A stretch of 64,000 bases of DNA from Mesorhizobium sp. GTDB taxonomy: Bacteria > Pseudomonadota > Alphaproteobacteria > Rhizobiales > Rhizobiaceae. Location of the stretch: the NCBI RefSeq assembly GCF_017306545.1, contig NZ_JAFKID010000020.1:1-64000 (forward strand). The letters run 5' to 3'. How positions within the stretch are numbered: position 1 is the stretch's first letter; the number at the start of each line of letters is the position of its first letter. The translations under genes were made by a program, and so were the position numbers. The notes beneath the pieces are model-generated. The model saw only the letters and a list, made by a program, of their open reading frames with translations, made no database searches and had not been told where the DNA came from. Positions 1 to 64,000 of this stretch are shown here, one piece after another.

Positions 1-266
1 CGCAGCTCACGATGCCGGCATTTGCGCCGACACCGGCCGATGGCTTGCAGCGCTCGTCCAGCGCGCGGGGGCCGTATTACCCCCAGGGGAACCCTTGGAC
101 GGAACCTCCCCGGGCGGTTGCTTACGTTGAACAACCGCCGGAGGCGCCGGCTCCCCACCACGCAATCACCGTCATGACCGGTGTTCCCGCGCGGGAAGCT
201 GGGCCAAGTATGCGGCGGGTGCGAGGGACGGGTATAAGTTTCGAAGAAAATCTTTCCGCGCCGCGC
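1..266. other. Left-edge stretch without a recognised gene
   Basis: I see no convincing coding region here. The only open frame crossing it, on the plus strand, continues antisense through the 3' end of the GMC oxidoreductase gene and has a low-complexity translation, so I treat it as a shadow. No strong terminator is visible after the stop at 267-269. Confidence 0.5.
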
Positions 267-1856
267 CTAGCTCCCGAGGATGAAATCCGCGCAGCGGTCG
301 CCGATCATGATGGCGGGGGCGTTGGTGTTGCCGCTGGTGAGACGCGGCATGATCGAGGCGTCGCAGACGCGCAGGCCGGGCACGCCGCGCACCCGAAGCT
401 CGGGGTCGACCACGGCGTCGCGGTCGGTGCCCATGCGGCAGGTGCCGCTCGGGTGATAGACGGTCTTGGCGTGGCGCAGGATGTGATCGACGATCGCCTC
501 GTCGGGCAGGGCGTCGTCGGCGCCCGGCGCCAGTTCCTCCTTCACCACCGCCTGCAACGCCGGCTGGCGCAGAATTTTTCGCGCCACCTTCATGCCGGCA
601 AGCAGGGTGGCGATGTCGCCCGGATGCGACAGGAAGCCGGTGGTGAAGCGGATCGGATCGCGAGCGTCGGGTGAGCGCAGCCGCACCGTGCCGCGCGATT
701 TCGGCCGGAGCACACAGGGATTGAGTTCCATGCCGTGACGGCCGACCGTGCCGTGTTCGGCACTTTCGATCATCACCGGCAGGACGTGGAACTGGACGTC
801 GGGCCGGCCGTCGCCATCGGTGTCGAAGAAGCCGCCGCTCTCGACCACGGTGGAGGCGAGAAGCCCCGTAGCGAATAGCGTGTATTCCAGCCCATGCCGC
901 AGCGCCCGCCAGCCGCGATCCTGGCCGAGCAGGGAGGAGGGCTCGCGGGTCAGCGCGTAGACGGGCGCCGCGACATGGTCCTGATAGTCGGCGCCGACGG
1001 CCGGCATATCGCGCACCACCGGGATGCCGAGTTCGGCAAGGTGCGTGGCGGGACCGAGGCCGGACAGCATCATGATCTTCGGCGTGGCCAGCGCGCCGGC
1101 GGCGAGGATCACCTCCGCGTCGGCGCAGGCGGTGTGGGCGGCGCCGTCGGCGGTGACGTAGGAAAGGCCGCGCGCGGCACCGTTCTCCAGAACGACGGCG
1201 CCGACCAGCGCGTCGGTGACGATACGCAGATTGGCGTTGCCGGCGAGCGGTCGCAGGAACACTTTCGCCGCCGACTGGCGCGCGCCGTTCGCCGTCGTCG
1301 TCTGGTAAAAGCCGACGCCTTCCTGCCGCTCGCCGTTGAAGTCGTCGTTGTAGCGATAACCGGCCTGCTGCGCCGCCTTCACATAGGCGAGCGACAACGG
1401 GTGCCGATGACGCGCGTCGGAGACGGGCAGGGGACCCGCGGTGCCGTGCAGCGGCTCGGCCAGCCGCTCGTTGCGCTCCAGCCGGCGGAACACCGGCAGC
1501 ACGTCCGCCCAGCCCCAGCCGGGACAGCCGAGATCGCGCCAGCCATCGTAGTCCTCGGGCTGGCCGCGCATATAGACCATGGCGTTGATGGAGGAGCCGC
1601 CGCCCAGCGTGCGGCCTTGCGGGATCGGCACGCGGCGGCCGCCGAGGCCGGCTTCCGGTTCGGATTCGTAGATCCAGCTCCGCGCCGTGCCGATCACCTT
1701 GGCGAAGGTCGCCGGCATGTCGATGAAGCGGGTGTCGTCTGCGGGGCCGGCCTCGACCAGCAGCACGCGCTTGCCGGCATTGACCAGCCGACTGGCCAAC
1801 GCGCAGCCGGAAGAGCCGGCGCCGGCGATGACGTAGTCGAAGCGCCCTTCCTCCAT
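267..1856 (-). CDS. GMC-family FAD-dependent oxidoreductase (choline/alcohol dehydrogenase-like)
   Basis: A 529-residue flavoprotein that probably oxidises an alcohol or amino-alcohol to the aldehyde. The Rossmann FAD-binding motif GAGSSG is at residues 12-17 with the ribose-binding Glu at about 35. The GMC signature GGGSSINAMVYMRG is at about 85-98. The C-terminal active-site segment HPSGTCRMG begins at His468, followed by SGNTNAPA. Length fits the choline dehydrogenase/BetA group. The start codon lies 4 nt downstream of the aldehyde dehydrogenase stop, so the pair is an operon converting alcohol to aldehyde to acid. The substrate cannot be read from sequence: choline-like amino-alcohols or glycols are both plausible. 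Confidence 0.92.
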   Translation of the reverse strand: MEEGRFDYVIAGAGSSGCALASRLVNAGKRVLLVEAGPADDTRFIDMPATFAKVIGTARSWIYESEPEAGLGGRRVPIPQGRTLGGGSSINAMVYMRGQPEDYDGWRDLGCPGWGWADVLPVFRRLERNERLAEPLHGTAGPLPVSDARHRHPLSLAYVKAAQQAGYRYNDDFNGERQEGVGFYQTTTANGARQSAAKVFLRPLAGNANLRIVTDALVGAVVLENGAARGLSYVTADGAAHTACADAEVILAAGALATPKIMMLSGLGPATHLAELGIPVVRDMPAVGADYQDHVAAPVYALTREPSSLLGQDRGWRALRHGLEYTLFATGLLASTVVESGGFFDTDGDGRPDVQFHVLPVMIESAEHGTVGRHGMELNPCVLRPKSRGTVRLRSPDARDPIRFTTGFLSHPGDIATLLAGMKVARKILRQPALQAVVKEELAPGADDALPDEAIVDHILRHAKTVYHPSGTCRMGTDRDAVVDPELRVRGVPGLRVCDASIMPRLTSGNTNAPAIMIGDRCADFILGS

Positions 1857-1860
1857 CGGC

Positions 1861-3360
1861 TCAGGCGTAGCGCATGATGGCGGTCTTGACCTCGAGGTAG
1901 CTGTCGAGCGCCGCCTTGCCGTGCTCGCGGCCGATGCCGGACTGCTTGAAGCCGCCGAAGGGGGCGGTCGGGTCCAGCGTGTTGTGCGAGTTGACCCAGA
2001 CCGTGCCGGCCTTCAGGCCATGGACGGCGGTCATCGCCTTGCCGAGGTCGCGCGTCCACACGGAGGCGGAGAGGCCGTATCGCGTGTCGTTGGCGAGCCG
2101 GATCGCCTCGTCGAGGTCGGCCACCGGCATCGCCGCGACGACCGGGCCGAACACCTCCTCGCGCACGATCTCGGAATCGAGCTTGACGTTGTGCAGGATG
2201 GTGGGGGCGATGTAGTGGCCCTTTTCGGGCACGGCGCGGTCGCCGCTGACGCGCTCGCCGCCGGCTTGCAGCGCGCGGTCGAGATAGCCCAGCACGCTCT
2301 GCCGGTGCCTGGCCGAGACGACGGGGTTGATCTGGGCCGTCTCGTCGCGGCCGGCGCCGAGTGTCATGGAGTCGGCGATTTCGGCAAGGCGCGAAAGCGT
2401 GCGGTCGTAGATGGACTTCTCGATCAGGATGCGCGAGGCCGAGGTGCAGACTTGGCCCTGGTTGAAGAACATGCCGAGCCCCGCGACCAGCGGCTCGATG
2501 CCGTCCTCCATGTCGGCGAGCAGGATCATCGGCGACTTCGAGCCGAGCTCCAGCGTGAAGCGGGCGACGCGTTCGACCGCCGCATGACCGACGCGCTTGC
2601 CGACCACCGTAGAGCCGGTGAAGGTCAGCTTGTCGATGCCGGGATGATTGATGAGCGCCTCGCCGGTGACGGCGCCGGAACCGGTGACGATGTTCACGAC
2701 GCCCGGTGGAAAGCCGACCTGTTCGACCAGTTCGGCAAGGCGCAAGAGGCCGAGCGGCGTTTCCTGCGGCGGCTTGAGTACGATGGTGCAGCCGGCGGCG
2801 AGCGCCGGCGCGATCTTCCACACGCCGATCATCAGCGGGAAGTTCCACGGCACGATGGCGCCGACGACGCCGACCGGCTCCATGACGGTCATGGCGTGGT
2901 GCTTGGCGCCGGGCGGCACCGGGATCGCCACGTCCATCGTCGCGCCCTCGATCTTGGTCGCCCAGCCGGCATAGTAGCGCAACCAGTTGGCCGAGCCGCC
3001 CGCCGACAGCATCTTGGCGACGCCGATCGACTTGCCGTTCTCGATGCTCTCGATCTCGCCGAGCAGGTCGATGTCGGCCTCGACGGCGTCGGCGAGCTTG
3101 AGCATCAGCCGCTCGCGCTCGACGCCGTGCATCTGGCCCCACGGCCCTTCGAGCGCGGCGCGCGCGGCCTTCACCGCCTGGTCGACGACCGCCGCGCCGC
3201 TTTCGGGAACCTGCGCGACGATCTCGCCGGTGGCGGAATCGTCCACCGGCAGGCTGTCGCCGCCACCATCGATGAAGCGGCCGCCGACGAAGGGCCGGTG
3301 CGGGCGTGCCAGGAAGGCGGCGGCGGCGCTGCTGATGGGCGGCGCAATTCTCTCGTTCAT
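1861..3360 (-). CDS. NAD(P)-dependent aldehyde dehydrogenase
   Basis: A 499-residue ALDH-superfamily enzyme oxidising an aldehyde to the acid, probably the product of the adjacent GMC dehydrogenase. Visible catalytic residues are Asn173 (PWNF), Glu271 (TLELGSKSP) and the nucleophile Cys305 (NQGQVCTSASR). I chose the ATG at 3360 because an AGGAGG ribosome site lies just upstream; an in-frame ATG 15 nt earlier lies before that site. It is the first gene of a minus-strand pair, transcribed away from the SDR-transporter operon. Confidence 0.93.
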   Translation of the reverse strand: MNERIAPPISSAAAAFLARPHRPFVGGRFIDGGGDSLPVDDSATGEIVAQVPESGAAVVDQAVKAARAALEGPWGQMHGVERERLMLKLADAVEADIDLLGEIESIENGKSIGVAKMLSAGGSANWLRYYAGWATKIEGATMDVAIPVPPGAKHHAMTVMEPVGVVGAIVPWNFPLMIGVWKIAPALAAGCTIVLKPPQETPLGLLRLAELVEQVGFPPGVVNIVTGSGAVTGEALINHPGIDKLTFTGSTVVGKRVGHAAVERVARFTLELGSKSPMILLADMEDGIEPLVAGLGMFFNQGQVCTSASRILIEKSIYDRTLSRLAEIADSMTLGAGRDETAQINPVVSARHRQSVLGYLDRALQAGGERVSGDRAVPEKGHYIAPTILHNVKLDSEIVREEVFGPVVAAMPVADLDEAIRLANDTRYGLSASVWTRDLGKAMTAVHGLKAGTVWVNSHNTLDPTAPFGGFKQSGIGREHGKAALDSYLEVKTAIMRYA

Positions 3361-3548
3361 GGAAACCTCCTGCACGGCTGGCTGTCGTTTTCGTCAAGCG
3401 ATAGGAGCGCGCTCCCGCCGGTTCAACCGTGCGCGGGTGCGAGTGCGCGTTCAGTCAAAACAAAGTTCCCCTTCGGACAAGACGACGGCACCGCGCCGGG
3501 CCACATTTCCGCGACTGCGCATCGGCGGACCGGCATCAAGGGGGAGCG

Positions 3549-4337
3549 ATGAGATTTTCCGGCAAGACGGCATTCATCACCGGCGGCGGCACCGGCATCG
3601 GCGCCGCGGCGGCGCGCCGCATGGCCGCCGAGGGCGCGCGTGTCGTGCTGATGGGACGGCGGCGGCAGCCGCTGGAAGCCGTGGCGAAGGAGACGGGCGG
3701 GCTCATCGTGGAAGGCGACGCGGCCGATGCGACGTCCGTGCGGGGCGCGCTGAAGATCGTCCATGACACCTACGGGCCGGTGGACATCCTGCTCGCCAAT
3801 GCCGGCGGCCACGGCGTCGGGCCGACCATTTCGATGAGCGACGAAACCTGGGCGCTGGCCACGCGGCTCAACCTCGACACCGCCTTCGTCACCGCGCGCG
3901 AGTGCCTGCCGGACCTGATCCAGCGCAAGGGCTCGATCGTCATCGTCGCCTCGATTGCCGGCCTGTTCGCCGGCCCGCAGGCGGCGGGCTACGTGACGAT
4001 GAAACATGCCTGCATCGGCCTCGGCAAATCGCTGGCGCGCGACTACGGGCGCCAGGGCGTGCGCACCAACATCGTCTGTCCGGGCTGGGTTTCGACCGCC
4101 ATGGCCGACGAGCAGATGGGCGTGGTTGTCGCCAAGCATGGCCTGTCGTCCGTGGACGAGGCCTATCGGCTCGTCACCAAGGACGTGCCGCTCGGCCGGC
4201 CGGCGACGCCGGAAGAGGTGTCCAACGTCATCTGCTTCGTCGCTTCCGACGAGGCGGTGATGATGAACGGCTCGATTCTCACCGTCGACGGCGGCGCTTC
4301 CGTCGTCGATTTGCCGACCCTAGCCTTTGTCGATTGA
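3549..4337 (+). CDS. SDR-family oxidoreductase
   Basis: A 262-residue classical short-chain dehydrogenase/reductase. The cofactor motif TGGGTGIG is at residues 11-18, NAG at 84-86, with Ser135 and the catalytic pair Tyr148-x3-Lys152 (YVTMK). The C-terminus has the usual D-G-G-A segment. The start is the ATG after GGGGGAGCG; longer upstream in-frame starts add a low-complexity tail. First gene of a plus-strand operon with the MoaF-like, NTF2-like and LIV importer genes, divergent from the GMC/ALDH pair. It likely oxidises a secondary alcohol of the imported compound; substrate unknown. Confidence 0.9.
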   Translation: MRFSGKTAFITGGGTGIGAAAARRMAAEGARVVLMGRRRQPLEAVAKETGGLIVEGDAADATSVRGALKIVHDTYGPVDILLANAGGHGVGPTISMSDETWALATRLNLDTAFVTARECLPDLIQRKGSIVIVASIAGLFAGPQAAGYVTMKHACIGLGKSLARDYGRQGVRTNIVCPGWVSTAMADEQMGVVVAKHGLSSVDEAYRLVTKDVPLGRPATPEEVSNVICFVASDEAVMMNGSILTVDGGASVVDLPTLAFVD

Positions 4338-4357
4338 AATCAGTTGAGGAGTTTCCG

Positions 4358-5149
4358 ATGAACGACCAGAGCAGGCCGAAGGACTGGAAGCACTTCGATG
4401 ACTTCGCCGCCGGCATCGCCACCAACAGGCTGCCGGCGACCGCCGCGCTCGTCGGGCGCACTTTCAAGATCGCGCTGAAGACCGGCCGCACCATCGATCT
4501 CGCCTTCACCGCCGCCAACACCGTGGCCTGGAGCGAGGGCGCCGACGCCGGTGCCGACTGGTACGAGGCGCTGGAAGTGGCGCCCGACACCTTCTTCATC
4601 AACATGACCTTCGCCGCGCACCCGACCGTGGACGAGGCCTTCGTCGTCAACACCCGCACCGGCCGCGTCATGTCGGTGCGCGAGCGGGTGCGCGAAGCCG
4701 CCGAAGAGCCGGGCGAGCCGCGCGTCGCGCAGGTCTGGTCGGCCGGCGTGCTGGGCGACGCGCCGCCGGCCGGCGGCATCGAGCCGGGGCCGACGCGCGA
4801 CCTGATCGGCCTCACCGCGCACTACCGCTACAGCCCGAACCACCTCTACGAGCACATCTACCTGTCGTCGCAGCGCTACGCCTGGCAGAACCTGATCGGC
4901 GTGCAGCGCGGCCACGGCGACGTCGATCTCGCCACGACCTGGAAGTTCGACGAAGGCCAGTATGTGTTCGGCTTCCGCGAGTTCATCATCCCGGTCGCCT
5001 CGCTGTTCTTCTACAACTGGCAGACGATGCGCTCGACCGGGAAGTTCCTCGGCGTCGTCAGCAGCGGCGCCATAGAGAACAAGCCGGCCGGCGCCTTCAT
5101 CGAGAAGAAATCCACCACGACCTATGACAAGGAGGCCGTGCCGGTCTGA
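4358..5149 (+). CDS. MoaF-like protein
   Basis: A 263-residue soluble protein resembling the two-domain MoaF family, named for a monoamine-regulated gene and annotated by some databases as a molybdenum-cofactor protein. The recognisable features are an N-terminal half with K-T-G-R-T-I-D-L and a conserved aromatic-rich region (YRYSPNHLYEHIYLSSQRYAWQNLIG), then a C-terminal lipocalin-like half. There is no signal peptide. It starts after a TTGAGGAG ribosome site, 20 nt behind the SDR gene. The presence of a MoaF-type gene beside a GMC/ALDH pair hints at amine or amino-alcohol catabolism. The biochemical role is not established, and the family call is from memory of motifs. Confidence 0.65.
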   Translation: MNDQSRPKDWKHFDDFAAGIATNRLPATAALVGRTFKIALKTGRTIDLAFTAANTVAWSEGADAGADWYEALEVAPDTFFINMTFAAHPTVDEAFVVNTRTGRVMSVRERVREAAEEPGEPRVAQVWSAGVLGDAPPAGGIEPGPTRDLIGLTAHYRYSPNHLYEHIYLSSQRYAWQNLIGVQRGHGDVDLATTWKFDEGQYVFGFREFIIPVASLFFYNWQTMRSTGKFLGVVSSGAIENKPAGAFIEKKSTTTYDKEAVPV

Positions 5150-5169
5150 CCGGTGCAGGCGCGACGCCC

Positions 5170-5559
5170 ATGAGCAAGAACTACGAAGCGATCAAGGCGC
5201 ACTACGCCGGCTCCGACACCAAGGACCTGGACGCGATGATGGCGCCGCTGACGGCGACGACGGCATGGACCGAGATGGCGGGCTTTCCGTGCGCGGGCAC
5301 TTATGTCGGCGTTCCGGCGATCATCGAGGGCGTGTTCAAGCGCCTCGGCGAAGAGTGGGACGGTTACAATTTCAAACTGGAGCGACTGGTCGACGGCGAC
5401 GGCACGATCGTCGGCATCGGCACCTATTCGGGAACCTACCGCAAGACCGGAAAGGTCATGACGGCGCGCGTCGTCCATGTCTGGGACATGAAGGACAGCA
5501 AGGTCCTGCGCTTCGAGCAGTTCACCGACACCAAACTGGTCGCGGCAGCCATGAACTGA
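5170..5559 (+). CDS. NTF2/SnoaL-like small domain protein
   Basis: A 129-residue single-domain protein with the feel of the SnoaL-like cystatin/NTF2 fold. It has an N-terminal helix (SKNYEAIKAHYAGSDTKDLDAMMAPL), a central G-x-Y-V-G-x-P segment and a C-terminal strand ending in an F-x-D-T-K-L motif. Such proteins serve as small isomerases, dehydratases or ligand-binding partners, and none of their catalytic residues is diagnostic here. It lies 20 nt after the MoaF-like gene and 63 nt before the binding-protein gene, so it is probably co-transcribed and involved in metabolism of the imported substrate. Confidence 0.75.
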   Translation: MSKNYEAIKAHYAGSDTKDLDAMMAPLTATTAWTEMAGFPCAGTYVGVPAIIEGVFKRLGEEWDGYNFKLERLVDGDGTIVGIGTYSGTYRKTGKVMTARVVHVWDMKDSKVLRFEQFTDTKLVAAAMN

Positions 5560-5622
5560 GGCGGCCGTCGGCGGCATGGCAGCGGGGCGGCCGTGCCGGC
5601 ATCATCACAACGGGAGGAACTT

Positions 5623-6825
5623 ATGCGGAATGCGCTGAAGGGAATTCTGGCCGGACTGGCCTTGTCGAGCGCGCTTGCGCTCGCCAATGCGGGCGTGGCC
5701 AACGCCGGCGAAGGCGAAATCGTCGTCGGCGCGCCGATCTCGCTGACGGGACCGCTGGCGGGCGACGGCAAGGAACAGGAATGGGCCTACCAGCAGGCCG
5801 TCGCCGACATCAACAAGACCGGCGGCATCGAGATCGGCGGCAAGAAACTGCCGGTCAGGCTGGTCGTCGCCGACGACGAAAGCTCGGAGGCCAAGGTCGC
5901 CTCGGCGCTGGAAAATCTCATCAAGGTGCAGAAGGTCGACGTTCTTTTGTCGACGCATTCGGGGCCGATGAACATCGCCGGCGCGATCGTGGCGGAAAAG
6001 TACAAGAAATTCTACATGATCACGACGGCCTTTCCGTTCGAATGGCAGCCGCTGAAGCTGAAATATTCGGCGCTGTTCTTCTTCCATCCGGGGCCGGGCT
6101 CGGAAGTGCCGTTCGAGATCTGGCAGAAGCTGCCGCCCGAGCAGCGGCCGAAGCACCCGGCGCTGGTGACGGAAGATTCGCCTGACGGCAAGGGTTTCGG
6201 CGCCGGCTTCGAGGCGGCCGCGAAGAAATACGGCTATGAATTCGCCGTCAACGATCCGTGGGCCATCGGCGCGACGGACGACTCGGCGCTGATCACCAAG
6301 TTGCAGGCGGCGAACGTCGACGCCATGCTGGTCTTCGGCTCGCCCGCCGACACCATCACGCTGATCCGGCAGATGAAGGAACTGGGCTTCTCCGTGCCCT
6401 ATTTCCACGGCTGGAAAGGCACCTGGACGGGCGAGTTCCACGACACGCTGGGGGCCGATTCCGATTACGTCCTGACGGACGGCTTCTGGTCGGAAAGCTT
6501 CCCCTACAAGGGCGCCAAGGAACTCGGCGAGCGTTACGACAAGGAGTTCAAGAAAGATTCCGTCACCGTCGGCGCCTTCTATGCCAACGCGCAGGTGCTG
6601 TTCCAGGCCGTCCAGCGCGCCGGCTCGACCGACGCCGACAAGATCCACGACGCGATCTTCAACCAGGAATACAAGGACACCGTCGTCGGCGACCTGAAGT
6701 TCGACGAGACGGGCTTCGCCCTCATTCCCTCGGTGGCGACGCAATGGTGGCACGGCCGCCACCAGCTCATCTATCCGAACGGCGACTGGACCTACAAGCC
6801 GGCACCGGCCTGGGACAAGCGCTGA
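5623..6825 (+). CDS. LIV-type ABC transporter periplasmic substrate-binding protein
   Basis: A 400-residue periplasmic binding protein of the branched-chain amino acid receptor type (Peripla_BP_6). Residues 1-28 form a Sec signal peptide ending ANA-GEGE. The mature start is IVVGAPISLTGPLAGDGKEQEWAYQQAVADIN, typical of this family. The ATG at 5623 follows GGGAGGAAC; an earlier in-frame codon adds residues before the signal. It supplies the LivGFHM genes downstream. The gene is followed by a 10-bp hairpin before livG. The ligand is unknown; the neighbouring alcohol/aldehyde dehydrogenases suggest it is not simply leucine. Confidence 0.92.
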   Translation: MRNALKGILAGLALSSALALANAGVANAGEGEIVVGAPISLTGPLAGDGKEQEWAYQQAVADINKTGGIEIGGKKLPVRLVVADDESSEAKVASALENLIKVQKVDVLLSTHSGPMNIAGAIVAEKYKKFYMITTAFPFEWQPLKLKYSALFFFHPGPGSEVPFEIWQKLPPEQRPKHPALVTEDSPDGKGFGAGFEAAAKKYGYEFAVNDPWAIGATDDSALITKLQAANVDAMLVFGSPADTITLIRQMKELGFSVPYFHGWKGTWTGEFHDTLGADSDYVLTDGFWSESFPYKGAKELGERYDKEFKKDSVTVGAFYANAQVLFQAVQRAGSTDADKIHDAIFNQEYKDTVVGDLKFDETGFALIPSVATQWWHGRHQLIYPNGDWTYKPAPAWDKR

Positions 6826-6841
6826 ACGGAGGACGGGGGGC

Positions 6842-6870
6842 GGCGTCTCTCTTGCGAGGGGAGAGGCGCC
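6842..6870 (+). terminator. Hairpin after binding-protein gene (possible attenuator)
   Basis: A 10-bp stem (GGCGTCTCTC with GAGAGGCGCC, one U-G pair) encloses a 9-nt loop 17 nt after the binding-protein stop and 73 nt before livG. Only a short U run follows (GTTTCC), so it probably stabilises the upstream mRNA or causes partial termination. Confidence 0.5.
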
Positions 6871-6943
6871 GTTTCCGCAACAGGTTCTCGACAGCCGGGC
6901 GGACGGCACGCGCGGACGGCGAGTTTCGGGGCAGGAAGCGACG

Positions 6944-7661
6944 ATGCAGCAGAGCGAGACGATCCTCAGTCTCGAATCCATCCAGATGCGTTTCGGCGGC
7001 CTCGTCGTGCTCGACGGCATCGACCTTTCCGTGGCGCGGGCCGAACTGGTCGGCCTGATCGGCCCGAACGGCGCCGGCAAGTCGACGCTGTTCAACGTGA
7101 TGACGGCGATCTATGCGCCGACGCGCGGCAAGGTCCGTTTTCTGGGCAAGGACGTCACCGGCGTCGCTCCGCACAAGATTTGCCGGCTGGGGATCGCCCG
7201 TACCTTCCAGTTGGTGCGCACGTTCCTGACCATGACGGCGCGCGAGAACGTCATGGTCGGCGCCGTCTACGGGGGCGGTGGCCGGACGCAGAACGCCGCG
7301 CAGGCGGCCGACGAGGCGCTGGACCTCGTCGGGCTTTCGGCCAAGCGCGCCATGCTCACCCGTCATATGACACTGTCGGACCGGCGGCTGCTGGAGATCG
7401 CGCGCGCGGTGGCGTCGAGCCCGGCGCTGCTTCTGCTCGACGAGCCGATGGCGGGGCTGAATCCCACAGAAATCCGGCAGATGGTCGATGTCATCCGCCG
7501 CACCAGGCAGGAACGCGGCATCGCCATCCTGTGGGTCGAGCACAAGGTCGACGCCATCATGAAGGTCTGCGACCGGGTCGTCGTGCTCGACCACGGCGTC
7601 AAGATCGCCGACGGGCCGCCGGCCGAGATCGTCGCCAACCGCAAAGTCATCGAGGCCTATC

Positions 7662-7681
<20 letters not shown>
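6944..7681 (+). CDS. LIV-type ABC transporter ATP-binding protein (LivG-like)
   Basis: A 245-residue cytoplasmic ATPase of the LivG type. Walker A GPNGAGKS is at residues 40-47 and Walker B LLLLDEP precedes MAGLNPTEI. The ABC signature region reads MTLSDRRLLEIARAV; the usual LivG form has a Gly-Gln/Leu-Gln insertion (such as PYGLQRRLEIAR), so two or three residues including the signature glycine seem to be missing. The C-terminus keeps the LivG-type EHKVDAIMKVCDRVVVLDHG. It overlaps the LivF-like gene by 20 nt. Partner of the LivF, LivH and LivM proteins encoded next. Confidence 0.92.
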
Positions 7682-8387
<706 letters not shown>

Positions 8388-8389
8388 CG

Positions 8390-9283
8390 ATGTTCGACCT
8401 GCCTCCGCCCGCGATCTTCCTGCAACTCTCACTCAACGGCGCGCTGGGCGGCGCCATGTACGGCGTCGCGGCGGTGGGCCTCAGCCTCATCTTCGGCACG
8501 ATGCGGCTGATCTTTCTGGCGCAAGGGGCGATGATCATCCTCGCCGCCTATTTCGTGCGCGCCCTGTTCCAGAGCTTCGGCATCGATCCGTTCCTGTCGC
8601 TGGTCATCGTCGTGCCGGTCGGGCTGGCCGCCGGCTGGCTCATCTACCAGGGCCTGTTTCGCAAGGCGGCGGCGGAGGAAGACCGCAACATCTCCCTGCT
8701 CATCGCCGTCGGCCTGATGTTCCTGGCGGAAAACCTGATGACGGTGGTGTGGGGCGGCAACACCGCCGGCGTCGTCACCAGCTATACGGCGAGCGGCATC
8801 CATATCCTCGGTATCCGCACCTCGTTCACCCGCACCATGGGTTTCCTCATCGCGCTCGCCGGCACCGGGCTGGTGATGTTGTTCCTGCGCAAGACCCTCG
8901 TCGGCAAGGCGGTGCGCGCCGCCTCCGAGGACATGACGGCGGCAAGCCTGATGGGCATCAGCCCGCACCGGGTCAACGCCATCGCCTTCGCCATCGGCAT
9001 CGCGCTCGCCGGCGCGGCGGGCGTCGCGGTCGCCACCACCTTCCCGTTCAATCCCTTCGCCGGCTTCATCTTCAGCCTGAAGGCGCTGGTGGCGCTTGCG
9101 CTGGGCGGCATCGGCAGCGTCGCCGGCGCGCTGGCCGGCGGCATCATCCTCGGCCTGATCGAAGCCTATGTGCAGTTCTTCGTCGGCGGCAGCTGGACGA
9201 ACGCCGTCGCGTACGGCGTCTTCCTCGCCGTTCTCATGTTCAAGCCCGAAGGCCTGTTCGGCCGGCCCTACAAGAAGGCATGA
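8390..9283 (+). CDS. LIV-type ABC transporter permease (LivH-like)
   Basis: A 297-residue inner-membrane permease of the BPD_transp_2 (LivH) family with about eight hydrophobic segments. The N-terminus LSLNGALGGAMYGVAAVGLSLIFGTMRLIFLAQGA is the typical LivH opening, and the C-terminal ALGGIGSVAGALAGGIILGLIEA contains the cytoplasmic coupling and glycine-rich elements. I prefer the ATG at 8390, 8 nt from a GGAG site, over the GTG at 8384 that overlaps the previous stop. Forms the translocation pore with the LivM-like protein. Confidence 0.92.
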   Translation: MFDLPPPAIFLQLSLNGALGGAMYGVAAVGLSLIFGTMRLIFLAQGAMIILAAYFVRALFQSFGIDPFLSLVIVVPVGLAAGWLIYQGLFRKAAAEEDRNISLLIAVGLMFLAENLMTVVWGGNTAGVVTSYTASGIHILGIRTSFTRTMGFLIALAGTGLVMLFLRKTLVGKAVRAASEDMTAASLMGISPHRVNAIAFAIGIALAGAAGVAVATTFPFNPFAGFIFSLKALVALALGGIGSVAGALAGGIILGLIEAYVQFFVGGSWTNAVAYGVFLAVLMFKPEGLFGRPYKKA

Positions 9284-9285
9284 CG

Positions 9286-10260
9286 ATGCGCTGGACGTAC
9301 TGGATGTGGGGCGTGTTGGCGGTCGCACTGGCGCTGCTGCCGCTGTGGCCGGGGGCGGTGGATTCCTATGCCTTCAGCTTCCTGTTCTTCGTCTTCGTCT
9401 ATGCGATCCTGGCGCAGGCGTGGAACCTGATCGCCGGCTTCGGCGGTCAGATCAGCCTCGGCAGCCACGCCTTCTTCGGCCTCGGCGCCTATGCGACGGC
9501 GATCCTGTGGAGCGGCAACTATCTGTGGGGTTCGCTCTACGACAGCCATCCGCGCATCTATTACTTCGACCCGGTGACGATGGCGCTTTCCGGTCTGGTG
9601 GCGGCAGTGGCGGCCGCGCTCGTCGGCCTGCCGCTGCTGTCGAAACTGCGCGGCGACTATTTCGCACTGGGCACGCTCGGCTTCGGCGAGATCGTCAAGG
9701 TGCTGTTCATCAACGGCGGCACTTTCACCGGCGGCGCTTTCGGCATCGTGGCGCCGGCCAGCACCTTCGAGACGCTGCTGCCGCACTACTGGACCGGGCT
9801 CGGCCTGACGGTCGCCGTCGCCGTCGGCATGAGGTTGCTGATGCGGTCGCGCTACGGGCTGGCGCTGATTGCCGTGCGCGACGACGAAATGGCGGCATCC
9901 GCCAACGGCATCGATACGCTCAAGGTGAAGATCGCCGCCTTCGCCGGCAGCGCCTTCATCAGCGGCGTCGCCGGCAGCCTGTTCACCTACTATCTCTTCC
10001 ATGTCGGGCCGGATTCGGTCTTCGACCTCAACTGGATGCTTCTGCCGCTGATGATGACTGTGGTGGGGGGCACCGGAACCGTGATGGGACCGATCGTCGG
10101 CGCGTTCATCATGTACGCCGTCTTCGACGCCGCGCGCATCCTCGTGCCGGACTATCACCCGGTCGTGTCCGGCGTGGCGATCATCCTGGCGATGCTGTTC
10201 CTGCCGAAAGGTCTGACAAGGCTGAGCTTCGGCCTGCCCGGCCTGATGCGACGGGGGTGA
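9286..10260 (+). CDS. LIV-type ABC transporter permease (LivM-like)
   Basis: A 324-residue permease of the LivM type with roughly nine membrane segments. Diagnostic segments are AQAWNLIAGFGGQISLGSHAFFGLGAYATAIL near the N-terminus, LRGDYFALGTLGFGEIVKVLF in the middle and VVGGTGTVMGPIVGAFIMY near the end. ATG 9286 has an AGAAGG site at suitable spacing; an alternative ATG at 9280 overlaps the LivH-like stop. Last gene of the first importer operon, facing the convergent AraC gene. Confidence 0.92.
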   Translation: MRWTYWMWGVLAVALALLPLWPGAVDSYAFSFLFFVFVYAILAQAWNLIAGFGGQISLGSHAFFGLGAYATAILWSGNYLWGSLYDSHPRIYYFDPVTMALSGLVAAVAAALVGLPLLSKLRGDYFALGTLGFGEIVKVLFINGGTFTGGAFGIVAPASTFETLLPHYWTGLGLTVAVAVGMRLLMRSRYGLALIAVRDDEMAASANGIDTLKVKIAAFAGSAFISGVAGSLFTYYLFHVGPDSVFDLNWMLLPLMMTVVGGTGTVMGPIVGAFIMYAVFDAARILVPDYHPVVSGVAIILAMLFLPKGLTRLSFGLPGLMRRG

Positions 10261-10270
10261 TGGATTTCCT

Positions 10271-10289
10271 CTCCCCGCGAACGGGGGAG
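10271..10289. terminator. Hairpin between convergent genes
   Basis: CTCCCCG and CGGGGGAG arms with a 4-nt loop lie between the ends of the LivM-like gene (plus) and the AraC gene (minus). The stem is flanked by TTCCT and AAGGAA, so it can fold on both strands as a bidirectional terminator. It resembles the core of the RIME-like palindrome at 48238-48263. Confidence 0.55.
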
Positions 10290-10303
10290 AAGGAAAAGCG
10301 ACT

Positions 10304-11257
10304 TCAGTGCAAGGGGATTTCCGTTCCTTCGCGCAGTTCGCGCGGGGCGACCTTGTACTTGCCCTTGAAGGCGCGCGAGAAGTGGGCGCTCGAATTGAAG
10401 CCGCAAGCGAAGGCGATCTCCGAGATGGAGGCGCCGCGCCTGTCGGGCGACAAAAGGTCCTCGCGGCTGCGCTCCAGCCGGCGGTCCCAGATCAGCCGCT
10501 CCAGCGTCATGTCCTCGCCCTCGAAGGCGCGGTGCAGGTAGCGGCGCGAGCAGCCCATGTGGCGCGCTATATCCTCGGCCGAGAGATTGGAGCGCGCCAG
10601 GTTTGCGTCGATATAGGCGACGATGCGCTCGCGCAGGGCCTGGAGTGGCGAGCGGCGGGTTTCCTGCGCGGCCGGCTTGCAGCAGATCAGGCCGTTGACG
10701 AGCTGGATCAGGCTTTCGCCGACGCGCCGGCAGCTGGCCTCGTCCATGCGGTGCGCCTCGCCGATCGCCATCTGCATGAGGCCGGACACGATATGGGTCA
10801 GGCTGTCGTCGCCGGCCGGCAGCGGCACGGGCGCGGTCAGCCGGGCCAGCGTGTCGTCGCCGAAGGTGGAGCGCGGCACTTGCAGGATGAGCTGGTCGAC
10901 GCTCGACAGGTTTTGCAGCGAGTAACTGCGCACCGGGTCGTAGATGATGGCCGATTGGGGTTTCAGCTCGACCGTGTGGAACTGCTGCTCGAACCGGCTG
11001 TGGCCGGAGCGCTGCATCAGGATCTTGATGGAATCGGGGTCGAAGCTGCGCCGGAAGGCCCGGTCGCTGATGACCAGATGCTGCATGGCGCGGATTTCCG
11101 ACAGGCGGCAGACGCCGAGGCGGACCGACAGCAGTTCAGGGGCGAACGGCGTGGCGCCGCGGGCGAAGCGCTGGGTGATCGGGCCGAAGATCATGCGTGA
11201 GGTGGACAGGAAGGCATCGCCGTCGGCGACGTCCACATGATGGGCGGCAGCACGCAT
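10304..11257 (-). CDS. AraC-family transcriptional regulator
   Basis: A 317-residue regulator. The N-terminal two-thirds looks like an AraC-binding-like sensor domain (ILMQRSGHSRFEQQFHTVELKPQSAIIYDP). The C-terminal residues about 210-310 carry two helix-turn-helix motifs (LSAEDIARHMGCSRRYLHRAFEGE and ASISEIAFACGFNSSAHFSRAFKGKYKVAPRELR). The ATG follows a strong AGGAGGAAACAGT site. Convergent with the first LIV operon, it is the obvious candidate activator for that operon and for the GMC/ALDH pair; this is inferred from position only. Confidence 0.9.
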   Translation of the reverse strand: MRAAAHHVDVADGDAFLSTSRMIFGPITQRFARGATPFAPELLSVRLGVCRLSEIRAMQHLVISDRAFRRSFDPDSIKILMQRSGHSRFEQQFHTVELKPQSAIIYDPVRSYSLQNLSSVDQLILQVPRSTFGDDTLARLTAPVPLPAGDDSLTHIVSGLMQMAIGEAHRMDEASCRRVGESLIQLVNGLICCKPAAQETRRSPLQALRERIVAYIDANLARSNLSAEDIARHMGCSRRYLHRAFEGEDMTLERLIWDRRLERSREDLLSPDRRGASISEIAFACGFNSSAHFSRAFKGKYKVAPRELREGTEIPLH

Positions 11258-11409
11258 ACTGTTTCCTCCTATCAGGTCCCCCGTCTTGATGCGGGTTTGC
11301 CGGACGTGCGCGAAGGCGAGCCTGCACGCGAGAAGGAAGTTAACACGCTAATCATTGACGGGGCAATGACCGCCGCCATTTATTCATGCGGTACGGAAGT
11401 ATTCGAGCG

Positions 11410-12537
11410 CTAAGCCCGGCGCAGCCTGCCGTAACGCCCGAGAATTTTCACCAGCTCGGCATGATCGATGGCCGCCACGCTGGCCTTGTCCCATTCGGTG
11501 CCGCCCATCGGGCGGGCCGCGACCATGGCGTTCAGCACCGATTCGTCGACGGCCTGCACCGTCGCCTCGTAAACGGGGTCCAGCCGTTCGTCGTTCAGCA
11601 TCTCGAAACCGGCCAGGGCGGGCGCCCGATGCGGCAGATCCCGCTCATTGGCGACCGAGAAGGCGAGGAAGATATCGCCCGAGCCGTTGCCGCCCATCGT
11701 GCCGGTGCGGCCGATGCCGAGCCCGCCGCGCCGCGCCAGCCGCCGCAACTGGTGCGGAGCCAGCGGCAAGTCGGTGGCGATGACGACGATGATGGAACCG
11801 CGCTCGCCCACCTTGCCGAACAGGAGGTTCTCGCGCATGTGCCGGCCGACCGGCGCGCCGAGCACGGTCAGCCAATCGCGCATGCCGAAATTGGCCTGCA
11901 CGAGCACGCCGATCGTATAGGGACGACCGCCGATCTCGACCCGACGCGAGGCGGTGCCGGTGCCGCCCTTGAATTCGTAGGCGATCATGCCGGTGCCGCC
12001 GCCGGTGTTGCCTTCGGCGACAGGGCCGCCCTTCACGCCGTCGAGGGCGGCGAGCACGTCGGCCTCGCCGATGGGTTGGCCGTTGATGTCGTTGAGCAGG
12101 CCGTCATAGGTTTCGGCCACCACCGGCATCAGCCACAGCGGATCGCCGACGCCGTAGGTTTCGGGATAGTGCCCGAGCATCCACTTCACCGCCGCATGGT
12201 GCGCCATGCCGACGGCGTGGGTGTTGGTGATGAGAACCGGGCCGACGAAATAGCCGCCGTCCTCGATCCAGTGGCTGCCGGTCATCTCGCCGTTGCCGTT
12301 GAAGCGGCTGATGCCGGCCCAGATTGGCCGCGGCGAGGGCGAGCCGGCATGCGGCAGGATTGCCGTGACGCCGGTGCGCACCAGTCTGTTGCGGCCGGGG
12401 CGCGGCTTGTCTTCGATGATGGTGCGCAAGCCCACCGCGATGTCCGGGACATCCGTGATGGCGTTCAAGGGACCGGTCTTGCCGGACAGGTCGAGCCCGA
12501 GGTCGCGGGCGCGGATCGATTGCATGTGGTCTGTCAT
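11410..12537 (-). CDS. P1-family (DmpA/BapA-like) N-terminal nucleophile aminopeptidase
   Basis: A 375-residue member of peptidase family S58 (DmpA). These enzymes are made as precursors that cleave themselves immediately before a serine, which becomes the N-terminal nucleophile. The motif GGNGSGDIFLAFS places Gly285-Ser286 at the expected processing site. Upstream are the conserved GPVLITNTHAVG, EGNTGGGTGMIAYEFKGG and GVLVQANFG segments. The start at 12537 follows an AGGGAC site; longer in-frame starts extend into the PotC-like gene. No signal peptide, so it is cytoplasmic. It lies 13 nt behind the Pot-type permease genes, implying that the imported compound is a small peptide, beta-peptide or amide-linked amine. 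Confidence 0.88.
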   Translation of the reverse strand: MTDHMQSIRARDLGLDLSGKTGPLNAITDVPDIAVGLRTIIEDKPRPGRNRLVRTGVTAILPHAGSPSPRPIWAGISRFNGNGEMTGSHWIEDGGYFVGPVLITNTHAVGMAHHAAVKWMLGHYPETYGVGDPLWLMPVVAETYDGLLNDINGQPIGEADVLAALDGVKGGPVAEGNTGGGTGMIAYEFKGGTGTASRRVEIGGRPYTIGVLVQANFGMRDWLTVLGAPVGRHMRENLLFGKVGERGSIIVVIATDLPLAPHQLRRLARRGGLGIGRTGTMGGNGSGDIFLAFSVANERDLPHRAPALAGFEMLNDERLDPVYEATVQAVDESVLNAMVAARPMGGTEWDKASVAAIDHAELVKILGRYGRLRRA

Positions 12538-12550
12538 GATAAGTCCCTGG

Positions 12551-13381
12551 TCAACCGCGCCGCGAGCGGAAGTAAAGGCCGAGCGAGGCGACCGCAAAAG
12601 AAAACAGGAGCATCAGCGTGGCGATGGCGTTGATCTCGGGCTTGATGCCGCGCCTGAGCATGCCGAAAATGAAGATCGGCAGCGTCTGGGTGTCAACGCC
12701 GGAGATGAAGTAGGTGATGACGAGGTCGTCCATCGAGATGATGAAGGCGAGCAGGGCGCCGCCGATGACGCCCGGCATCGCCTGCGGCAGGATGATGCGG
12801 CGGAAGGTCGTCCATTCGTCGGCGCCGAGGTCGGCCGAGGCGTTCTCCAGCGAGCGGTCCATGCCGGCGAGCCGGGCCGAGACGACGATGAAGACGTAGG
12901 AGACGAGGAAGCTGCACTGGCCGGCGATGATCGTCTTCAGTCCTAGCGAAACGCCGGCGCCGACAAAGAAGATCAGGAGAGCGATGCCGAGCACGATGTC
13001 GGGCATCAGCATGGGCGCGAACAGCAGCACCCGGTAGAATTTCTTGCCGAGGAAGTTGAAGCGGTAGAGGGCGAGCGCGGTGGCGGTGCCGAGCACGGTG
13101 GCGATGGTGGTCGTGAAGGCGGCCACCGTCAGGCTGTTGCGCAGCGCGTTCAGGAGCTGCTCGGTCGATTCGATGTAAAGGGCGTTTTCCGACACCGTGT
13201 TCTTGAGGCCGAAGATCTGGCGATACCAGTCGAAGGTGAAGCCGGACCAGTTCATCATGTTGATCGGGTCGGCGTTGAACGAGTAGGCGACGATCAGCAC
13301 GATCGGCAGATAGATGAAGGTGAAGAACAGGATCGTGTAGCCGAACAGGCCGACGACGCCGACATTGCGGAGCGAACCCAT
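12551..13381 (-). CDS. Spermidine/putrescine-type ABC transporter permease (PotC-like)
   Basis: A 276-residue inner-membrane permease with about six membrane segments. It carries the EAA coupling motif ENASADLGADEWTTFRRIILPQAMPGVIGG and the PotC-type N-terminus FIYLPIVLIVAYSFNADP. A long minus-strand frame reads upstream through the PotB-like gene in the wrong phase; the real start is the ATG at 13381. Pairs with the PotB-like permease, whose stop is 8 nt upstream. Confidence 0.92.
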   Translation of the reverse strand: MGSLRNVGVVGLFGYTILFFTFIYLPIVLIVAYSFNADPINMMNWSGFTFDWYRQIFGLKNTVSENALYIESTEQLLNALRNSLTVAAFTTTIATVLGTATALALYRFNFLGKKFYRVLLFAPMLMPDIVLGIALLIFFVGAGVSLGLKTIIAGQCSFLVSYVFIVVSARLAGMDRSLENASADLGADEWTTFRRIILPQAMPGVIGGALLAFIISMDDLVITYFISGVDTQTLPIFIFGMLRRGIKPEINAIATLMLLFSFAVASLGLYFRSRRG

Positions 13382-13389
13382 GGCGGACC

Positions 13390-14298
13390 TCAGCGCAGCA
13401 CGGGCGCGTCGTCGCCGCGGCGCGCCTCGAAACGGATGTAGAAGAACAGGATGGCCAGCACCGCCGCCATCACCAGCATGGCAAGGGCAGCGCCGAACGG
13501 CCAGTTGCGGGCACCGAGGAACTGCTGCTCGATCAGGTTTCCGAGCATCATCACCTTGGCGCCGCCGAGCACGGCCGGCACGATGAAGTTGCCGAGCGCC
13601 GGGATGAAGACGATGATCGAGCCGCCGATGACGCCGGGCAGCGTCAGCGGGAAGATCACCCGCCAGAAGGTCTGGAAGCCGTTGGCGCCGAGGTCCTGCG
13701 AGGCGCGCACCAGCGACCAGTCGAGTTTTTCGACGCTGGCGTAGACGGGCAGGAACATGAAGGGGATGAAGACGTAGACCATGCCGATGACGATGGCGCC
13801 TTCGGTGTAGATCAGCTCCACCGGCGTGGAAACGATGTGCAGGCTGGTCAGCACCATGTTGGCGAAGCCGGTCTTCTTCAGGATCAGCACCCAGATGAAC
13901 AGCCGCACGATCAGGCTGGCGAAGAAGGGCAGGGTGATGAGGAACAGCGCGAAGTTCTTCCAGCGGCTGGGCAGCCGGCTGATCTGGAAGGCGGCCGGAT
14001 AGCAGACCAGCAGCGTTGCGGCGACAGTCACCAGCGCGATGCGCAGCGAGCGCAGGAAAATGGCGATGTAGACGGGATCGTAGACCTCGAAGTCGGGATT
14101 GGCGAAGCCGAGGATGCGACCGTAATTGTCCGGGTAGAAGACCCATTCCGCGCCGCCGTAGAGCCCCGGCTCGAGGAAGCTGTAGACCAGCATGATGACG
14201 AGCGGGCACAGGAAGAAGATGGCGAGGAAGCCGCTCGCCGGCCCGAGCAGGATGCCGAGATGGGCCAGACGCCGGCGGTGCAGCGAAGACGTGCTCAT
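13390..14298 (-). CDS. Spermidine/putrescine-type ABC transporter permease (PotB-like)
   Basis: A 302-residue permease with about six membrane segments. The first follows a basic N-terminus (HRRRLAHLGILLGPASGFLAIFFLCPLVIMLVYSF). The EAA loop is VRASQDLGANGFQTFWRVIFPLTLPGVIGG. Overlaps the PotA-like gene by 4 nt (ATGA), so translation is coupled. Substrates of this family include polyamines, opines and other small cationic compounds. Confidence 0.92.
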   Translation of the reverse strand: MSTSSLHRRRLAHLGILLGPASGFLAIFFLCPLVIMLVYSFLEPGLYGGAEWVFYPDNYGRILGFANPDFEVYDPVYIAIFLRSLRIALVTVAATLLVCYPAAFQISRLPSRWKNFALFLITLPFFASLIVRLFIWVLILKKTGFANMVLTSLHIVSTPVELIYTEGAIVIGMVYVFIPFMFLPVYASVEKLDWSLVRASQDLGANGFQTFWRVIFPLTLPGVIGGSIIVFIPALGNFIVPAVLGGAKVMMLGNLIEQQFLGARNWPFGAALAMLVMAAVLAILFFYIRFEARRGDDAPVLR

Positions 14299-15437
14299 GC
14301 CGCCACCCCGGCAACTGCCTCGTTCGCGGCCGGCGCATCGTCGGGCAGCAGGTGGACGGCGGCAGGATCGTAGCCGAGCCGGACCTTGCCGTCCTTCTCG
14401 GCCTGGGCAACGTCGGCCCGGCGAATGGCCGCTATGATGGCGACGATCTTGCGGCCGGACGCCGTATGGCCGTGGATCTGGAAGGTGAGGCCGGTGAAGA
14501 CGACCTGTTCGATTGCAATCTCGATCGTCGGTCCCGTCGCGCCGGCGCCGGCGAGCGCGAACTGTTCGGGGCGAATGAGCGCGGTGGCGGCGGCGCCGTC
14601 GCCGGGTTTCCAGCCGCCGGCACAGGCCGCCTCGATCTGCAATCCGTCGGCGGTGGCGACCGTCGTGCTTGCACTGGAGCGGCGGACGGTGCCTTCGAAC
14701 AGGTTCGAGGCGCCGATGAAGCTTGCGACGAAGGCGTTGGTCGGCCGGTCGTAGACGGTGCGGGGCGTATCGATCTGCTGGATCAGGCCCTTGTTGAGCA
14801 CGGCCAGCCGGTCGGACATGGTCAGCGCTTCTTCCTGATCGTGGGTGACGAAGATGAAGGAGATGCCGAGTTCGGCTTGCAGGGTCTTCAGTTCGATCTG
14901 CATGGCCTGGCGCAGATTGCGGTCTAGCGCCGACAGCGGCTCGTCGAGCAGCAGCAGTTTCGGCCGGGCGATGATGGCGCGCGCCAGCGCCACGCGCTGT
15001 TGCTGGCCGCCCGAAAGCTGGCGTGGCAGGCGGTTTTCCAACCCTCCGAGGCCGACCAGTTCGAGGGCCGAGCCGACGCGCTGGTTGCGCTCCTTGCGGT
15101 CGGTGCGGGCGATGTCCAGCGCGTAGCCGACATTGCTGCCGACGCTCATATGCGGGAACAGCGCATAGTTCTGGAACACGGTGTTGACCGGGCGGCGGTG
15201 CGGCGGACGCTCGGTGACGTCGTCGCCGTCGATGCGCACCTTGCCCGCATCGAGCTGGACGAAACCGGAAATGGCATGCAGCAGCGTGGTCTTGCCGCAG
15301 CCGGAGGGGCCGAGCAGGGTGAGGAACTCGTTGCGCTCGACGTCGAGGTCTATGCCGTGCAGCGCCGTTATGGTGCCGCCTTCGGGCAGGGCGAACGCCT
15401 TCGTCGCCCGTTCGAGCTGGACGATATGTTCTCCCAT
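14295..15437 (-). CDS. Spermidine/putrescine-type ABC transporter ATPase (PotA-like)
   Basis: A 380-residue ATPase. Walker A GPSGCGKT is at 43-50, Q-loop [10 protein letters not shown] about 88-97, signature LSGGQQQR at 141-148, Walker B LLLLDE at 161-166 and the switch His in [14 protein letters not shown]. Residues from about 240 to the end form the TOBE domain typical of PotA/FbpC-type subunits. First gene of the minus operon, divergent from the potD-like gene across an AT-rich intergenic region that contains an inverted repeat. Confidence 0.94.
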
Positions 15438-15456
15438 GCGATTCCCCGTCCGTATA

Positions 15457-15508
15457 ATGTTATTTCGATATCTGTTGTTTATTTGAGTTACCTTGATATC
15501 ATTAACAT
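15457..15508. promoter_or_regulatory. Divergent promoter region with inverted repeat, candidate RpiR-type operator
   Basis: Between the PotA-like and PotD-like genes is the most AT-rich stretch of this cluster. Left arm 15457-15472 (ATGTTATTTCGATATC) and right arm 15495-15508 (GATATCATTAACAT) form an interrupted inverted repeat sharing ATGTTA and GATATC. A TTGACA hexamer for the minus operon lies at 15514-15519 (read on the minus strand), so a bound protein would block it. The regulator encoded at 16759 is the natural candidate. Confidence 0.4.
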
Positions 15509-15601
15509 GTGAATGTCAATGGACGGGATGCAGTCCCGTCGACAGGCAGGACGCCGGCGGAGGACGTTGCGGCGGTTCCGGCCCAAGCGGAGGAGCGACT
15601 T

Positions 15602-16693
15602 ATGAAGAAGGACTACAAGACCGAGTTCGGGGCGCCGACGCGCCGGGCTGCGGCGCGCTGGCTGGCCGGCATCGTTTGCACGACGGCGCTGACGGTCGGC
15701 ATGTTCGTGGCGCCGGCCGGCGCCGAGGGCCAGCTCAACATCTACAATTGGGGCGAATACATAAATCCCGAGGTGTTGAAGAAGTTCGAGACGGAGACCG
15801 GCATCAAGGTCAAGCTGGACACCTATTCGTCCAACGACGAGATGCTGGCCAAGGTGCGCACCGGCGACACCGGCTACGACATCGTCTTCCCGTCCGTCTA
15901 CATGCAGGACATCATGGCCAATCTGGACCTGCTGGAGAAGACCGACATCAACCAGTACGAGGGCTTCAAGAACATCGACCCGCAGTTCCTGCGGGCCAAG
16001 ACCGACCCGAAGGGCGAATACTGCCTGCCCTATGCCTGGGGCACGGTGGGCATCGGCTACAACCGCAAGGTGCTCGGCAAGGACATCACCGGCTGGAAGG
16101 ACCTGATCGCCACGGTGAAGGCCAAGAACCTGAAGTTCGCGCTGCTGGACGACATGCGCGAGGTGCTGGGCGTCGGCCTGATCCTCAACGGCAAGTCGGT
16201 CAACTCGACCGATCCGGAAGACTTGAAGCAGGCCGCGCAGACCATCATCGACATGAAGCCCTATGTGGCGGCCTTCACCTATGAGAGCCGGCCGATGGTG
16301 TGGGCGGGCGACATCGCCGCCGCGCACTATTTCGTCGGCGCCATGATCGACGTGCTCCAGGACCCGAAGACGCTCGGCTACGTCATTCCCGAAGAGGGCG
16401 CGACGATGTACCAGGAGGACATCTGCGTCCTGAAGACGGCGCCGAACAAGGAAAACGCCAAGAAGTTCATGGAGTTCTACACGCGGCCGGAAGTGGCGGC
16501 GCTCAACATCGCCCAGCAGACCAACGGCACGCCGAACGTGCCGGCGCGCGCGCTGGAGCCGGAGAACCTCAAGAACTCCAAGGAGATCAATCCGCCGGAC
16601 GACGTCATGAAGCGGTTGCAGATCTTCGTCGATCTCGGCGCCGATATCCGCAAGTATGACCGCATGTGGACGACGATCAAGACCGCGCAGTAG
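15602..16693 (+). CDS. Spermidine/putrescine-type ABC transporter substrate-binding protein (PotD-like)
   Basis: A 363-residue periplasmic protein. An N-terminal basic segment (TRRAAARWLAG) and hydrophobic core give a signal peptide cleaved near AGAEG. The mature start LNIYNWGEYINPEVLKKFETETGIKV is the classical PotD/PotF opening, and YDIVFPSVYMQDIM follows. ATG 15602 has a GGAGGAGCG ribosome site. Divergent from potABC-like genes rather than co-linear with them. A GC hairpin at 16708-16741 separates it from the RpiR gene. Confidence 0.93.
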   Translation: MKKDYKTEFGAPTRRAAARWLAGIVCTTALTVGMFVAPAGAEGQLNIYNWGEYINPEVLKKFETETGIKVKLDTYSSNDEMLAKVRTGDTGYDIVFPSVYMQDIMANLDLLEKTDINQYEGFKNIDPQFLRAKTDPKGEYCLPYAWGTVGIGYNRKVLGKDITGWKDLIATVKAKNLKFALLDDMREVLGVGLILNGKSVNSTDPEDLKQAAQTIIDMKPYVAAFTYESRPMVWAGDIAAAHYFVGAMIDVLQDPKTLGYVIPEEGATMYQEDICVLKTAPNKENAKKFMEFYTRPEVAALNIAQQTNGTPNVPARALEPENLKNSKEINPPDDVMKRLQIFVDLGADIRKYDRMWTTIKTAQ

Positions 16694-16707
16694 AATCGTA
16701 ACTGGAT

Positions 16708-16741
16708 GGCGCGGCCGGTTCCCATCCAGGCCGGCCGCGCC
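16708..16741 (+). terminator. Hairpin after PotD-like gene
   Basis: An 11-bp perfect stem (GGCGCGGCCGG with CCGGCCGCGCC) and 12-nt loop lie 15 nt past the binding-protein stop. CTGGATGG and CCATCCAG offer a competing pairing. There is no U tract, so an mRNA-stabilising or partial-stop role is more likely than full termination. Confidence 0.5.
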
Positions 16742-16758
16742 GCCGAAGGGCAGGGCAG

Positions 16759-17613
16759 ATGGCGAGAGACATTGCGGCGAAACTGAAGTCTCCCGACGCG
16801 CGGCAGACCAAGTCGGACGTGCTGATCGCCAATTATATCGAGCGCAACCTCGCCGAACTACCGTTCGAGACGGCGAAGTCGATCGCCCAGAATGTCGGCG
16901 TCAGCCAGATGACGGTCGGCCGCTACCTGCGCCGTCTCGGCTATGGCGGCCTCGACGACCTGAAGCGCGAAATGCGCCAGAGTTCGCACCGCACCGGCTG
17001 GCAGGTGAAGGGCAATTTCGAGCGGCTGCGCCGGGATGCGCGCGAAGGCAAGCTGATCGCCGCGCTCATCCAGCAACAGATCGACGACCTCGGCCATATC
17101 TACGAAATCACCATGTCGGCCGAGTGGAACCAGGCGATCGATCTCCTGATCGATGCCGAGGAGGTCTTCGTCGCCGCCTACCAGAACGTGCGCGGCGTGG
17201 CGCAGTATTTTTCCAGCCAGCTTTCCTATGCCCGGCCGCGCGTCGAATTCGTGGACGGGCTGAACGGCACCTATGTCGAACTGCTCGACGGCAGCGTCGA
17301 GAACCGCTGCCTGTTCCTGTTCGACGTCCGCCGCTTTGCCAGCAAGGCGCGCCGGCTGGCTGAGGAGGCGCGCGCGGCGGGCGTCAAGGTGATCCTCCTG
17401 ACCGACGACGCCTGCGTGTGGGCGCAGGACGTTTCCAACGTGGCGCTGGTCATGCCGGGCGCGCGCGGCCCGCTGTGGGACGGGGCGGCGATCACCGTGT
17501 CGCTGATGGACCTGATGATCTCCCACATCATCGTCGAGCTCGGCGACAAGGTGAACCAGCGCGTCGATCGGCTGACCCGCTTGCAGGACGTGTTCGGCGA
17601 CTTCGAGAGTTGA
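16759..17613 (+). CDS. MurR/RpiR-family transcriptional regulator
   Basis: A 284-residue regulator with an N-terminal RpiR-type helix-turn-helix at about 20-75 (ELPFETAKSIAQNVGVSQMTVGRYLRRLGYGGLDDLKREMR) and a C-terminal SIS domain at about 125-260 (DLLIDAEEVFVAAYQNVRGVAQYFSSQLSYAR). SIS domains bind phosphosugars or related ligands. It lies 65 nt after the PotD-like gene in the same direction and probably controls the divergent Pot/peptidase cluster. Confidence 0.9.
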   Translation: MARDIAAKLKSPDARQTKSDVLIANYIERNLAELPFETAKSIAQNVGVSQMTVGRYLRRLGYGGLDDLKREMRQSSHRTGWQVKGNFERLRRDAREGKLIAALIQQQIDDLGHIYEITMSAEWNQAIDLLIDAEEVFVAAYQNVRGVAQYFSSQLSYARPRVEFVDGLNGTYVELLDGSVENRCLFLFDVRRFASKARRLAEEARAAGVKVILLTDDACVWAQDVSNVALVMPGARGPLWDGAAITVSLMDLMISHIIVELGDKVNQRVDRLTRLQDVFGDFES

Positions 17614-17641
17614 TGGTTCCTTTTGGGAATCGTCCCCGACT

Positions 17642-18400
17642 TCAGCGCGGTAGCAGCGGTTCGCCGGTGAGGCGGGCGGCGATCTCGCAGGCGGCTGTCA
17701 TGACCGCGAGGGCCTGCGCGGTTGCGGCGGCGTCATCCACGCGCGACAGCGGCGAGGCGACCGACAGCGCGCCGATGGCATGGTTGTCGGCGCCGAGGAT
17801 CGGGGCGGCGATGCTGTGCACGCCGTCTTCATAGCCCTGGGCGCTGCGCGAATAGCCGCGCGCGGCCGTCAGCCTGACCTGCTCGGCGAGGTTGGCGCGA
17901 TCCGTCAGCGTGTGAGTGGTGAATCTTTCCAGCGGCTTGTCGAGATAAGCTTCCGTTGCGGCTGAACGCGAGAAGGCGAGGAAGGCGAGGCCCGACGCCG
18001 TGCCGTGCAGCGGCAGGATCTGGCCGGCGTTGACGTTGACGCGATTGGCCTTGGCCGACAGTTCGACATGCACCGTCAGCAGCGCGCCGGCGCTGAATTC
18101 CGAAAGGTGGACGGTTTCGCCGGTTTCTTCGGCAAGGCTCCTCATCACCGGTGCGGCGACGCGCGCGAAAGGGAAGTTGGCGTCGCGGATGCGCGCCAGC
18201 CGCGACAGGCCGGCGCCCAGCCTGTAGCGCCGGCTCGCCGGCTCCTGTTCGATCAGCCGGTGCTCGGCCAGCGCAACCAGCAGGCGCCGCGCCGTCGCCT
18301 TGTCGAGACGCGCGCGCCGGGCGAGGTCCGACAGCCCGATCTCCGGTTCCGCCATGGTGAAAAGCTCCAGCAGGGAAGCGGCTTTGCCGACGGTGCTCAT
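17642..18400 (-). CDS. IclR-family transcriptional regulator
   Basis: A 252-residue IclR regulator. Residues 1-60 hold the winged helix (VGKAASLLELFTMAEPEIGLSDLARRARLDKATARRLLVALAEHRLIEQ). Residues about 75-245 are the effector domain (RVAAPVMRSLAEETGETVHLSEFSAGALLTVHVE, then YEDGVHSIAAPILGADNHAIGALSVASPLSR). The ATG at 18400 begins at the conserved STVGKAASLLELF; upstream in-frame codons add an unconserved tail. Divergent from the aminotransferase operon and likely its regulator through the repeats at 18453-18500. Confidence 0.92.
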   Translation of the reverse strand: MSTVGKAASLLELFTMAEPEIGLSDLARRARLDKATARRLLVALAEHRLIEQEPASRRYRLGAGLSRLARIRDANFPFARVAAPVMRSLAEETGETVHLSEFSAGALLTVHVELSAKANRVNVNAGQILPLHGTASGLAFLAFSRSAATEAYLDKPLERFTTHTLTDRANLAEQVRLTAARGYSRSAQGYEDGVHSIAAPILGADNHAIGALSVASPLSRVDDAAATAQALAVMTAACEIAARLTGEPLLPR

Positions 18401-18452
18401 GGTTTGGATTCCGAGTGGCGGCGACAAGATACTTCGCGTGTGAATTAACTTG

Positions 18453-18500
18453 ACAGTGGACGCGCGCGCCGCCACTGTGGCTTACTATGCAAAACAGTGG
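18453..18500. promoter_or_regulatory. Candidate IclR operator: triple ACAGTGG repeats
   Basis: ACAGTGG occurs at 18453-18459, its exact inverse CCACTGT at 18472-18478, and ACAGTGG again at 18494-18500, in the space between the divergent IclR and aminotransferase genes. A TTGACA hexamer at 18450-18455 overlaps the first copy. The arrangement fits an operator read by the adjacent IclR protein; assignment is positional. Confidence 0.45.
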
Positions 18501-18556
18501 TTCGAATATTGAACCGACTGCATGCGAATGTCCACCGTCATCCGTGGGAGGAAGCG

Positions 18557-19951
18557 TTGACGGAACCGGCCACACGGGAATCGTCCGCCGCGAGGGTCGA
18601 TCAACTGATCGACCGCGAGCAGGAGCGGTTTCGTAAGACCCATCCGCGCTCGTTCGAGGACTGGCGGAAGGGGCAAGAACATTTCCTCTATGGCGGGCCA
18701 TCGCACTGGATGCGGCGCTGGGCCGGCGGCTTTCCCGTCTATGCGGCCGAGGCGAGGGGCGCCCATATCCGCGACGTCGACGGCAACGACTATGTCGATT
18801 TCGCGCTCGGCGACACCGGCGGAATGTGCGGCCATGCGCCGGAGGCGGTGACGGAGGCGGCTGTGCGGCAACTGCGGCGCGGCACCACCATGATGCTGCC
18901 GACTGAGGACAGTCTGTGGGTCGGCGCCGAGCTTTCGCGCCGCTTCGGCCTGCCTTACTGGACGCTGACGACGTCGGCGACCGACGCCAATCGCGGCGCC
19001 ATCCGCATCGCCCGCATGATCACCGGCAGGCCGAAGGTGCTGGTCTTCTCGGGCTGCTATCACGGCGGCGTCGAGGAGGCGCATGTCGAGATCCGCGACG
19101 GCAAGGTCGGCCTGCGCAACATGATCCACCCTAACGGCGTGAATCACGCCGCCGTCTCGAAAGTGGTCGAGTTCAACGACGTCGAGGCGCTGGAACGGGC
19201 GCTGGCCGACGAGGACGTCGCCTGCGTGCTGACCGAGCCGCTGATGACGAATTTCGGCATGATCCCGGTCGCCGAGGGGTTTCATGCGGCGCTGCGCGAA
19301 ATCACCCGGCGCACCGGCACGCTGCTGATCATCGACGAGACGCACACCATCTCCAGCGGCCCCGGCGGCTATACGGCGCTGCACGGGCTGGAGCCGGACA
19401 TGCTGGTGGCCGGCAAGGCGATCGCCGGCGGCATTCCGGCCGGCATTTTCGGCACCTCGCAGGACGTGGCCGAACGGTTGTGGAAAATCGTGCCCAAGGT
19501 CGATCCGCGTGTGCGCCAATCGGCGCATCTCGGCATCGGCGGCACGCTGGCCGGCAACGCGCTGACGGTGGCGACCATGCGCGCGGTGCTGGAGCATGTG
19601 CTGACGCCGGCCAATTTTGAGACGATGATCGCCAATGCCTCGCTGCTGGCGGAGGATGCGCGCCGGATCGTCGAGACACATCAACTGCCGTGGCACGTCA
19701 CGCAGACCGGCGCGCGCGCGGAAATCATGTTCATGCCGCGGCCGCCGAAGAACGGCGCGGAGGTGATCGCCAGCCGGCGCGGCGACCTGGAGACGCTGCT
19801 GCACGCCTTCTACATGAACGAGGGCATATTGGTGACGCCGTTCCACACCATGTTCCTGATGTGCCCGGCAACCTCCGCCGAAGACGTAGGGCGCCATACC
19901 GAAGTGTTCTCGCGCTTCGTCGATCTCGTGCGCGAAGCGGGCGTGGTCTGA
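18557..19951 (+). CDS. Class III PLP-dependent aminotransferase (glutamate-1-semialdehyde aminomutase-like)
   Basis: A 464-residue fold-type I enzyme. The PLP-binding Lys287 sits in LVAGKAIAGGIPAG and the cofactor Asp260 in LIIDETHT. The SATDANRGAIRIARMITGR segment matches the phosphate-binding region of GSAM-like transaminases. I chose the TTG at 18557 because GGGAGGAAG lies just upstream; a longer frame from GTG 18497 would overlap the presumed operator. First gene of a catabolic operon with two SDRs, an amidohydrolase and a CobW protein, suggesting transamination of an amine or omega-amino acid; true porphyrin synthesis is unlikely in this context. Confidence 0.9.
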   Translation: MTEPATRESSAARVDQLIDREQERFRKTHPRSFEDWRKGQEHFLYGGPSHWMRRWAGGFPVYAAEARGAHIRDVDGNDYVDFALGDTGGMCGHAPEAVTEAAVRQLRRGTTMMLPTEDSLWVGAELSRRFGLPYWTLTTSATDANRGAIRIARMITGRPKVLVFSGCYHGGVEEAHVEIRDGKVGLRNMIHPNGVNHAAVSKVVEFNDVEALERALADEDVACVLTEPLMTNFGMIPVAEGFHAALREITRRTGTLLIIDETHTISSGPGGYTALHGLEPDMLVAGKAIAGGIPAGIFGTSQDVAERLWKIVPKVDPRVRQSAHLGIGGTLAGNALTVATMRAVLEHVLTPANFETMIANASLLAEDARRIVETHQLPWHVTQTGARAEIMFMPRPPKNGAEVIASRRGDLETLLHAFYMNEGILVTPFHTMFLMCPATSAEDVGRHTEVFSRFVDLVREAGVV

Positions 19952-19954
19952 GCG

Positions 19955-20752
19955 ATGGCGAAGCCCTTCGACCTTTCCGGCAGGACGGCGCTGGTGACCG
20001 GCGGCGGACGCGGCATCGGCGCCGCCATCGTCACGCGGCTGGCCGAGGCGGGCGCTTCCGTCGTCGTCGCCAACCGGACGCTGGATGTCGCCGAGGCTTT
20101 GGCCGAGGATTTGCGCGCGCGCGGTCTGTCGGCGCGGGCCGTGCCACTCCCCGGACTTGGCCGAAGCGATCTCGCACGGCTGGTCAAGGACGCGGCGGGC
20201 GAGGGCGAAAAACTCGATATCGTCGTCCACAATGCCGGCGGCTGTCCGTGGGCGACCATCGACGAGATGGACGAGAACGGGCTGGAGGAGGCGCTGGCGC
20301 TCAACCTGAAGGCCTGCTTCTGGCTGGCGCAGGCGGCGGCGCCCGTCATGCGGGCCAACCGCTTCGGCCGCATCCTCGTCACCTCGTCGGTGTCGTCCAG
20401 GCAGGCGATGGGCGGCGGTGTCCACTATTCGGCGGCCAAGGCCGGCGTCAACGCCTTCATCCGGGGCGCCGCCTTCGAGTTCGCGCGCGACGGCATCACC
20501 GTCAACGGCGTCGAGCCGGGTTTCATCGAGAAGCCGGGACGCGGGACGATGAGCCGGCCCGAGACGATGGCGAAGATCAGCCGCTTCATTCCGGCCGGCC
20601 ATTTCGGCGAGGCCGACGACATCGCCTTCGCCATGCTCTACCTCGCCTCCGAACAGGCGAAATACGTCACCGGCCAGACCATCGTCGTGGACGGCGGGCT
20701 GGTGCTGCCCGAGACGGGTTTTGCCGTCGAAAGCCAGTGGGGCGCGACATGA
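19955..20752 (+). CDS. SDR-family oxidoreductase
   Basis: A 265-residue short-chain dehydrogenase. Cofactor motif TGGGRGIG at 15-22, NAGG at 93-96, Ser144/145, Tyr158 and Lys162 (YSAAK), and the ending VTGQTIVVDGG. Starts 3 nt after the aminotransferase stop and overlaps the next SDR by 4 nt. Likely oxidises a hydroxyl of the imported substrate or reduces the semialdehyde made by transamination. Confidence 0.92.
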   Translation: MAKPFDLSGRTALVTGGGRGIGAAIVTRLAEAGASVVVANRTLDVAEALAEDLRARGLSARAVPLPGLGRSDLARLVKDAAGEGEKLDIVVHNAGGCPWATIDEMDENGLEEALALNLKACFWLAQAAAPVMRANRFGRILVTSSVSSRQAMGGGVHYSAAKAGVNAFIRGAAFEFARDGITVNGVEPGFIEKPGRGTMSRPETMAKISRFIPAGHFGEADDIAFAMLYLASEQAKYVTGQTIVVDGGLVLPETGFAVESQWGAT

Positions 20753-21522
20753 GCGGCCGGCTGGCAGGGCGCACGGCGCTGGTGACGGGGGCGGCGACCG
20801 GCATGGGCCTTGCCACCGCCGAACTGTTTGCCCGCGAAGGCGCTGAGGTCGTGCTGTTCGGCCTCGGCGGGGCCGCACTTGCTGAGGCCGCCATAGCAAG
20901 CAAGGGCGTTGCCGTCCATGGCGATATTGTCAAGGGTGCCGATGTGGCCGCCGCCGTCGAAGCCTGCGGCGGGCGGCTGGATATCGTCGTCAACGCCGCC
21001 GGCCTGATGATCGAGGACGAGCCGGAAAGCGTCACCGACGAGGATTGGGAGCGCAGCTTCGCCGTCAACGTCACCGGCGCGATGAAGGTGTGCCGCGCGG
21101 CCCTTCCGCTGCTCAAGCGGCGGGGCGGGGCGATCGTCAACATCGCTTCCGTCGGCGCCTTCAACGCAGCCGCGCAGAACGCGGCCTATTCGGCCAGCAA
21201 GGCGGCGCTCGTTTCCTACACGCGCAGCCTCGCCTTCGCGCACGGGCCGGACGGCATCCGCGCCAACGCGGTGGCGCCGGGCTGGGTGCGCACGCCGATG
21301 AGCGAACAGGAGATGCGCGAGGCCGCCCATCGCAACGGCTCGACGCCTGAGGCCGAGTTCGCCGCGCTGACGAAACGCATCGCGCTCAGGCGCGTGGCCG
21401 AGCCGGCCGAAATCGCATCGTGCTGCCTGTTCCTGGCGTCGGACGAGGCATCCTTCGTCACCGGCGCGGTGCTGGTGGCGGACGGCGGCGGCCGGCCGCC
21501 GACACAGAACAGGGCGGTGTGA
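20749..21522 (+). CDS. SDR-family oxidoreductase
   Basis: A 257-residue short-chain dehydrogenase, a distant paralogue of its upstream neighbour. Motif TGAATGMG at 13-20, NAAG at 82-85, Ser134, Tyr147 and Lys151 (YSASK), and ending VTGAVLVADGG. The start codon overlaps the previous stop (ATGA). Two SDRs in tandem suggest two oxidation steps or two stereoisomers of one substrate. Confidence 0.92.
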   Translation: MSGRLAGRTALVTGAATGMGLATAELFAREGAEVVLFGLGGAALAEAAIASKGVAVHGDIVKGADVAAAVEACGGRLDIVVNAAGLMIEDEPESVTDEDWERSFAVNVTGAMKVCRAALPLLKRRGGAIVNIASVGAFNAAAQNAAYSASKAALVSYTRSLAFAHGPDGIRANAVAPGWVRTPMSEQEMREAAHRNGSTPEAEFAALTKRIALRRVAEPAEIASCCLFLASDEASFVTGAVLVADGGGRPPTQNRAV

Positions 21523-21575
21523 CGGCGCAGGAGGAGCGCCGCACAAACCGGAAGATCGAGGGAGGAAGTCGAAAA

Positions 21576-23246
21576 ATGTCCAGCAAGCCAGCAGCCGCCG
21601 ATCTCGTGGTGCTGAACGGCCGTGTCTATACGGTCGACAGCGCGCGCTCGTGGGCGAGCGCCTTCGCTGTGCGCGGCGGCCGTATCATCGCGGTGGGCGA
21701 TGAGGCGGCGGTAAAGCCGCTTATCGGCGAGGGGACCCGCGTGCTCGATCTCGATGGGCGCATGGCGATGCCGGGCATCGTCGATGTCCACACCCACATG
21801 ATGATGGGCGGGCAGGCGGCTTTGTTTGAGCTGCGCATCTCCAACATGGAGCGCCGCGACAGCATTTTGCAGAAGGTGCGCGCGGCGGCCGAGAAAACGC
21901 CGGAAGGCAAATGGATCATCGGCGCGCAATGGGGCAGCGATCTGATCGCCACCGTCAACACCGAGGAGTCGCTGCGCCTGCTCGACGAGGCGAGCCTCGG
22001 CCGGCCGGTGCTGCTGCGCGACGACACCTACCACAATCGCTGGGTCAACACGGCGGCGATGAAGCTTGCCGGCGTCACCAGCGCGAATACCGATCCGGAG
22101 CAGGGCAGCTTCGGCCGCGACCCGAAGACCGGCGCGCTGACCGGGCTGATGATCGAATCGGCTTCCGGCATGATCGAGCGCGCCATCGTCTCGTCCGGCC
22201 ATTACACCGACGAGATGGACCGCGCGGCTATGGCGCATTCCATCGCCACGCTGAACGAGCACGGCGTCACAGCCTTCCTCGATGCGGCCGCCATGCAGCC
22301 GGTGATGGGGGCGCTGAAGGGGCTGGACGATCGCGGCGAACTCACCGCCTGGGCGTCGGCCGCCATGCCTGTGACGGAGCCGTCCTTCATGTTCGGCATC
22401 GCCGGCGAGGAGCTTTTCGCGCTGCGCGAGACGTTCCGCAGCGCCCATGTCCGCCCCGACTTCACCAAGGTCTTCCTCGATGGCGTGCCGGGCGCCCGCA
22501 CCGCCGCCTTCCACGAGCCTTATACGCCCGACCCGGTGTTCGGCTGCTGCTTCCGCGGCACGACGCTGGCCAGCGTGCCGGAACTGGTGCGCTGGGTCGG
22601 CCGCTGCGAAAAGCTCGGCCTGTCGGTGAAAATCCATTGCGCCGGCGATGCCGCCGTCACGCAGGCGCTGGACGCCATCGACGTGGTCCGTTCCTTCAAC
22701 GGGCCGACGAAGCTTACCCACCATATCGCCCATGCCAGCTACATCGCGCCGGCCGACATCAGGCGCTTCGCCGAACTCGGCGTGGCGGCGGACCTGTCGC
22801 CCTTCATCTGGTATCCGACCGCCTTCCTCGAAGGCCACAAGCAGACGATGGGCGTGGAGCGCGCCACGCGCTTCTGGCCGAACCGCGAATTGCTGGCGGC
22901 CGGCACGCTGATGGCGGGCGGCTCCGACTGGCCAGTCATTCCCAATCCCGATCCGTGGAACGGCATGGAGGGGCTGGTGACGCGGCAGAACCCGTCCGGC
23001 GATTTCGCCGGCGAGTCGCTGTGGCCGGAACAGGCGCTGGATATCGCGACCGTGCTGGAAATCTTCACCATCAATTCCGCCCGCGTCATGGGCCTGGACG
23101 GCACGATCGGCTCGCTGGAGATCGGCAAGTCGGCCGATTTCATCGTGCTCGAGCGCAACGTGCTGGAGGTGCCGTCCGACGAGATCGCCGACACGAAAGT
23201 GCTTTCGACCTGGTTCGAGGGGAGGAAGGTTTATGAGCGGGGTTAA
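21576..23246 (+). CDS. Amidohydrolase family 3 (YtcJ-like) metal-dependent hydrolase
   Basis: A 556-residue amidohydrolase. The N-terminal beta-domain (DLVVLNGRVYTVDS) is followed by the metal-ligand pair His72-x-His74 (VDVHTHMMM), the barrel Lys in FTKVFLDGVPGAR, a His in KIHCAGDAAV, THHIAH, and the catalytic Asp in GGSDWPV. The ending GSLEIGKSADFIVLERN is typical. ATG 21576 has a GGAGGAAG site. Its end overlaps the CobW-type GTPase by 14 nt, suggesting that GTPase helps load the hydrolase with metal. Probably splits an amide or related bond in the imported compound. Confidence 0.92.
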   Translation: MSSKPAAADLVVLNGRVYTVDSARSWASAFAVRGGRIIAVGDEAAVKPLIGEGTRVLDLDGRMAMPGIVDVHTHMMMGGQAALFELRISNMERRDSILQKVRAAAEKTPEGKWIIGAQWGSDLIATVNTEESLRLLDEASLGRPVLLRDDTYHNRWVNTAAMKLAGVTSANTDPEQGSFGRDPKTGALTGLMIESASGMIERAIVSSGHYTDEMDRAAMAHSIATLNEHGVTAFLDAAAMQPVMGALKGLDDRGELTAWASAAMPVTEPSFMFGIAGEELFALRETFRSAHVRPDFTKVFLDGVPGARTAAFHEPYTPDPVFGCCFRGTTLASVPELVRWVGRCEKLGLSVKIHCAGDAAVTQALDAIDVVRSFNGPTKLTHHIAHASYIAPADIRRFAELGVAADLSPFIWYPTAFLEGHKQTMGVERATRFWPNRELLAAGTLMAGGSDWPVIPNPDPWNGMEGLVTRQNPSGDFAGESLWPEQALDIATVLEIFTINSARVMGLDGTIGSLEIGKSADFIVLERNVLEVPSDEIADTKVLSTWFEGRKVYERG

Positions 23247-24345
23247 GGCCGCCAAAATCCCCGTCACGGTGCTGACCGGCTTTCTCGGCAGCGGCAAGAC
23301 GACCCTGCTGAACCAGCTGCTGCGCCGGCCCGCCATGGCGGGGGCGGCGGTGATCGTCAACGAGTTCGGCGAGGTCGGGCTGGACCACCTGCTGATCGAG
23401 GCGAGCGAGGAGCAGTTCACGCTGCTCGACAACGGTTGCGTGTGCTGCACGGTGCGCGGCGATCTGGTCGAGACGTTGAAGGAACTGGAGCGCCGGAGCC
23501 GCGAAGGTGAGACGCCGCCGCTGCGCCGCGTCGTTATCGAGACCACGGGGCTGGCTGACCCGGCGCCGATCCTGCACACGCTGATCGCCGAGCCGGATCT
23601 TGCGTCGCGCTTCCGTGTCGGCGGCGTCGTCACCACCGCCGATGCGGTCAACGGGCTTGGGACGCTGGAGCGTCACGCCGAGGCGGCCAAGCAGGTTGCC
23701 GTCGCCGATCATCTGCTCGTCACCAAGACCGACCTCGCTTCGCCGGAAACGGTGGAGGCGCTCGTCCGGCGGCTAGATGCGCTGGCGCCGACCGCCAGCC
23801 GCGGCATCGCCAGCAACGGCGAGGCGGATTTCGCGGCGCTGGACGCGTTGGCCGAGAACGAGGCCGGCAAGCGGGAGCGGCTGGCAGCCTGGCTGGAGAA
23901 AGCCGTCGCTTTGGCGGGACATGGGCATGACCATGCCGGCCACGAGTGCGGACCGGATTGCGATCACGATCACGACCATTCCCACCATCATCATGCCCAC
24001 GACCACGGCATCCGCTCCTACAGCTTCGTCATCGACGAGCCGGTGGAGTGGGCGTCCTTCGCGCGTTGGCTGGACTACGTCGCCATGCTGAAGGGCGAGG
24101 ACATGCTGCGCATGAAGGGGCTGGTCTGCCGTGCCGACGATCCGGAGCGGCCGATGGTGCTGCATGGCGTGCAGCATGTGTTTCACCCGCCGGTGCGGTT
24201 GGATGCCTGGCCTTCCGCCGACCATCGCACGCGGCTGGTGTTCATCGTGCGCGGCATCGCGCGTGAGACGATCGAAAAGACGCTTGTGAAATTCGCCGGC
24301 ATCGCCGCCGGCAGCATCGATCCGCCGATCCGTTCGGCGGCGTGA
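23233..24345 (+). CDS. CobW/G3E-family GTPase, candidate metal chaperone
   Basis: A 370-residue COG0523-type GTPase. Walker A GFLGSGKTT is at 16-24, the metal-binding CVCC motif at 69-72, the guanine-specificity motif TKTD at 164-167, and a very His/Asp-rich loop at 230-258 before the CobW C-terminal domain (LRMKGLVCRADDPERPMVLHGVQHVFHP). Such proteins deliver zinc or other metals to target enzymes. The 14-nt overlap with the upstream amidohydrolase points to that enzyme as the client. There are no cobalamin genes nearby. Confidence 0.9.
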   Translation: MSGVKAAKIPVTVLTGFLGSGKTTLLNQLLRRPAMAGAAVIVNEFGEVGLDHLLIEASEEQFTLLDNGCVCCTVRGDLVETLKELERRSREGETPPLRRVVIETTGLADPAPILHTLIAEPDLASRFRVGGVVTTADAVNGLGTLERHAEAAKQVAVADHLLVTKTDLASPETVEALVRRLDALAPTASRGIASNGEADFAALDALAENEAGKRERLAAWLEKAVALAGHGHDHAGHECGPDCDHDHDHSHHHHAHDHGIRSYSFVIDEPVEWASFARWLDYVAMLKGEDMLRMKGLVCRADDPERPMVLHGVQHVFHPPVRLDAWPSADHRTRLVFIVRGIARETIEKTLVKFAGIAAGSIDPPIRSAA

Positions 24346-24373
24346 GGGAGTGAATATAATGGGAGAGTGCAAC

Positions 24374-25558
24374 ATGACGTGGAAATCAAGCCTGCTTGCG
24401 GCGTCGCTCGCCGCCCTTGGCCTCGGCGCGATGGCGGGAACCGCCTCGGCCGCAGGTCCGACCTGTAGCGGCGGTGTCATCAAGGTCGGTGCCGTATCGA
24501 CCATCACCGGCCCCGCCGATTTCAGCGAGGTGCCGAAGGCGACGCAGGCCGCCTTCGATACGATCAACGCCGCCGGCGGCATCAACGGCTGCAAGATCGA
24601 CTACACCATCGCCGACGACAAGGCCGACCCGGCCGTGGCGGCGCAGGCGGCGCGCGACCTGATCGACAACAAGGAAGCCGTGGCGCTGGTCGGCTCGGCC
24701 AGCCTGCTCGACTGCGCGGTGAACGGCGCCACCTATGCCCGTAAGGACATCCGCTCCATCCAGGGGCTCGGCGTCGACGCCGCCTGCTTCTCCTCGCCCA
24801 ACATCGCGCCCGTCAATGTCGGTCCGTTTACGCTGACGACGGCGATGGGCTACTACGCCACCAACGTGCTGAAGTCGAAGAAGCTGTGCGCCTTCTTCAT
24901 CATCATCGGCGGCACGCAGGAAGCCTACAAGAAGAGCATCGAGGACTGGGAAAAAATCACCGGCCAGAAGATCCATGTCCTCGATCTCACCTTGCCGTTC
25001 CAGGGCGACCTGACGCCCTATGTGATCAAGGCGCGCGACGCCGGCTGCGACACCGTGCTGACCAACCAGGTCGAGCCGCAGGTGGTGCAGCTCATCAAGA
25101 CGGTCGACGCGCAGAAGATCACCGGCATCAACTGGCTTTTCCTGGCGCCGGGCTACACCGAGCAGGTGGCCAAGGCGCTGGCCGACACCAAGCAGCCGAT
25201 CTATGCCGGCACCGAGTGGGAGCCCTATACCGAGACGGACTCGGCGGCCAACGCCGACTGGATCGCCTCCATGAAGAAGGCGAACCGGCCGCTCACCGCC
25301 TTCTCGCAGGGCGGTTATCTCGCCGCGCAGATGTTCCTCAAGGTCGTCGGCAGCATCGACGGCGAGGTCACGCGTGACAGCGTCAATGCCGCTCTGCTGA
25401 AGATGCAGCCGATCTCCAATCCGCTCGCCGGCTCGCCTTACGTCTTCGGCGAGGGCAGGACGCATTCGCCGATGCGCGCGACCAAGGTCATGAAGCTCGA
25501 GAAGGGCAAGTGGATGGTCGAGACGGCGGACTGGGTGCACCTGCCGGACGTCAAATAG
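24374..25558 (+). CDS. LIV-type ABC transporter periplasmic substrate-binding protein
   Basis: A 394-residue periplasmic binding protein with signal peptide 1-27 (ending TASA-AGPT). The mature segment VIKVGAVSTITGPADFSEVPKATQAAFDTINAAGGINGCKI is characteristic. It contains several cysteines (TCSGG, NGCK, DCAV, ACFSS) that could form disulphides. ATG 24374 follows GGGAGAG; a GTG at 24350 would add residues before the signal. An intrinsic terminator separates it from the permease genes. Confidence 0.92.
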   Translation: MTWKSSLLAASLAALGLGAMAGTASAAGPTCSGGVIKVGAVSTITGPADFSEVPKATQAAFDTINAAGGINGCKIDYTIADDKADPAVAAQAARDLIDNKEAVALVGSASLLDCAVNGATYARKDIRSIQGLGVDAACFSSPNIAPVNVGPFTLTTAMGYYATNVLKSKKLCAFFIIIGGTQEAYKKSIEDWEKITGQKIHVLDLTLPFQGDLTPYVIKARDAGCDTVLTNQVEPQVVQLIKTVDAQKITGINWLFLAPGYTEQVAKALADTKQPIYAGTEWEPYTETDSAANADWIASMKKANRPLTAFSQGGYLAAQMFLKVVGSIDGEVTRDSVNAALLKMQPISNPLAGSPYVFGEGRTHSPMRATKVMKLEKGKWMVETADWVHLPDVK

Positions 25559-25582
25559 GGTTCCTCCCTGGACTTCCTCCCT

Positions 25583-25614
25583 GGGCGGCGGCATCGTCCG
25601 CCGCCCGCTTTTTT
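25583..25614 (+). terminator. Intrinsic terminator between binding-protein and permease genes
   Basis: A 9-bp stem (GGGCGGCGG with CCGCCGCCC), 6-nt loop CATCGT and six Ts at 25609-25614 form a textbook Rho-independent terminator 25 nt after the binding-protein stop and 15 nt before the permease start. The permeases probably receive only read-through transcripts. Confidence 0.8.
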
Positions 25615-25629
25615 CTCGCAGGACGGGTC

Positions 25630-26499
25630 ATGGACGCATTGCTCACATCCGCGGTGGCGGGGCTGACGGCGGGAGGGACATACGCCCTCCTCGGCGTCTG
25701 TGCCGTCTTCACCTACCGGCTGGTCTCGGTGGTCAATTTCACCGGTGCCGCGATCGGCACGGCGGGAACCTTCGCGCTGATCGCGCTGACGGAGGCGGGC
25801 TATCCGACATGGCCTTCGGTGTTCGCCGGCATTCTCGTCGGCACGTTCGTCGGCGTTGCCATCGGCTATGTGATGACGCGTTGGTTCGCAGAATCCAGCG
25901 CCTCGACCAAGGCCGCGGTCACGGTCGCGCTGCTGGTCGGGCTGATCGCCGTCGGCCTCAGGCTGACCGGCGGCCAGCATCCGCATGTGATGCCGGAACT
26001 GTTCCCCGGTTCGGCCTTCCGCCTTGCCGGCGTAGAAGTCACCATCGCCTCGATGCTGACCATCGGACTGGCGGTGCTGTTCACCGTGCTGTCCGACCTG
26101 TTCCTCAACCGCACGCGGGTCGGGCTGCATCTGCGCGCCCTGTCCGACCGGCCGATGGCGGCCGAACTGCTCGGCGTCAAGGTGCAACTGCTGTCGCTCC
26201 TGGTCTGGGGGCTGACGGGCGCCTTCACCACCTTCGCGCTGATGATCATCGCGCCGCAGCGCTCGCCCAATTTCATGACGCTCAGCCTGCTCGTCGTGCC
26301 GGCGCTGGCGGCGGCCCTCGTCGGCCTGTTCCGCAGCTTCTGGCTGACGCTGGCCGGCGGCATCCTGCTCGGCGTCATCGAAGGCATGGCGAGCACGGTG
26401 GATTCGATCAGCCAGTACCGCAGCGCCATTCCCTTCCTGGTGGTGCTCGCCGTGCTGCTGTGGTCGCAGAGGGAGGCCCGCTGGGATGAAGCGCGCTAG
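25630..26499 (+). CDS. LIV-type ABC transporter permease (LivH-like)
   Basis: A 289-residue permease with about eight membrane segments. The N-terminus AVAGLTAGGTYALLGVCAVFTYRLVSVVNFTGAAIGTAG is of the LivH type. LRALSDRPMAAELLGVKV is the cytoplasmic coupling loop and LTLAGGILLGVIEGMASTV the C-terminal motif. Overlaps the fused LivM-LivG gene by 14 nt. Confidence 0.9.
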   Translation: MDALLTSAVAGLTAGGTYALLGVCAVFTYRLVSVVNFTGAAIGTAGTFALIALTEAGYPTWPSVFAGILVGTFVGVAIGYVMTRWFAESSASTKAAVTVALLVGLIAVGLRLTGGQHPHVMPELFPGSAFRLAGVEVTIASMLTIGLAVLFTVLSDLFLNRTRVGLHLRALSDRPMAAELLGVKVQLLSLLVWGLTGAFTTFALMIIAPQRSPNFMTLSLLVVPALAAALVGLFRSFWLTLAGGILLGVIEGMASTVDSISQYRSAIPFLVVLAVLLWSQREARWDEAR

Positions 26500-28201
26500 C
26501 CTCAGAGCCTCGCTGGCGCTCGCCGCCGCCCTTGCCGCCGGCGGCGCGGCGGTCGTCGGCCTGTTGCCGTCCTACTGGGTGTTCCTGGCCACTTCGGTGC
26601 TGATCACCGGCGTGGCGCTGCAAAGCCTCGGGCTGGTGGCCGGCCGCACCGGCATGATCGCGCTGTGCCAGATGTCGTTCGCCGGCGTCGGCGCGTGGAC
26701 GGTCGGCTATCTCAATCTGGCGGAGGCGCCGGGCGGGCTCACTGTATGGATTCTGCTCGGCGGGCTGGCGGCGGTGCCGTTCGGCGTCGCCATCGGGCTG
26801 CCGGCGCTCCGGCTGCGCGGCATCAACCTCGCCATCGTGACGCTCTCCTTCGCCACGGCCTTCGACACGATCCTCGCCACCATCACTTATCCGGGGCAGG
26901 CCGCCTTCATCCAGGTGCCGCGGCCGGCGCTATTCGACAGCGACGGCGGTTATTTCATCTTCGTACTGATCGTCTATGCCGTCATTGCCGTGGCGCTGGA
27001 ATTTCTCGCCCGCTCGCGGCTCGGCGCGTCGTGGCTGGCGGTGCGGCATTCGGAGCGCGCGGCGGCTGCGCATGGTGTGAGCATCGCCGCTTCGAAACTG
27101 TCCGCCTTCGCCATCTCGGCCTTCATCGCCGGCATTTCCGGCGGTCTGCTCGCCGGTTATCTCGGCACGCTGGTGGCCGAGAATTTTTCCATGATGGCCT
27201 CGCTCAGCCTTTATGCGGTGGCGGTGATGACTGGGGCGCATTTCGCCGAAGGCGCCATCATCGGTGGAATTCTGGTGGTGATGTTCCCGGAAATCCTGCG
27301 CCGCTTCGACCTGCCGCAGGACATCGGCAACGTGCTGTTCGCCATTGGCGCGACGCAGGCGCTGTCGACCGGCGAGACGATGAGCGAGACGTTCCGCCGG
27401 CTGTGCCGCAAGCTCAGGCCGGCCCGCCGCGCCAAGGCGGCGGATGCCGCTGGGTCCAGCCTGCCGCAGCCGGCCGCCCATGCGGCACCGGTGGCGCTGG
27501 AGATCGATAACCTCAGCGTCCGTTACGGCAGCGTCGTGGCGCTGGACCATGTCAGCCTGAAGGTGACGGCCGGCACGGTGGCTGGCCTGATCGGCCCGAA
27601 CGGTGCCGGCAAATCCACCTTCATCGATGCGGTGACAGGTTTTCTCAACGCCTATGACGGCGGCGTGAAGCTGGCGGGCGCTGCGCTGGAAGGCCATTCG
27701 GCGCATCAGCGCGCCCGTGCCGGCGTGCGCCGCACCTGGCAGACGAACCGCATCGCGCCGGAACTGACGGTCGGCGGCTATCTCAACCTCGCTGCGAAGG
27801 GGCTGACGGAAAGCGAGATCAGGGCCGTTCTCCACTGGCTCGATTGTCCCGACCCGGAGACGCCGGTGACGACGGTCGATGCCGGCACGCGGCGCCTGCT
27901 CGATGTCGCCGGCGTCGTCGCCGCGCGGCCCGCGGTGGTGCTGCTGGACGAGCCAGCGGCGGGGCAGTCGCATGAGGAATCGGTGCGGCTAGGCCAGCGG
28001 ATCGCGCAGATCCCAAAACTGTTCGGCTCGGCGGTGCTGCTGGTCGAGCACGACATGGACCTCGTGCGCTCGGTTTGCTCCGAAATCACGGTGCTGGACT
28101 TCGGCAAGGTCATCGCCTCCGGTCCGCCGACGAAAGTGCTCGGCGAGCCGGCCGTCAAGAAGGCCTATCTCGGCATTGAGGAAGAAAGCGTGGCGGCATG
28201 A
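26486..28201 (+). CDS. Fused LIV-type permease-ATPase (LivM-LivG)
   Basis: A 571-residue fusion. Residues 1-300 are a LivM-type permease with about nine membrane segments (LGLVAGRTGMIALCQMSFAGVGAW; LRGINLAIVTLSFATAFDTIL). Residues about 303-335 are a basic, Ala/Pro-rich linker. Residues about 336-571 are a LivG-type ATPase with Walker A GPNGAGKS at 370-377 and Walker B VVLLDEP. Its signature region (VDAGTRRLLDVAGVV) lacks a recognisable LSGG. The LivG ending LVEHDMDLVRSVCSEITVLDFGK is present. The fusion is continuous with no sign of a sequencing frameshift. Confidence 0.92.
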   Translation: MKRASLRASLALAAALAAGGAAVVGLLPSYWVFLATSVLITGVALQSLGLVAGRTGMIALCQMSFAGVGAWTVGYLNLAEAPGGLTVWILLGGLAAVPFGVAIGLPALRLRGINLAIVTLSFATAFDTILATITYPGQAAFIQVPRPALFDSDGGYFIFVLIVYAVIAVALEFLARSRLGASWLAVRHSERAAAAHGVSIAASKLSAFAISAFIAGISGGLLAGYLGTLVAENFSMMASLSLYAVAVMTGAHFAEGAIIGGILVVMFPEILRRFDLPQDIGNVLFAIGATQALSTGETMSETFRRLCRKLRPARRAKAADAAGSSLPQPAAHAAPVALEIDNLSVRYGSVVALDHVSLKVTAGTVAGLIGPNGAGKSTFIDAVTGFLNAYDGGVKLAGAALEGHSAHQRARAGVRRTWQTNRIAPELTVGGYLNLAAKGLTESEIRAVLHWLDCPDPETPVTTVDAGTRRLLDVAGVVAARPAVVLLDEPAAGQSHEESVRLGQRIAQIPKLFGSAVLLVEHDMDLVRSVCSEITVLDFGKVIASGPPTKVLGEPAVKKAYLGIEEESVAA

Positions 28202-28899
28202 GCAGGCTCGTCGTTTCCGATCTTTCGGTCAATCGCGCCGAATTGCCGGTCGTCTCGCAGGTGAGCCTGGTTGCTGAAAGCGGGGCCATCAGCGTGCTGC
28301 TGGGCGCCAACGGCGCCGGCAAGACGACGCTGCTGGAAGGGCTGTCGGGGATCATCCCGGTGGCTGGCGGCAGGATCGAACTGGACGGGCGGGAAATCCA
28401 AAAGGCGCGGCCCGGTGTCCGCTCGCGCGAGGGGCTGGCGCATGTCGAGCAGGGGCGCACGGTCTTTCGCCAATTGACGACGGAGGAAAATCTTAAAGTG
28501 GGCCTCAGCCGAGAGGCGGAACTGGCGCAAGCCTATGACCTGTTTCCCGAGTTGGTGCAGCGGCGCACGATCCGCGCCGGCCTGCTGTCGGGCGGCGAGC
28601 AGCAGATGCTGGTCATCGCGCGCGCCTTGCTGACGCGGCCGAAGGTGCTGTTCATCGACGAGATGTCGGCGGGACTGGCGCCGGTCATCGTCACACGGCT
28701 GATGAACGCCGTGCGCCGACTTGCGGACGAAGGGCTGGCGGTCCTTCTGGTCGAGCAGTTCGCCGCCCTTGCACTGTCGATCGGCGACCGCGCCTATGTC
28801 ATGCGGCGCGGCAGGATCGTCCATGACGGAGAATGCAAGGCGCTGGCTAAAAAACCGGACGAGTTGCACCGGCTCTATCTCGGCACCGAGGCCGCCTGA
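28198..28899 (+). CDS. LIV-type ABC transporter ATP-binding protein (LivF-like)
   Basis: A 233-residue LivF-type ATPase. Walker A GANGAGKT is at about 39-46, the canonical signature LLSGGEQQMLVIARAL is present, Walker B reads VLFIDEMSAGLAP, and the LivF hallmark VEQFAALALSIGDRAYVM follows. ATGA overlap with the fusion gene. It is a little short and the D-loop has Met in place of the usual Pro (DEMSAGL). It presumably supplies the catalytically intact site opposite the unusual LivG domain. Confidence 0.92.
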   Translation: MSRLVVSDLSVNRAELPVVSQVSLVAESGAISVLLGANGAGKTTLLEGLSGIIPVAGGRIELDGREIQKARPGVRSREGLAHVEQGRTVFRQLTTEENLKVGLSREAELAQAYDLFPELVQRRTIRAGLLSGGEQQMLVIARALLTRPKVLFIDEMSAGLAPVIVTRLMNAVRRLADEGLAVLLVEQFAALALSIGDRAYVMRRGRIVHDGECKALAKKPDELHRLYLGTEAA

Positions 28900-28923
28900 G
28901 GCTTTTCAAATGGGTTCCGGAAA

Positions 28924-29823
28924 TCAGGCGTAGCCGGGCACGTATTTGCGCCAGTTGTGCTCGGGCCGGAAGCCCAGCATGTCGTGCGCCTTGCGATTCG
29001 ACAGCAGCGTCTCGAACTTGCCCAATTCGCGCTTCAGCGGCACGCCGGGATAGAAGCGCTCGATCAGTTCCGCGGTCGGCAAGTCGGACGACGTCTCGTC
29101 GTTGACGGCGTTGAAGACCTGGAAGCCGAGCCCGTCCTTGCCGACGGCGAGATCGGTGATCTGGCCGAGGTCGCGGGCATCGACATAGCTCCAGGCGATG
29201 CGCTGGCGAAAGCCAGGATCGGCGAACCATTTCGGGAACAGCGCGTATTCGTGCGGTTCGATGACGTTGCCGATGCGCAGCGCATAGATGTCGAAGCCGG
29301 ACCGCAGGGCGAAGGCGCGCGCCGTCTTCTCGTTGACCACCTTGGACAAAGCGTAGCTGTCCATCGGATCGGCGTCGTAATCCTCGTCCAGCGGGAAATA
29401 AGCTGGCTTTCTCGGTTCGTTGGCGAAGACCAGCCCGTAGGTCGTTTCGCTTGAGGCGATGACGATCTTGCGGATGCCGAGCTTCACCGCCGCCTCGATG
29501 ACGTTGTAGGTGCCCATGGCGTTGATCCGGAAAAGCTCGTTGTCGGGCTTGATCATGATGCGCGGGATGGCGGCGAAGTGGACGACGGCGTCCACCGGCT
29601 GCGGCCGCAGCGACGGGTCGAACTCGTGCAGGCCCATGTAGCTGGACAGCGCGTTGAAGACCTGGCCGCTGTCGGTGATGTCGGTGGTCAGCGTGCGCAC
29701 CTTCGGGTTGTCGAGTGGGCGGGTGTCGAGGTTGAGCACCTGATGGCCGCGCTCGACAAGGTATTGGGCGACATGCCTGCCTGCCTTGCCGCTGCCGCCC
29801 GTGAACATGATGCGCTTGGCCAT
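28924..29823 (-). CDS. NAD-dependent epimerase/dehydratase (extended SDR)
   Basis: A 299-residue extended short-chain dehydrogenase. Nucleotide motif TGGSGKAG at 8-15, active-site Ser125 (IASSETTYG), Tyr157 and Lys161 (YALSK). The C-terminal sugar-binding part (SYVDARDLGQITDLAV) resembles UDP-glucose 4-epimerase and uronate dehydrogenase relatives. Start at 29823 follows AAGGAGA. It lies downstream of the sugar-type binding-protein gene in the same direction, so it may oxidise or epimerise the imported sugar. Confidence 0.9.
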   Translation of the reverse strand: MAKRIMFTGGSGKAGRHVAQYLVERGHQVLNLDTRPLDNPKVRTLTTDITDSGQVFNALSSYMGLHEFDPSLRPQPVDAVVHFAAIPRIMIKPDNELFRINAMGTYNVIEAAVKLGIRKIVIASSETTYGLVFANEPRKPAYFPLDEDYDADPMDSYALSKVVNEKTARAFALRSGFDIYALRIGNVIEPHEYALFPKWFADPGFRQRIAWSYVDARDLGQITDLAVGKDGLGFQVFNAVNDETSSDLPTAELIERFYPGVPLKRELGKFETLLSNRKAHDMLGFRPEHNWRKYVPGYA

Positions 29824-29886
29824 TTCCGTCTCCTTGTCCTGTCTGGCCACGTCGGGCCTGTCCTTCCAACTGTATACCGCAAAGCA

Positions 29887-29914
29887 GACGGCGCGGCCTG
29901 TCGGCCGCGCCGTC
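29887..29914 (-). terminator. Hairpin downstream of sugar-binding-protein gene
   Basis: A perfect 12-bp stem (GACGGCGCGGCC with GGCCGCGCCGTC) and a 4-nt loop lie 16 nt past the binding-protein stop on the minus strand. No clear U tract follows, so it may be a pause/stability element as well as a terminator before the epimerase gene. Confidence 0.55.
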
Positions 29915-29930
29915 GTTCATGTTCCGGTCC

Positions 29931-30920
29931 TTATTTCTGGATGCAGGTGTCGGCGTTGTCCTTGGTGCATTCGTCGAGGCCGGTGAAGACCGGATCGCTG
30001 ACGATCTTGCCGGTGATCAGGTCGAGCATCACCGAGGGCGCCTTGTAGCCCATCTCGAACGGCCGCTGGCCAACCAGTGCGGTGACGAGCCCCTCCTTGG
30101 CGATCGCCACCTCGTCGCCGATCGTGTCGGCGGCGCCGATGGCGAACTCGTTCTTGGCGAGCTTGTCGGCCAGCGGCTTGACGAGGTCGCGATAGGGCTG
30201 CGGCGCGCCGAACAGCGGCCAGCCGCCCATGATGCCGAAGGCGGTGAGATTGGGATTGGCCGCGAGGATATCGCTCATCGCCTGCACGCCCTTGGCGCCG
30301 TCGTCATTGGTGAAGACCGGACAGCCGGAGACTTCCGACCAGCCGCCTTCACCCTTGAGTTCGGCCAGTCCTTCCTTGCCCGACAGCGAGTCGCGCATGC
30401 CTTGCGCGCGGCGCAGGATGTTGTCGGCGGCCGCATTGCCCTCGATGGTGCAGATCGTACCGCCCTTCGGAATGGCCTGCTTGATGTAGTCGCCGATGCG
30501 CTTGCCCATCAGGTAGTTGTCGGTGCCGAGATAGGTCTTGCGCAGGCCGGCGTCCTCCTTGGCGAGATCGGCGTCGACGGTCATGATCGGGATCGTCGGA
30601 TTGGCGCTCCTGATCGTCTGGGCGATCAGCGGCGCGTTCGACGGCGAGATGGCGACCGCGGCGGTGTCCGGCTTGCTCAGAATGTCCTGAAGGATCTGCG
30701 CTTCGCCGGCCTCGTCGGATGTGGACGCCGGGCCGGTGTAGAAGCACTCGTATTCGGAACTCTTGTTTTCCGAATTCCATTTCTCGCAACCCTGATGGAT
30801 CGATTCGAAGAAGGGGTTGTCGAGCCCCTTCACGACGATGACCAACTGCTTCTTGGCAAGCGCCGGGCCGGCGCCGATCACCAGCGCGGCCGTGGCAGCC
30901 AGCAACAATGATTTCTTCAT
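29931..30920 (-). CDS. Sugar-type ABC transporter substrate-binding protein (Peripla_BP_4)
   Basis: A 329-residue periplasmic binding protein of the ribose/galactose class, with signal peptide MKKSLLLAATAALVIGAGPALA. The mature start KKQLVIVVKGLDNPFFESIHQGCEKW has the classical NPFF motif, and AVAISPSNAPLIAQTI plus GTDNYLMGKRIGDYI follow. Cysteines are near both termini (QGCEKW, YECFY, DECTK, DTCIQK). It is transcribed divergently from its cognate ATPase and permease, across a 323-nt region with paired operators. Confidence 0.92.
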   Translation of the reverse strand: MKKSLLLAATAALVIGAGPALAKKQLVIVVKGLDNPFFESIHQGCEKWNSENKSSEYECFYTGPASTSDEAGEAQILQDILSKPDTAAVAISPSNAPLIAQTIRSANPTIPIMTVDADLAKEDAGLRKTYLGTDNYLMGKRIGDYIKQAIPKGGTICTIEGNAAADNILRRAQGMRDSLSGKEGLAELKGEGGWSEVSGCPVFTNDDGAKGVQAMSDILAANPNLTAFGIMGGWPLFGAPQPYRDLVKPLADKLAKNEFAIGAADTIGDEVAIAKEGLVTALVGQRPFEMGYKAPSVMLDLITGKIVSDPVFTGLDECTKDNADTCIQK

Positions 30921-31071
30921 TCGCTCAGTCCTCCCTTGATGTCGTTTTCGTCCAAGCGGGCGTGACATGTCTTTACGGCTCGCAGCTTGTGCGAATGCCG
31001 GTCCAGGCTCCTCCTTCGGTCCGCGCGCCGAGGGAAAGCTAATCTGCGCGCCTTCGCGCCGTCAATCTTAT

Positions 31072-31114
31072 TTGTCAGACAAAATAGAAACTTTTCGAGC
31101 ATTTCGTCAGACAA
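31072..31114. promoter_or_regulatory. Paired palindromic operators TTGTCAGACAA, GntR-like
   Basis: A perfect 11-bp palindrome TTGTCAGACAA at 31072-31082 is repeated with one change (TCGTCAGACAA) at 31104-31114. Centres are 32 bp apart, about three helical turns, so two dimers would bind the same DNA face. The second copy abuts the -35 hexamer at 31119. The style resembles FadR-type GntR operators; no GntR gene is in this window. Confidence 0.55.
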
Positions 31115-31118
31115 TTGA

Positions 31119-31147
31119 TTGACGCTGGGCAAAGCCTTCCGCATAAA
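31119..31147 (+). promoter_or_regulatory. Candidate sigma-70 promoter for sugar importer genes
   Basis: TTGACG at 31119-31124, a 17-nt spacer and CATAAA at 31142-31147 match the housekeeping consensus moderately well. It lies about 100 nt upstream of the ATPase gene. The rest of the 323-nt intergenic region (30921-31243) shows no coding signal. Confidence 0.5.
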
Positions 31148-31243
31148 TACCGTCGTTGCCGGTGACGAAAGACAGGGCCGCAAGAGCCGTCGGAGCGGGC
31201 ACGATCAGGATGCAACCTGCGCAGAGCTGGGAGGCAAGGGCGC

Positions 31244-31984
31244 TTGGCTGTTCTCGAACTTATCAACGTTTCCAAGCATTTCGGCGCGATCCAGGCCGTC
31301 AACGATGTCTCCTTCTCGCTGGAGCCGGGCGAGGTGGTCGGGCTGATGGGCGACAACGGCGCCGGCAAATCGACGCTGGTGAAGATGATCGCCGGCAACT
31401 TCCGCCCGAGCCACGGCGCCCTGCGCATGGACGGCGGCGAACTGGTCATGCACAAGCCGGTCGACGCGCGCCGCAGCGGCATCGAGATCGTCCATCAGGA
31501 TCTTGCGCTCTGCGACAACCTGACGGCGGCTGCGAACGTTTTCCTCGGCCGCGAAATGCGGCGCGGCGTCTGGCCCTTCAGCGTCCTCGACTACGCTTCC
31601 ATGTATCGCCGCGCCGGCGAGATCTTTATCGAACTCAAGTCGGAAACGCGGCCGCGCGACCTGGTACGCAAGATGTCCGGCGGTCAGCGCCAGGCGGTGG
31701 CGATCGCCCGCACCATGCTGTCCAAGGCGAAGATCGTGCTGATGGACGAACCGACGGCGGCGATCTCGGTCAGGCAGGTGGCGGAGGTGCTCAACCTCAT
31801 CCGCCAGTTGCGTGACAGCGGCATCGCCGTGGTGCTGATCAGCCACCGCATGCCTGACGTATTCGACGTCGCCGACCGCGTCATCGTCATGCGGCGCGGC
31901 CGCAAGGTGGCCGACAAGGTGATCGCCGCGAGTTCGCCGGAGGAAGTCACCGGGCTGATTACCGGCGCCGTCGAAGCCGCCTGA
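31244..31984 (+). CDS. Sugar-type ABC transporter ATPase, single-domain (CUT2/FrcA-like)
   Basis: A 246-residue ATPase. Walker A GDNGAGKS is at 36-43, signature MSGGQ at 144-148, Walker B VLMDEP at 165-170, and the switch His in ISHRMPDVFDVAD. RbsA/XylG proteins of this class normally carry two such domains in about 500 residues; this protein has one, like the fructose-transport FrcA. No ATG is available: the start appears to be TTG at 31244 behind GGGAGGCAAGGG. Pairs with the permease 37 nt downstream. Confidence 0.9.
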   Translation: MAVLELINVSKHFGAIQAVNDVSFSLEPGEVVGLMGDNGAGKSTLVKMIAGNFRPSHGALRMDGGELVMHKPVDARRSGIEIVHQDLALCDNLTAAANVFLGREMRRGVWPFSVLDYASMYRRAGEIFIELKSETRPRDLVRKMSGGQRQAVAIARTMLSKAKIVLMDEPTAAISVRQVAEVLNLIRQLRDSGIAVVLISHRMPDVFDVADRVIVMRRGRKVADKVIAASSPEEVTGLITGAVEAA

Positions 31985-32021
31985 ATTGCCGTCCAATCCC
32001 TCGAAGCCGCGAAGGTCGACA

Positions 32022-33020
32022 ATGGCAGTCACTCTTGACCAGACGATAGAACACAAGCAGCATACGTTCCTGTCGCGCCTGCTCGGCAACCAGACCTTCT
32101 GGGTCGTCATCGCCGTCGTGCTGGCCTGTGTGTTCCTGTCGTTGTCGACGGATTCTTTCGCGACGGCGAAGAACCTCTACAACATCACCCGCAACGTCAC
32201 CTTCGTCGCCATCGTGGCGCTCGGTATGACCTTCGTTATTATAACAGGCGGCATCGACCTGTCGGTTGGATCGGTGCTTTGCTTGTCCTCGATGGTGCTG
32301 GCGGTGACGATGCACGCCGGCTACAGCATCGAACTCGGCATCCTGGCGGCGGTCGCGACGTCGCTGGTCATCGGCGCTTTCAACGGCATCCTGATCGCCT
32401 ATCTCGGCTTTCCGTCCTTCGTCGTGACGCTCGGCATGTTGTCCATCGCCCGCAGCCTTGCCATGGTGGCCTCCAACAACACGGTGGTCTTCCAGTTCGG
32501 CCCCGACCACGACAAGCTCTTGGCGCTCGGCGGCGGAGCCTGGCTGTTCGGTATCGCCAATCCGGTGCTCTATATGATCGTCCTGGCGCTGCTGACCGGC
32601 TTCGTCATGCGCTGGACGCGCTTCGGGCGGCACATCTTCGCCATTGGCGGCAACGAACAGGCGGCGATGCTGACCGGTGTTCCGGTGAAGCCGATCAAGG
32701 TCGCCGTCTACATGATCTGCGCGCTTTCGGCGGCCATCGCCGGTATTATCCAGACCGGCTGGCTGGGCGCGGTGACGACCAATATCGGCACCGGCATGGA
32801 ATTGCAGGTGATCGCCGCCGCCGTCATCGGCGGGGCGAACCTCGCCGGCGGCGTCGGCACCGCCTTCGGCGCGCTGGTGGGCGCGGCGTTGATCGAAGTC
32901 ATCCGCAACAGCCTCGGCCTGCTCGGCATCAACGCCTTCTGGCAGGGAACCTTCATCGGCGGCGCCATCGTGCTGGCAGTGCTTTTCGACAGGCTGCGCA
33001 ACATCCGGCAATCGGACTGA
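32022..33020 (+). CDS. Sugar-type ABC transporter permease (RbsC-like)
   Basis: A 332-residue inner-membrane permease of the BPD_transp_2 ribose class with about nine to ten membrane segments. The hallmark TFVIITGGIDLSVGSVLCLSSM is followed by FPSFVVTLGMLSIARSLAM, FAIGGNEQAAMLTGVPV and VIGGANLAGGVGTAFGALVGA. The ATG at 32022 follows GAAGG; an upstream GTG-type start would add an unconserved tail. Convergent with the NorD-like gene 14 nt away. Confidence 0.92.
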   Translation: MAVTLDQTIEHKQHTFLSRLLGNQTFWVVIAVVLACVFLSLSTDSFATAKNLYNITRNVTFVAIVALGMTFVIITGGIDLSVGSVLCLSSMVLAVTMHAGYSIELGILAAVATSLVIGAFNGILIAYLGFPSFVVTLGMLSIARSLAMVASNNTVVFQFGPDHDKLLALGGGAWLFGIANPVLYMIVLALLTGFVMRWTRFGRHIFAIGGNEQAAMLTGVPVKPIKVAVYMICALSAAIAGIIQTGWLGAVTTNIGTGMELQVIAAAVIGGANLAGGVGTAFGALVGAALIEVIRNSLGLLGINAFWQGTFIGGAIVLAVLFDRLRNIRQSD

Positions 33021-33034
33021 CGTCCAACCGGTCG

Positions 33035-35278
33035 TCAGCGGCCGAGCGTGAGGTAGAGTTTCGGCAGAAGGTCCGTCAGCCGCTCCACCGTGGCGATGGA
33101 GATGGCGTTCTTTTGGCCGAAGATTCGACTGAGATAGGAGTCGGCGCTGGAATCGAGGCCGGCGCAGAAGGTGTCGATGGCCAGCCGGCTGAGCCCCTGT
33201 ACGGCCTTGCGGGCGTCCTCGACCAGGTAGTGCCGGTCATCGACGTCGATGTCGGAGGGCTCGCCGTCGGTGACGACCAGAAGCAGGCGGCGATAGCTGC
33301 GTTGCGTGGCGAGGTCGGCGCCGGCGTGCCGCATGGCAGCACCCAGCCGAGTCGAGAAGCCGCTTTGTAGGCCGGCCAGCCTCGATTCAACCAGTCCGTC
33401 GTAGGGCTGGCCGAAATCCTTGATGCGCATGTAGCGCACGTCGTCACGCTTGTCCGAGCAGAAGGCAGCGAGCGCGAACGGGTCGCCAAGGCCCGCCATC
33501 GCCTGCGACAGCAGCGCGGCCGCCTGGCGCTCGACGTCGAGCACGGTCTGCCGGCCGTCGCGCACCCGGTCGCTGGTCGATTGCGAGGCGTCGAGCAGCA
33601 GCAACACGGAAAGGTCGCGGCTGCGGCGCTCGTAGCGGCCGTGGATGCGCGGGCTGGGCGGCTCGCCGATGCGGCGCGCGACCGCCGCGTCGATGCAGGC
33701 GTCGATATCGAGGAAATCGCCTTCCGATTGCCGGCGCAGGCGCTCGGCGCGGCTGACACGGGCCGAGCGGATGAGCGCCGTCAGCCGGTTGGCGAGGTCG
33801 GCGCGCTGCTCGCGCAGGCGCGCCACCCGCTCGGCCGGCCCGGAATCGGCGAGATATTCCTTGACCGATGTCCAGTCGCGCTGCTCGCGCCCGGTGACGT
33901 AGTCGAATTCCGGGTAGCGGGCGACCAGCACGCCGTTCATTTCGACCTGCTGGATCTCGACCTGGCCGGCTTCGCTGTCCGGCTTGTTCTCGGGTTCGAC
34001 CCGGTCGGGCCGGTCTTCGTTTTCCTCCTGCCGGATGCGGGCGCTCGACAGCACTTCCTCGGCGTCGGCGTTCTGCTGGTCGTCGTCGCCGAAATCCCAC
34101 AGGCCGAGATTGTCGTCGCGGTAGGGCGGCTGGACGACGTAGGTCTTGGCGTCGAACTGGAGCCGCATCTGGCCGAGGTCGTTGCCGAGCAGGTTGCCGA
34201 TACGGCGGCTGAGCTGCTGGTCGCGCAGGTCGGGTTCAGCGAGGAAAGCTTCCCGCGCCTTGATCACCCAGGGGTTCGGGTCTTCGTAGGCCGGATCGGC
34301 CAATGCGCGGGAGAGCCGGGCAAACAGGGTTTGCGCGTTGACGGCGCTCGTCGGCTGCGCCGTGTGGAAGGGCTGGAACAGCCGCGCCAATCCCGGCAAG
34401 TCCTGCATGGCCAGGTGCTCGACGCGGGCGTCCTCGATCAGCGACACCAGCGCGATCTGCATCGGCCGCAGGCTGCCGAGCGGGAAGCGCTCGCGCGTGA
34501 AGCGCAGATGCGCGCCGATATGGGCGACGGCGGCCCGGTAGAGGCGCTCGGCCTCGGTGCGCTGGAAGCCGGGATAGGCGGACGGCAGGCGCACGATGCT
34601 GCCGTCGAAGCCCGGCCGGCGACGCGCCTGTTCGGGTGCGTTGGCCGGCGTTTCCCTGAGCGGCGGGTTGTCGCCCCATAGGGCGGTGAGGAACGGCTTC
34701 AGTCTCGCCTCCATGTCGGCGAAGCCGGCCTGGCCGCTGGTTCGTTGCAGCCAGCGGATGGCGGACGGGTCTTCCAGCGTGAAGAACCGCAAGCGCCGTT
34801 TGGCGTCGCCTTCGGCGGAGCGGACGCCGATGCGCAGCCAGGCTTCCAGCCCGTCGAGGTCGATCTCAGCCAGGAGTTTCGGCATTGCCTTCAGCAGCGC
34901 CGTCAGGGATTCGGGAGCGGTCGTGTTGGCGTATTCCATCAGCGCGACCCAGCGGACGAAGCCGCCTTCGCCGAGCCTGCCCGCGGCATCGAGCGCGGTT
35001 TCGGAGAGCAGGGCGGCGGCGGTGCGGCCGGAGCGGATGGCGACGCTCGAAACGGTGCCGGCAAGATCGATCGCCGCCTGCGGGGTCGTCGCGCGGGCGA
35101 TGTCGGGAGAGGAGCGGATATAGGCGTCGGTGACGGCGTCGCCGTAGCCTGCCCCGGCGAGACGGCGGCAGGCGCGAATCCAGGCCGGATGCCGGTCGCC
35201 CGGAAACGCCGAGGGCGCGTCACGGTCGAGCGCCTGCTGATGGACGGCGTCGCGCCGGTCCGGCGCATTCTCATTCAT
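33035..35278 (-). CDS. NorD/CbbO-like VWA-domain protein
   Basis: A 747-residue cytoplasmic protein. The C-terminal von Willebrand factor A domain (about 555-745) has a MIDAS-type motif DASQS from Asp563 and the TDGEP segment at 669-673. The middle (about 395-440) is acidic and low complexity. The N-terminal 300 residues are helical, as in NorD. Such proteins are substrate adaptors for NorQ/CbbQ AAA+ ATPases that insert cofactors or remodel enzymes. The partner ATPase gene ends 5 nt upstream. No nitric-oxide reductase or Rubisco genes are near; the adjacent AmiE amidase is the most obvious neighbour. Last gene of the amide block. Confidence 0.88.
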   Translation of the reverse strand: MNENAPDRRDAVHQQALDRDAPSAFPGDRHPAWIRACRRLAGAGYGDAVTDAYIRSSPDIARATTPQAAIDLAGTVSSVAIRSGRTAAALLSETALDAAGRLGEGGFVRWVALMEYANTTAPESLTALLKAMPKLLAEIDLDGLEAWLRIGVRSAEGDAKRRLRFFTLEDPSAIRWLQRTSGQAGFADMEARLKPFLTALWGDNPPLRETPANAPEQARRRPGFDGSIVRLPSAYPGFQRTEAERLYRAAVAHIGAHLRFTRERFPLGSLRPMQIALVSLIEDARVEHLAMQDLPGLARLFQPFHTAQPTSAVNAQTLFARLSRALADPAYEDPNPWVIKAREAFLAEPDLRDQQLSRRIGNLLGNDLGQMRLQFDAKTYVVQPPYRDDNLGLWDFGDDDQQNADAEEVLSSARIRQEENEDRPDRVEPENKPDSEAGQVEIQQVEMNGVLVARYPEFDYVTGREQRDWTSVKEYLADSGPAERVARLREQRADLANRLTALIRSARVSRAERLRRQSEGDFLDIDACIDAAVARRIGEPPSPRIHGRYERRSRDLSVLLLLDASQSTSDRVRDGRQTVLDVERQAAALLSQAMAGLGDPFALAAFCSDKRDDVRYMRIKDFGQPYDGLVESRLAGLQSGFSTRLGAAMRHAGADLATQRSYRRLLLVVTDGEPSDIDVDDRHYLVEDARKAVQGLSRLAIDTFCAGLDSSADSYLSRIFGQKNAISIATVERLTDLLPKLYLTLGR

Positions 35279-35283
35279 GGCGG

Positions 35284-36123
35284 TCAGATGCAGGCGGCGA
35301 CGGCGGCCTTCAGCGCGTCGCGCATGTCGGGGTCGTCGGTGATCGGCAGAACAAGGGCGACCTCGCAGGCTTCGTCGACCGGAATGCCGCGCTTCGCCAG
35401 GAGGCCTGCATTGATGAGCATGCGGGTGGAGGCGCCTTCTTCCAGCCCGTGACCTTTCAGGTTGCGCGCGCGCTGGCCGATGCGCACCAGCGTCGCAGCC
35501 GTCTTGCGGTCGACGCCGGATTCGGTGGCGACGATCTCCGTCTCGATCGCCTCGTCGGGGTAGGAGAAGGCGATCGCGGCGAAGCGCTGCTTGGTCGATT
35601 CCTTCAGGTCTTTCAGCACGCTCTGGTAGCCGGGGTTGTAGGAGATGACGAGATGGAAGTCGGGGTGGGCCTTCAGCACCTCGTTTTTCTTCTCAAGCGG
35701 GAGGATGCGGCGGTCGTCGGTCAGCGAGTGGATGACGACGGTGGTGTCCTGGCGCGCCTCGACGATCTCGTCGAGGTAGCAGATGGCGCCGGAACGTACG
35801 GCGAGCGTCAGCGGTCCGTCATGCCAGACGGTGCCATCGGCATCGAGCAGGTAACGGCCGACGAGGTCGGAGGCTGTCATGTCTTCGTGGCAGGAGACGG
35901 TGACGAGCGGGCGCTTCAGCCGCCAGGCCATATGCTCGACGAAGCGCGTCTTGCCGCAGCCGGTCGGACCCTTGAGCATGATCGGCATGCGCGAGGAAAA
36001 GGCCGCTTCGAACAGGCCGATCTCGTTGGCGACGGGCCGGAAATACGGCTCGGACGCAATGCGGAAATCATCGAGCCTTTCGCCGCCGGAAGCGCCGGCG
36101 ACAAAACCCGTACCTTGGTGCAT
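35284..36123 (-). CDS. NorQ/CbbQ-family MoxR-type AAA+ ATPase
   Basis: A 279-residue MoxR-clade ATPase. Walker A GPTGCGKT is at 52-59 and Walker B ICYLDE at 114-119, with [17 protein letters not shown] as the characteristic NorQ/CbbQ insertion and [21 protein letters not shown] as sensor-1 and the following region. It forms rings that act with a VWA adaptor, here the 747-residue protein just downstream. It follows amiE after an 87-nt gap holding a strong hairpin. The amide operon of Pseudomonas aeruginosa also contains an ATPase gene (amiB), so an ATPase in this setting has precedent. Confidence 0.92.
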
Positions 36124-36163
36124 TTCAGTCTCCAGAATTCACGTTGTTTCCAGCGCGCCCGGT

Positions 36164-36193
36164 GCGCCGCGGCCTCCTCGTCGGCCGCGGCGC
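36164..36193 (-). terminator. Hairpin between amiE and norQ-like gene
   Basis: An 11-bp perfect stem (GCGCCGCGGCC with GGCCGCGGCGC) and 8-nt loop begin 17 nt after the amiE stop. There is no U tract. It probably protects amiE mRNA or reduces expression of the ATPase pair. Confidence 0.5.
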
Positions 36194-36210
36194 CCAAGGT
36201 TGCCCCCGGC

Positions 36211-37248
36211 CTAACGGTGGGCGGCAACCTTGTTGGGAATGCCCTCGATTGGGGCTTCCGGCGTGCCGACGGTCTGTCGGGTCATCGCCTCGACCTTTTC
36301 GCGGGTGCCTTCCGGGTCGGTGATCCACTGTTTGTAGAAGTTGTACGGGCACACCGCATGGCCGCGCGTGTCGTCACCGGAATTGATGAGGCCGGTGTAG
36401 CCGCGGTGCAGAAGCTTGAAGAGGTGGTTCTGCGACTGCATGTTGCGGCGGGCGTCGCGGATCAGCGACACCGAGAGCTGGCCGTACTGGATGCCGTTCT
36501 CCTCCGTGCCGCATTCGCCCAGCGTGCGGCCGTCGAAACCGATGATGGAGGAATGACCGAAGTAGGAATAGACGCCGTCGAAGCCGGCCGCGTTAGCGAC
36601 CGCCACGTAGACGTTGTTGGCCCATGCCATCGCCCTGGAGATGAGGATCTGCTGTTCCTTGGCGGGGTACATGTAGCCCTGGCAGCGGATGATCAGTTCG
36701 GCGCCGCGCATGGCGCAGTCGCGCCAGATCTCGGGGTAGTTGCCGTCGTCGCAGATGATGAGGCTGATCTTCAGGCCCTTCGGGCCTTCGGTGACATAGG
36801 TGCAGTCGCCCGGATACCAGCCCTCGATCGGCACCCAGGGCATGATCTTGCGGTATTTCTGCACGATCTCGCCCTTGTCGTTGATCAGGATCAGCGTGTT
36901 GTAGGGCGCCTTGTTGGGATGTTCCTCATGCCGTTCGCCGGTGAGCGAGAAGACGCCCCAGACGCGCGCCTTCTTGCAGGCGTCGGAGAAGATTTTCGTC
37001 TCCTCGCCGGGGATGGCCGAGGCGGTTTCGTACATCTCCTTCTGGTCGTACATGATGCCGTGCGTGGAATATTCGGGGAAGATCACCAGATCCATGCCCG
37101 GCAGGCCGGCCTTCATGCCCTCCACCATCTTGGCGATGTTGCGGGCGTTGGCGAGCACTTCGTCGCGCGTATGCAGCCGAGGCATCTTGTAGTTGACGAC
37201 GGCAACGCCGACGGTGTCGTTGCTGCTCGAAATATCGCCGTGATACAT
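36211..37248 (-). CDS. amiE: Aliphatic amidase
   Basis: A 345-residue nitrilase-superfamily amidase (EC 3.5.1.4) hydrolysing short aliphatic amides to acid and ammonia in the cytoplasm. The length and N-terminus ([20 protein letters not shown]) match Pseudomonas AmiE closely. The catalytic triad aligns at the same numbers: Glu59 (FPEYS), Lys134 (KYRKIMPW) and Cys166 ([10 protein letters not shown]). The ATG at 37248 follows AAGGAGG; a longer in-frame start is not conserved. It lies 34 nt after urtE, so the importer and amidase form one unit under AmiC/AmiR-type control. Confidence 0.97.
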
Positions 37249-37282
37249 GTCATACTCCTCCTTGGGGTTTACCGGTGTCCGT

Positions 37283-37978
37283 CTAGACAACCAGATGCTG
37301 TTGGATCATCTCGTCGCTGAGTTGGCCGATCGGCCCTTCGACCGCGACGCTGCCTCGATTGAAGATGGCGAAATGCCGCGAGGCGCGGCGGGCGAAGGCG
37401 ATGTTCTGCTCGACCAGAATGACGGTCAGGCCGTGCTTGCGGTTCAGGTCGATCAGAACGTCTTCGATCTGTTCGACGATGTTGGGCTGGATGCCCTCGG
37501 TCGGTTCGTCGAGCAGCATGATCTTGGGTTCGGACAGCAGCGCGCGCGCTATGGCGAGCTGCTGCTGCTGGCCGCCCGACAGGTTGCCGCCCCGCCGGTT
37601 GAGGAATTCCTTGAGAATGGGAAAGAGATCGAGCACCCATTCGGCGATGCGGCCGCCGCCGCCCTTGGCGGCGAAGGTGCCGACCATCAGGTTCTCGCGG
37701 ACGGTGAAGGAAGGCAGGATGCCGCGCCCCTGCGGCACGTAACCGACGCCGGCCAGCGCGCGCTTGTGGGTCGGCTGGTCGACCAGTTCCTCGCCGTCGA
37801 GGCGGATCGAGCCGGTGGTGCGGCTCATCAGGCCGAGCACAGTGCGCAGCAGCGTGGTCTTGCCGACGCCGTTGCGGCCGAGGACGGAAAAGAAGTCGCC
37901 CGCCTCGACCTTGAGCGAAACCGATTGCAGCGCCCGGCTGCGGCCGTAGAAGCCGTCGACATTGGCAAGCTCAAGCAT
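37283..37978 (-). CDS. urtE: Urea/short-chain-amide ABC transporter ATPase UrtE
   Basis: A 231-residue LivF-class ATPase. Walker A GRNGVGKT lies near residue 36 and the signature [16 protein letters not shown] precedes Walker [17 protein letters not shown], the form typical of Urt[24 protein letters not shown] closes it. Overlaps urtD by 8 nt. Together with UrtA-D it drives uptake of urea or, given the adjacent amiE, short amides. Confidence 0.93.
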
Positions 37979-38735
37979 GGCCGATTCCTCCCGAGCCGAG
38001 ATAGGCGTCGCGCACGGCCTGGTTGGCTTCGATCTCGGCGATCGTTCCTTCGGCGAGCATCTTGCCCTGGTGCATGACGGAAATGGTCTGGGCGATGTCG
38101 CGCACGAAGCCCATGTCGTGCTCCACGACGATCAGCGTGTGCTTGCCGCGCAGGCGGCAGAACAGTTCCGCCGTCTTCTTGGTTTCCTGCTGCGTCATGC
38201 CTGCTGTCGGCTCGTCCATGAGGATGAGGAGAGGGTTCTGGGCGAGGATCAGCGCGATCTCCAGCCACTGTGTCTGCCCGTGCGACAGGAAGGCGGCCGG
38301 CGTTTCCAGTTCGTCCTGGAGGCCGACCAGCGCCGCCAGCCTCTCGATCTCTTCCTTCTCGCCGCTCTGGCCGAAGCTGAACAGGTTCGCCAGGATTCCC
38401 GGCTGGCCGGAACGACCGATATAGAGATTGTCGCGCACGCTGAGTTCGCGAAAGACGCTCGGCACCTGGAATTTGCGGCCGATGCCGGCGCGGGCGATCG
38501 AATGTTCGCTGAGCCTGTGGATAGGCTTGTCGCGGAAGCGGACCTCGCCGGCGGACAGTTTCGTCTTGCCGCAGATGACGTCGAGGGCGGTGGTCTTGCC
38601 GGCGCCGTTCGGCCCGATGAGGCAGCGCAGTTCGCCCTGGCCGACGCCGAGGGTCAGGTCGGAGATGGCGATGAAGCCGCCGAACGAGACCTGGGCCCGG
38701 TCGATCAGAAGCTGCGATTGCGGGGCCGGGTTCAT
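37971..38735 (-). CDS. urtD: Urea/short-chain-amide ABC transporter ATPase UrtD
   Basis: A 254-residue LivG-class ATPase. Walker A is GPNGAGKT. The UrtD-type signature reads FLSHGQTQWLEIALIL, followed by Walker B LLILMDEPTAGMTQQET. GIGRKFQVPSVFRELSVRDNL is the Q-loop region. The ATG at 38735 overlaps the urtC stop (ATGA); the long minus frame upstream is a shadow of urtC. Confidence 0.93.
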   Translation of the reverse strand: MNPAPQSQLLIDRAQVSFGGFIAISDLTLGVGQGELRCLIGPNGAGKTTALDVICGKTKLSAGEVRFRDKPIHRLSEHSIARAGIGRKFQVPSVFRELSVRDNLYIGRSGQPGILANLFSFGQSGEKEEIERLAALVGLQDELETPAAFLSHGQTQWLEIALILAQNPLLILMDEPTAGMTQQETKKTAELFCRLRGKHTLIVVEHDMGFVRDIAQTISVMHQGKMLAEGTIAEIEANQAVRDAYLGSGGIGHA

Positions 38736-39895
38736 GACAGGCTCTCCGCGTGACGGGTGTTGGCGACCGCTTCCGTGCGCTGCGGTTGCAGTTGCGGCGG
38801 TGGCACCGGGGCCGCCCGCCTGTGTCCGAACTTGCCGGCGAGCTTCTCGACGGCGCCGGCGATGCCTTTGGGCAGGAACAGCACGACGAGGACGAACAGC
38901 AGGCCCATGATGAGCGTCCAGCTGTCGAGGAAGGTTTCGGATTCGGAGAGCGCGCCCTGAGTGCCGGTGACGACCAGCGCGCCGAGCATGGCGCCCAGCA
39001 GGCTCTGCCGGCCGCCGACGGCGACCCAGATGACGACGGAAAGGGAGAGCGGCACGCCGAGGAAGGTCGGCGAGGCGAACTCCATGACGATGGTGTAGAG
39101 CATGCCGGCGAGGCCGGCGATCGCCGCCGAAACCGAGAAGATGAAGATCTGGTAGAGCGCCACGTCGTAGCCGAAGAAGCGGACGCGGTCCTCCTGGTCG
39201 CGGATCGCCTGGACGATGAGGCCGGTCTTGCTCTTGGTGACGGCCAAAGCGAGGAACAGCGAAACCGTCAGGCAGATGGCGACGAGGTAGTAGCTGGACG
39301 AAGAGTAGGCGTCGAAGGTGAAGCCGGCGACGTCGAACTGGGCGAGGTCGGTGATGCCGTTGAAGCCGCCCGTATAGGCCTGCTGGTCGATGATGAGGAG
39401 TTGCACCACCACCATCGCCGCCAGCGTGGTGATGGCCGCATAGACGCCGGTGACGCGGCCACGGAACATGAACCAGCCGAGCAGGGCGGCGAACAGCATC
39501 GGCACGACGATGCCGGCGGCGACGCCGAAGGTCATGGAATAGAAGGGTTTCCAGAACCAGGGCAGCTCGGGAACGTTGTTCCAGACCATGAAGTCGGGCA
39601 GGCCGTCGGCGCCGGTATGGATGGGGATGGTCTTCAGCTTCAGCGCCATCGCCATGCAGTAGGAGCCGAGGCCGAAGGTGGTGGCCTGGCCGAGATTGAG
39701 GATGCCGGCATAGCCCCACGACAGGCTGAGCGAGACGGCGAGGATGCCGAGCACCAGATAGCGGGCGTATTTGTTGAGCAGGAACGCATCGTGAAGGACG
39801 AGCGGAAGCGCCAGGATCGCCAGGCACACGGCCGCGTAGACGGCGATCTCCAATTTGGTCTTGCCGGACACTTTGTTCTTTCCCTGGACTGGCAT
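38732..39895 (-). CDS. urtC: Urea/short-chain-amide ABC transporter permease UrtC
   Basis: A 387-residue LivM-class permease, longer than LivM as usual for UrtC, with about ten membrane segments. Landmarks are LSLSWGYAGILNLGQATTFGLGSYCMAMAL, GFNGITDLAQFDVAGF, IRDQEDRVRFFGYDVALYQ and GGRQSLLGAMLGALVV. The C-terminal 35 residues are a Pro/Gln-rich cytoplasmic tail. Starts 8 nt after the urtB stop. Confidence 0.93.
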   Translation of the reverse strand: MPVQGKNKVSGKTKLEIAVYAAVCLAILALPLVLHDAFLLNKYARYLVLGILAVSLSLSWGYAGILNLGQATTFGLGSYCMAMALKLKTIPIHTGADGLPDFMVWNNVPELPWFWKPFYSMTFGVAAGIVVPMLFAALLGWFMFRGRVTGVYAAITTLAAMVVVQLLIIDQQAYTGGFNGITDLAQFDVAGFTFDAYSSSSYYLVAICLTVSLFLALAVTKSKTGLIVQAIRDQEDRVRFFGYDVALYQIFIFSVSAAIAGLAGMLYTIVMEFASPTFLGVPLSLSVVIWVAVGGRQSLLGAMLGALVVTGTQGALSESETFLDSWTLIMGLLFVLVVLFLPKGIAGAVEKLAGKFGHRRAAPVPPPQLQPQRTEAVANTRHAESLS

Positions 39896-39903
39896 GGGCG
39901 GGC

Positions 39904-40773
39904 TCACGCACGCACGCGGGCGGTGAAGAGGCCTTGCGGCCGGAAGCGGATGATGACGACGATGGCCAGCAGCACGAGCGCCTTGGCGATGGTGTCGTTG
40001 GAATAGAAGGCGAGGTAGCCGGACAGTTCGCCGAGGATGCCGGAGCTTGCCAGCGTGCCCATCAGGCTCTGCGCGCCGCCGAGCACGACGACCATGAAGG
40101 CGTCGACGACGTAGGTGGTGCCCATTTCGGGCGAGACGCTCTTGAGCGGCGAAACCAGCGCACCGGCGAGGCCCGCGATGCCGGCGCCGTAGGCGAAGGT
40201 CAGGCGGTAGATGCGGCTGGCGTTGATGCCGAAGGAGGAGGCGACGGACCTGTTCTGGGTGATGGCCCTCAGCTTCAGGCCGAAGCTGGTGTAGCGGTAG
40301 ATGCCCCAGGTGACGGCAAACAGCGCCAGCGCGACGGCCAGGATGAACAGCCGGTAGGCGGACTCGGTCGCGCCGAAGACGGTGACGCTGGCGGAAAGCG
40401 ATTCCGGCATCTGCACGTAGCGCAGTTCGCCGCCGGCGGTCAGCCGGATCGCCTGCTGGGCCATGACGCCGATGCCCCAGGTGGCGAGGATGGTATCGAG
40501 AGGCCGGGCGTAGAGGTGACGGATGACCAGCACCTCGACCAGCCAGCCGACCGCGGCCAGGATGAGGAAGATCGCAACCAGGCTGGGCAGGAGGCTGAGG
40601 CCGAGTTCGGTCTGCAATGCCCAGGCCGCATAGGCGCCGAGCATGACGAACTCGCCATGCGCCAGGTTGATGACGCCGGTGACGCCGTAGATGACGGCAA
40701 GGCCGAGCGAGACGAGCATCAGGATCGAGGCGATGCTCAGTCCGGTCATGATCTGCGAAACGACGATGTCCAT
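39904..40773 (-). CDS. urtB: Urea/short-chain-amide ABC transporter permease UrtB
   Basis: A 289-residue LivH-class permease with about eight membrane segments. The N-terminus GLAVIYGVTGVINLAHGEFVMLGAYAAW, the coupling loop LRAITQNRSVASSFGINASRIYRLTFAYGAGIAG and GGAQSLMGTLASSGILGELSGYL are typical of UrtB. Separated from urtA by a 69-nt gap with a perfect hairpin. Confidence 0.93.
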   Translation of the reverse strand: MDIVVSQIMTGLSIASILMLVSLGLAVIYGVTGVINLAHGEFVMLGAYAAWALQTELGLSLLPSLVAIFLILAAVGWLVEVLVIRHLYARPLDTILATWGIGVMAQQAIRLTAGGELRYVQMPESLSASVTVFGATESAYRLFILAVALALFAVTWGIYRYTSFGLKLRAITQNRSVASSFGINASRIYRLTFAYGAGIAGLAGALVSPLKSVSPEMGTTYVVDAFMVVVLGGAQSLMGTLASSGILGELSGYLAFYSNDTIAKALVLLAIVVIIRFRPQGLFTARVRA

Positions 40774-40803
40774 GGCGCGTGCTTTTCGAAACGGAGGAGC
40801 GTT

Positions 40804-40829
40804 GGCGGCGATGGCGAACCATCGCCGCC
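40804..40829 (-). terminator. Hairpin between urtA and urtB
   Basis: A perfect 11-bp stem (GGCGGCGATGG with CCATCGCCGCC) closed by a TTCG tetraloop on the transcribed strand lies 13 nt after the urtA stop. Without a U tract it is best read as an mRNA-stabilising element that raises UrtA relative to the permeases. Confidence 0.6.
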
Positions 40830-40842
40830 GCGCGGGGCGCGA

Positions 40843-42090
40843 TCAGATCTGCTTGAGGCCTTCGGCCGTGCACTTCTGGTGCGGGTAGGCCTTGTAGGGA
40901 TCGGGCTCGAGCCAGTTGTCCGACTGCTTGAGGATCTTGAACTGGCCGTCGGGCTGGCACTGGCCGATCTTCGGCCACAGCCAGGTGTGCTGGTTTTCCG
41001 GCTCGATGCGCACCTTGCCTTGCGGTGCGATCATCTCCTGGCCCTTGAGCGCTTCGCGGATGCCGAGGGGCGTGATGTCGCTGCCGGCCAGCTTCTCGGC
41101 CGCCTGCTTGAACAGGTGGACCTGGAAATAGGACGGCTCGGAGACGAAGTGCGTGACCTTGTCGGCGCCCCAACGCTTCTTGTAGGCATCGACGAATTTG
41201 TGGTTTTCCGGCGAATCCCAGACCATGAAGTAAGGGGCCGAGGTGAAGTGGCCGGCGGCGGCTTCGCCGCCCATCGCCGCCACTTCGTTCTCGGACGTGG
41301 TCAGGCTCGCCATCGGCATGGTCGCCGGATCGAGGCCGGCCGCGTGATACTGCCGATGCAGCGCCACCACCGAGTCGCCGACGACGGTGGAGAAGATGAC
41401 GTTCGGCTTTTCCGCCTTCAGCTTGTTGATGACGGAAGAGAACTCCGAGTGGCCGAGCGGCACGTATTCCTCGGCCACCACTTCGGCGCCGAGTTCGGCC
41501 AGAAGCTTCTTGCAGTAGTTGTTCTCTTCCTTCGGATAGATGTAATTGGAGCCGATCAGGTACCAGCGCTTGCCGAACTTCTCGACCAGCCAGGGGATGA
41601 AGTCGTCCTGCTGCTGGTTGGGCACGGCGCCCGTGTAGACGACGTTCTTCGAGCACTCGCGGCCTTCGTAGAGGGTCGGGTACCAGAACAGGTTTTCCTG
41701 CTTCTCGAACACCGGCAGCACCGCCTTGCGGCTGGCGGAGGTGTAGGCGCCGAACACCGACACGCACTTGTCGGACATCACCAGCTTGCGCGCCTTCTCG
41801 GCGAAGGTGGCGGGATCGGATGCCGGGTCTTCCACCACCGCCTCGATCTGCATGCCGTTGATGCCGCCGGCCGCGTTGATCTCCTCGATGGCGAGGATGG
41901 TGGCCTTGTTCAGCGATTCCTCGATGATGGCGGTGGTGCCGGTCAGCGAAAACAGCACGCCGACCTTGACCTTGCCGTCGGCGGCGCGCGCCAGCGAATA
42001 GTTCTTGTTCCAGATATGCGGAAAGCCGACCAGCGTGGCGGTGCCGAGCGCGGCGGTTCCCTTTAGGAAATTGCGACGGTTCTTGTTCAC
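40843..42090 (-). CDS. urtA: Urea/short-chain-amide ABC transporter substrate-binding protein UrtA
   Basis: A 415-residue binding protein of the UrtA/FmdD type. A twin-arginine signal is visible at the start (NRRNFLKGTAALGTATLVGF). The mature part begins VKVGVLFSLTGTTAIIEESLNKATILAIEEINAAGGING and contains YTSASRKAVLPVFEKQENLFWYPTLYEG. The start is GTG at 42090 behind GGGGAGAG. It is clearly paralogous to the AmiC-like protein encoded at 42993, which has no signal. An ANTAR-type antitermination leader lies upstream and a hairpin downstream. Confidence 0.94.
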   Translation of the reverse strand: MNKNRRNFLKGTAALGTATLVGFPHIWNKNYSLARAADGKVKVGVLFSLTGTTAIIEESLNKATILAIEEINAAGGINGMQIEAVVEDPASDPATFAEKARKLVMSDKCVSVFGAYTSASRKAVLPVFEKQENLFWYPTLYEGRECSKNVVYTGAVPNQQQDDFIPWLVEKFGKRWYLIGSNYIYPKEENNYCKKLLAELGAEVVAEEYVPLGHSEFSSVINKLKAEKPNVIFSTVVGDSVVALHRQYHAAGLDPATMPMASLTTSENEVAAMGGEAAAGHFTSAPYFMVWDSPENHKFVDAYKKRWGADKVTHFVSEPSYFQVHLFKQAAEKLAGSDITPLGIREALKGQEMIAPQGKVRIEPENQHTWLWPKIGQCQPDGQFKILKQSDNWLEPDPYKAYPHQKCTAEGLKQI

Positions 42091-42213
42091 CTTTCTCTCC
42101 CCTGAAAATGAAATGGCCCCGAAGCGAGCTGCGCGAGGCAGACCGTTTCGAGGCCACAGTGCCGTTTCGATTTCAGCGGCGCGGAGCCGCACGCGAACCC
42201 TGTCGTTCGCAAC

Positions 42214-42290
42214 AAAAAACCCCACGTCTCGCTTGCGCGAAGGCCGTGAGGTTCCATTACCCGTATTTCGCTGGCGGCTTCGTTGCCGCC
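42214..42290 (-). promoter_or_regulatory. ANTAR-target antitermination leader upstream of urtA
   Basis: On the transcribed (minus) strand, stem-loop P1 at 42290-42273 is GGCGGC-AACGAA-GCCGCC. After a 10-nt linker, stem-loop P2 at 42262-42249 is GGGT-AATGGA-ACCT. Both hexaloops have A at position 1 and G at position 4, the ANTAR-target hallmark. The P2 3' strand is part of the terminator arm AACCTCACG (42253-42245), which pairs with CGTGGGGTT (42226-42218) followed by a run of Us. P2 and the terminator are mutually exclusive. The urtA start lies 124 nt past the terminator. Confidence 0.8.
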
Positions 42291-42302
42291 AATTCAAAAA
42301 CG

Positions 42303-42971
42303 CTAGCTGAGAAGATCGTAGGAGTCAACAATGGCGGTAGCGACGGCGCCGATGGTGACGCGGCGCTCCATCGCCTGCCGGCGCAGGTAGTTGTAGGCCT
42401 CTTCCTCGGTGATGTTCTTGACGCGGATCAGCAGCGATTTGGCGCGCTCGACGCTGCGCATGGTGCGCAGGCTTTCGTCCAGCTTCTCGATGCGTCCGCG
42501 CAGGCGCCGCTCGTAGAGGAAGTGGCTGCGCGCCAGCGACAGCACGGTCTGCACCGAGCGCACGGTCGTCGGATAATGCAGCACGCCGTGGGCGGCGCAG
42601 TTGTGCAGAAGCTTGAGATCGAGCGGGCCCTCGCCGCGGTCGACCACCACCAGCGCAGCGCCCGGCTCTCCCGGTATCCACGGCAGCCGCTGCGGCAGGT
42701 CGGCCGAGAGCGTGCAGAAAACGACGTCGCAATGAACCGGGATCTGCGGCGGCATGGGCCATTCGTGATGGACCTGGCAGCGCAGGCGCTGCAATTCCCG
42801 GATGAGGCGTTCGCCGTCGTCGTCGCGCTCGACGACGGCGGCCACCTTCAGATCCCACAGGGCAGGGGAGGCGCCGGTCGCGGGCGGGGTGTGCGGCGTT
42901 TCCTTGCGCGGTGAGCCCGCCTGTCCGGTCCTGTCGCGGCCAAAACTCTTCATGCCGATCGTCTCTTGCAC
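42303..42971 (-). CDS. amiR: ANTAR-domain antiterminator, AmiR-like
   Basis: A 222-residue protein. Residues about 40-150 resemble a receiver domain but lack a clear phosphoacceptor Asp (the region reads CDVVFCTLSA), as expected for the pseudo-receiver of AmiR. A coiled coil at about 150-172 leads to the ANTAR domain at 157-218 (SVERAKSLLIRVKNITEEEAYNYLRRQAMERRVTIGAVATAIV). It should bind paired hexaloop stem-loops and stop terminators forming. The start is GTG at 42971 behind GGGAGAAC, 21 nt after the amiC-like gene. Residues 1-38 are a Pro/Thr-rich extension. Confidence 0.92.
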   Translation of the reverse strand: MQETIGMKSFGRDRTGQAGSPRKETPHTPPATGASPALWDLKVAAVVERDDDGERLIRELQRLRCQVHHEWPMPPQIPVHCDVVFCTLSADLPQRLPWIPGEPGAALVVVDRGEGPLDLKLLHNCAAHGVLHYPTTVRSVQTVLSLARSHFLYERRLRGRIEKLDESLRTMRSVERAKSLLIRVKNITEEEAYNYLRRQAMERRVTIGAVATAIVDSYDLLS

Positions 42972-42992
42972 GATGTTCTCCCTTGCGCGCCG

Positions 42993-44153
42993 TCAGCACA
43001 GTTCCAGCGCGCGCTGGCCGAGGCTGCGTCCGTAGCCGAGCAGGTAGGGGTCGGAGCGGACGCAACTTTGCGATTCGTAGACGAGGTCGAACTGGCCACG
43101 CCGGTTCGCCCGGCCGATGCGGGTCCAAAGGTCGGCGTGGCCCCACATGGGATTGATGGAAACGTCGCCCTGCGGCGCCTCGAATTCGGACCCCATCACC
43201 GAGGCCCGCAGGATCTCGGTGTCCATGGAATTGGTTTCCTCCAGCGTCTTGGCGAAGACGTTGACCTGGAAATAGGAGGCCTCCAGGCACATGTTGGTCG
43301 GCTCGTCTTCGCCGTAACGCTTCTGGTAGCGGCGCACGAACGTGGAATTGCGTTCGTTTCCGACACCCTGGAAATAGGGCGCGGCGGTGATGTGGCCTTC
43401 GCCGACGTCATGGCCCATGACGCGGATTTCGGCTTCCGTCGTGGTCAGGCTGGCGATCGGCATGACTTTCGGGTTCAAGCCCAGTTCGGCATAGGCCTGG
43501 TAGAGATAGACCGTGGCGTCGCCGACGACGGTGGAGAAGATGACGTCGGGCTGCGCGCGCTTGATGTCGCGCATGACGGGCAGGAATTCGGCTCGCTTGG
43601 CGCCCAGGTTGACATAGGATTCGCCGACCACCGTGCCGCCGCTGTTGCGCACGAGTTCGCGCATGATGCGATTGGATTCGCGCGGATAGACGTAGTCCGA
43701 GCCGATGAAATAGAAGCGCGTGCCGTAGGTTTCCATCAGGACACGGCAAAGCTCGACGCTGTTCTGGTTCGGCGTCGCGCCGGTGTAGATGACGTTCGGC
43801 GAGAATTCGAACCCTTCGTAGAGCGTCGGGTACCACAGCAGGCCGTTCAGGCGCTCGACGACCGGCACCACGGCCTTGCGACTCGACGAGGTGTAGCAGC
43901 CGAAGATGGTGTTGACGCCGTCCTCGACCATCAGTTTCTTGGCGTAGCGCCCGAAGGCGCTCGCTTCGGAGGCAGGGTCATAGCAGATCGGCTCGATCGG
44001 CCTGCCGTTGACGCCTCCCGCGGCGTTGATTTCCTCTATGGCCGTCAGCGTGCCCCTCAACTGCGTTTCCTCGATCACGGCCATGAAGCCGGAACGGGAA
44101 AAGAGGACGCCGACGCGCCAAGGTTCGGAGGTATTGCTCGATTTGATCAACAT
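42993..44153 (-). CDS. amiC: AmiC-like cytoplasmic amide sensor (negative regulator of AmiR)
   Basis: A 386-residue protein of the periplasmic-binding-protein fold with no signal peptide (MLIKSSNTSEPWRVGVLFSRSGFMAVIEETQLRG), matching the 385-residue AmiC of Pseudomonas in length and N-terminus. In that system AmiC holds AmiR inactive until an amide binds. Here it directly precedes amiR. It shares long stretches with UrtA (YPTLYEG, IFSTVVGD, ASLTT). The ATG at 44153 follows GGAGCGT; the longer frame upstream is not conserved. Ligand specificity (amide or urea) is not readable. Confidence 0.93.
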   Translation of the reverse strand: MLIKSSNTSEPWRVGVLFSRSGFMAVIEETQLRGTLTAIEEINAAGGVNGRPIEPICYDPASEASAFGRYAKKLMVEDGVNTIFGCYTSSSRKAVVPVVERLNGLLWYPTLYEGFEFSPNVIYTGATPNQNSVELCRVLMETYGTRFYFIGSDYVYPRESNRIMRELVRNSGGTVVGESYVNLGAKRAEFLPVMRDIKRAQPDVIFSTVVGDATVYLYQAYAELGLNPKVMPIASLTTTEAEIRVMGHDVGEGHITAAPYFQGVGNERNSTFVRRYQKRYGEDEPTNMCLEASYFQVNVFAKTLEETNSMDTEILRASVMGSEFEAPQGDVSINPMWGHADLWTRIGRANRRGQFDLVYESQSCVRSDPYLLGYGRSLGQRALELC

Positions 44154-44233
44154 ACGCTCCCAGGGTTCCCCAACCGCTTTTCTTTTCTGTGGGATCGCGG
44201 CCGCCGTCATCCTGATAGCGGCCGCGATCACGG

Positions 44234-45250
44234 TCAACCGGCGAGAAGCTCCTTGAGCTTGCCGTCGAGAAATTTCACGTCCTCAACGCTGGTGCCCGGT
44301 CCGCCGGCGAAGTGTCCCCATACGGATTCGAAAGGCACGAGCCTGGCGTTCGGCATGTTCGCGACCTCGACCTCGCTGTCTTCGGGCGGGAAGTAGAGAT
44401 CGGTGCGGCACGGCATGACGTAGGCCTTCGGCTTGATGGCGGCGAGCGCCTTCTTGAAGTCGCCGTGATAGAGCTCGTTGTCGGAGATGTCGCCGTACTG
44501 CCAGGTCCAAAGCATTGCCAGAAGATCGTTGGCGTCACGGGCCAGGAAGTGCCCTTCCCAGAACGCGACCAGGAAGTCCTCCATGCTGGAATAGCCGAGA
44601 TCCTTGCTGTCGAGCTGCTGGCGGTAAAATGCCTGCGAAAGCCCCCAGCCGGCATAGACGCGCCCTACGGCGCGCAGGCCCCGCGTCGGCCTTTCCTTGT
44701 AGAAACCTTCGGCCCAGACGGCATCGGCGGTGAGGGCGGCCTTGACCCCTTCGAGGAAGACGAAGTTGTGGCGCGAGCATTTGGCGGAGCCGCAGAAGGG
44801 CACGATGATGTCGACCATGTCGGGGTAGAGCGCGCCCCACTGGAACGCCTGCAAGGCGCCCATCGACCAGCCCACCACCATGCGGATCTTCTCGATGCCG
44901 AACTTCTCCGTCACCAGCCGGTGCTGGGCGCGGACGTTGTCGTAGATGGTGACGTTGGGAAAACGGCCAGCATTGTAGGGCTCGGGCGTGTTCGACGGCG
45001 AGGACGACATGCCGTTGCCGAACATGTTGGGGATGATGATGAAATACTTGTCGGGGTCGAGCGCCATGCCCTTGCCGATCAGCCAGTAATTGTCCTGCTG
45101 GAAGCCGGAGTACCAGGTCGGGTAGACGATGACGTTGTCCTTGGCGGCGTTCAGCTTGCCGAAAGTCTTGTAGGCAAGCTTGGCGTTGCGCAGCGTGGCG
45201 CCGCGCTGGAAGGAAAAGGCGCCGAGGTCGAAGATTTCGTAGTCTTCCAT
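44234..45250 (-). CDS. MetX-like alpha/beta-hydrolase
   Basis: A 338-residue alpha/beta-hydrolase similar to homoserine O-acetyltransferase and its relatives. Nucleophile Ser129 is in GWSMGALQAFQW, Asp284 in RTDLYFPPED and His313 in WGHFAGG. The oxyanion region is NMFGNGMSSSPSNTPEPYNAGRFP. Lying between the NCS1 permease and amiC in an amide operon, it is more likely a hydrolase of an ester or amide than a methionine-biosynthesis enzyme. This is an inference from context. Confidence 0.85.
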   Translation of the reverse strand: MEDYEIFDLGAFSFQRGATLRNAKLAYKTFGKLNAAKDNVIVYPTWYSGFQQDNYWLIGKGMALDPDKYFIIIPNMFGNGMSSSPSNTPEPYNAGRFPNVTIYDNVRAQHRLVTEKFGIEKIRMVVGWSMGALQAFQWGALYPDMVDIIVPFCGSAKCSRHNFVFLEGVKAALTADAVWAEGFYKERPTRGLRAVGRVYAGWGLSQAFYRQQLDSKDLGYSSMEDFLVAFWEGHFLARDANDLLAMLWTWQYGDISDNELYHGDFKKALAAIKPKAYVMPCRTDLYFPPEDSEVEVANMPNARLVPFESVWGHFAGGPGTSVEDVKFLDGKLKELLAG

Positions 45251-45310
45251 ATGCGTTACTCTCTGTTGGAACGATGAAGGGGCCGACGGGCCGGCCCCTC
45301 CGGTGAGGGA

Positions 45311-46624
45311 TCAGGCCGGTGCCCGAGCGGCGACCGACTGGCGGCCGATGATGGCGTAGGCGATGCCGCCGGCCAGCATGGCGCAGATGGCCGTGCAGTA
45401 TTGCGGCGCGTAGAAGTCCACGACAAAGGCGACGGCCGATCCGATCGCCCAGGCGACGAAGGCGGTCGGGCGCCAGTCTTCGCTGATTTCCGCGTTCTTC
45501 CTGTAGAGGTACTGGTCGACCAGGATGATGGCGCCGATCGGCGGCACCAGAATGCCGAGCAGGGTCAGCCACTGGATGAAGAAGGCCCAGACGTTGCCGG
45601 CGGCGACGACGATGCCGACGATGCCGAGCACCACCGCCATGACGCGCATGCGGGTGCCGATGATGCGCGACCAGCCGGTGGCCGCATGGTAGAGGACGTG
45701 GGCGCAGACGGAGCCGAGGTTGCAGTAAAGGAACAGGAAGGCGAGCAGGCCGAGCCAGCCGATCTGCTTGGCGTGCATGTAGCCGAACATGTTGTCGGCG
45801 CCGAACGGATTGGCGTTCGGAACCGCAAGGGCCGCCGTCATGACGCCGCCGACCAGCATGGCGGCGAGGTTGGCGAAGGGGAAGGCCGAGAAGGTGGCGA
45901 TGATGGAGCTTTTCGAATCTTTTGCCCAGCGGTTGATGTCGCCGCTGACCGTGCCCGCGTCGATGAACAGCGCGATCACCACCGTCAGGCCGACGCCCAT
46001 CGACATGCTGGCGGCGCCGTTGTTGCCGGCATAGGCGAAGACCGCGTCCCAGCCGGCGGTCGAGGCGGAATCGAACACCACCCAGCCGCCCAGGATGACG
46101 AACAGCGGCACGGAAACCAGTCCGATCAGGTGCAGGCCGTGCACGCCGATGAAGGTGATGCCGATGTAGAGCAGGCCGGCGACGATGGTCATCGTCACGT
46201 AGTTGAGGTCGTAGGCCGAACTGATGAGCGCTCCGGTGATGCCTGTCTGCACCGCGTACCAGCCGAGCAGCAGCGTCGACAACAGCCCCGAGGCGAAGAC
46301 GTAGCCCTTCTTGCCGAAGACGATGGAGGCGAGCAGCGCGAAGTTCATGCCGCGGCGGGTTCCCAGCACGCCGATCGCGCTGATATAGGCGAACATGACG
46401 AGGTTGCCGATCAGCATGGCCCAGAAGGCGCTCTTGAAGCCCATGCCGAGGACAAGGATGGAGCCGGTCATGGCGCCGGTGATGATCATCGGAAAGCCGA
46501 TCCAGACGGTCGTCACGGAAAACAGGCTGCGGCGGGCCGCCATCGGCACGGGCTGATGTTCGTATTCTTCTCCGAGAACGTGGTCGACGTCGTCGATCGC
46601 GTCGACATTGCTTGTTTTGGTCAT
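45311..46624 (-). CDS. NCS1-family permease (purine-cytosine permease/CodB-like)
   Basis: A 437-residue secondary transporter with about twelve membrane segments. Landmarks are RRSLFSVTTVWIGFPMIITGAMTGSILVLGMG, FGKKGYVFASGLLSTLLLGWYAVQTG, ALFIDAGTVSGDINRWAKDSKSS and LGILVPPIGAIILVDQYLYRK, all typical of the cytosine permease branch. ATG 46624 follows AGGAGGGTGCA. It is the first gene behind the upstream ANTAR-type leader, so it is likely induced by the amide/urea signal. Substrate could be a pyrimidine, hydantoin-like or other N compound. Confidence 0.9.
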   Translation of the reverse strand: MTKTSNVDAIDDVDHVLGEEYEHQPVPMAARRSLFSVTTVWIGFPMIITGAMTGSILVLGMGFKSAFWAMLIGNLVMFAYISAIGVLGTRRGMNFALLASIVFGKKGYVFASGLLSTLLLGWYAVQTGITGALISSAYDLNYVTMTIVAGLLYIGITFIGVHGLHLIGLVSVPLFVILGGWVVFDSASTAGWDAVFAYAGNNGAASMSMGVGLTVVIALFIDAGTVSGDINRWAKDSKSSIIATFSAFPFANLAAMLVGGVMTAALAVPNANPFGADNMFGYMHAKQIGWLGLLAFLFLYCNLGSVCAHVLYHAATGWSRIIGTRMRVMAVVLGIVGIVVAAGNVWAFFIQWLTLLGILVPPIGAIILVDQYLYRKNAEISEDWRPTAFVAWAIGSAVAFVVDFYAPQYCTAICAMLAGGIAYAIIGRQSVAARAPA

Positions 46625-46845
46625 TGCACCCTCCTGGGTCAATCGCGTTGCGTGGGTGAGGCCCGTCGTCGCGATGGGACGCCCTTGTCCACGTCCGCTA
46701 CTGCCTGGTCGGCGCCGTCAGCCATGAATTCGTCGAACAGTTGTTCTGCACGGTGGGCTCATGCCTTCTTCCGCGTCCGTCCTCGTCCTCCAGGCCGGCC
46801 GGCCCTGTTCCCCCAGGCTTCTCGGTCGGGTATCGCACAAACGAC

Positions 46846-46925
46846 AAAGGCCTCCCGATGGCTCCTGACGCGGAGACAAAGGGAGGCCTTTCTGCCTTGA
46901 TCTGATTGGTGGCCTCGTTGCCACC
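46846..46925 (-). promoter_or_regulatory. ANTAR-target antitermination leader upstream of NCS1 permease
   Basis: On the minus strand, P1 at 46925-46908 is GGTGGC-AACGAG-GCCACC (A1 and G4 in the hexaloop). A 10-nt linker leads to P2 at 46897-46884, AGGC-AGAAAG-GCCT (A1 kept, position 4 is A). The P2 3' strand is part of the terminator arm AAAGGCCTCCC (46891-46881), which pairs perfectly with GGGAGGCCTTT (46856-46846). The geometry is identical to the urtA leader. Only a weak U tract follows the terminator. Confidence 0.75.
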
Positions 46926-46951
46926 TTCCTGCTTATTTAACAGGCGAAACA

Positions 46952-46980
46952 ACGCTACATTCAAGGAACTTTCGAGTCAA
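46952..46980 (-). promoter_or_regulatory. Candidate promoter for the amide operon leader
   Basis: TTGACT (46980-46975) and TAGCGT (46957-46952), read on the minus strand, are spaced by 17 nt. Transcription would begin about 20 nt before the P1 stem, as expected for a leader RNA that folds at once. The -10 match is weak (3 of 6). Confidence 0.4.
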
Positions 46981-47192
46981 ATGCTATGTAGGACAAATCT
47001 TACAGAGCGTCTTGCGGTTCCGAGGCCGGCTGCGCGCTGGCGCCCCACCTTTCCGACTGCCGGCCGATAAAATGAAAGTGGACAGGCATCGCCTGGTTTT
47101 TTGACCATGTGGACAAAGCTTTGGCCGCGATCCATAGTCGCCCGGCGGCCCCGCAAGAAGGACGCGCCGCATATCCAAAAGAGGGTCGAACA

Positions 47193-48227
47193 ATGGATAA
47201 TGGGAGCAGGAGCAAAGTGCTGTTGGCCGGCATGAAGCCGTCGCGGCGCGAGGTGCTGGGGCTGGGTGCCGCCGGCGTGGCGGCGCTGGTGCTGCAGCGC
47301 GGAGCGTCGGCCGCAGGCGAAAAGCTGAAGGTGGCGGCGGTGTTCGCCACGCCGATCGAGGAGCCGTGGGACAATCAGGTCCATGTCGCGCTGCAAAAGG
47401 CGGAAAAGGAACTCGGCATCGAATACAAATGGTCGGAAAAGGTACAGACCGCCGATTTCGGCCGCGTCATGCGCGAGTACGCGCAGGGCGGCTATGATCT
47501 TGTGCTGGGCGACGCCTTCGCCGCCGAGCGTGAATCGCGCCGTACCGCCAAGCAGTTTCCCAAGACCGCTTTCCTGTTCGGTTCCGGCGCCGGGCCGGCC
47601 GAACCGAATTTCGGCGTCTTCGACAACTGGATTCATGAGCCGGCCTATCTGTCCGGCATGATCGCCGGCAAGATGTCGAAATCGGGCGTGGTCGGCGCGG
47701 TCGCGGCGATGGGCATCCCGGAGGTCAATCGGCTGGTCAACGCCTTCTTTGCCGGGGCTAAGGAGACGAACCCGAACGTCAAGAAGAAGGTGACGTTCAT
47801 CGGCTCCTTCTTCGATCCGCCCAAGGCTAAGGAAGCGGCGCTGGCGCAGATCGACGCCGGCGTCGACGTCATCTATGCCGAGCGCTTCGGCGTTATCGAG
47901 GCGGCGCAAGAGAAGAAGGTCTACGCCATCTCCAACATGTCCGACCAGTCGAGCCTGGCGCCCGACACGGTTATCACCGGACCGGTGTGGGACATGTACC
48001 CGACCGTCGAGCAGGCGGTGAAACTGGTCAAGGCCGGCGTCTTTACCGCGCAGGACTATGGCGACTTCTCGCGCATGGCCAAGGGCGGTTCGTCGCTGGC
48101 GCCTTACCACAAGTTCGACACGATCCTGCCGGCCGACGTCAAGGAGATGGTCGAGAAGAAGAAGGCCGAGATTCTCGACGGCAACTTCCGCGTCGACGTG
48201 GACGAGAACACGCCGACTTCGGATTGA
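47193..48227 (+). CDS. BMP-family ABC transporter substrate-binding protein
   Basis: A 344-residue binding protein of the BMP/PnrA-like family, which typically binds nucleosides or related compounds. The N-terminus has a twin-arginine motif (SRREVLGLGAAGVAAL) and cleavage near ASAAGEK; no lipobox Cys is seen. The mature part KVAAVFATPIEEPWDNQVHVAL and GVVGAVAAMGIPEVNRLVNAFFAGA is family-typical. The ATG at 47193 follows GAGGGTCG. A RIME-like palindromic repeat begins 11 nt after its stop. Confidence 0.92.
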   Translation: MDNGSRSKVLLAGMKPSRREVLGLGAAGVAALVLQRGASAAGEKLKVAAVFATPIEEPWDNQVHVALQKAEKELGIEYKWSEKVQTADFGRVMREYAQGGYDLVLGDAFAAERESRRTAKQFPKTAFLFGSGAGPAEPNFGVFDNWIHEPAYLSGMIAGKMSKSGVVGAVAAMGIPEVNRLVNAFFAGAKETNPNVKKKVTFIGSFFDPPKAKEAALAQIDAGVDVIYAERFGVIEAAQEKKVYAISNMSDQSSLAPDTVITGPVWDMYPTVEQAVKLVKAGVFTAQDYGDFSRMAKGGSSLAPYHKFDTILPADVKEMVEKKKAEILDGNFRVDVDENTPTSD

Positions 48228-48237
48228 GGCTAATCTT

Positions 48238-48404
48238 CCTTCTCCCCGTTCACGGGGAGAAGGTGGCCCGAAGGGCCGGATGAGGGGCGGCGCTAACTTC
48301 GATCGCTTGTACCACCCCTCACCTGCCTGCCCGTCCTCCGCAGCTGCGGCGCAGCCGCTACGGAAGGTGGACCGGCATCCTCTCCCTGTCAAAAGGGAGA
48401 GGGA
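48238..48404. repeat. RIME-like intergenic palindromic repeat
   Basis: Begins with a perfect 11-bp palindrome (48238-48248 with 48253-48263, TTCA loop), then a GGCCC-GAA-GGGCC hairpin, then TGAGGGGCGG paired at distance with CCACCCCTCA, and ends with a CTCTCCC...GGGAGAG hairpin. This layout is characteristic of short palindromic repeats widespread in rhizobial intergenic regions (known from memory). It sits between the binding-protein and ATPase genes of one operon. Confidence 0.65.
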
Positions 48405-48414
48405 CGCTGTTCGA

Positions 48415-49959
48415 ATGCTCGGCTTCCAACTTGGATTATCCGTGACCACACCTCCCCCCCTCATCGAGATGCGCGGCATCTCCAAGAGCTTCGGTCCGGT
48501 GAAGGCCAACGAGGCCGTCGATCTTGCCGTCGCGCCGGGCGAAATCCTAGGCCTGCTCGGCGAGAACGGCGCCGGCAAGACGACGCTGATGAACATTCTG
48601 TTCGGCGTGTACCAGCCCGATGCCGGAGACATCCTCGCCAACGGGACGCGCGTCAGCATCCGCAATTCGGCCGACGCGCTGGCGGCCGGCATCGGCATGG
48701 TGCACCAGCATTTCCACCTCGCCTCGCGGCTGACGGTGTTGGAAAACCTGTTGATCGGCATTCCGGGCAAAAGCGGGCGGTTGGATCGCGCCGGTGCGTT
48801 GGTGCGACTGGACGAGATTGCCGCCAACTACGGGTTACGGCTCGATCCCGACCAGCCCGTCTCGGCGCTTTCCATCGGCGAGCAGCAGCGGCTGGAGATC
48901 ATCAAGGCGTTGTTCCGTCGCGCGCGGCTCTTGATCCTCGACGAGCCGACAGCGGTGCTGGCACCGAGCGAGGTGGACGGCCTGTTTGCGGCTCTGCGGG
49001 CGATGACAACGCAGGGGCTCGGCATCATCTTCATTTCGCACAAGCTGAACGAAGTGCGTGCGCTGACCCATCGCTGCGTCGTGCTCAGGCACGGCCGCGT
49101 CGCCGGCCGCGTCGACGTGCCGGCCGAGACGACGGCGCTGGAGATGGCGCAATTGATGTGCGGCCATGAGATCGTGCCGCCTGAGCGCGGCCCGTCGGTG
49201 CCGGGCGCGACCGTGTTGTCGCTCGACGCCGTGTCGACAGCCGGCCATGGCGGCATGCCGCTGCGCGAGGTCACGCTCTCCGTTCGCGAAGGCGAGATCG
49301 TCGGCATCGCCGGGGTTTCGGGCAACGGCCAGCGTGCGCTGGCCGACGTCGTCTCCGGCATGCTGAAACCGCAGTCCGGCATGATGGAGATCGCCGGAAA
49401 GCGTGTCGCGGCCTTTACCCCGCGCGAGGTTCAGGCGCTCGGCCTCGGCCGCATCCCCGAGGACCGCATGACGACCGGGCTGGTGACGAACCTGCCGCTC
49501 GCCGATTCCATGGTGCTGCCGCGCATCGGCACGGAAGCCTTCTCAGCCAAGGGGCTGCTGAAACCCGGCGCCATCGTCGCCTTCGCCGAGGCGCAGATCG
49601 AGGCCTATGACATTCGCTGTCCGGGGCCGATGGTGCGGGCCGGCGCGCTGTCCGGCGGCAATCTGCAAAAGGCGCTGCTGGCGCGCGAACTCGCCTTCGA
49701 TCCGAAGGTGCTGATCGCCGCGCAGCCGACGCGCGGGCTGGACATCGGCGCGGCGCGATTCGTGCACGAGAAATTCCTGGCTCTGCGGGCAAAGCGTTGC
49801 GGCATCGTCGTCGTCAGCGAGGACCTGGAGGAACTGCTGGTGCTCAGCGACCGCATCGTCGTCATGTACGAGGGCCGCATCGTCGGCGTTCTCGATGCGG
49901 CGGACGCCAGTGTTTCGCGGCTCGGCCTGTTGATGAGCGGGGCAGGGGGGAACGCCTGA
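48415..49959 (+). CDS. BMP-family ABC transporter ATPase, two-domain
   Basis: A 514-residue tandem ATPase. Domain 1 has Walker A GENGAGKT at 49-56, signature ALSIGEQQRLEI and Walker B LLILDEPTAVL. Domain 2 has a degenerate Walker A lacking Lys (GVSGNGQRALAD), signature ALSGGNLQKALLAREL and Gln replacing the catalytic Glu (IAAQPTRGLD), as usual for this family. I chose ATG 48415 just past the repeat; GTG 48442 is a close alternative. Partner of the two permeases that follow. Confidence 0.92.
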   Translation: MLGFQLGLSVTTPPPLIEMRGISKSFGPVKANEAVDLAVAPGEILGLLGENGAGKTTLMNILFGVYQPDAGDILANGTRVSIRNSADALAAGIGMVHQHFHLASRLTVLENLLIGIPGKSGRLDRAGALVRLDEIAANYGLRLDPDQPVSALSIGEQQRLEIIKALFRRARLLILDEPTAVLAPSEVDGLFAALRAMTTQGLGIIFISHKLNEVRALTHRCVVLRHGRVAGRVDVPAETTALEMAQLMCGHEIVPPERGPSVPGATVLSLDAVSTAGHGGMPLREVTLSVREGEIVGIAGVSGNGQRALADVVSGMLKPQSGMMEIAGKRVAAFTPREVQALGLGRIPEDRMTTGLVTNLPLADSMVLPRIGTEAFSAKGLLKPGAIVAFAEAQIEAYDIRCPGPMVRAGALSGGNLQKALLARELAFDPKVLIAAQPTRGLDIGAARFVHEKFLALRAKRCGIVVVSEDLEELLVLSDRIVVMYEGRIVGVLDAADASVSRLGLLMSGAGGNA

Positions 49960-51005
49960 TGCTGCGTCTGGAAGCCCGGCAGAAGACGCCGGCATGGCTG
50001 AACCTAACCCTGCCGCTGGTCGCCATCGCGGTCACGCTGATCCTGTGCAGCGGTCTCATCTTGATGGCCGGCGCCGGCGTCCTGGACGCCTATGGCGTGA
50101 TGTTCAAGGCCTCGCTCGGCGACAGCTACGCGATCACCGAAACGTTGGTGCGCGCCGCGCCAATGATCTTCACCGGGCTCGCGGTGACGCTGGCCTTCCG
50201 CGCGAAATTCTGGAACATCGGCGCCGAGGGCCAGCTTCTCGCCGGCGCGATGGCGAGTTGCTTCGTCGGCGCCATTCCGATGCCTGGCCCGCTCGCCATG
50301 CTTTTGATGGCGGTGGCGGGTGCGGCCGCCGGTGCTGCCGTCGCGCTCATTCCGGCGCTGCTGCGCGTTCGGCTCAAGGTCGATGACGTGGTGAGTTCGC
50401 TGCTGCTCAACTCGGTCGTCTTCTATATCCTGATGGCGCTGATCGAGGGGCCGTGGAAGGACCCTTTCAGCGGCTATCCGATCTCGCCGCCGATCGAAGA
50501 TTCGGCCAATCTGCCGGTGCTGATCGAAGGGACGCGGCTGCATCTGGGCGTGCTGGTGGCGGTGCTGGCGGCACCGCTGGTCTGGCTGCTGATGGCGCGC
50601 ACGGTGCTCGGCTTCCGCATCCGCGTCACCGGCGAGAACCCGGAGGCGGCGCGCTACGGCGGCATCGACGTGCAGCGCGTCATCGTCGTCGCCGCGCTGC
50701 TATCCGGTGCGCTGGCGGGGCTGGCTGGCGTCGGCGAGGTCGGCGGCGTGCACTTCCAGGTGATGAGCGACATTTCGCCGGGCTACGGCTATTCCGGCAT
50801 CGTCATCGCCATGCTGGCCAGGCTCAACCCGCTCGGCGTCGTGCCCGTCGCCATTTTCCTGGCCGCCGTCATGACGGGCGCGGAGGCGATGTCGCGTGCC
50901 ACCGGCGTGCCGGCGTTCCTCAGCGACGTCATCCAGGGCACGGCGCTGCTCGCCATGCTGGTGGCGCTGCTGTTCACCGCCTATCGCGTCAGGAGGAGCG
51001 CATGA
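49959..51005 (+). CDS. BMP-family ABC transporter permease 1
   Basis: A 348-residue inner-membrane permease with about nine to ten membrane segments. Landmarks are RAAPMIFTGLAVTLAFRAKFWNIGAEGQLLAGAM, VRLKVDDVVSSLLLNSVVFYILMALIEGPWKDP and RVTGENPEAARYGGIDVQ, typical of the nucleoside-transporter permease (NupP/YufP-like). Its ATG overlaps the ATPase stop by one base. Confidence 0.92.
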   Translation: MLRLEARQKTPAWLNLTLPLVAIAVTLILCSGLILMAGAGVLDAYGVMFKASLGDSYAITETLVRAAPMIFTGLAVTLAFRAKFWNIGAEGQLLAGAMASCFVGAIPMPGPLAMLLMAVAGAAAGAAVALIPALLRVRLKVDDVVSSLLLNSVVFYILMALIEGPWKDPFSGYPISPPIEDSANLPVLIEGTRLHLGVLVAVLAAPLVWLLMARTVLGFRIRVTGENPEAARYGGIDVQRVIVVAALLSGALAGLAGVGEVGGVHFQVMSDISPGYGYSGIVIAMLARLNPLGVVPVAIFLAAVMTGAEAMSRATGVPAFLSDVIQGTALLAMLVALLFTAYRVRRSA

Positions 51006-51946
51006 GCGCGGTGCTGGAACAGGTCTTCCAGGTCGGCTTCCTCGCCGCCATCATCCGCATTGGCACGCCGCTGGCCTTCGCGACGCTGGGTGAGATGTTT
51101 TCCGAGCGTGCCGGCGTGCTCAATCTCGGCATCGAGGGCATCATGCTCTTGGCCGCCATGGCCGGCTTCACCGGTGCCTATTTCTCCGGCAGCCTGTGGA
51201 TCGGCGTGCTGGCCGCCATCGCGGTCGGCGCACTGATGGGCGCGCTGCACGCGCTGTTCACCGTCGTGCTCGGCCTGTCGCAGCATGTGTGCGGTATCGG
51301 GGTTACGCTGTTTGCCTCCGGCCTCGCCTATTTCCTCTACAGACTGGTCTTCGGCCAGCAATCGGTGCCGCCGAGCATCAAGGGTTTTGAGCCGGTGCCG
51401 ATCCCGGTCCTGTCCGATATTCCGATCCTCGGGCCGGCGGTCTTCAACCAGTTCACGCTGGTCTATATGGCGATCCTCGCCGTTCCGATCGCCGCCTTCA
51501 TCCTTTACCGCACGCCATGGGGCCTTTCGGTGCGCATGGTCGGCGAGAATCCGCGCGCCGCCGATTCGGCCGGCGTGTCGGTGGTTTCGACGCGCTTCCA
51601 GGCCGTCGTGCTCGGCGGCTCGCTGATGGGACTGGCCGGCGCTTTCCTCGTCATGGCGCAGTTCAACGCCTTTACCTTCGGCGTCGTTTCCGGGCGCGGC
51701 TGGGTGGCGATCGCGCTGGTGGTGTTCGGCCGCTGGGACCCGTGGCGCTCGGCTGGAGCGGCGCTGCTGTTCGCCTTCGTCGACGCACTCCAGCTTCGGT
51801 TGCAGGCGGCGGGGCTCGGCCACATCCCCTACGAAGCCTTCCTGATGCTGCCTTTCGTGCTCACCATCGTCGCCATGGCCTTCATGTCTCGCAACGCGGT
51901 TGCGCCGTCGGCGTTGCTTAAGCCGTTCCGTCGCGAAGAACGCTGA
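51002..51946 (+). CDS. BMP-family ABC transporter permease 2
   Basis: A 314-residue permease with about eight membrane segments. It has the motif IGTPLAFATLGEMFSERAGVLNLGIEGIMLLAAM of the YufQ-like partner, plus LSQHVCGIGVTLFASGLAYFLYR and MVGENPRAADSAGVSV. ATGA overlap with permease 1. Its stop codon sits on the edge of a 143-bp inverted-repeat element, so the last few residues could derive from that element. Confidence 0.92.
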   Translation: MSAVLEQVFQVGFLAAIIRIGTPLAFATLGEMFSERAGVLNLGIEGIMLLAAMAGFTGAYFSGSLWIGVLAAIAVGALMGALHALFTVVLGLSQHVCGIGVTLFASGLAYFLYRLVFGQQSVPPSIKGFEPVPIPVLSDIPILGPAVFNQFTLVYMAILAVPIAAFILYRTPWGLSVRMVGENPRAADSAGVSVVSTRFQAVVLGGSLMGLAGAFLVMAQFNAFTFGVVSGRGWVAIALVVFGRWDPWRSAGAALLFAFVDALQLRLQAAGLGHIPYEAFLMLPFVLTIVAMAFMSRNAVAPSALLKPFRREER

Positions 51947-52088
51947 GAGCCCGTTCGGGAATTCGCTTCGGCGGCCATCTGACGGCGTTTTCTGCGCTTC
52001 CGTTGCTCACGGACCCAATGTCCGCTGCGCTACGGTTCTCGAAACCACTGCCATATGGCTCGCCGGAGCGAATTCCCGAACGGGCTCT
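51946..52088. repeat. 143-bp element bounded by 22-bp perfect inverted repeats
   Basis: Left arm 51946-51967 begins AGAGCCCGTTCGGGAATTCG; its exact reverse complement is at 52067-52088. Imperfect pairing continues inward for about 17 nt (GCTTCGGCG-GCCAT against GCTCCGGCGAGCCAT). The arms lie between the BMP operon and the Mrp operon, and no transposase is present. It looks like a MITE-like or terminator-like element. The remaining 52089-52233 shows no gene. Confidence 0.6.
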
Positions 52089-52233
52089 GAGGCGTCTTTT
52101 CGCACCTTTCGCTTGTTGTCATGGGCGCGGGCTGCGGGTAGGAAATCAGAACGAGTGTTGTCGGCATGCCTGTTTCGGGCGCGCCGGCTGCGGAGGTGAC
52201 ACGGCGCATCGAATAGGCGAGGACGGATAAACC

Positions 52234-55155
52234 ATGCAGGACGGCAACCTGTTGGCGGTGCTGATCGTCCTGCCCTTCCTCGGCTCCCTTCTGGCCGCGC
52301 TCTTGACGCCGATGGCGCGCAACGCCGAAGCCTGGCTGTCGGGGGTTGTCGCGCTCGCCGCCTTCGCGGTCGCCGCTTCCTTTTATCCGCATGTCACCGA
52401 CGGCGGCGTCGTCAAGCAGACCATCGAGTGGGTACCGGCGCTCGGCCTGTCGGTGACGCTGCGCATGGACGGCTTCGCCTGGATGTTCTCGATGCTGATC
52501 ACCGGCATCGGTCTGCTGGTCGTCGTCTACGCCCGCTACTACATGTCGCCGAAGGATCCGGTGGCGCGCTTCTACGCCTTCCTGCTCGCCTTCATGGGCG
52601 CCATGCAGGGATTGGTCATCGCCGGCAACCTGATCCTGCTCGCCGTCTTCTGGGAACTGACCAGCGTCTTTTCGTTCCTGCTGATCGGCTACTGGCACCA
52701 CAACCAGAACGCCCGTGACGGCGCCCGCATGGCACTCACACTGACCGGTACGGGCGGACTTTGCCTGCTGGTCGGCCTGATCCTGATCGGTCATATCGTC
52801 GGCAGCTACGATCTCGACGCGGTGCTGGCCTCGGGCGAGGCGATCCGTTCGAGTCCGCTCTATGTTCCGGTGCTGTTGCTGGTGTTGGCCGGCGCGCTGA
52901 CCAAGAGCGCGCAGTTTCCTTTCCATTTCTGGCTTCCCAATGCGATGGCTGCGCCGACGCCGGTATCGGCCTACCTGCATTCGGCGACAATGGTAAAGGC
53001 CGGCGTCTTTTTGCTGACCCGCTTCTGGCCGGTGCTGTCCGGCACGCCGGAATGGTTCAATCTTGTCGGCATCGCCGGTCTGGCGACGCTGCTGCTCGGC
53101 GCCTACTTCGCCATCTTCCAGCAGGATCTGAAAGGGCTGCTCGCCTATTCGACCATCAGCCATCTCGGCCTCATCACCGCGCTGCTTTCCTTCGGCAGTC
53201 CGCTGGCGGCGGTGGCGGCGATCTTCCATATGGCCAACCACGCCACCTTCAAGGCGTCGCTGTTCATGGCGGCTGGCATCATCGACCACGAGGCCGGCAC
53301 GCGCGACATGCGCAAGCTTTCCGGCCTGTTTTCCTTCATGCCGATCACCGCGACGCTGGCCATGGTGGCGAGCGCGGCGATGGGCGGGGTGCCGCTGCTC
53401 AACGGGTTTCTTTCCAAGGAAATGTTTTTTGCCGAGGCGCTGGAGCAGCATCGGGCGTCGCTGCTCGACAGCGCCGCGCCCTATATCGCCACGCTTGCCG
53501 GCGCCTTCGCCGTGACCTATTCGGCGCGCTTCATCCATACCGTCTTCTTCGGCCCGAAGCCGGTCGACCTGCCGCACGAACCGAACGAGCCGCCGCGGTT
53601 GATGCGCCTGCCGGTCGCGCTGCTCGTCGTCGCCTGCGTCGTCGTCGGCGTCATCCCGGCCGTCAGCATCGGTCCGTTCCTCGATACCGCCGTCAGGGCG
53701 GTGCTCGGCGCGCGGACGCCCGCCTACAGCCTCGTCGTCTGGCACGGCTTCACCACGCCGCTCTTGATGAGCGTCATCGCGCTGGCCGCCGGGTTGGCGC
53801 TCTATGCGGTTCTGCACACCTATCTCGCCACCAGCGAGGAGGGCGCGCCGTTCTTCCGCCGCTTCAAGGGGCAGCGCATCTTCGAGCGCATCCTCGTCAC
53901 GGTGAGCTGGCGCTGGGCGCGGGCGCTGGAAGCGGTCGTGGCGACGCGGCGGCTGCAACCGCAGGTGCGGCTGATCGTGGTGGCGGCGATCCTCGCCGGT
54001 TTCTGGGCGATGTGGGGCGACGGCGACCTGATGCCGCGTCTCACCGTGCACGGCATGGACCCGGTGCTCGGCTCGCTGTGGGCCATCGGCGCGGTCTGCG
54101 CCGTTTCGGCCGCCGTCATGGCGAAGTATCAGCGGCTGGCCGCGCTGATCCTGATGAGCGGCACCGGGCTCATCACCTGCCTGTCCTTCGTCTGGCTGTC
54201 GGCGCCGGACCTTGCCGTCACGCAGCTTCTGGTCGAGATCGTCACCACGGTGCTCATCCTGCTCGGCCTGCGCTGGCTGCCGAAGCGCGACAAGGCGGTG
54301 GCCGAGGCCATCGACACGATGACGCGCATCCGGCGCCTTCGCGATCTGGCCATCGCGCTGGTCGCCGGCTTCGGCATCGCGGCGCTCGCCTATTTCGCCA
54401 TGCTGACGCCACGGCCGCCTTCTGTCGGCGACTTCTACCTGAAGCATTCTTATGCCGATGCCGGCGGCACCAATGTCGTCAACGTCATCCTGGTCGATTT
54501 CCGCGGCTTCGACACGATGTTCGAGATCGTCGTGCTGGCCATCGTCGCGCTCACCGTGTTCGCCCTGCTGCGCCGCTTCCGGCCGGCGGAGGATAACGCC
54601 GAGGCGCCGTACCAGCAGCGCGAGCAGGACGAGTTCGACTCCGTGCGCCGCGACCGCGAGGTCGGCGAGACGCTGAAAGACTATTTGTTGGTGCCGTCGA
54701 TCATCATGCGCTGGATGTTCCCGGCGATCGTCGTGCTCGCCGTCTATCTGTTGCTGCGCGGCCACGACCAGCCCGGCGGCGGCTTCGCGGCCGGCATCGC
54801 CATGGCGACCGGCTTCCTGCTGCAATATCTGGCCGGCGGCGCGCGCTGGGTGGAGGAGCGGCTGCGTATCCTGCCGGTGCGCTGGATCGCCGTCGGCCTG
54901 ATTACCTCCGTGGCGACCGGCCTCGGTTCGCTGGTTTTCGGCTATCCGTTCCTGACGTCCTACTTCCAGTACACGCCGATCCCCTACATCGGCAAAATGC
55001 CGATGGCCTCGGCAATGCTGTTCGATCTCGGCGTCTTCAGCCTCGTCGTCGGGGCGACGGTACTGATGCTGATCGCCATCGCCCACCAATCGCTGCGCAT
55101 CCGCGCCCGGCCGCGCAAGTTGACGGATGGGCCGACCGAAAGGGAGGGCGCCTGA
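52234..55155 (+). CDS. mrpA: Mrp-type Na+(K+)/H+ antiporter subunit A fused to subunit B
   Basis: A 973-residue membrane protein, the large subunit of a multi-subunit cation/proton antiporter (PhaA in rhizobia). Residues 1 to about 500 are NuoL-like, with ion-path residues in ELTSVFSFLLIGYWHHN and SATMVKAGVFLLTRFWP. Residues about 800-950 are an MnhB-type domain (LLVPSIIMRWMFPAIVVLAVYLLLRGHDQPGGGFAAGI). Separate subunit B is therefore absent from the operon. Start follows a weak GAGGACGG site. Confidence 0.94.
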   Translation: MQDGNLLAVLIVLPFLGSLLAALLTPMARNAEAWLSGVVALAAFAVAASFYPHVTDGGVVKQTIEWVPALGLSVTLRMDGFAWMFSMLITGIGLLVVVYARYYMSPKDPVARFYAFLLAFMGAMQGLVIAGNLILLAVFWELTSVFSFLLIGYWHHNQNARDGARMALTLTGTGGLCLLVGLILIGHIVGSYDLDAVLASGEAIRSSPLYVPVLLLVLAGALTKSAQFPFHFWLPNAMAAPTPVSAYLHSATMVKAGVFLLTRFWPVLSGTPEWFNLVGIAGLATLLLGAYFAIFQQDLKGLLAYSTISHLGLITALLSFGSPLAAVAAIFHMANHATFKASLFMAAGIIDHEAGTRDMRKLSGLFSFMPITATLAMVASAAMGGVPLLNGFLSKEMFFAEALEQHRASLLDSAAPYIATLAGAFAVTYSARFIHTVFFGPKPVDLPHEPNEPPRLMRLPVALLVVACVVVGVIPAVSIGPFLDTAVRAVLGARTPAYSLVVWHGFTTPLLMSVIALAAGLALYAVLHTYLATSEEGAPFFRRFKGQRIFERILVTVSWRWARALEAVVATRRLQPQVRLIVVAAILAGFWAMWGDGDLMPRLTVHGMDPVLGSLWAIGAVCAVSAAVMAKYQRLAALILMSGTGLITCLSFVWLSAPDLAVTQLLVEIVTTVLILLGLRWLPKRDKAVAEAIDTMTRIRRLRDLAIALVAGFGIAALAYFAMLTPRPPSVGDFYLKHSYADAGGTNVVNVILVDFRGFDTMFEIVVLAIVALTVFALLRRFRPAEDNAEAPYQQREQDEFDSVRRDREVGETLKDYLLVPSIIMRWMFPAIVVLAVYLLLRGHDQPGGGFAAGIAMATGFLLQYLAGGARWVEERLRILPVRWIAVGLITSVATGLGSLVFGYPFLTSYFQYTPIPYIGKMPMASAMLFDLGVFSLVVGATVLMLIAIAHQSLRIRARPRKLTDGPTEREGA

Positions 55156-55493
55156 TGGAACTGGTCATCGCCGCCGCCATCGGCGTCCTTTCGGCCTCGG
55201 GTGTCTGGCTGATCCTGCGCCCGCGTACCTACCAACTCGTCATCGGGTTGGCGCTGCTGTCCTACGCCGTCAACCTGTTCATCTTCAGCATGGGCCGGCT
55301 GCGCGTGAACGCACCGCCGGTGCTCGACGGGTCCGGCCCCGTGGACGTGACCGCCTATATCGATCCTGTGCCGCAGGCGCTGGTGCTGACCGCCATCGTC
55401 ATCAGTTTCGCGACGACGGCCCTGTTCCTGGTGGTGCTGATCGTCTCGCGCGGCATCTCCGGCACCGACCACGTCGACGGGCGGGAGGGCTGA
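55155..55493 (+). CDS. mrpC: Mrp-type antiporter subunit C
   Basis: A 112-residue NuoK-like membrane protein with three hydrophobic segments (LVIAAAIGVLSASGVWLILRP; LVIGLALLSYAVNLFIFSMG; ALVLTAIVISFATTALFLVVLI). The QALVLTAIVI motif is the NuoK/MnhC hallmark. Starts on the stop of subunit A. Confidence 0.94.
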   Translation: MELVIAAAIGVLSASGVWLILRPRTYQLVIGLALLSYAVNLFIFSMGRLRVNAPPVLDGSGPVDVTAYIDPVPQALVLTAIVISFATTALFLVVLIVSRGISGTDHVDGREG

Positions 55494-55494
55494 C

Positions 55495-57111
55495 ATGGTT
55501 CAGCCCGCCCATCTCGTCGTCGCGCCGATCCTCATCCCGCTCGTGGCGGGCACGCTGATGCTGTTCTTCGACGAGCGCGAGCGGCGGCTGAAGACGGCGT
55601 TGTCGTTCGTCTCCATCCTCGCGCTCATCAGCACGGCCACCGCGCTTCTGCTGATCGTCCATCGCGGCGGCCAGGCGGCGGGCCTCGTCTATCTGGTCGG
55701 CAACTGGCCGGCGCCGATCGCCATCAACCTGGTGGCGGACCGGCTGGCGGCGGTCATGCTCGTCCTGACCGCGCTGCTGGCGCTGCCGGCGATGATCTTT
55801 TCCACGCAGCGCTGGGAGAAGCTCGGACCGCATTTCCATACGCTGTTCCAGTTTCTGCTGGTCGGCCTCAACGGCGCCTTCCTGACCGGCGACCTGTTCA
55901 ACCTGTTCGTCTTCTTCGAGGTGATGCTGGCGGCTTCCTACGGGCTGGTGCTGCATGGCGGTGGCGCGTTGCGGATACGCGGAGGGCTGAACTACATCGT
56001 CGTCAACCTCGTCGCCTCGCTGATCTTTCTGATCGGCATCGCCATGGTGTTCAGCGCCGCCGGCAGTCTCAACATGGCCGAGATCGCCTTGCGGGCCGAG
56101 ACGATGCATGGCTTTGCGGAGCCGGCGCTGCATGTGGGGCTGGCCATGCTCGGCCTTGCTTTCCTCATCAAAGCCGGCATGTGGCCGCTCGGCCTGTGGC
56201 TGGTGCCGGCCTATTCGGCCGCCGCCGGTCCGGTCGCGGCGATTTTTGCGATATTGAGCAAGGTCGGGGTCTACGCGCTCTTGCGGCTCGCCCTTCTGGT
56301 GCCGAACGACGGCATCGCCTTCGGGGCGCTGGTCATCTTCATCGGCGGCGTGGCGACGCTGGTGTTCGCCTCCATCGGCATTCTCGCCTCGCAATCGCTA
56401 AAGCGGGCGGGCGGCTATTTTCTGCTGATGTCGTCGGGCACGCTGCTTGCCGCCTTCGGCATGTCGCAGTCCACCGTCACCGCCGGCGCGCTGTTCTACA
56501 TGGTCAGCTCGACGCTGGCGGTCGGCGCCTTCTTCCTCGTCGTCGAACTGATCGAGCGTGAGCAGGACGCCGCCTCCAGCGTGCTTGCCGTTACCATGGA
56601 AGCTTATGGCGACGGCGAGGAGGAGAGCGAAGAGGACGGCGCCGAGGTCGGCCGCATCATGCCGGGCGCGGTGGCGATCCTCGGCATTGGCTTCTGCCTG
56701 CTCGCCATGGTGCTGATCGGCCTGCCGCCGCTGCCGGGCTTCATCGCCAAGTTCGCCATTCTGACGGCGCTGCTGGGGCCGGACGCGGCGGTGCCGGCGG
56801 CCACGAACTTCATGCGCGGCACGCTGGCCGTTCTGCTGATCGCCTCCGGTCTCGTCTCGCTGGTGGCGCTGTCGCGCGCCGGCATTCGCGTCTTCTGGGC
56901 GCCGGTCGAGCCGTTCCTGCCGCGCATCACCGTCACCGAGACGGCGCCGATCCTCTATCTGCTTGGATTGCTTGTCGCGCTCGTTCTTGCGGCCGGACCG
57001 GCGATGACCCTGCTTCTGGCCACTGCCGACGACCTGCACCATCAGGTCCGTTATCTCGACGCGGTGCTTGGCGCCGAGCGCGTTCCGCCTTTCGCGGGGG
57101 CGCATCCATGA
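55495..57111 (+). CDS. mrpD: Mrp-type antiporter subunit D
   Basis: A 538-residue NuoM/NuoN-like membrane protein with about fourteen segments. Key segments are DLFNLFVFFEVMLAASYGLVL and FLIKAGMWPLGLWLVPAYSAAAGPVAAIFAILSKVGVYALLR. An acidic loop (EAYGDGEEESEEDGAEVG, about 365-382) interrupts the C-terminal third. One base separates it from subunit C; it overlaps subunit E by 4 nt. Confidence 0.94.
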   Translation: MVQPAHLVVAPILIPLVAGTLMLFFDERERRLKTALSFVSILALISTATALLLIVHRGGQAAGLVYLVGNWPAPIAINLVADRLAAVMLVLTALLALPAMIFSTQRWEKLGPHFHTLFQFLLVGLNGAFLTGDLFNLFVFFEVMLAASYGLVLHGGGALRIRGGLNYIVVNLVASLIFLIGIAMVFSAAGSLNMAEIALRAETMHGFAEPALHVGLAMLGLAFLIKAGMWPLGLWLVPAYSAAAGPVAAIFAILSKVGVYALLRLALLVPNDGIAFGALVIFIGGVATLVFASIGILASQSLKRAGGYFLLMSSGTLLAAFGMSQSTVTAGALFYMVSSTLAVGAFFLVVELIEREQDAASSVLAVTMEAYGDGEEESEEDGAEVGRIMPGAVAILGIGFCLLAMVLIGLPPLPGFIAKFAILTALLGPDAAVPAATNFMRGTLAVLLIASGLVSLVALSRAGIRVFWAPVEPFLPRITVTETAPILYLLGLLVALVLAAGPAMTLLLATADDLHHQVRYLDAVLGAERVPPFAGAHP

Positions 57112-57590
57112 GAGCGCTGCTTCCCTATCCGCTGCTGGCGCTGATGCTGGCGATCATGTGGCTGCTGCTTGCCGGTGTTTCGCCGGGACAGGTCGTGATC
57201 GCAGCCGGCGTGGCGACGGGCGCTTCGCATGCATTGTCCGCGCTTGGCGAGGCAAGCCCCGCCATCCGCCGCTGGCTGGCGATCCCGGAACTCGCGGGGG
57301 TCGTGTTCTACGATATCGTCGTTTCCAATCTGGAGGTCGCGGGCATCCTGCTCGGCGTCAGACGAATGCGCAGCGCCGGCTTCGTCACGGTGCCGCTCAC
57401 CACGCGCAGCCCTTCGGCGCTGGCGATCCTGTCCATCATCGTCACCAGCACGCCGGGCACCGCCTGGATCGACTACGACGCGGCCCGTAACGAAGTGCTG
57501 GTCCATGTGTTCGACCTGGACGACGAGGCGCATTGGCGACACCTGATCACTGAGCGCTACGAGCGGCGGCTCATGGAGATATTTCAATGA
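57108..57590 (+). CDS. mrpE: Mrp-type antiporter subunit E
   Basis: A 160-residue protein with two N-terminal membrane segments ([31 protein letters not shown]) and a soluble C-terminal domain ([29 protein letters not shown], then [25 protein letters not shown]) characteristic of MnhE. ATGA overlaps on both sides show tight coupling. Confidence 0.94.
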
Positions 57591-57868
57591 GCGAGACGAT
57601 CATCCTCGCCGCCGTATGGTTCGCGCAGATCGCATTGGCGCTCGCCATGTGCCTGTGCGCCTGGCGCATGATCGCCGGGCCGCGCGCGCAGGACCGCATC
57701 CTTGCGCTCGACGCGCTCTATCTGTGCGCCATGCTGCAACTGCTCGCCTTCGGCATCCGCACCGGCAGCACGGTCTATTTCGAAGCGGCCCTCATCATCG
57801 GCATGCTGGGCTTCGTCGCCACGGTATCGCTGGCGAAATTCCTGATGCGTGGCGAGGTGATCGAATGA
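57587..57868 (+). CDS. mrpF: Mrp-type antiporter subunit F
   Basis: A 93-residue small membrane protein with three hydrophobic segments. The segment [34 protein letters not shown] is diagnostic of MnhF/PhaF. Overlaps subunits E and G by 4 nt each. Confidence 0.94.
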
Positions 57869-58248
57869 GCGTGCATCTCGCCGACGTGCCGCTGTGGGCG
57901 GCGATCCTGGCAGCCTTCTTCCTGGCGCTGGGGGCGGGGCTTACCCTGCTCGGCACCATCGGCTTGGTGCGGCTGCCGACCTTCTATCAACGCATCCATG
58001 CGCCGACGCTCGGCACCAGTTGGGGCGCCGGCGGCATGGTAATGGCCTCGATGATCGTCTTCACCGCCGGTTCCGGACGGCTGGTACTGCACGAAGTCCT
58101 GATCGGCCTTTTCGTGACGGTGACGACGCCGGTGACGCTGATGATGCTCGGCCGCTCGGCGCTCTACCGTGACCGTAGCGAGAGCAATCCGCACGTGCCG
58201 CCGTTCGGCAGGGCGGACGCGACCGCCGAAGCGCCGGACGGCGAGTAG
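57865..58248 (+). CDS. mrpG: Mrp-type antiporter subunit G
   Basis: A 127-residue membrane protein with three segments and the MnhG motif [30 protein letters not shown]. The hydrophilic C-terminal 30 residues ([13 protein letters not shown]) extend into the cytoplasm. Last gene of the antiporter operon, convergent with the aminotransferase 13 nt away. Confidence 0.94.
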
Positions 58249-58261
58249 AGGATCCCGGCCG

Positions 58262-59596
58262 TCAGGCCGATTGCGTTGCCTCGATGGCCGCGTCCACCGC
58301 ATCGCCAAGCCGCTCGACGATGGCATCGACCGTGGCGTCGTCAACAATGAAGGGCGGCGCCAGAAGCACGTGGTCGCCGCTTCGCCCGTCGACCGTGCCG
58401 CCCATCGGATAGACCATCAGCCCGCGCCTCATCGCCTCCGCCTTGATGCGGGCGTGCAGTTTGCGGGACAGATCGAACGGCGCTTTTGTCGAGCGGTCGG
58501 CGACCAGTTCGATGCCCTGGAACAGCCCGCGGCCGCGGATGTCGCCGATATGATGGTGGTTGCCGAAGCGCTCGGCCAGCCTTCGCTCCAGCCGGGCACC
58601 CATCGTCTTGACGTTGTCGAGCAGGCCGTCGCGGCGGATAACCTGCTGCACGGCAAGTCCGGTGGCGCAGGCGAGGGGATGGCCGATATAGGTGTGGCCG
58701 TGCTGGAAATCGCCGCCCTTGGAAAAAACCTGATAGATGCGGTCTGAAATCAGCACCGCGCCGATCGGCGCGAAGCCGCCGCCGAGGCCCTTGGCGATGA
58801 CCATCAGGTCGGGCGCCACGCCGTCCTGTTCGCAGGCGTGCAGCGTGCCGGTGCGGCCCATCCCGCACATCACCTCGTCGAGAATGAGCAGGATGCCGTG
58901 GCGGTCGCAGATTTCGCGGATGCGCTTGAAGTAGCCGGGTGCCGGCGGCACCGCGCCGAGCGTCGCGCCCACCACCGTCTCGGCGACGAAGGCGACCACG
59001 GTTTCCGGGCCGAGTTCCTGAAGCTTCCGCTCCAGTGCGTCGGCCGCTCGTTCACCGTAAGCCTCGGCACTCTCGCCCGGCTGCTGGTGCCGATAGGCAT
59101 AGCAGGGGTCGATGTGATGCGCCTCGATCAGCAGCGGCTCGAAGGGCGCCTTGCGCCAGGCGTTGCCGCCGACCGAGAGCGCGCCCAGCGTGTTGCCGTG
59201 GTAACTTTGCAGCCGCGCGACGAAGCGGCGGCGGCCGGTTTCACCGCGCTCGACGAAATACTGCCGCGCCATCTTCAGCGCCGTCTCGATTCCTTCGGAC
59301 CCGCCCGAGACGAAATAGACATGATCGAGATCGCCCGGCGCGTTGGCGGCGAGGTCGTCGGCCAGCGCTTCCGCCGGCTCGCTGGTGAAGAACGAGGTGT
59401 GCGCATAGGCCAGCCGGTCGAGTTGCGCATGCATGGCGGCCAGCACGTCCGGATGCTGGTGGCCGAGACAGGACACGGCGGCGCCGCCCGAGGCGTCGAT
59501 GTAGCGGCGGCCTTCGCGGTCGATGACGGTGACGCCTTCGCCGCCGACAGCAATCGGGTAATCGTGGTGGATCTGGCGATGGAGGATATGGCTCAT
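58262..59596 (-). CDS. Class III PLP-dependent aminotransferase
   Basis: A 444-residue fold-type I transaminase. The PLP Lys269 is in LMVIAKGLGGGFAPIGAVL and Asp240 in LLILDEVMCGMGRTG. SGGSEGIETALKMARQYF is the phosphate-binding region. Resembles omega-amino acid:pyruvate and DABA-like aminotransferases; the exact substrate is unknown. It is 18 nt downstream of the RpiR regulator, divergent from a LIV importer. This suggests uptake of an amino compound followed by transamination. Confidence 0.92.
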   Translation of the reverse strand: MSHILHRQIHHDYPIAVGGEGVTVIDREGRRYIDASGGAAVSCLGHQHPDVLAAMHAQLDRLAYAHTSFFTSEPAEALADDLAANAPGDLDHVYFVSGGSEGIETALKMARQYFVERGETGRRRFVARLQSYHGNTLGALSVGGNAWRKAPFEPLLIEAHHIDPCYAYRHQQPGESAEAYGERAADALERKLQELGPETVVAFVAETVVGATLGAVPPAPGYFKRIREICDRHGILLILDEVMCGMGRTGTLHACEQDGVAPDLMVIAKGLGGGFAPIGAVLISDRIYQVFSKGGDFQHGHTYIGHPLACATGLAVQQVIRRDGLLDNVKTMGARLERRLAERFGNHHHIGDIRGRGLFQGIELVADRSTKAPFDLSRKLHARIKAEAMRRGLMVYPMGGTVDGRSGDHVLLAPPFIVDDATVDAIVERLGDAVDAAIEATQSA

Positions 59597-59614
59597 GGCG
59601 CCCGGCCTCGTGAA

Positions 59615-60478
59615 CTAGACGTGGGTGGAAAGATCCTGGAATTGCCGCTCCATCGTGCGCACGGCGGCGAGCGCCTTGTCGCCTGCCGAGGCGGCGAGGA
59701 TGGCGGCCAGCGCCTCGGCGACAGCGAATGCGGGCGCCATGGTGTGGAAGAAGGAGGGACTTTCGGTGGGCGCGATGATCGCCGTGCGGGCACGCGCCAC
59801 CAACGGCGAGACGACGCTGTCGGTAATCGCGACGACATCGAGGCTGCGCTCCAATGCGTAGTCGACCAGTTCGACCGCGGCGCGCGTGTAGGGTTTGACA
59901 CTGACGGCCAGCAGCGCCGAGCCCGGCCCGGCGGCGCGCAGGGCATCGGGCCCGGTGCCGCCCGGCCCGTCGAGCAGCCGCACATTGCCCCCGGCGAGGC
60001 CATAGACATAGGCGAAATGACAGGCGACCGGATAGCTGGAGCGGAAGCCCAGCGCATAGACGCTCTCCGCCCCCGCCAGAACCGCTGCGGCCCGCGTCAC
60101 TGCCTCCAGCGCTTCGGGCCGGCAAAGGGCGGCCATATGGCGCTCGACCGTTTCGGCAATGTCGAAGGCGAGGGCCGCCTCGCCCTCCTGGCGGCGGCGG
60201 TCCACCAGCGCCTGCGTCTTGCCGGAAAAGTCGCCTTCGCCGCGTCGCAGCCGTTCGGCATGGACGGCGCGCAGGTCCTCGTAGCCGGGAAAGCCCATGC
60301 GTTGGGCGAGCCGGGTCATTGAGGCCGGCGCCACGCCGGCGCGGCGGGCTTGTTCGCTCATCGTCAGCAGCGCCACATCGCGCGGATTGTCGAGCACCCA
60401 CTGGGCAGCCGTACGCATGCGACGCGGCATGGAGTCGAAGCTGTCCAGGAGGCGGGAGCGGAAATCGGTTTGCGGCAT
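59615..60478 (-). CDS. MurR/RpiR-family transcriptional regulator
   Basis: A 287-residue regulator with an RpiR helix-turn-helix at about 15-75 (WVLDNPRDVALLTMSEQARRAGVAPASMTRLAQRMGFPGYEDLRAVHAE) and a SIS domain at about 125-255 (AAVLAGAESVYALGFRSSYPVACHFAYVYGLAGG; KPYTRAAVELVDYALERSLDVVAITDS). First gene of a pair with the aminotransferase, and divergent from the LIV importer it probably controls. Confidence 0.92.
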   Translation of the reverse strand: MPQTDFRSRLLDSFDSMPRRMRTAAQWVLDNPRDVALLTMSEQARRAGVAPASMTRLAQRMGFPGYEDLRAVHAERLRRGEGDFSGKTQALVDRRRQEGEAALAFDIAETVERHMAALCRPEALEAVTRAAAVLAGAESVYALGFRSSYPVACHFAYVYGLAGGNVRLLDGPGGTGPDALRAAGPGSALLAVSVKPYTRAAVELVDYALERSLDVVAITDSVVSPLVARARTAIIAPTESPSFFHTMAPAFAVAEALAAILAASAGDKALAAVRTMERQFQDLSTHV

Positions 60479-60521
60479 GACGGCAAAATCTACCGCTGTG
60501 AACAGCGCGCTGCAATGGATA

Positions 60522-60554
60522 TTTCAAAACGAAAAAAATGAGTGTAGTGTTTCA
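60522..60554. promoter_or_regulatory. Candidate RpiR operator
   Basis: In the 113-nt space between the RpiR and LIV binding-protein genes, TTTC-AAAAC-GAAA (60522-60534) is followed by another TTTCA at 60550-60554. TTTC/GAAA half-sites are common in RpiR operators. The evidence is weak: short repeats in an A-rich stretch. Confidence 0.25.
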
Positions 60555-60591
60555 AAAAATCGCCGAACATAAGAGCAGGGAGAACACAAGC

Positions 60592-61815
60592 ATGGAACAC
60601 TCGATCCGCAATCATCTCGGTGCGCTGGCGCTGTTCGCGCTCGCAGCCGTGCCGCTGGCGAGCGCGCCGGCGCTAGCGGAAGACCCGATCCAGCTTGGCT
60701 GGGTAGGGCCGCTGTCGCCGCCCGGCAACTATTCCGGTGGGCAGGAAATGCAATGGGCCGTCCAGCTCGGCGTCGACGAGATCAACAAGGCCGGCGGCCT
60801 GCTCGGACGCCAGCTCGAAGTCACCTACGAGGACACCAAGGGCCAGCCGGCCGAGGGAAGTGCGGCCGCCGTGCGCCTCATCACCAAGAACAACGTTTCG
60901 GCGATCTTCGGCGAGTTCCATTCATCGGTGGCGCTGGCCGAGATCGAGGAAGCGCACAAATACGGCGTGGCGTGGATGGGCACGGACGTCTGGGCCGACG
61001 ACATCACCGCCAAGCAGTATCCGGAGGTGTTCCGCGTCTCACCCGCCAATTCGCTCGTCTACGTGAAGGCGGCGGACTGGACGGTGGAGCAGGGCTTCAA
61101 GAACATCGCCATCATCGCCGAGAACACCGACTTCGGGCAGGGCGGCGCCAAGATCATCGCCGACGAACTCCAGGCCAAGAACGTCGCCCACACGCTGGCG
61201 ACCATCGACTTGAACCAGCAGGATTTCACGCCGGCGCTGCTGCGCCTGATGAACCAGAGCCCGCGCCCCGACGCCATCCAGATGGTTGTGGCCGGCCAGG
61301 CGCAGTATCAGCTGGTCAAGCAGGCCTGCCAGCTCGGTCTCGCGCCGACCGCCGAAACGAAGCTGATCGGCTCGTCGGGCCTGTTGCAGAAGGAGGTCTG
61401 GGAGGTTGACGGCGCCTGCGCGAAAAACCTTCTGATCGTCAACGTGGCGCAGCCCAAGTCGCAATGGAACGACAAGGCGAAGGCCTTCGTGGCGGCCTTC
61501 ACCGAGCGTTACAAGCGCGCGCCGACGGGCGTTGCGCTGGAAGCCTACGACACGCTTGGTGTCGTCGCGGAAGCGATCAGGAAGGCCGGTTCGGCTGACC
61601 GCGCGGCGATCGTCAGGGCGCTGGAGGAGATCAAGTACGAAGGCGCCAACGCCACTTACAGCTTCCCGACGACGAAGGAGCCGGCCTGGGCCTTCCACCA
61701 GTTCATGGACGTGCCCTTCACGATCATCCAGTATACCGAGGAGAATCAGGGGCCGGAGGAAGCGGCGATCGTCTACCCGAAGAACTGGGCGACGACCGAC
61801 AAGATCCTGCCCTGA
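60592..61815 (+). CDS. LIV-type ABC transporter periplasmic substrate-binding protein
   Basis: A 407-residue periplasmic binding protein with signal peptide 1-27 (ALALFALAAVPLASAPALA-EDPI). The mature start IQLGWVGPLSPPGNYSGGQEMQWAVQLGVDEINKAGGLLGRQLEVTYED is typical. ATG 60592 follows AGGGAG; an upstream in-frame ATG at 60538 lies in the operator region and adds non-signal residues. First gene of the third LIV importer, followed by a hairpin. Confidence 0.92.
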   Translation: MEHSIRNHLGALALFALAAVPLASAPALAEDPIQLGWVGPLSPPGNYSGGQEMQWAVQLGVDEINKAGGLLGRQLEVTYEDTKGQPAEGSAAAVRLITKNNVSAIFGEFHSSVALAEIEEAHKYGVAWMGTDVWADDITAKQYPEVFRVSPANSLVYVKAADWTVEQGFKNIAIIAENTDFGQGGAKIIADELQAKNVAHTLATIDLNQQDFTPALLRLMNQSPRPDAIQMVVAGQAQYQLVKQACQLGLAPTAETKLIGSSGLLQKEVWEVDGACAKNLLIVNVAQPKSQWNDKAKAFVAAFTERYKRAPTGVALEAYDTLGVVAEAIRKAGSADRAAIVRALEEIKYEGANATYSFPTTKEPAWAFHQFMDVPFTIIQYTEENQGPEEAAIVYPKNWATTDKILP

Positions 61816-61836
61816 CCGACCACGGCAAGCATCACG

Positions 61837-61860
61837 GGCCGGCGGCCAGCGCCGCCGGCC
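61837..61860 (+). terminator. Hairpin after binding-protein gene
   Basis: A perfect 10-bp stem (GGCCGGCGGC with GCCGCCGGCC) and tetraloop CAGC, followed by GTTTCCC, lies 21 nt after the binding-protein stop and 39 nt before the permease. Partial terminator or stability element. Confidence 0.6.
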
Positions 61861-61899
61861 GTTTCCCGACCATCCGGCCGCAGGGATCGTGACCGCAGC

Positions 61900-62799
61900 A
61901 TGAGCTATTTCCTTCTTCTCGCCGTCAACGGGCTGGTCGTCGGCCTGATCTATGCGCTTGTCGCTTCGGGGCTAACCCTGGTCTTCTCGGTGCTGAAGGT
62001 CGTCAATTTCGGCCACGGCTCGCTCTATATGCTGGGCGGCTACGCCTCCTACTATCTGATCTCCGGCCTCGGCCTGCCGCCGCTGCTCGGCGTCGTCGGC
62101 GCCATGGTGACGCTGTTCGTCTTCGGCGTCGTCTTCGAGCGGTTGGTGATCGCGCCGATGTATACCGACAAGGTGGAACGCAAGGACGAATACGCCATCA
62201 TCGTCACCTTCGGGCTCACCATCCTGATCACCAATCTGGCGCTGGTCGTGTTCGGACCGTTCGCCAAGTCACCGCCTTCCTTCATGACCGGAGCACTGAT
62301 CGCCGGGCCGTTGATCCTGCCCTACGACCGGCTGATCGCGGCGGTCGCCGCTGTCGTGCTCCTTGTCGGGCTTTCGCTTTTTCTCAAACGCACGGCGCTC
62401 GGACAGGCGCTCGACGCGGTCAGCCAGAGCCGCGAGTCGGCCGCCGTCATCGGCATCGATCCGAAGCGGATGTATACCGTCGCTTTCGGCCTCGGTTCGG
62501 CGCTGGCCGGCGGCGCCGGCGCGCTGATCGCGCCGGTGTTCGCGTTGTCGCCGTCGATGGGTGACCTGCCGGCGGTGCAGGCCTTCATCATCATCGTTCT
62601 GGGCGGTATGGGTTCCGTCGGCGGCTCCGTTGCCGGCGGCGTCCTGCTCGGACTGGTGCAGGCGCTCGGCGTCGGCTACCTGCCCGACCCCAATCGTGCG
62701 CTGGCCTACACGCAGGCCTTCGGCGCGCTGCTTCTCGTCATCACGCTGCTGGTGCGGCCGACCGGCCTGTTCGGGCGCCCGCATCTCAGGCTGGAATAG
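61900..62799 (+). CDS. LIV-type ABC transporter permease (LivH-like)
   Basis: A 299-residue permease with about eight membrane segments. The opening AVNGLVVGLIYALVASGLTLVFSVLKVVNFGHGSLYMLGGY, coupling loop LDAVSQSRESAAVIGIDPKRMYTVAFGLGSALAG and GGMGSVGGSVAGGVLLGLVQALG are classical LivH features. Nine nt separate it from the LivM-like gene. Confidence 0.93.
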   Translation: MSYFLLLAVNGLVVGLIYALVASGLTLVFSVLKVVNFGHGSLYMLGGYASYYLISGLGLPPLLGVVGAMVTLFVFGVVFERLVIAPMYTDKVERKDEYAIIVTFGLTILITNLALVVFGPFAKSPPSFMTGALIAGPLILPYDRLIAAVAAVVLLVGLSLFLKRTALGQALDAVSQSRESAAVIGIDPKRMYTVAFGLGSALAGGAGALIAPVFALSPSMGDLPAVQAFIIIVLGGMGSVGGSVAGGVLLGLVQALGVGYLPDPNRALAYTQAFGALLLVITLLVRPTGLFGRPHLRLE

Positions 62800-62808
62800 G
62801 GGCGCGGG

Positions 62809-63774
62809 ATGGGAAGCCTCTCCTTCTCGCGCGCCGTCCAGGCCGTTCTGCTGGCTGTCGCGCTGCTCCTGCCGCTGGCGGCAGGGCCGTACTGGATTCA
62901 TGTCGGCGCGATCGCCTGGTATTATGCCATGCTCGCCGCAAGCTGGGCGCTGCTTGCCGGCTTCGCCGGCCAGTTCTCCTTCGCCCATGTCGCCTTCGCG
63001 GCGCTCGGAGGTTACGCCTCGGCGCTCGGGGTCGGCCTGCTTGGCCTGCCTGTCGGTGTCTCCATGCTTCTTGCGATCGTCCTGGCGATCGTCACCGGCG
63101 CGCTGATCGGGGCGCTGGTGCTGAGGCTTTCCGGTCCGTACCTCGCTTTGTTCACGCTGGCGATTTCCGAAATCTTTCGGCTCATCCTCGTGGCCGAGGA
63201 AGACCTGACGCGCGGCATGCTCGGCCTGCCGGTGCCCGGCCTGTTTTCCGGCCAGTCGGACGTTCCCTACTATTATCTCGGCCTCGGTCTGGTCGTCATG
63301 GCCATGCTGGCGATGAACTGGCTATTGTCCACCCGCGTCGGCCTGTTCCTGCGCGCAATTCGCGAGGACGAAGGAGCGGCGCGCGCCAGCGGCATCGACA
63401 CCACCCGCTACAAGATCCTGGTCTTCGTCGTCACGGCCGTCATCGCGGCGATCGCCGGCATCTATTATGGCCATTTCATCGGTATCCTGACGCCGAACAT
63501 CGCCATCCTGCCGGAGATGGGGCTGGTCATCGCCATGGCGGTGATCGGCGGCATCGAGAGCCTGCCGGGCGCCGTGATCGGTGCGGTCGTGGTCTTCCTT
63601 CTGTCGGAATCTCTGCGCGCCTACGGCGAATGGCGCTTCGTGCTGATGGGACTGGCGCTGATCCTGGTGCAGCGCTTCGCCCAGAACGGGCTTTACCCGA
63701 TGATCGAGCAATGGAGCCGTGCGCGCGCCAAGCCTCGGGCGGCCGCAACCGTGGAGGATCGCCATGCCGGCTGA
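62809..63774 (+). CDS. LIV-type ABC transporter permease (LivM-like)
   Basis: A 321-residue permease with about nine membrane segments. Landmarks are ASWALLAGFAGQFSFAHVAFAALGGYASALG, LRLSGPYLALFTLAISEIFRLIL, IREDEGAARASGIDTTRYKILVFVVTAVIAAIAG and GGIESLPGAVIGAVVVFLL. ATG 62809 follows a GGGGCGCGGG run. Overlaps the LivG-like gene by 11 nt. Confidence 0.93.
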   Translation: MGSLSFSRAVQAVLLAVALLLPLAAGPYWIHVGAIAWYYAMLAASWALLAGFAGQFSFAHVAFAALGGYASALGVGLLGLPVGVSMLLAIVLAIVTGALIGALVLRLSGPYLALFTLAISEIFRLILVAEEDLTRGMLGLPVPGLFSGQSDVPYYYLGLGLVVMAMLAMNWLLSTRVGLFLRAIREDEGAARASGIDTTRYKILVFVVTAVIAAIAGIYYGHFIGILTPNIAILPEMGLVIAMAVIGGIESLPGAVIGAVVVFLLSESLRAYGEWRFVLMGLALILVQRFAQNGLYPMIEQWSRARAKPRAAATVEDRHAG

Positions 63775-64000
63775 TCCGTTCTTCGCCGTTGCCGGGCTCG
63801 CCAAGCATTTCGGCGGCATCCACGCCGTCGAGGACCTGTCGTTCACGCTGGCGCGCGGCGAGATCCTAGGACTGATCGGACCGAACGGGTCCGGCAAGAC
63901 CACCACAATCAACATAGTGACCGGCGCGCTGAAGCCGGATGCAGGGTCGATCAGCGTCGAGGGTTCGGATATGGCCGGGCAGGCCGCGCACCTGTTCGCG
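63764..64000 (+). CDS. LIV-type ABC transporter ATP-binding protein (LivG-like), partial
   Basis: The first 79 codons of an ATPase that continues beyond the right edge. It begins MPADPFFAVAGLAKHFGGIHAVEDLSF and contains Walker A GPNGSGKTTTIN. ATG 63764 follows GGAGGATC. The position after SBP-LivH-LivM genes identifies it as the importer ATPase; a LivF-like gene is expected next. Confidence 0.9.
   Translation, partial: MPADPFFAVAGLAKHFGGIHAVEDLSFTLARGEILGLIGPNGSGKTTTINIVTGALKPDAGSISVEGSDMAGQAAHLFA

Follow-up and report, generated by a model that had tools for sequence, protein, structure and literature searches.

The stretch analysed here, hereafter the window, comprises 64,000 nt of Mesorhizobium sp., a soil bacterium with a 4.8-Mb genome, and carries an amide-uptake cluster at 33035-46980. 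Open reading frames and family scans confirmed the layout given in an earlier note on this DNA: all genes are on the minus strand, in the order permease, hydrolase, amiC, amiR, urtABCDE, amiE, norQ-like and norD-like. The genes and the sequence features around them are as follows, with the evidence for each in brackets:

46952..46980, minus strand: promoter-like TTGACT-N17-TAGCGT of unit 1 (exact-pattern search of the genome)
46838..46929, minus strand: leader 1 (fold, relatives' model, paired stem changes)
45311..46624, minus strand: NCS1-type permease (Pfam 50.7 bits, cut-off 23.5)
44234..45250, minus strand: MetX-like alpha/beta hydrolase (PRK07581 type, 540 bits, cut-off 332)
42993..44237, minus strand: amiC-like sensor (Pfam; 1pea/1qo0 AmiC, E 5.9e-86)
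42303..42971, minus strand: amiR-like antiterminator (AmiR_N 56.4 and ANTAR 56.5 bits, cut-offs 27 and 27.3)
42300..42328, minus strand: promoter-like TTGACT-N17-TAGCGT of unit 2, within the final codons of amiR (exact-pattern search, conservation)
42211..42291, minus strand: leader 2, or L2a (strict loop scan, fold, models)
42105..42192, minus strand: putative decayed tandem attenuator, L2b (position, shape, counterpart in relatives)
40843..42090, minus strand: urtA-like binding protein with a TAT signal (423.5 bits, below the cut-off of 492.75)
39904..40773, minus strand: urtB (310 bits, cut-off 250.3)
37283..39880, minus strand: urtC (~39880-38732), urtD (38760-37971) and urtE (37978-37283), starts approximate (ORFs)
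36211..37290, minus strand: amiE, aliphatic amidase (PRK13286, 712.9 bits, cut-off 427)
35284-36123, minus strand: CbbQ/NorQ-type AAA+ protein (family scan)
33035-35278, minus strand: VWA protein, norD-like (family scan)

The permease would start at an ATG, since AGGAGG lies upstream of it, the ORF itself opening at TTG 46642. In the family-library scan the MetX-like hydrolase scored under the curated MetX cut-offs; urtC, urtD and urtE were identified from their ORFs and by tblastn in relatives rather than by that scan. The AmiC-like protein, whose real start is probably near 44153, belongs to a periplasmic-binding fold family and its gene adjoins amiR; a TAT signal was not matched in it, whereas the UrtA-like protein does match one. 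AmiR is made of a pseudo-receiver N-domain (PF21332) and a C-terminal ANTAR domain (PF03861), each above its cut-off, and matches the AmiR chain 1qo0_D with an E of 7.1e-14. Both AmiC and AmiR therefore match the solved Pseudomonas aeruginosa pair in sequence, in agreement with the AmiC-AmiR assignment of the earlier note. The genome has another ANTAR gene, for which an identity as NasT was considered and rejected, as its gene neighbours do not suggest NasT.

Both leaders are present at the places claimed for them, and by sequence and fold they show the published ANTAR design, a hexaloop hairpin P1 followed by a hairpin P2 that overlaps an intrinsic terminator, the 3′ arm of P2 doubling as the 5′ arm of the terminator. 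The P1-P2 linker is 10 nt in each, within the 5-12 nt reported for eut leaders. In leader 1, P1 reads GGTGGC[AACGAG]GCCACC (46925-46908) and P2 reads AGGC[AGAAAG]GCCT (46897-46884), followed by a terminator at ~46889-46848 with a weak U-tract (UUUGUCGUUU). In leader 2, P1 is GGCGGC[AACGAA]GCCGCC (42290-42273) and P2 is GGGT[AATGGA]ACCT (42262-42249), with the terminator at ~42251-42220 and its U-tract at 42219-42214. Both fold with more than ordinary stability (z-scores of -5.38 for leader 1 and -4.21 for leader 2), and none of 200 shuffles was equally stable in either case. Among relatives, compensatory changes on both sides were found at 4/6 pairs of the leader 1 P1, a level that is not exceptional since 26 of 500 shuffles were as high, and at 3/6 pairs of P1 and 1/4 of P2 in leader 2, likewise not exceptional (35/500 shuffles). 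Further pair types were as frequent in 500/500 shuffles for leader 1 and in 472/500 for leader 2.

The loops separate the two leaders. With the window included, the leader 1 P1 loop has A at position 1 (A1) in 16/17 sequences and G at position 4 (G4) in all 17, and in leader 2 both bases are invariant in P1 (17/17 each), while P2 has A1 in 13/17 and G4 in 17/17; the window itself carries both ANTAR bases in these three loops. An unexpected observation was that A rather than G is the usual base at position 4 of the leader 1 P2 loop (A in 13/17, G in 4/17), and the window's AGAAAG, with its A1 followed by an A at 4, departs there from the A1/G4 pattern. The loop of this hairpin is nevertheless still 6 nt long, and P2 still overlaps the terminator. 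A scan that strictly required A1 and G4 in both loops found leader 2 and missed leader 1 because of its P2 loop, and the same strict label excluded the leader 2 of four relatives (L004, L011, L013 and L015) in which the alignments showed one. A relaxed loop scan found both leaders, along with scattered matches elsewhere that we took as chance.

In order to evaluate the likeness of the two leaders without the window, we built a covariance model of leader 2 (R1) and one of leader 1 (R2), each from 15 relatives. In the window, R1 placed leader 2 on top at 96.9 bits and leader 1 second among 43 matches (17.7 bits, E 0.0032). Over the whole genome it gave 26 matches at E ≤10, with leader 2 (E 6e-23) as the sole one below 0.1; leader 1 is absent from that list, and its 17.7 bits are no better than chance matches elsewhere in the genome (18.4 and 17.9 bits). 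With R2, the best two of 22 genome-wide matches at E ≤10 were leader 1, at E 1.8e-20, and leader 2, at E 2.5e-9. Third came leader 1 read on the opposite strand (28.1 bits), which we ascribe to its palindromic sequence, and a match at C56:16121-16213 (20.8 bits, E 0.0046) was rejected since it lies within a long ORF and its P1 loop needs a long insertion. The earlier note had expected a covariance-model search to match both sites, and R1 in the window and R2 in the genome, both built here, do so. In relatives, R1 matched the leader 1 position in 15/15 loci that carry leader 1 (E 1.5e-7 to 0.099) and R2 matched leader 2 in 15/15 loci that have it (E 5.9e-10 to 2.2e-6), the leaders being conserved in Mesorhizobium, Nitratireductor, Bosea, Methylobacterium and others. 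A search of 30000-50000 against Rfam at E ≤5 gave seven matches, none at gathering score, the best being leader 1 against a plasmid antisense-RNA family (25.5 bits, cut-off 50).

Downstream of leader 2 lies a further hairpin set, L2b, with a P1′ loop of 5 nt, P2′ GGC[ACTGTG]GCC, an intact terminator stem and an interrupted U-tract (AUUUCAUUUU). Its fold is less exceptional (z -2.49; 4/200 shuffles equally stable), it reaches only 6.8 bits (E 1.2) under R2, and no covariation at all was seen, the stems being invariant among the relatives compared. Relatives carry a further attenuator at the matching position of the gap, of which the window's copy would be a decayed form; this identification draws on position, conserved shape and the model matches in relatives. 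L2b (42192-42105) and the promoter-like sequence of leader 2 within amiR are two items that the earlier reading lacked.

In regards to that promoter-like sequence, TTGACT-N17-TAGCGT occurs exactly twice in the 4.8-Mb genome, each time just 5′ of a leader, and a control pattern occurs zero times. In the second copy the -10 element starts on the TAG stop codon of amiR. Ahead of the first gene, 18/19 rows examined (all but L012) have the looser TTGAC-N16-18-TANNNT. In the amiR tail it occurs in 15/18 rows of the clade and 20/49 overall, and 19/20 of these share one position that lies 23 nt ahead of the stop codon; in the tree behind this grouping, the outer-group members sit on long branches and their placement is unsure. 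Three clade members lack it (L012, L014 and L017); their amiR ends in TGA, and two of these (L012 and L014) keep a relic amiR tail with the promoter-like sequence directly before leader 2, behind a different amiR. The Ile/Val codon at the -35 is ATT or GTT in 12/12 loci counted, whereas ATT and GTT make up 135 of 1576 Ile and Val codons (8.6%) across three genes from these loci, a comparison in which the loci are related and were picked for carrying the promoter-like sequence. TAGCGT shares 3/6 bases with TATAAT, and a consensus scan of 42000-47200, whose terminator rule takes loops of 3-8 only, reported neither promoter-like site nor either leader terminator. Since the twin pattern, unique in the genome, precedes both leaders and its amiR-tail copy is conserved, a separate promoter for leader 2 is the most likely reading.

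We therefore consider it likely that the locus holds two adjacent transcription units under one AmiR, each with a housekeeping-type promoter and an AmiR-responsive attenuator. At the level of sequence, this reading builds on the genes, on two leaders that are conserved and cross-match, and on a promoter-like pair that is unique in the genome; we infer that the promoters are active and that AmiR binds, and likewise the inducer, the feedback and the leak. Unit 1 would comprise its promoter, leader 1, the permease, the hydrolase, amiC and amiR, and unit 2 the promoter in the amiR tail, leader 2, urtABCDE, amiE, norQ and norD. Without inducer, AmiR would be held by AmiC and RNA polymerase would halt at both terminators, slight read-through of leader 1 being the source of AmiC and AmiR. 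Once AmiC binds an amide, the freed AmiR would bind the P1/P2 hexaloop hairpins, P2 would sequester the terminator's 5′ arm, and transcription would continue. Leader 1 would thus act as a feedback onto the sensor pair, and leader 2 as the switch for import and hydrolysis; transcripts of unit 1 would meet leader 2 too and need a second antitermination to proceed. The autogenous feedback raised in the earlier note is plausible since leader 1 lies upstream of amiR, and its proposal that leader 2 gates the importer and amidase section separately finds support in the sequence.

That note had placed both gates on one transcript, a reading that the conserved TTGACT-N17-TAGCGT at 42328-42300, between the gates, speaks against. 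If leader 2 were an internal attenuator and every transcript started before leader 1, the importer and the amidase would require two antiterminations in succession, giving a steeper output with a lower leak. The genes are tightly packed on one strand, the consensus scan reported no promoter on this strand between the leaders, the exact-pattern search gave only the amiR-tail site there, and leader 2 is in any case unavoidable for transcripts of unit 1. Against these points, the sequence directly 5′ of leader 2 is conserved and shared genome-wide only with its twin, and it has been kept as a relic where the preceding amiR differs, such that we regard serial gating of a single operon as unlikely.

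Quite unlikely, too, is that leader 2 is the sole AmiR target and leader 1 an AmiR-independent attenuator or a plain terminator. This would follow from the loss of G4 in the leader 1 P2 loop, given its prevalence among relatives and the report that G4 is essential in eut leaders, but the P1 of leader 1 retains both loop bases almost throughout and shows compensatory stem changes, its P2 keeps the hexaloop and the terminator overlap, and the two leaders cross-match. That both leaders are ordinary terminators resembling ANTAR targets by chance seems highly improbable: strong GC-rich hairpins occur in both and consensus rules by themselves are no proof of function, yet chance would hardly account for conservation across genera, covariation, invariant loop bases, genome-wide uniqueness and a position beside amiR.

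Returning to the two-unit reading, the differences between the leaders could mean that AmiR works as a graded two-step switch, with leader 1 as a leaky, early or relaxed gate for the sensor genes and leader 2 as a strict one for the importer and the amidase. We put this forward tentatively, as a joint claim that may well not hold, in which leader 1 owes its character to the A in place of the supposedly essential G4 in P2 and to its weak U-tract, leader 2 was once backed by the tandem attenuator, the importer and the amidase are costly, and selection placed the leader 2 promoter in the final codons and the stop codon of amiR.

The earlier note knew of no described operon gated twice by one ANTAR protein in this arrangement; multi-gated ANTAR loci in general are already published, for Enterococcus faecalis eut and for Desulfotomaculum acetoxidans. 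In the P. aeruginosa ami operon (reported order amiECBRS), amide-responsive AmiC-AmiR, an aliphatic amidase, a leader of two hairpins that overlaps a terminator and regulator genes downstream of the AmiR leader are found as they are here; however, it has a single leader, before amiE, where there are two here, and the present locus differs in that a probable second unit, with its promoter-like sequence in the amiR tail, holds the amidase together with an ABC importer. E. faecalis EutV is described as controlling four eut terminators, three of the four leader regions having their own constitutive promoter, and thus likewise shows one ANTAR protein with several attenuators per locus, although its input is a phosphorylation-driven two-component system. 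In the EutV-RNA structure G4 is reportedly contacted, and a G-to-A change at G4 lowers eutP induction; G4 is reported in both eut loops, whereas leader 1 has A4 in P2. For a promoter in the last codons of the antiterminator gene, we saw no counterpart reported in eut. D. acetoxidans is credited, in a computational list, with 13 or more ANTAR attenuators spread over six transcription units, resembling this locus in its several attenuators per unit and its nitrogen genes. NasS-NasT of Bradyrhizobium diazoefficiens is also an alphaproteobacterial ANTAR regulon, but with nitrate as input; hairpins are predicted before narK and bjgb, in one cluster, and in a nasT mutant narK-bjgb-flp goes up, not down. 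A literature search among CC-licensed PMC papers found none on the operon described here.

One amide-sensing regulator thus probably switches on its own genes together with those for uptake and digestion. Two ANTAR leaders stand next to each other in this locus, behind one promoter type, and differ at the one loop base that the protein is believed to recognise, which makes them a natural and direct test case for the G4 rule. If the graded switch is true, ANTAR proteins accept a P2 without G4. The promoter, furthermore, seems to limit the choice of codons in the regulator gene, its stop codon included, and natural swaps exist where the amiR tail alone was retained. For annotation, a search for ANTAR leaders should cover the sequence behind regulator genes, and its scoring should not require G4 in P2.

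The order of the genes between 46.6 and 33.0 kb, all on the minus strand (permease-hydrolase-amiC-amiR-urtABCDE-amiE-norQ-norD, hereafter gene order A), was confirmed as the earlier note gave it by the open reading frames of the window. Family matches in Pfam and NCBIfam back the permease, the MetX-like hydrolase (PRK07581 type), AmiC, AmiR, the UrtA-like protein, UrtB and the aliphatic amidase (712.9 bits vs a cut-off of 427), and likewise the CbbQ/NorQ-type AAA+ protein and the VWA protein. This NorQ/NorD-like AAA+/VWA pair (36123-33035) accompanies the amidase in many relatives. The AmiC-like protein matches Pseudomonas aeruginosa AmiC (1pea/1qo0) at E 5.9e-86 and, slightly better, the binding protein 8tg1 (E 1.5e-90); AmiR matches 1qo0_D at E 7.1e-14. 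Given that the UrtA-like protein scores under the cut-off for urea UrtA and that urease is encoded elsewhere in the genome (contig 15), amides would be a likelier cargo of this transporter than urea.

Two leaders, a tandem attenuator and two promoter-like sequences were placed in this region:

Regulatory features of the window
46980-46952, minus strand, promoter-like sequence upstream of leader 1
46929-46838, minus strand, leader 1, upstream of the permease gene
42328-42300, minus strand, promoter-like sequence in the end of amiR
42291-42211, minus strand, leader 2, between amiR and urtA
42192-42105, minus strand, tandem attenuator between leader 2 and urtA

Both leaders consist of two successive hexaloop hairpins (P1 and P2) separated by a 10-nt linker, and of a terminator whose 5′ arm is the 3′ arm of P2. 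Their fold z-scores are -5.38 (leader 1) and -4.21 (leader 2), with 0 of 200 shuffles equally stable in each case. We built covariance models from leader 2 (R1) and from leader 1 (R2) of 15 relatives each, the window being excluded from both. As the earlier note had expected of such a search, the two top sites of R2 in the genome are leader 1 (E 1.8e-20) and leader 2 (E 2.5e-9). R1 finds leader 2 genome-wide at E 6.2e-23, and leader 1 is absent from its genome-wide match list; within the window alone, leader 1 ranks second (17.7 bits, E 0.0032). In the aligned leader 2 (17 sequences), 98.8% of P1/P2 cells pair (slid controls 37-61%) and changes on both sides occur in 3/6 pairs of P1 and 1/4 of P2; the figures for leader 1 (17 sequences, 15 distinct) are 95.3% (25-53%), 4/6 and none. 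The number of pairs changed on both sides is not exceptional, being reached in 35/500 (leader 2) and 26/500 (leader 1) shuffles, nor is that of further pair types (472/500 and 500/500). The window is contig 22 of the 66 contigs that make up the 4.8-Mb genome. Besides AmiR this genome encodes one further ANTAR protein, on contig 24, as part of a second AmiC-like/ANTAR pair (about 26135-27861; 6135-7861 in the extracted locus). Downstream of that pair come genes for a peptide-type ABC transporter and then an ORF resembling acetamidase/formamidase by eye; no leader was found there by R1 (genome-wide) or R2.

Gene order A was also detected in relatives' genomes. Others show a gene order B, in which amiC-amiR-urtABCDE-amiE come first and permease-hydrolase follow later or are missing; leader 1 then stands immediately upstream of amiC. 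On 24 loci R1 gave 56 matches up to E 0.1, namely 15 at leader 2 (14 of them model members), 15 at leader 1, eight at the tandem attenuator, seven in other gaps downstream of amiR, three more in Rhizobium subbaraonis (L017), six antisense to such places and two elsewhere. On 27 further loci it matched immediately 3′ of amiR in 16 (L012 at E 1.3e-21, the other 15 at E 8.7e-6 to 0.72), and R2, run on 50 loci, detected leader 2 in all 15 that have it. On these matches, a leader behind amiR is widespread among the loci. Leader 1 was detected in just one clade of the AmiR tree (16/18 rows; L012 and L014 are without it). The second attenuator also occurs in relatives, where it is better kept and is detected by R1 in 11/13 loci (E 9.6e-5 to 0.35) and by R2 in 12/12 (E 3.9e-8 to 0.069); its stems are invariant and hence offer no covariation support. 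The window's copy, with 6.8 bits (E 1.2), a 5-nt P1′ loop and a broken U-tract, looks like a decayed remnant. L017 has about six model matches in a stretch of 20 kb, including a tandem pair upstream of amiE; the system there seems to be divided into several units:

Model matches in L017
3631-3715, minus strand
3736-3812, minus strand
3952-4027, plus strand
8567-8652, plus strand
10608-10695, plus strand
13955-14042, plus strand

The pattern TTGACT-N17-TAGCGT occurs exactly twice in the genome (control pattern, 0), once ahead of each leader, and the copy at 42328-42300 sits within the final codons of amiR; the TAG stop is the start of its -10. Against a promoter reading, TAGCGT is a poor -10 (3/6 bases), and neither site was reported by the consensus scan. 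The broader TTGAC-N16-18-TANNNT is found in the amiR tail of 20/49 AmiR loci, in 19 of these 20 at the identical place, 23 nt before the stop; within the clade it is found in 15/18, and the three loci without it have TGA as the amiR stop. Upstream of leader 1 a -35/-10 pair of this kind is present in 18/19 rows. All 12 of the 12 loci counted use ATT or GTT for the Ile/Val residue encoded at the -35 (background, 135/1576 Ile+Val codons of three genes of the same loci); this is an illustration and not a test, as the loci were picked for carrying the sequence and are mutually related. L017 has a similar pair after the amiR stop, and all five sites inspected there are preceded by one. In L012 and L014, where the intact amiR is a different one, a relic amiR tail that includes the promoter-like sequence persists directly upstream of leader 2, some 90 and 180 nt past the present stop:

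Relic amiR tails
L012, about 10690-10725
L014, about 10740-10775

Position 4 of the hexaloops differs between the leaders. It is G in 17/17 sequences in both P1 and P2 of leader 2 and in P1 of leader 1, and in only 4/17 in P2 of leader 1, the remaining 13 having A. G4 is described as the sole base-specific contact in the EutV-RNA structure (PMC8934654), and a G-to-A change in P2 reduces eutP induction (PMC3369931). The prevalent A4 in P2 and a U-tract weaker than that of leader 2 suggest that leader 1 may be a relaxed or leaky first gate. By eye, the amiR-urtA gaps of two other loci (L061 and L063) have A4 in both hexaloops (GACATA/AGCAAA and AACAGC/GACATT), perhaps a sign of a different AmiR specificity.

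Several gates per locus under one ANTAR protein are already known, and the earlier note's claim to know of no described operon gated twice by the same such protein does not hold in general. As in our locus, the E. faecalis eut locus has several gates under one such protein (four, three with constitutive promoters; PMC3369931, PMC5821096); the former source also credits D. acetoxidans with at least 13 gates in six units and mentions matches upstream of urea transporters, and two NasT hairpins are predicted within one Bradyrhizobium cluster (PMC6759348). For the present arrangement, no paper was found in a literature search limited to CC-licensed PMC papers. A single operon gated twice by AmiR, as proposed earlier, is disfavoured here: judging from sequence, we think it quite probable that the locus comprises two adjacent promoter-attenuator units with a single AmiR controlling both. 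Serial gating is retained as an addition to these two units, in that transcripts of the first would be gated again at leader 2, and, provided that AmiR acts on leader 1, read-through there would give feedback.
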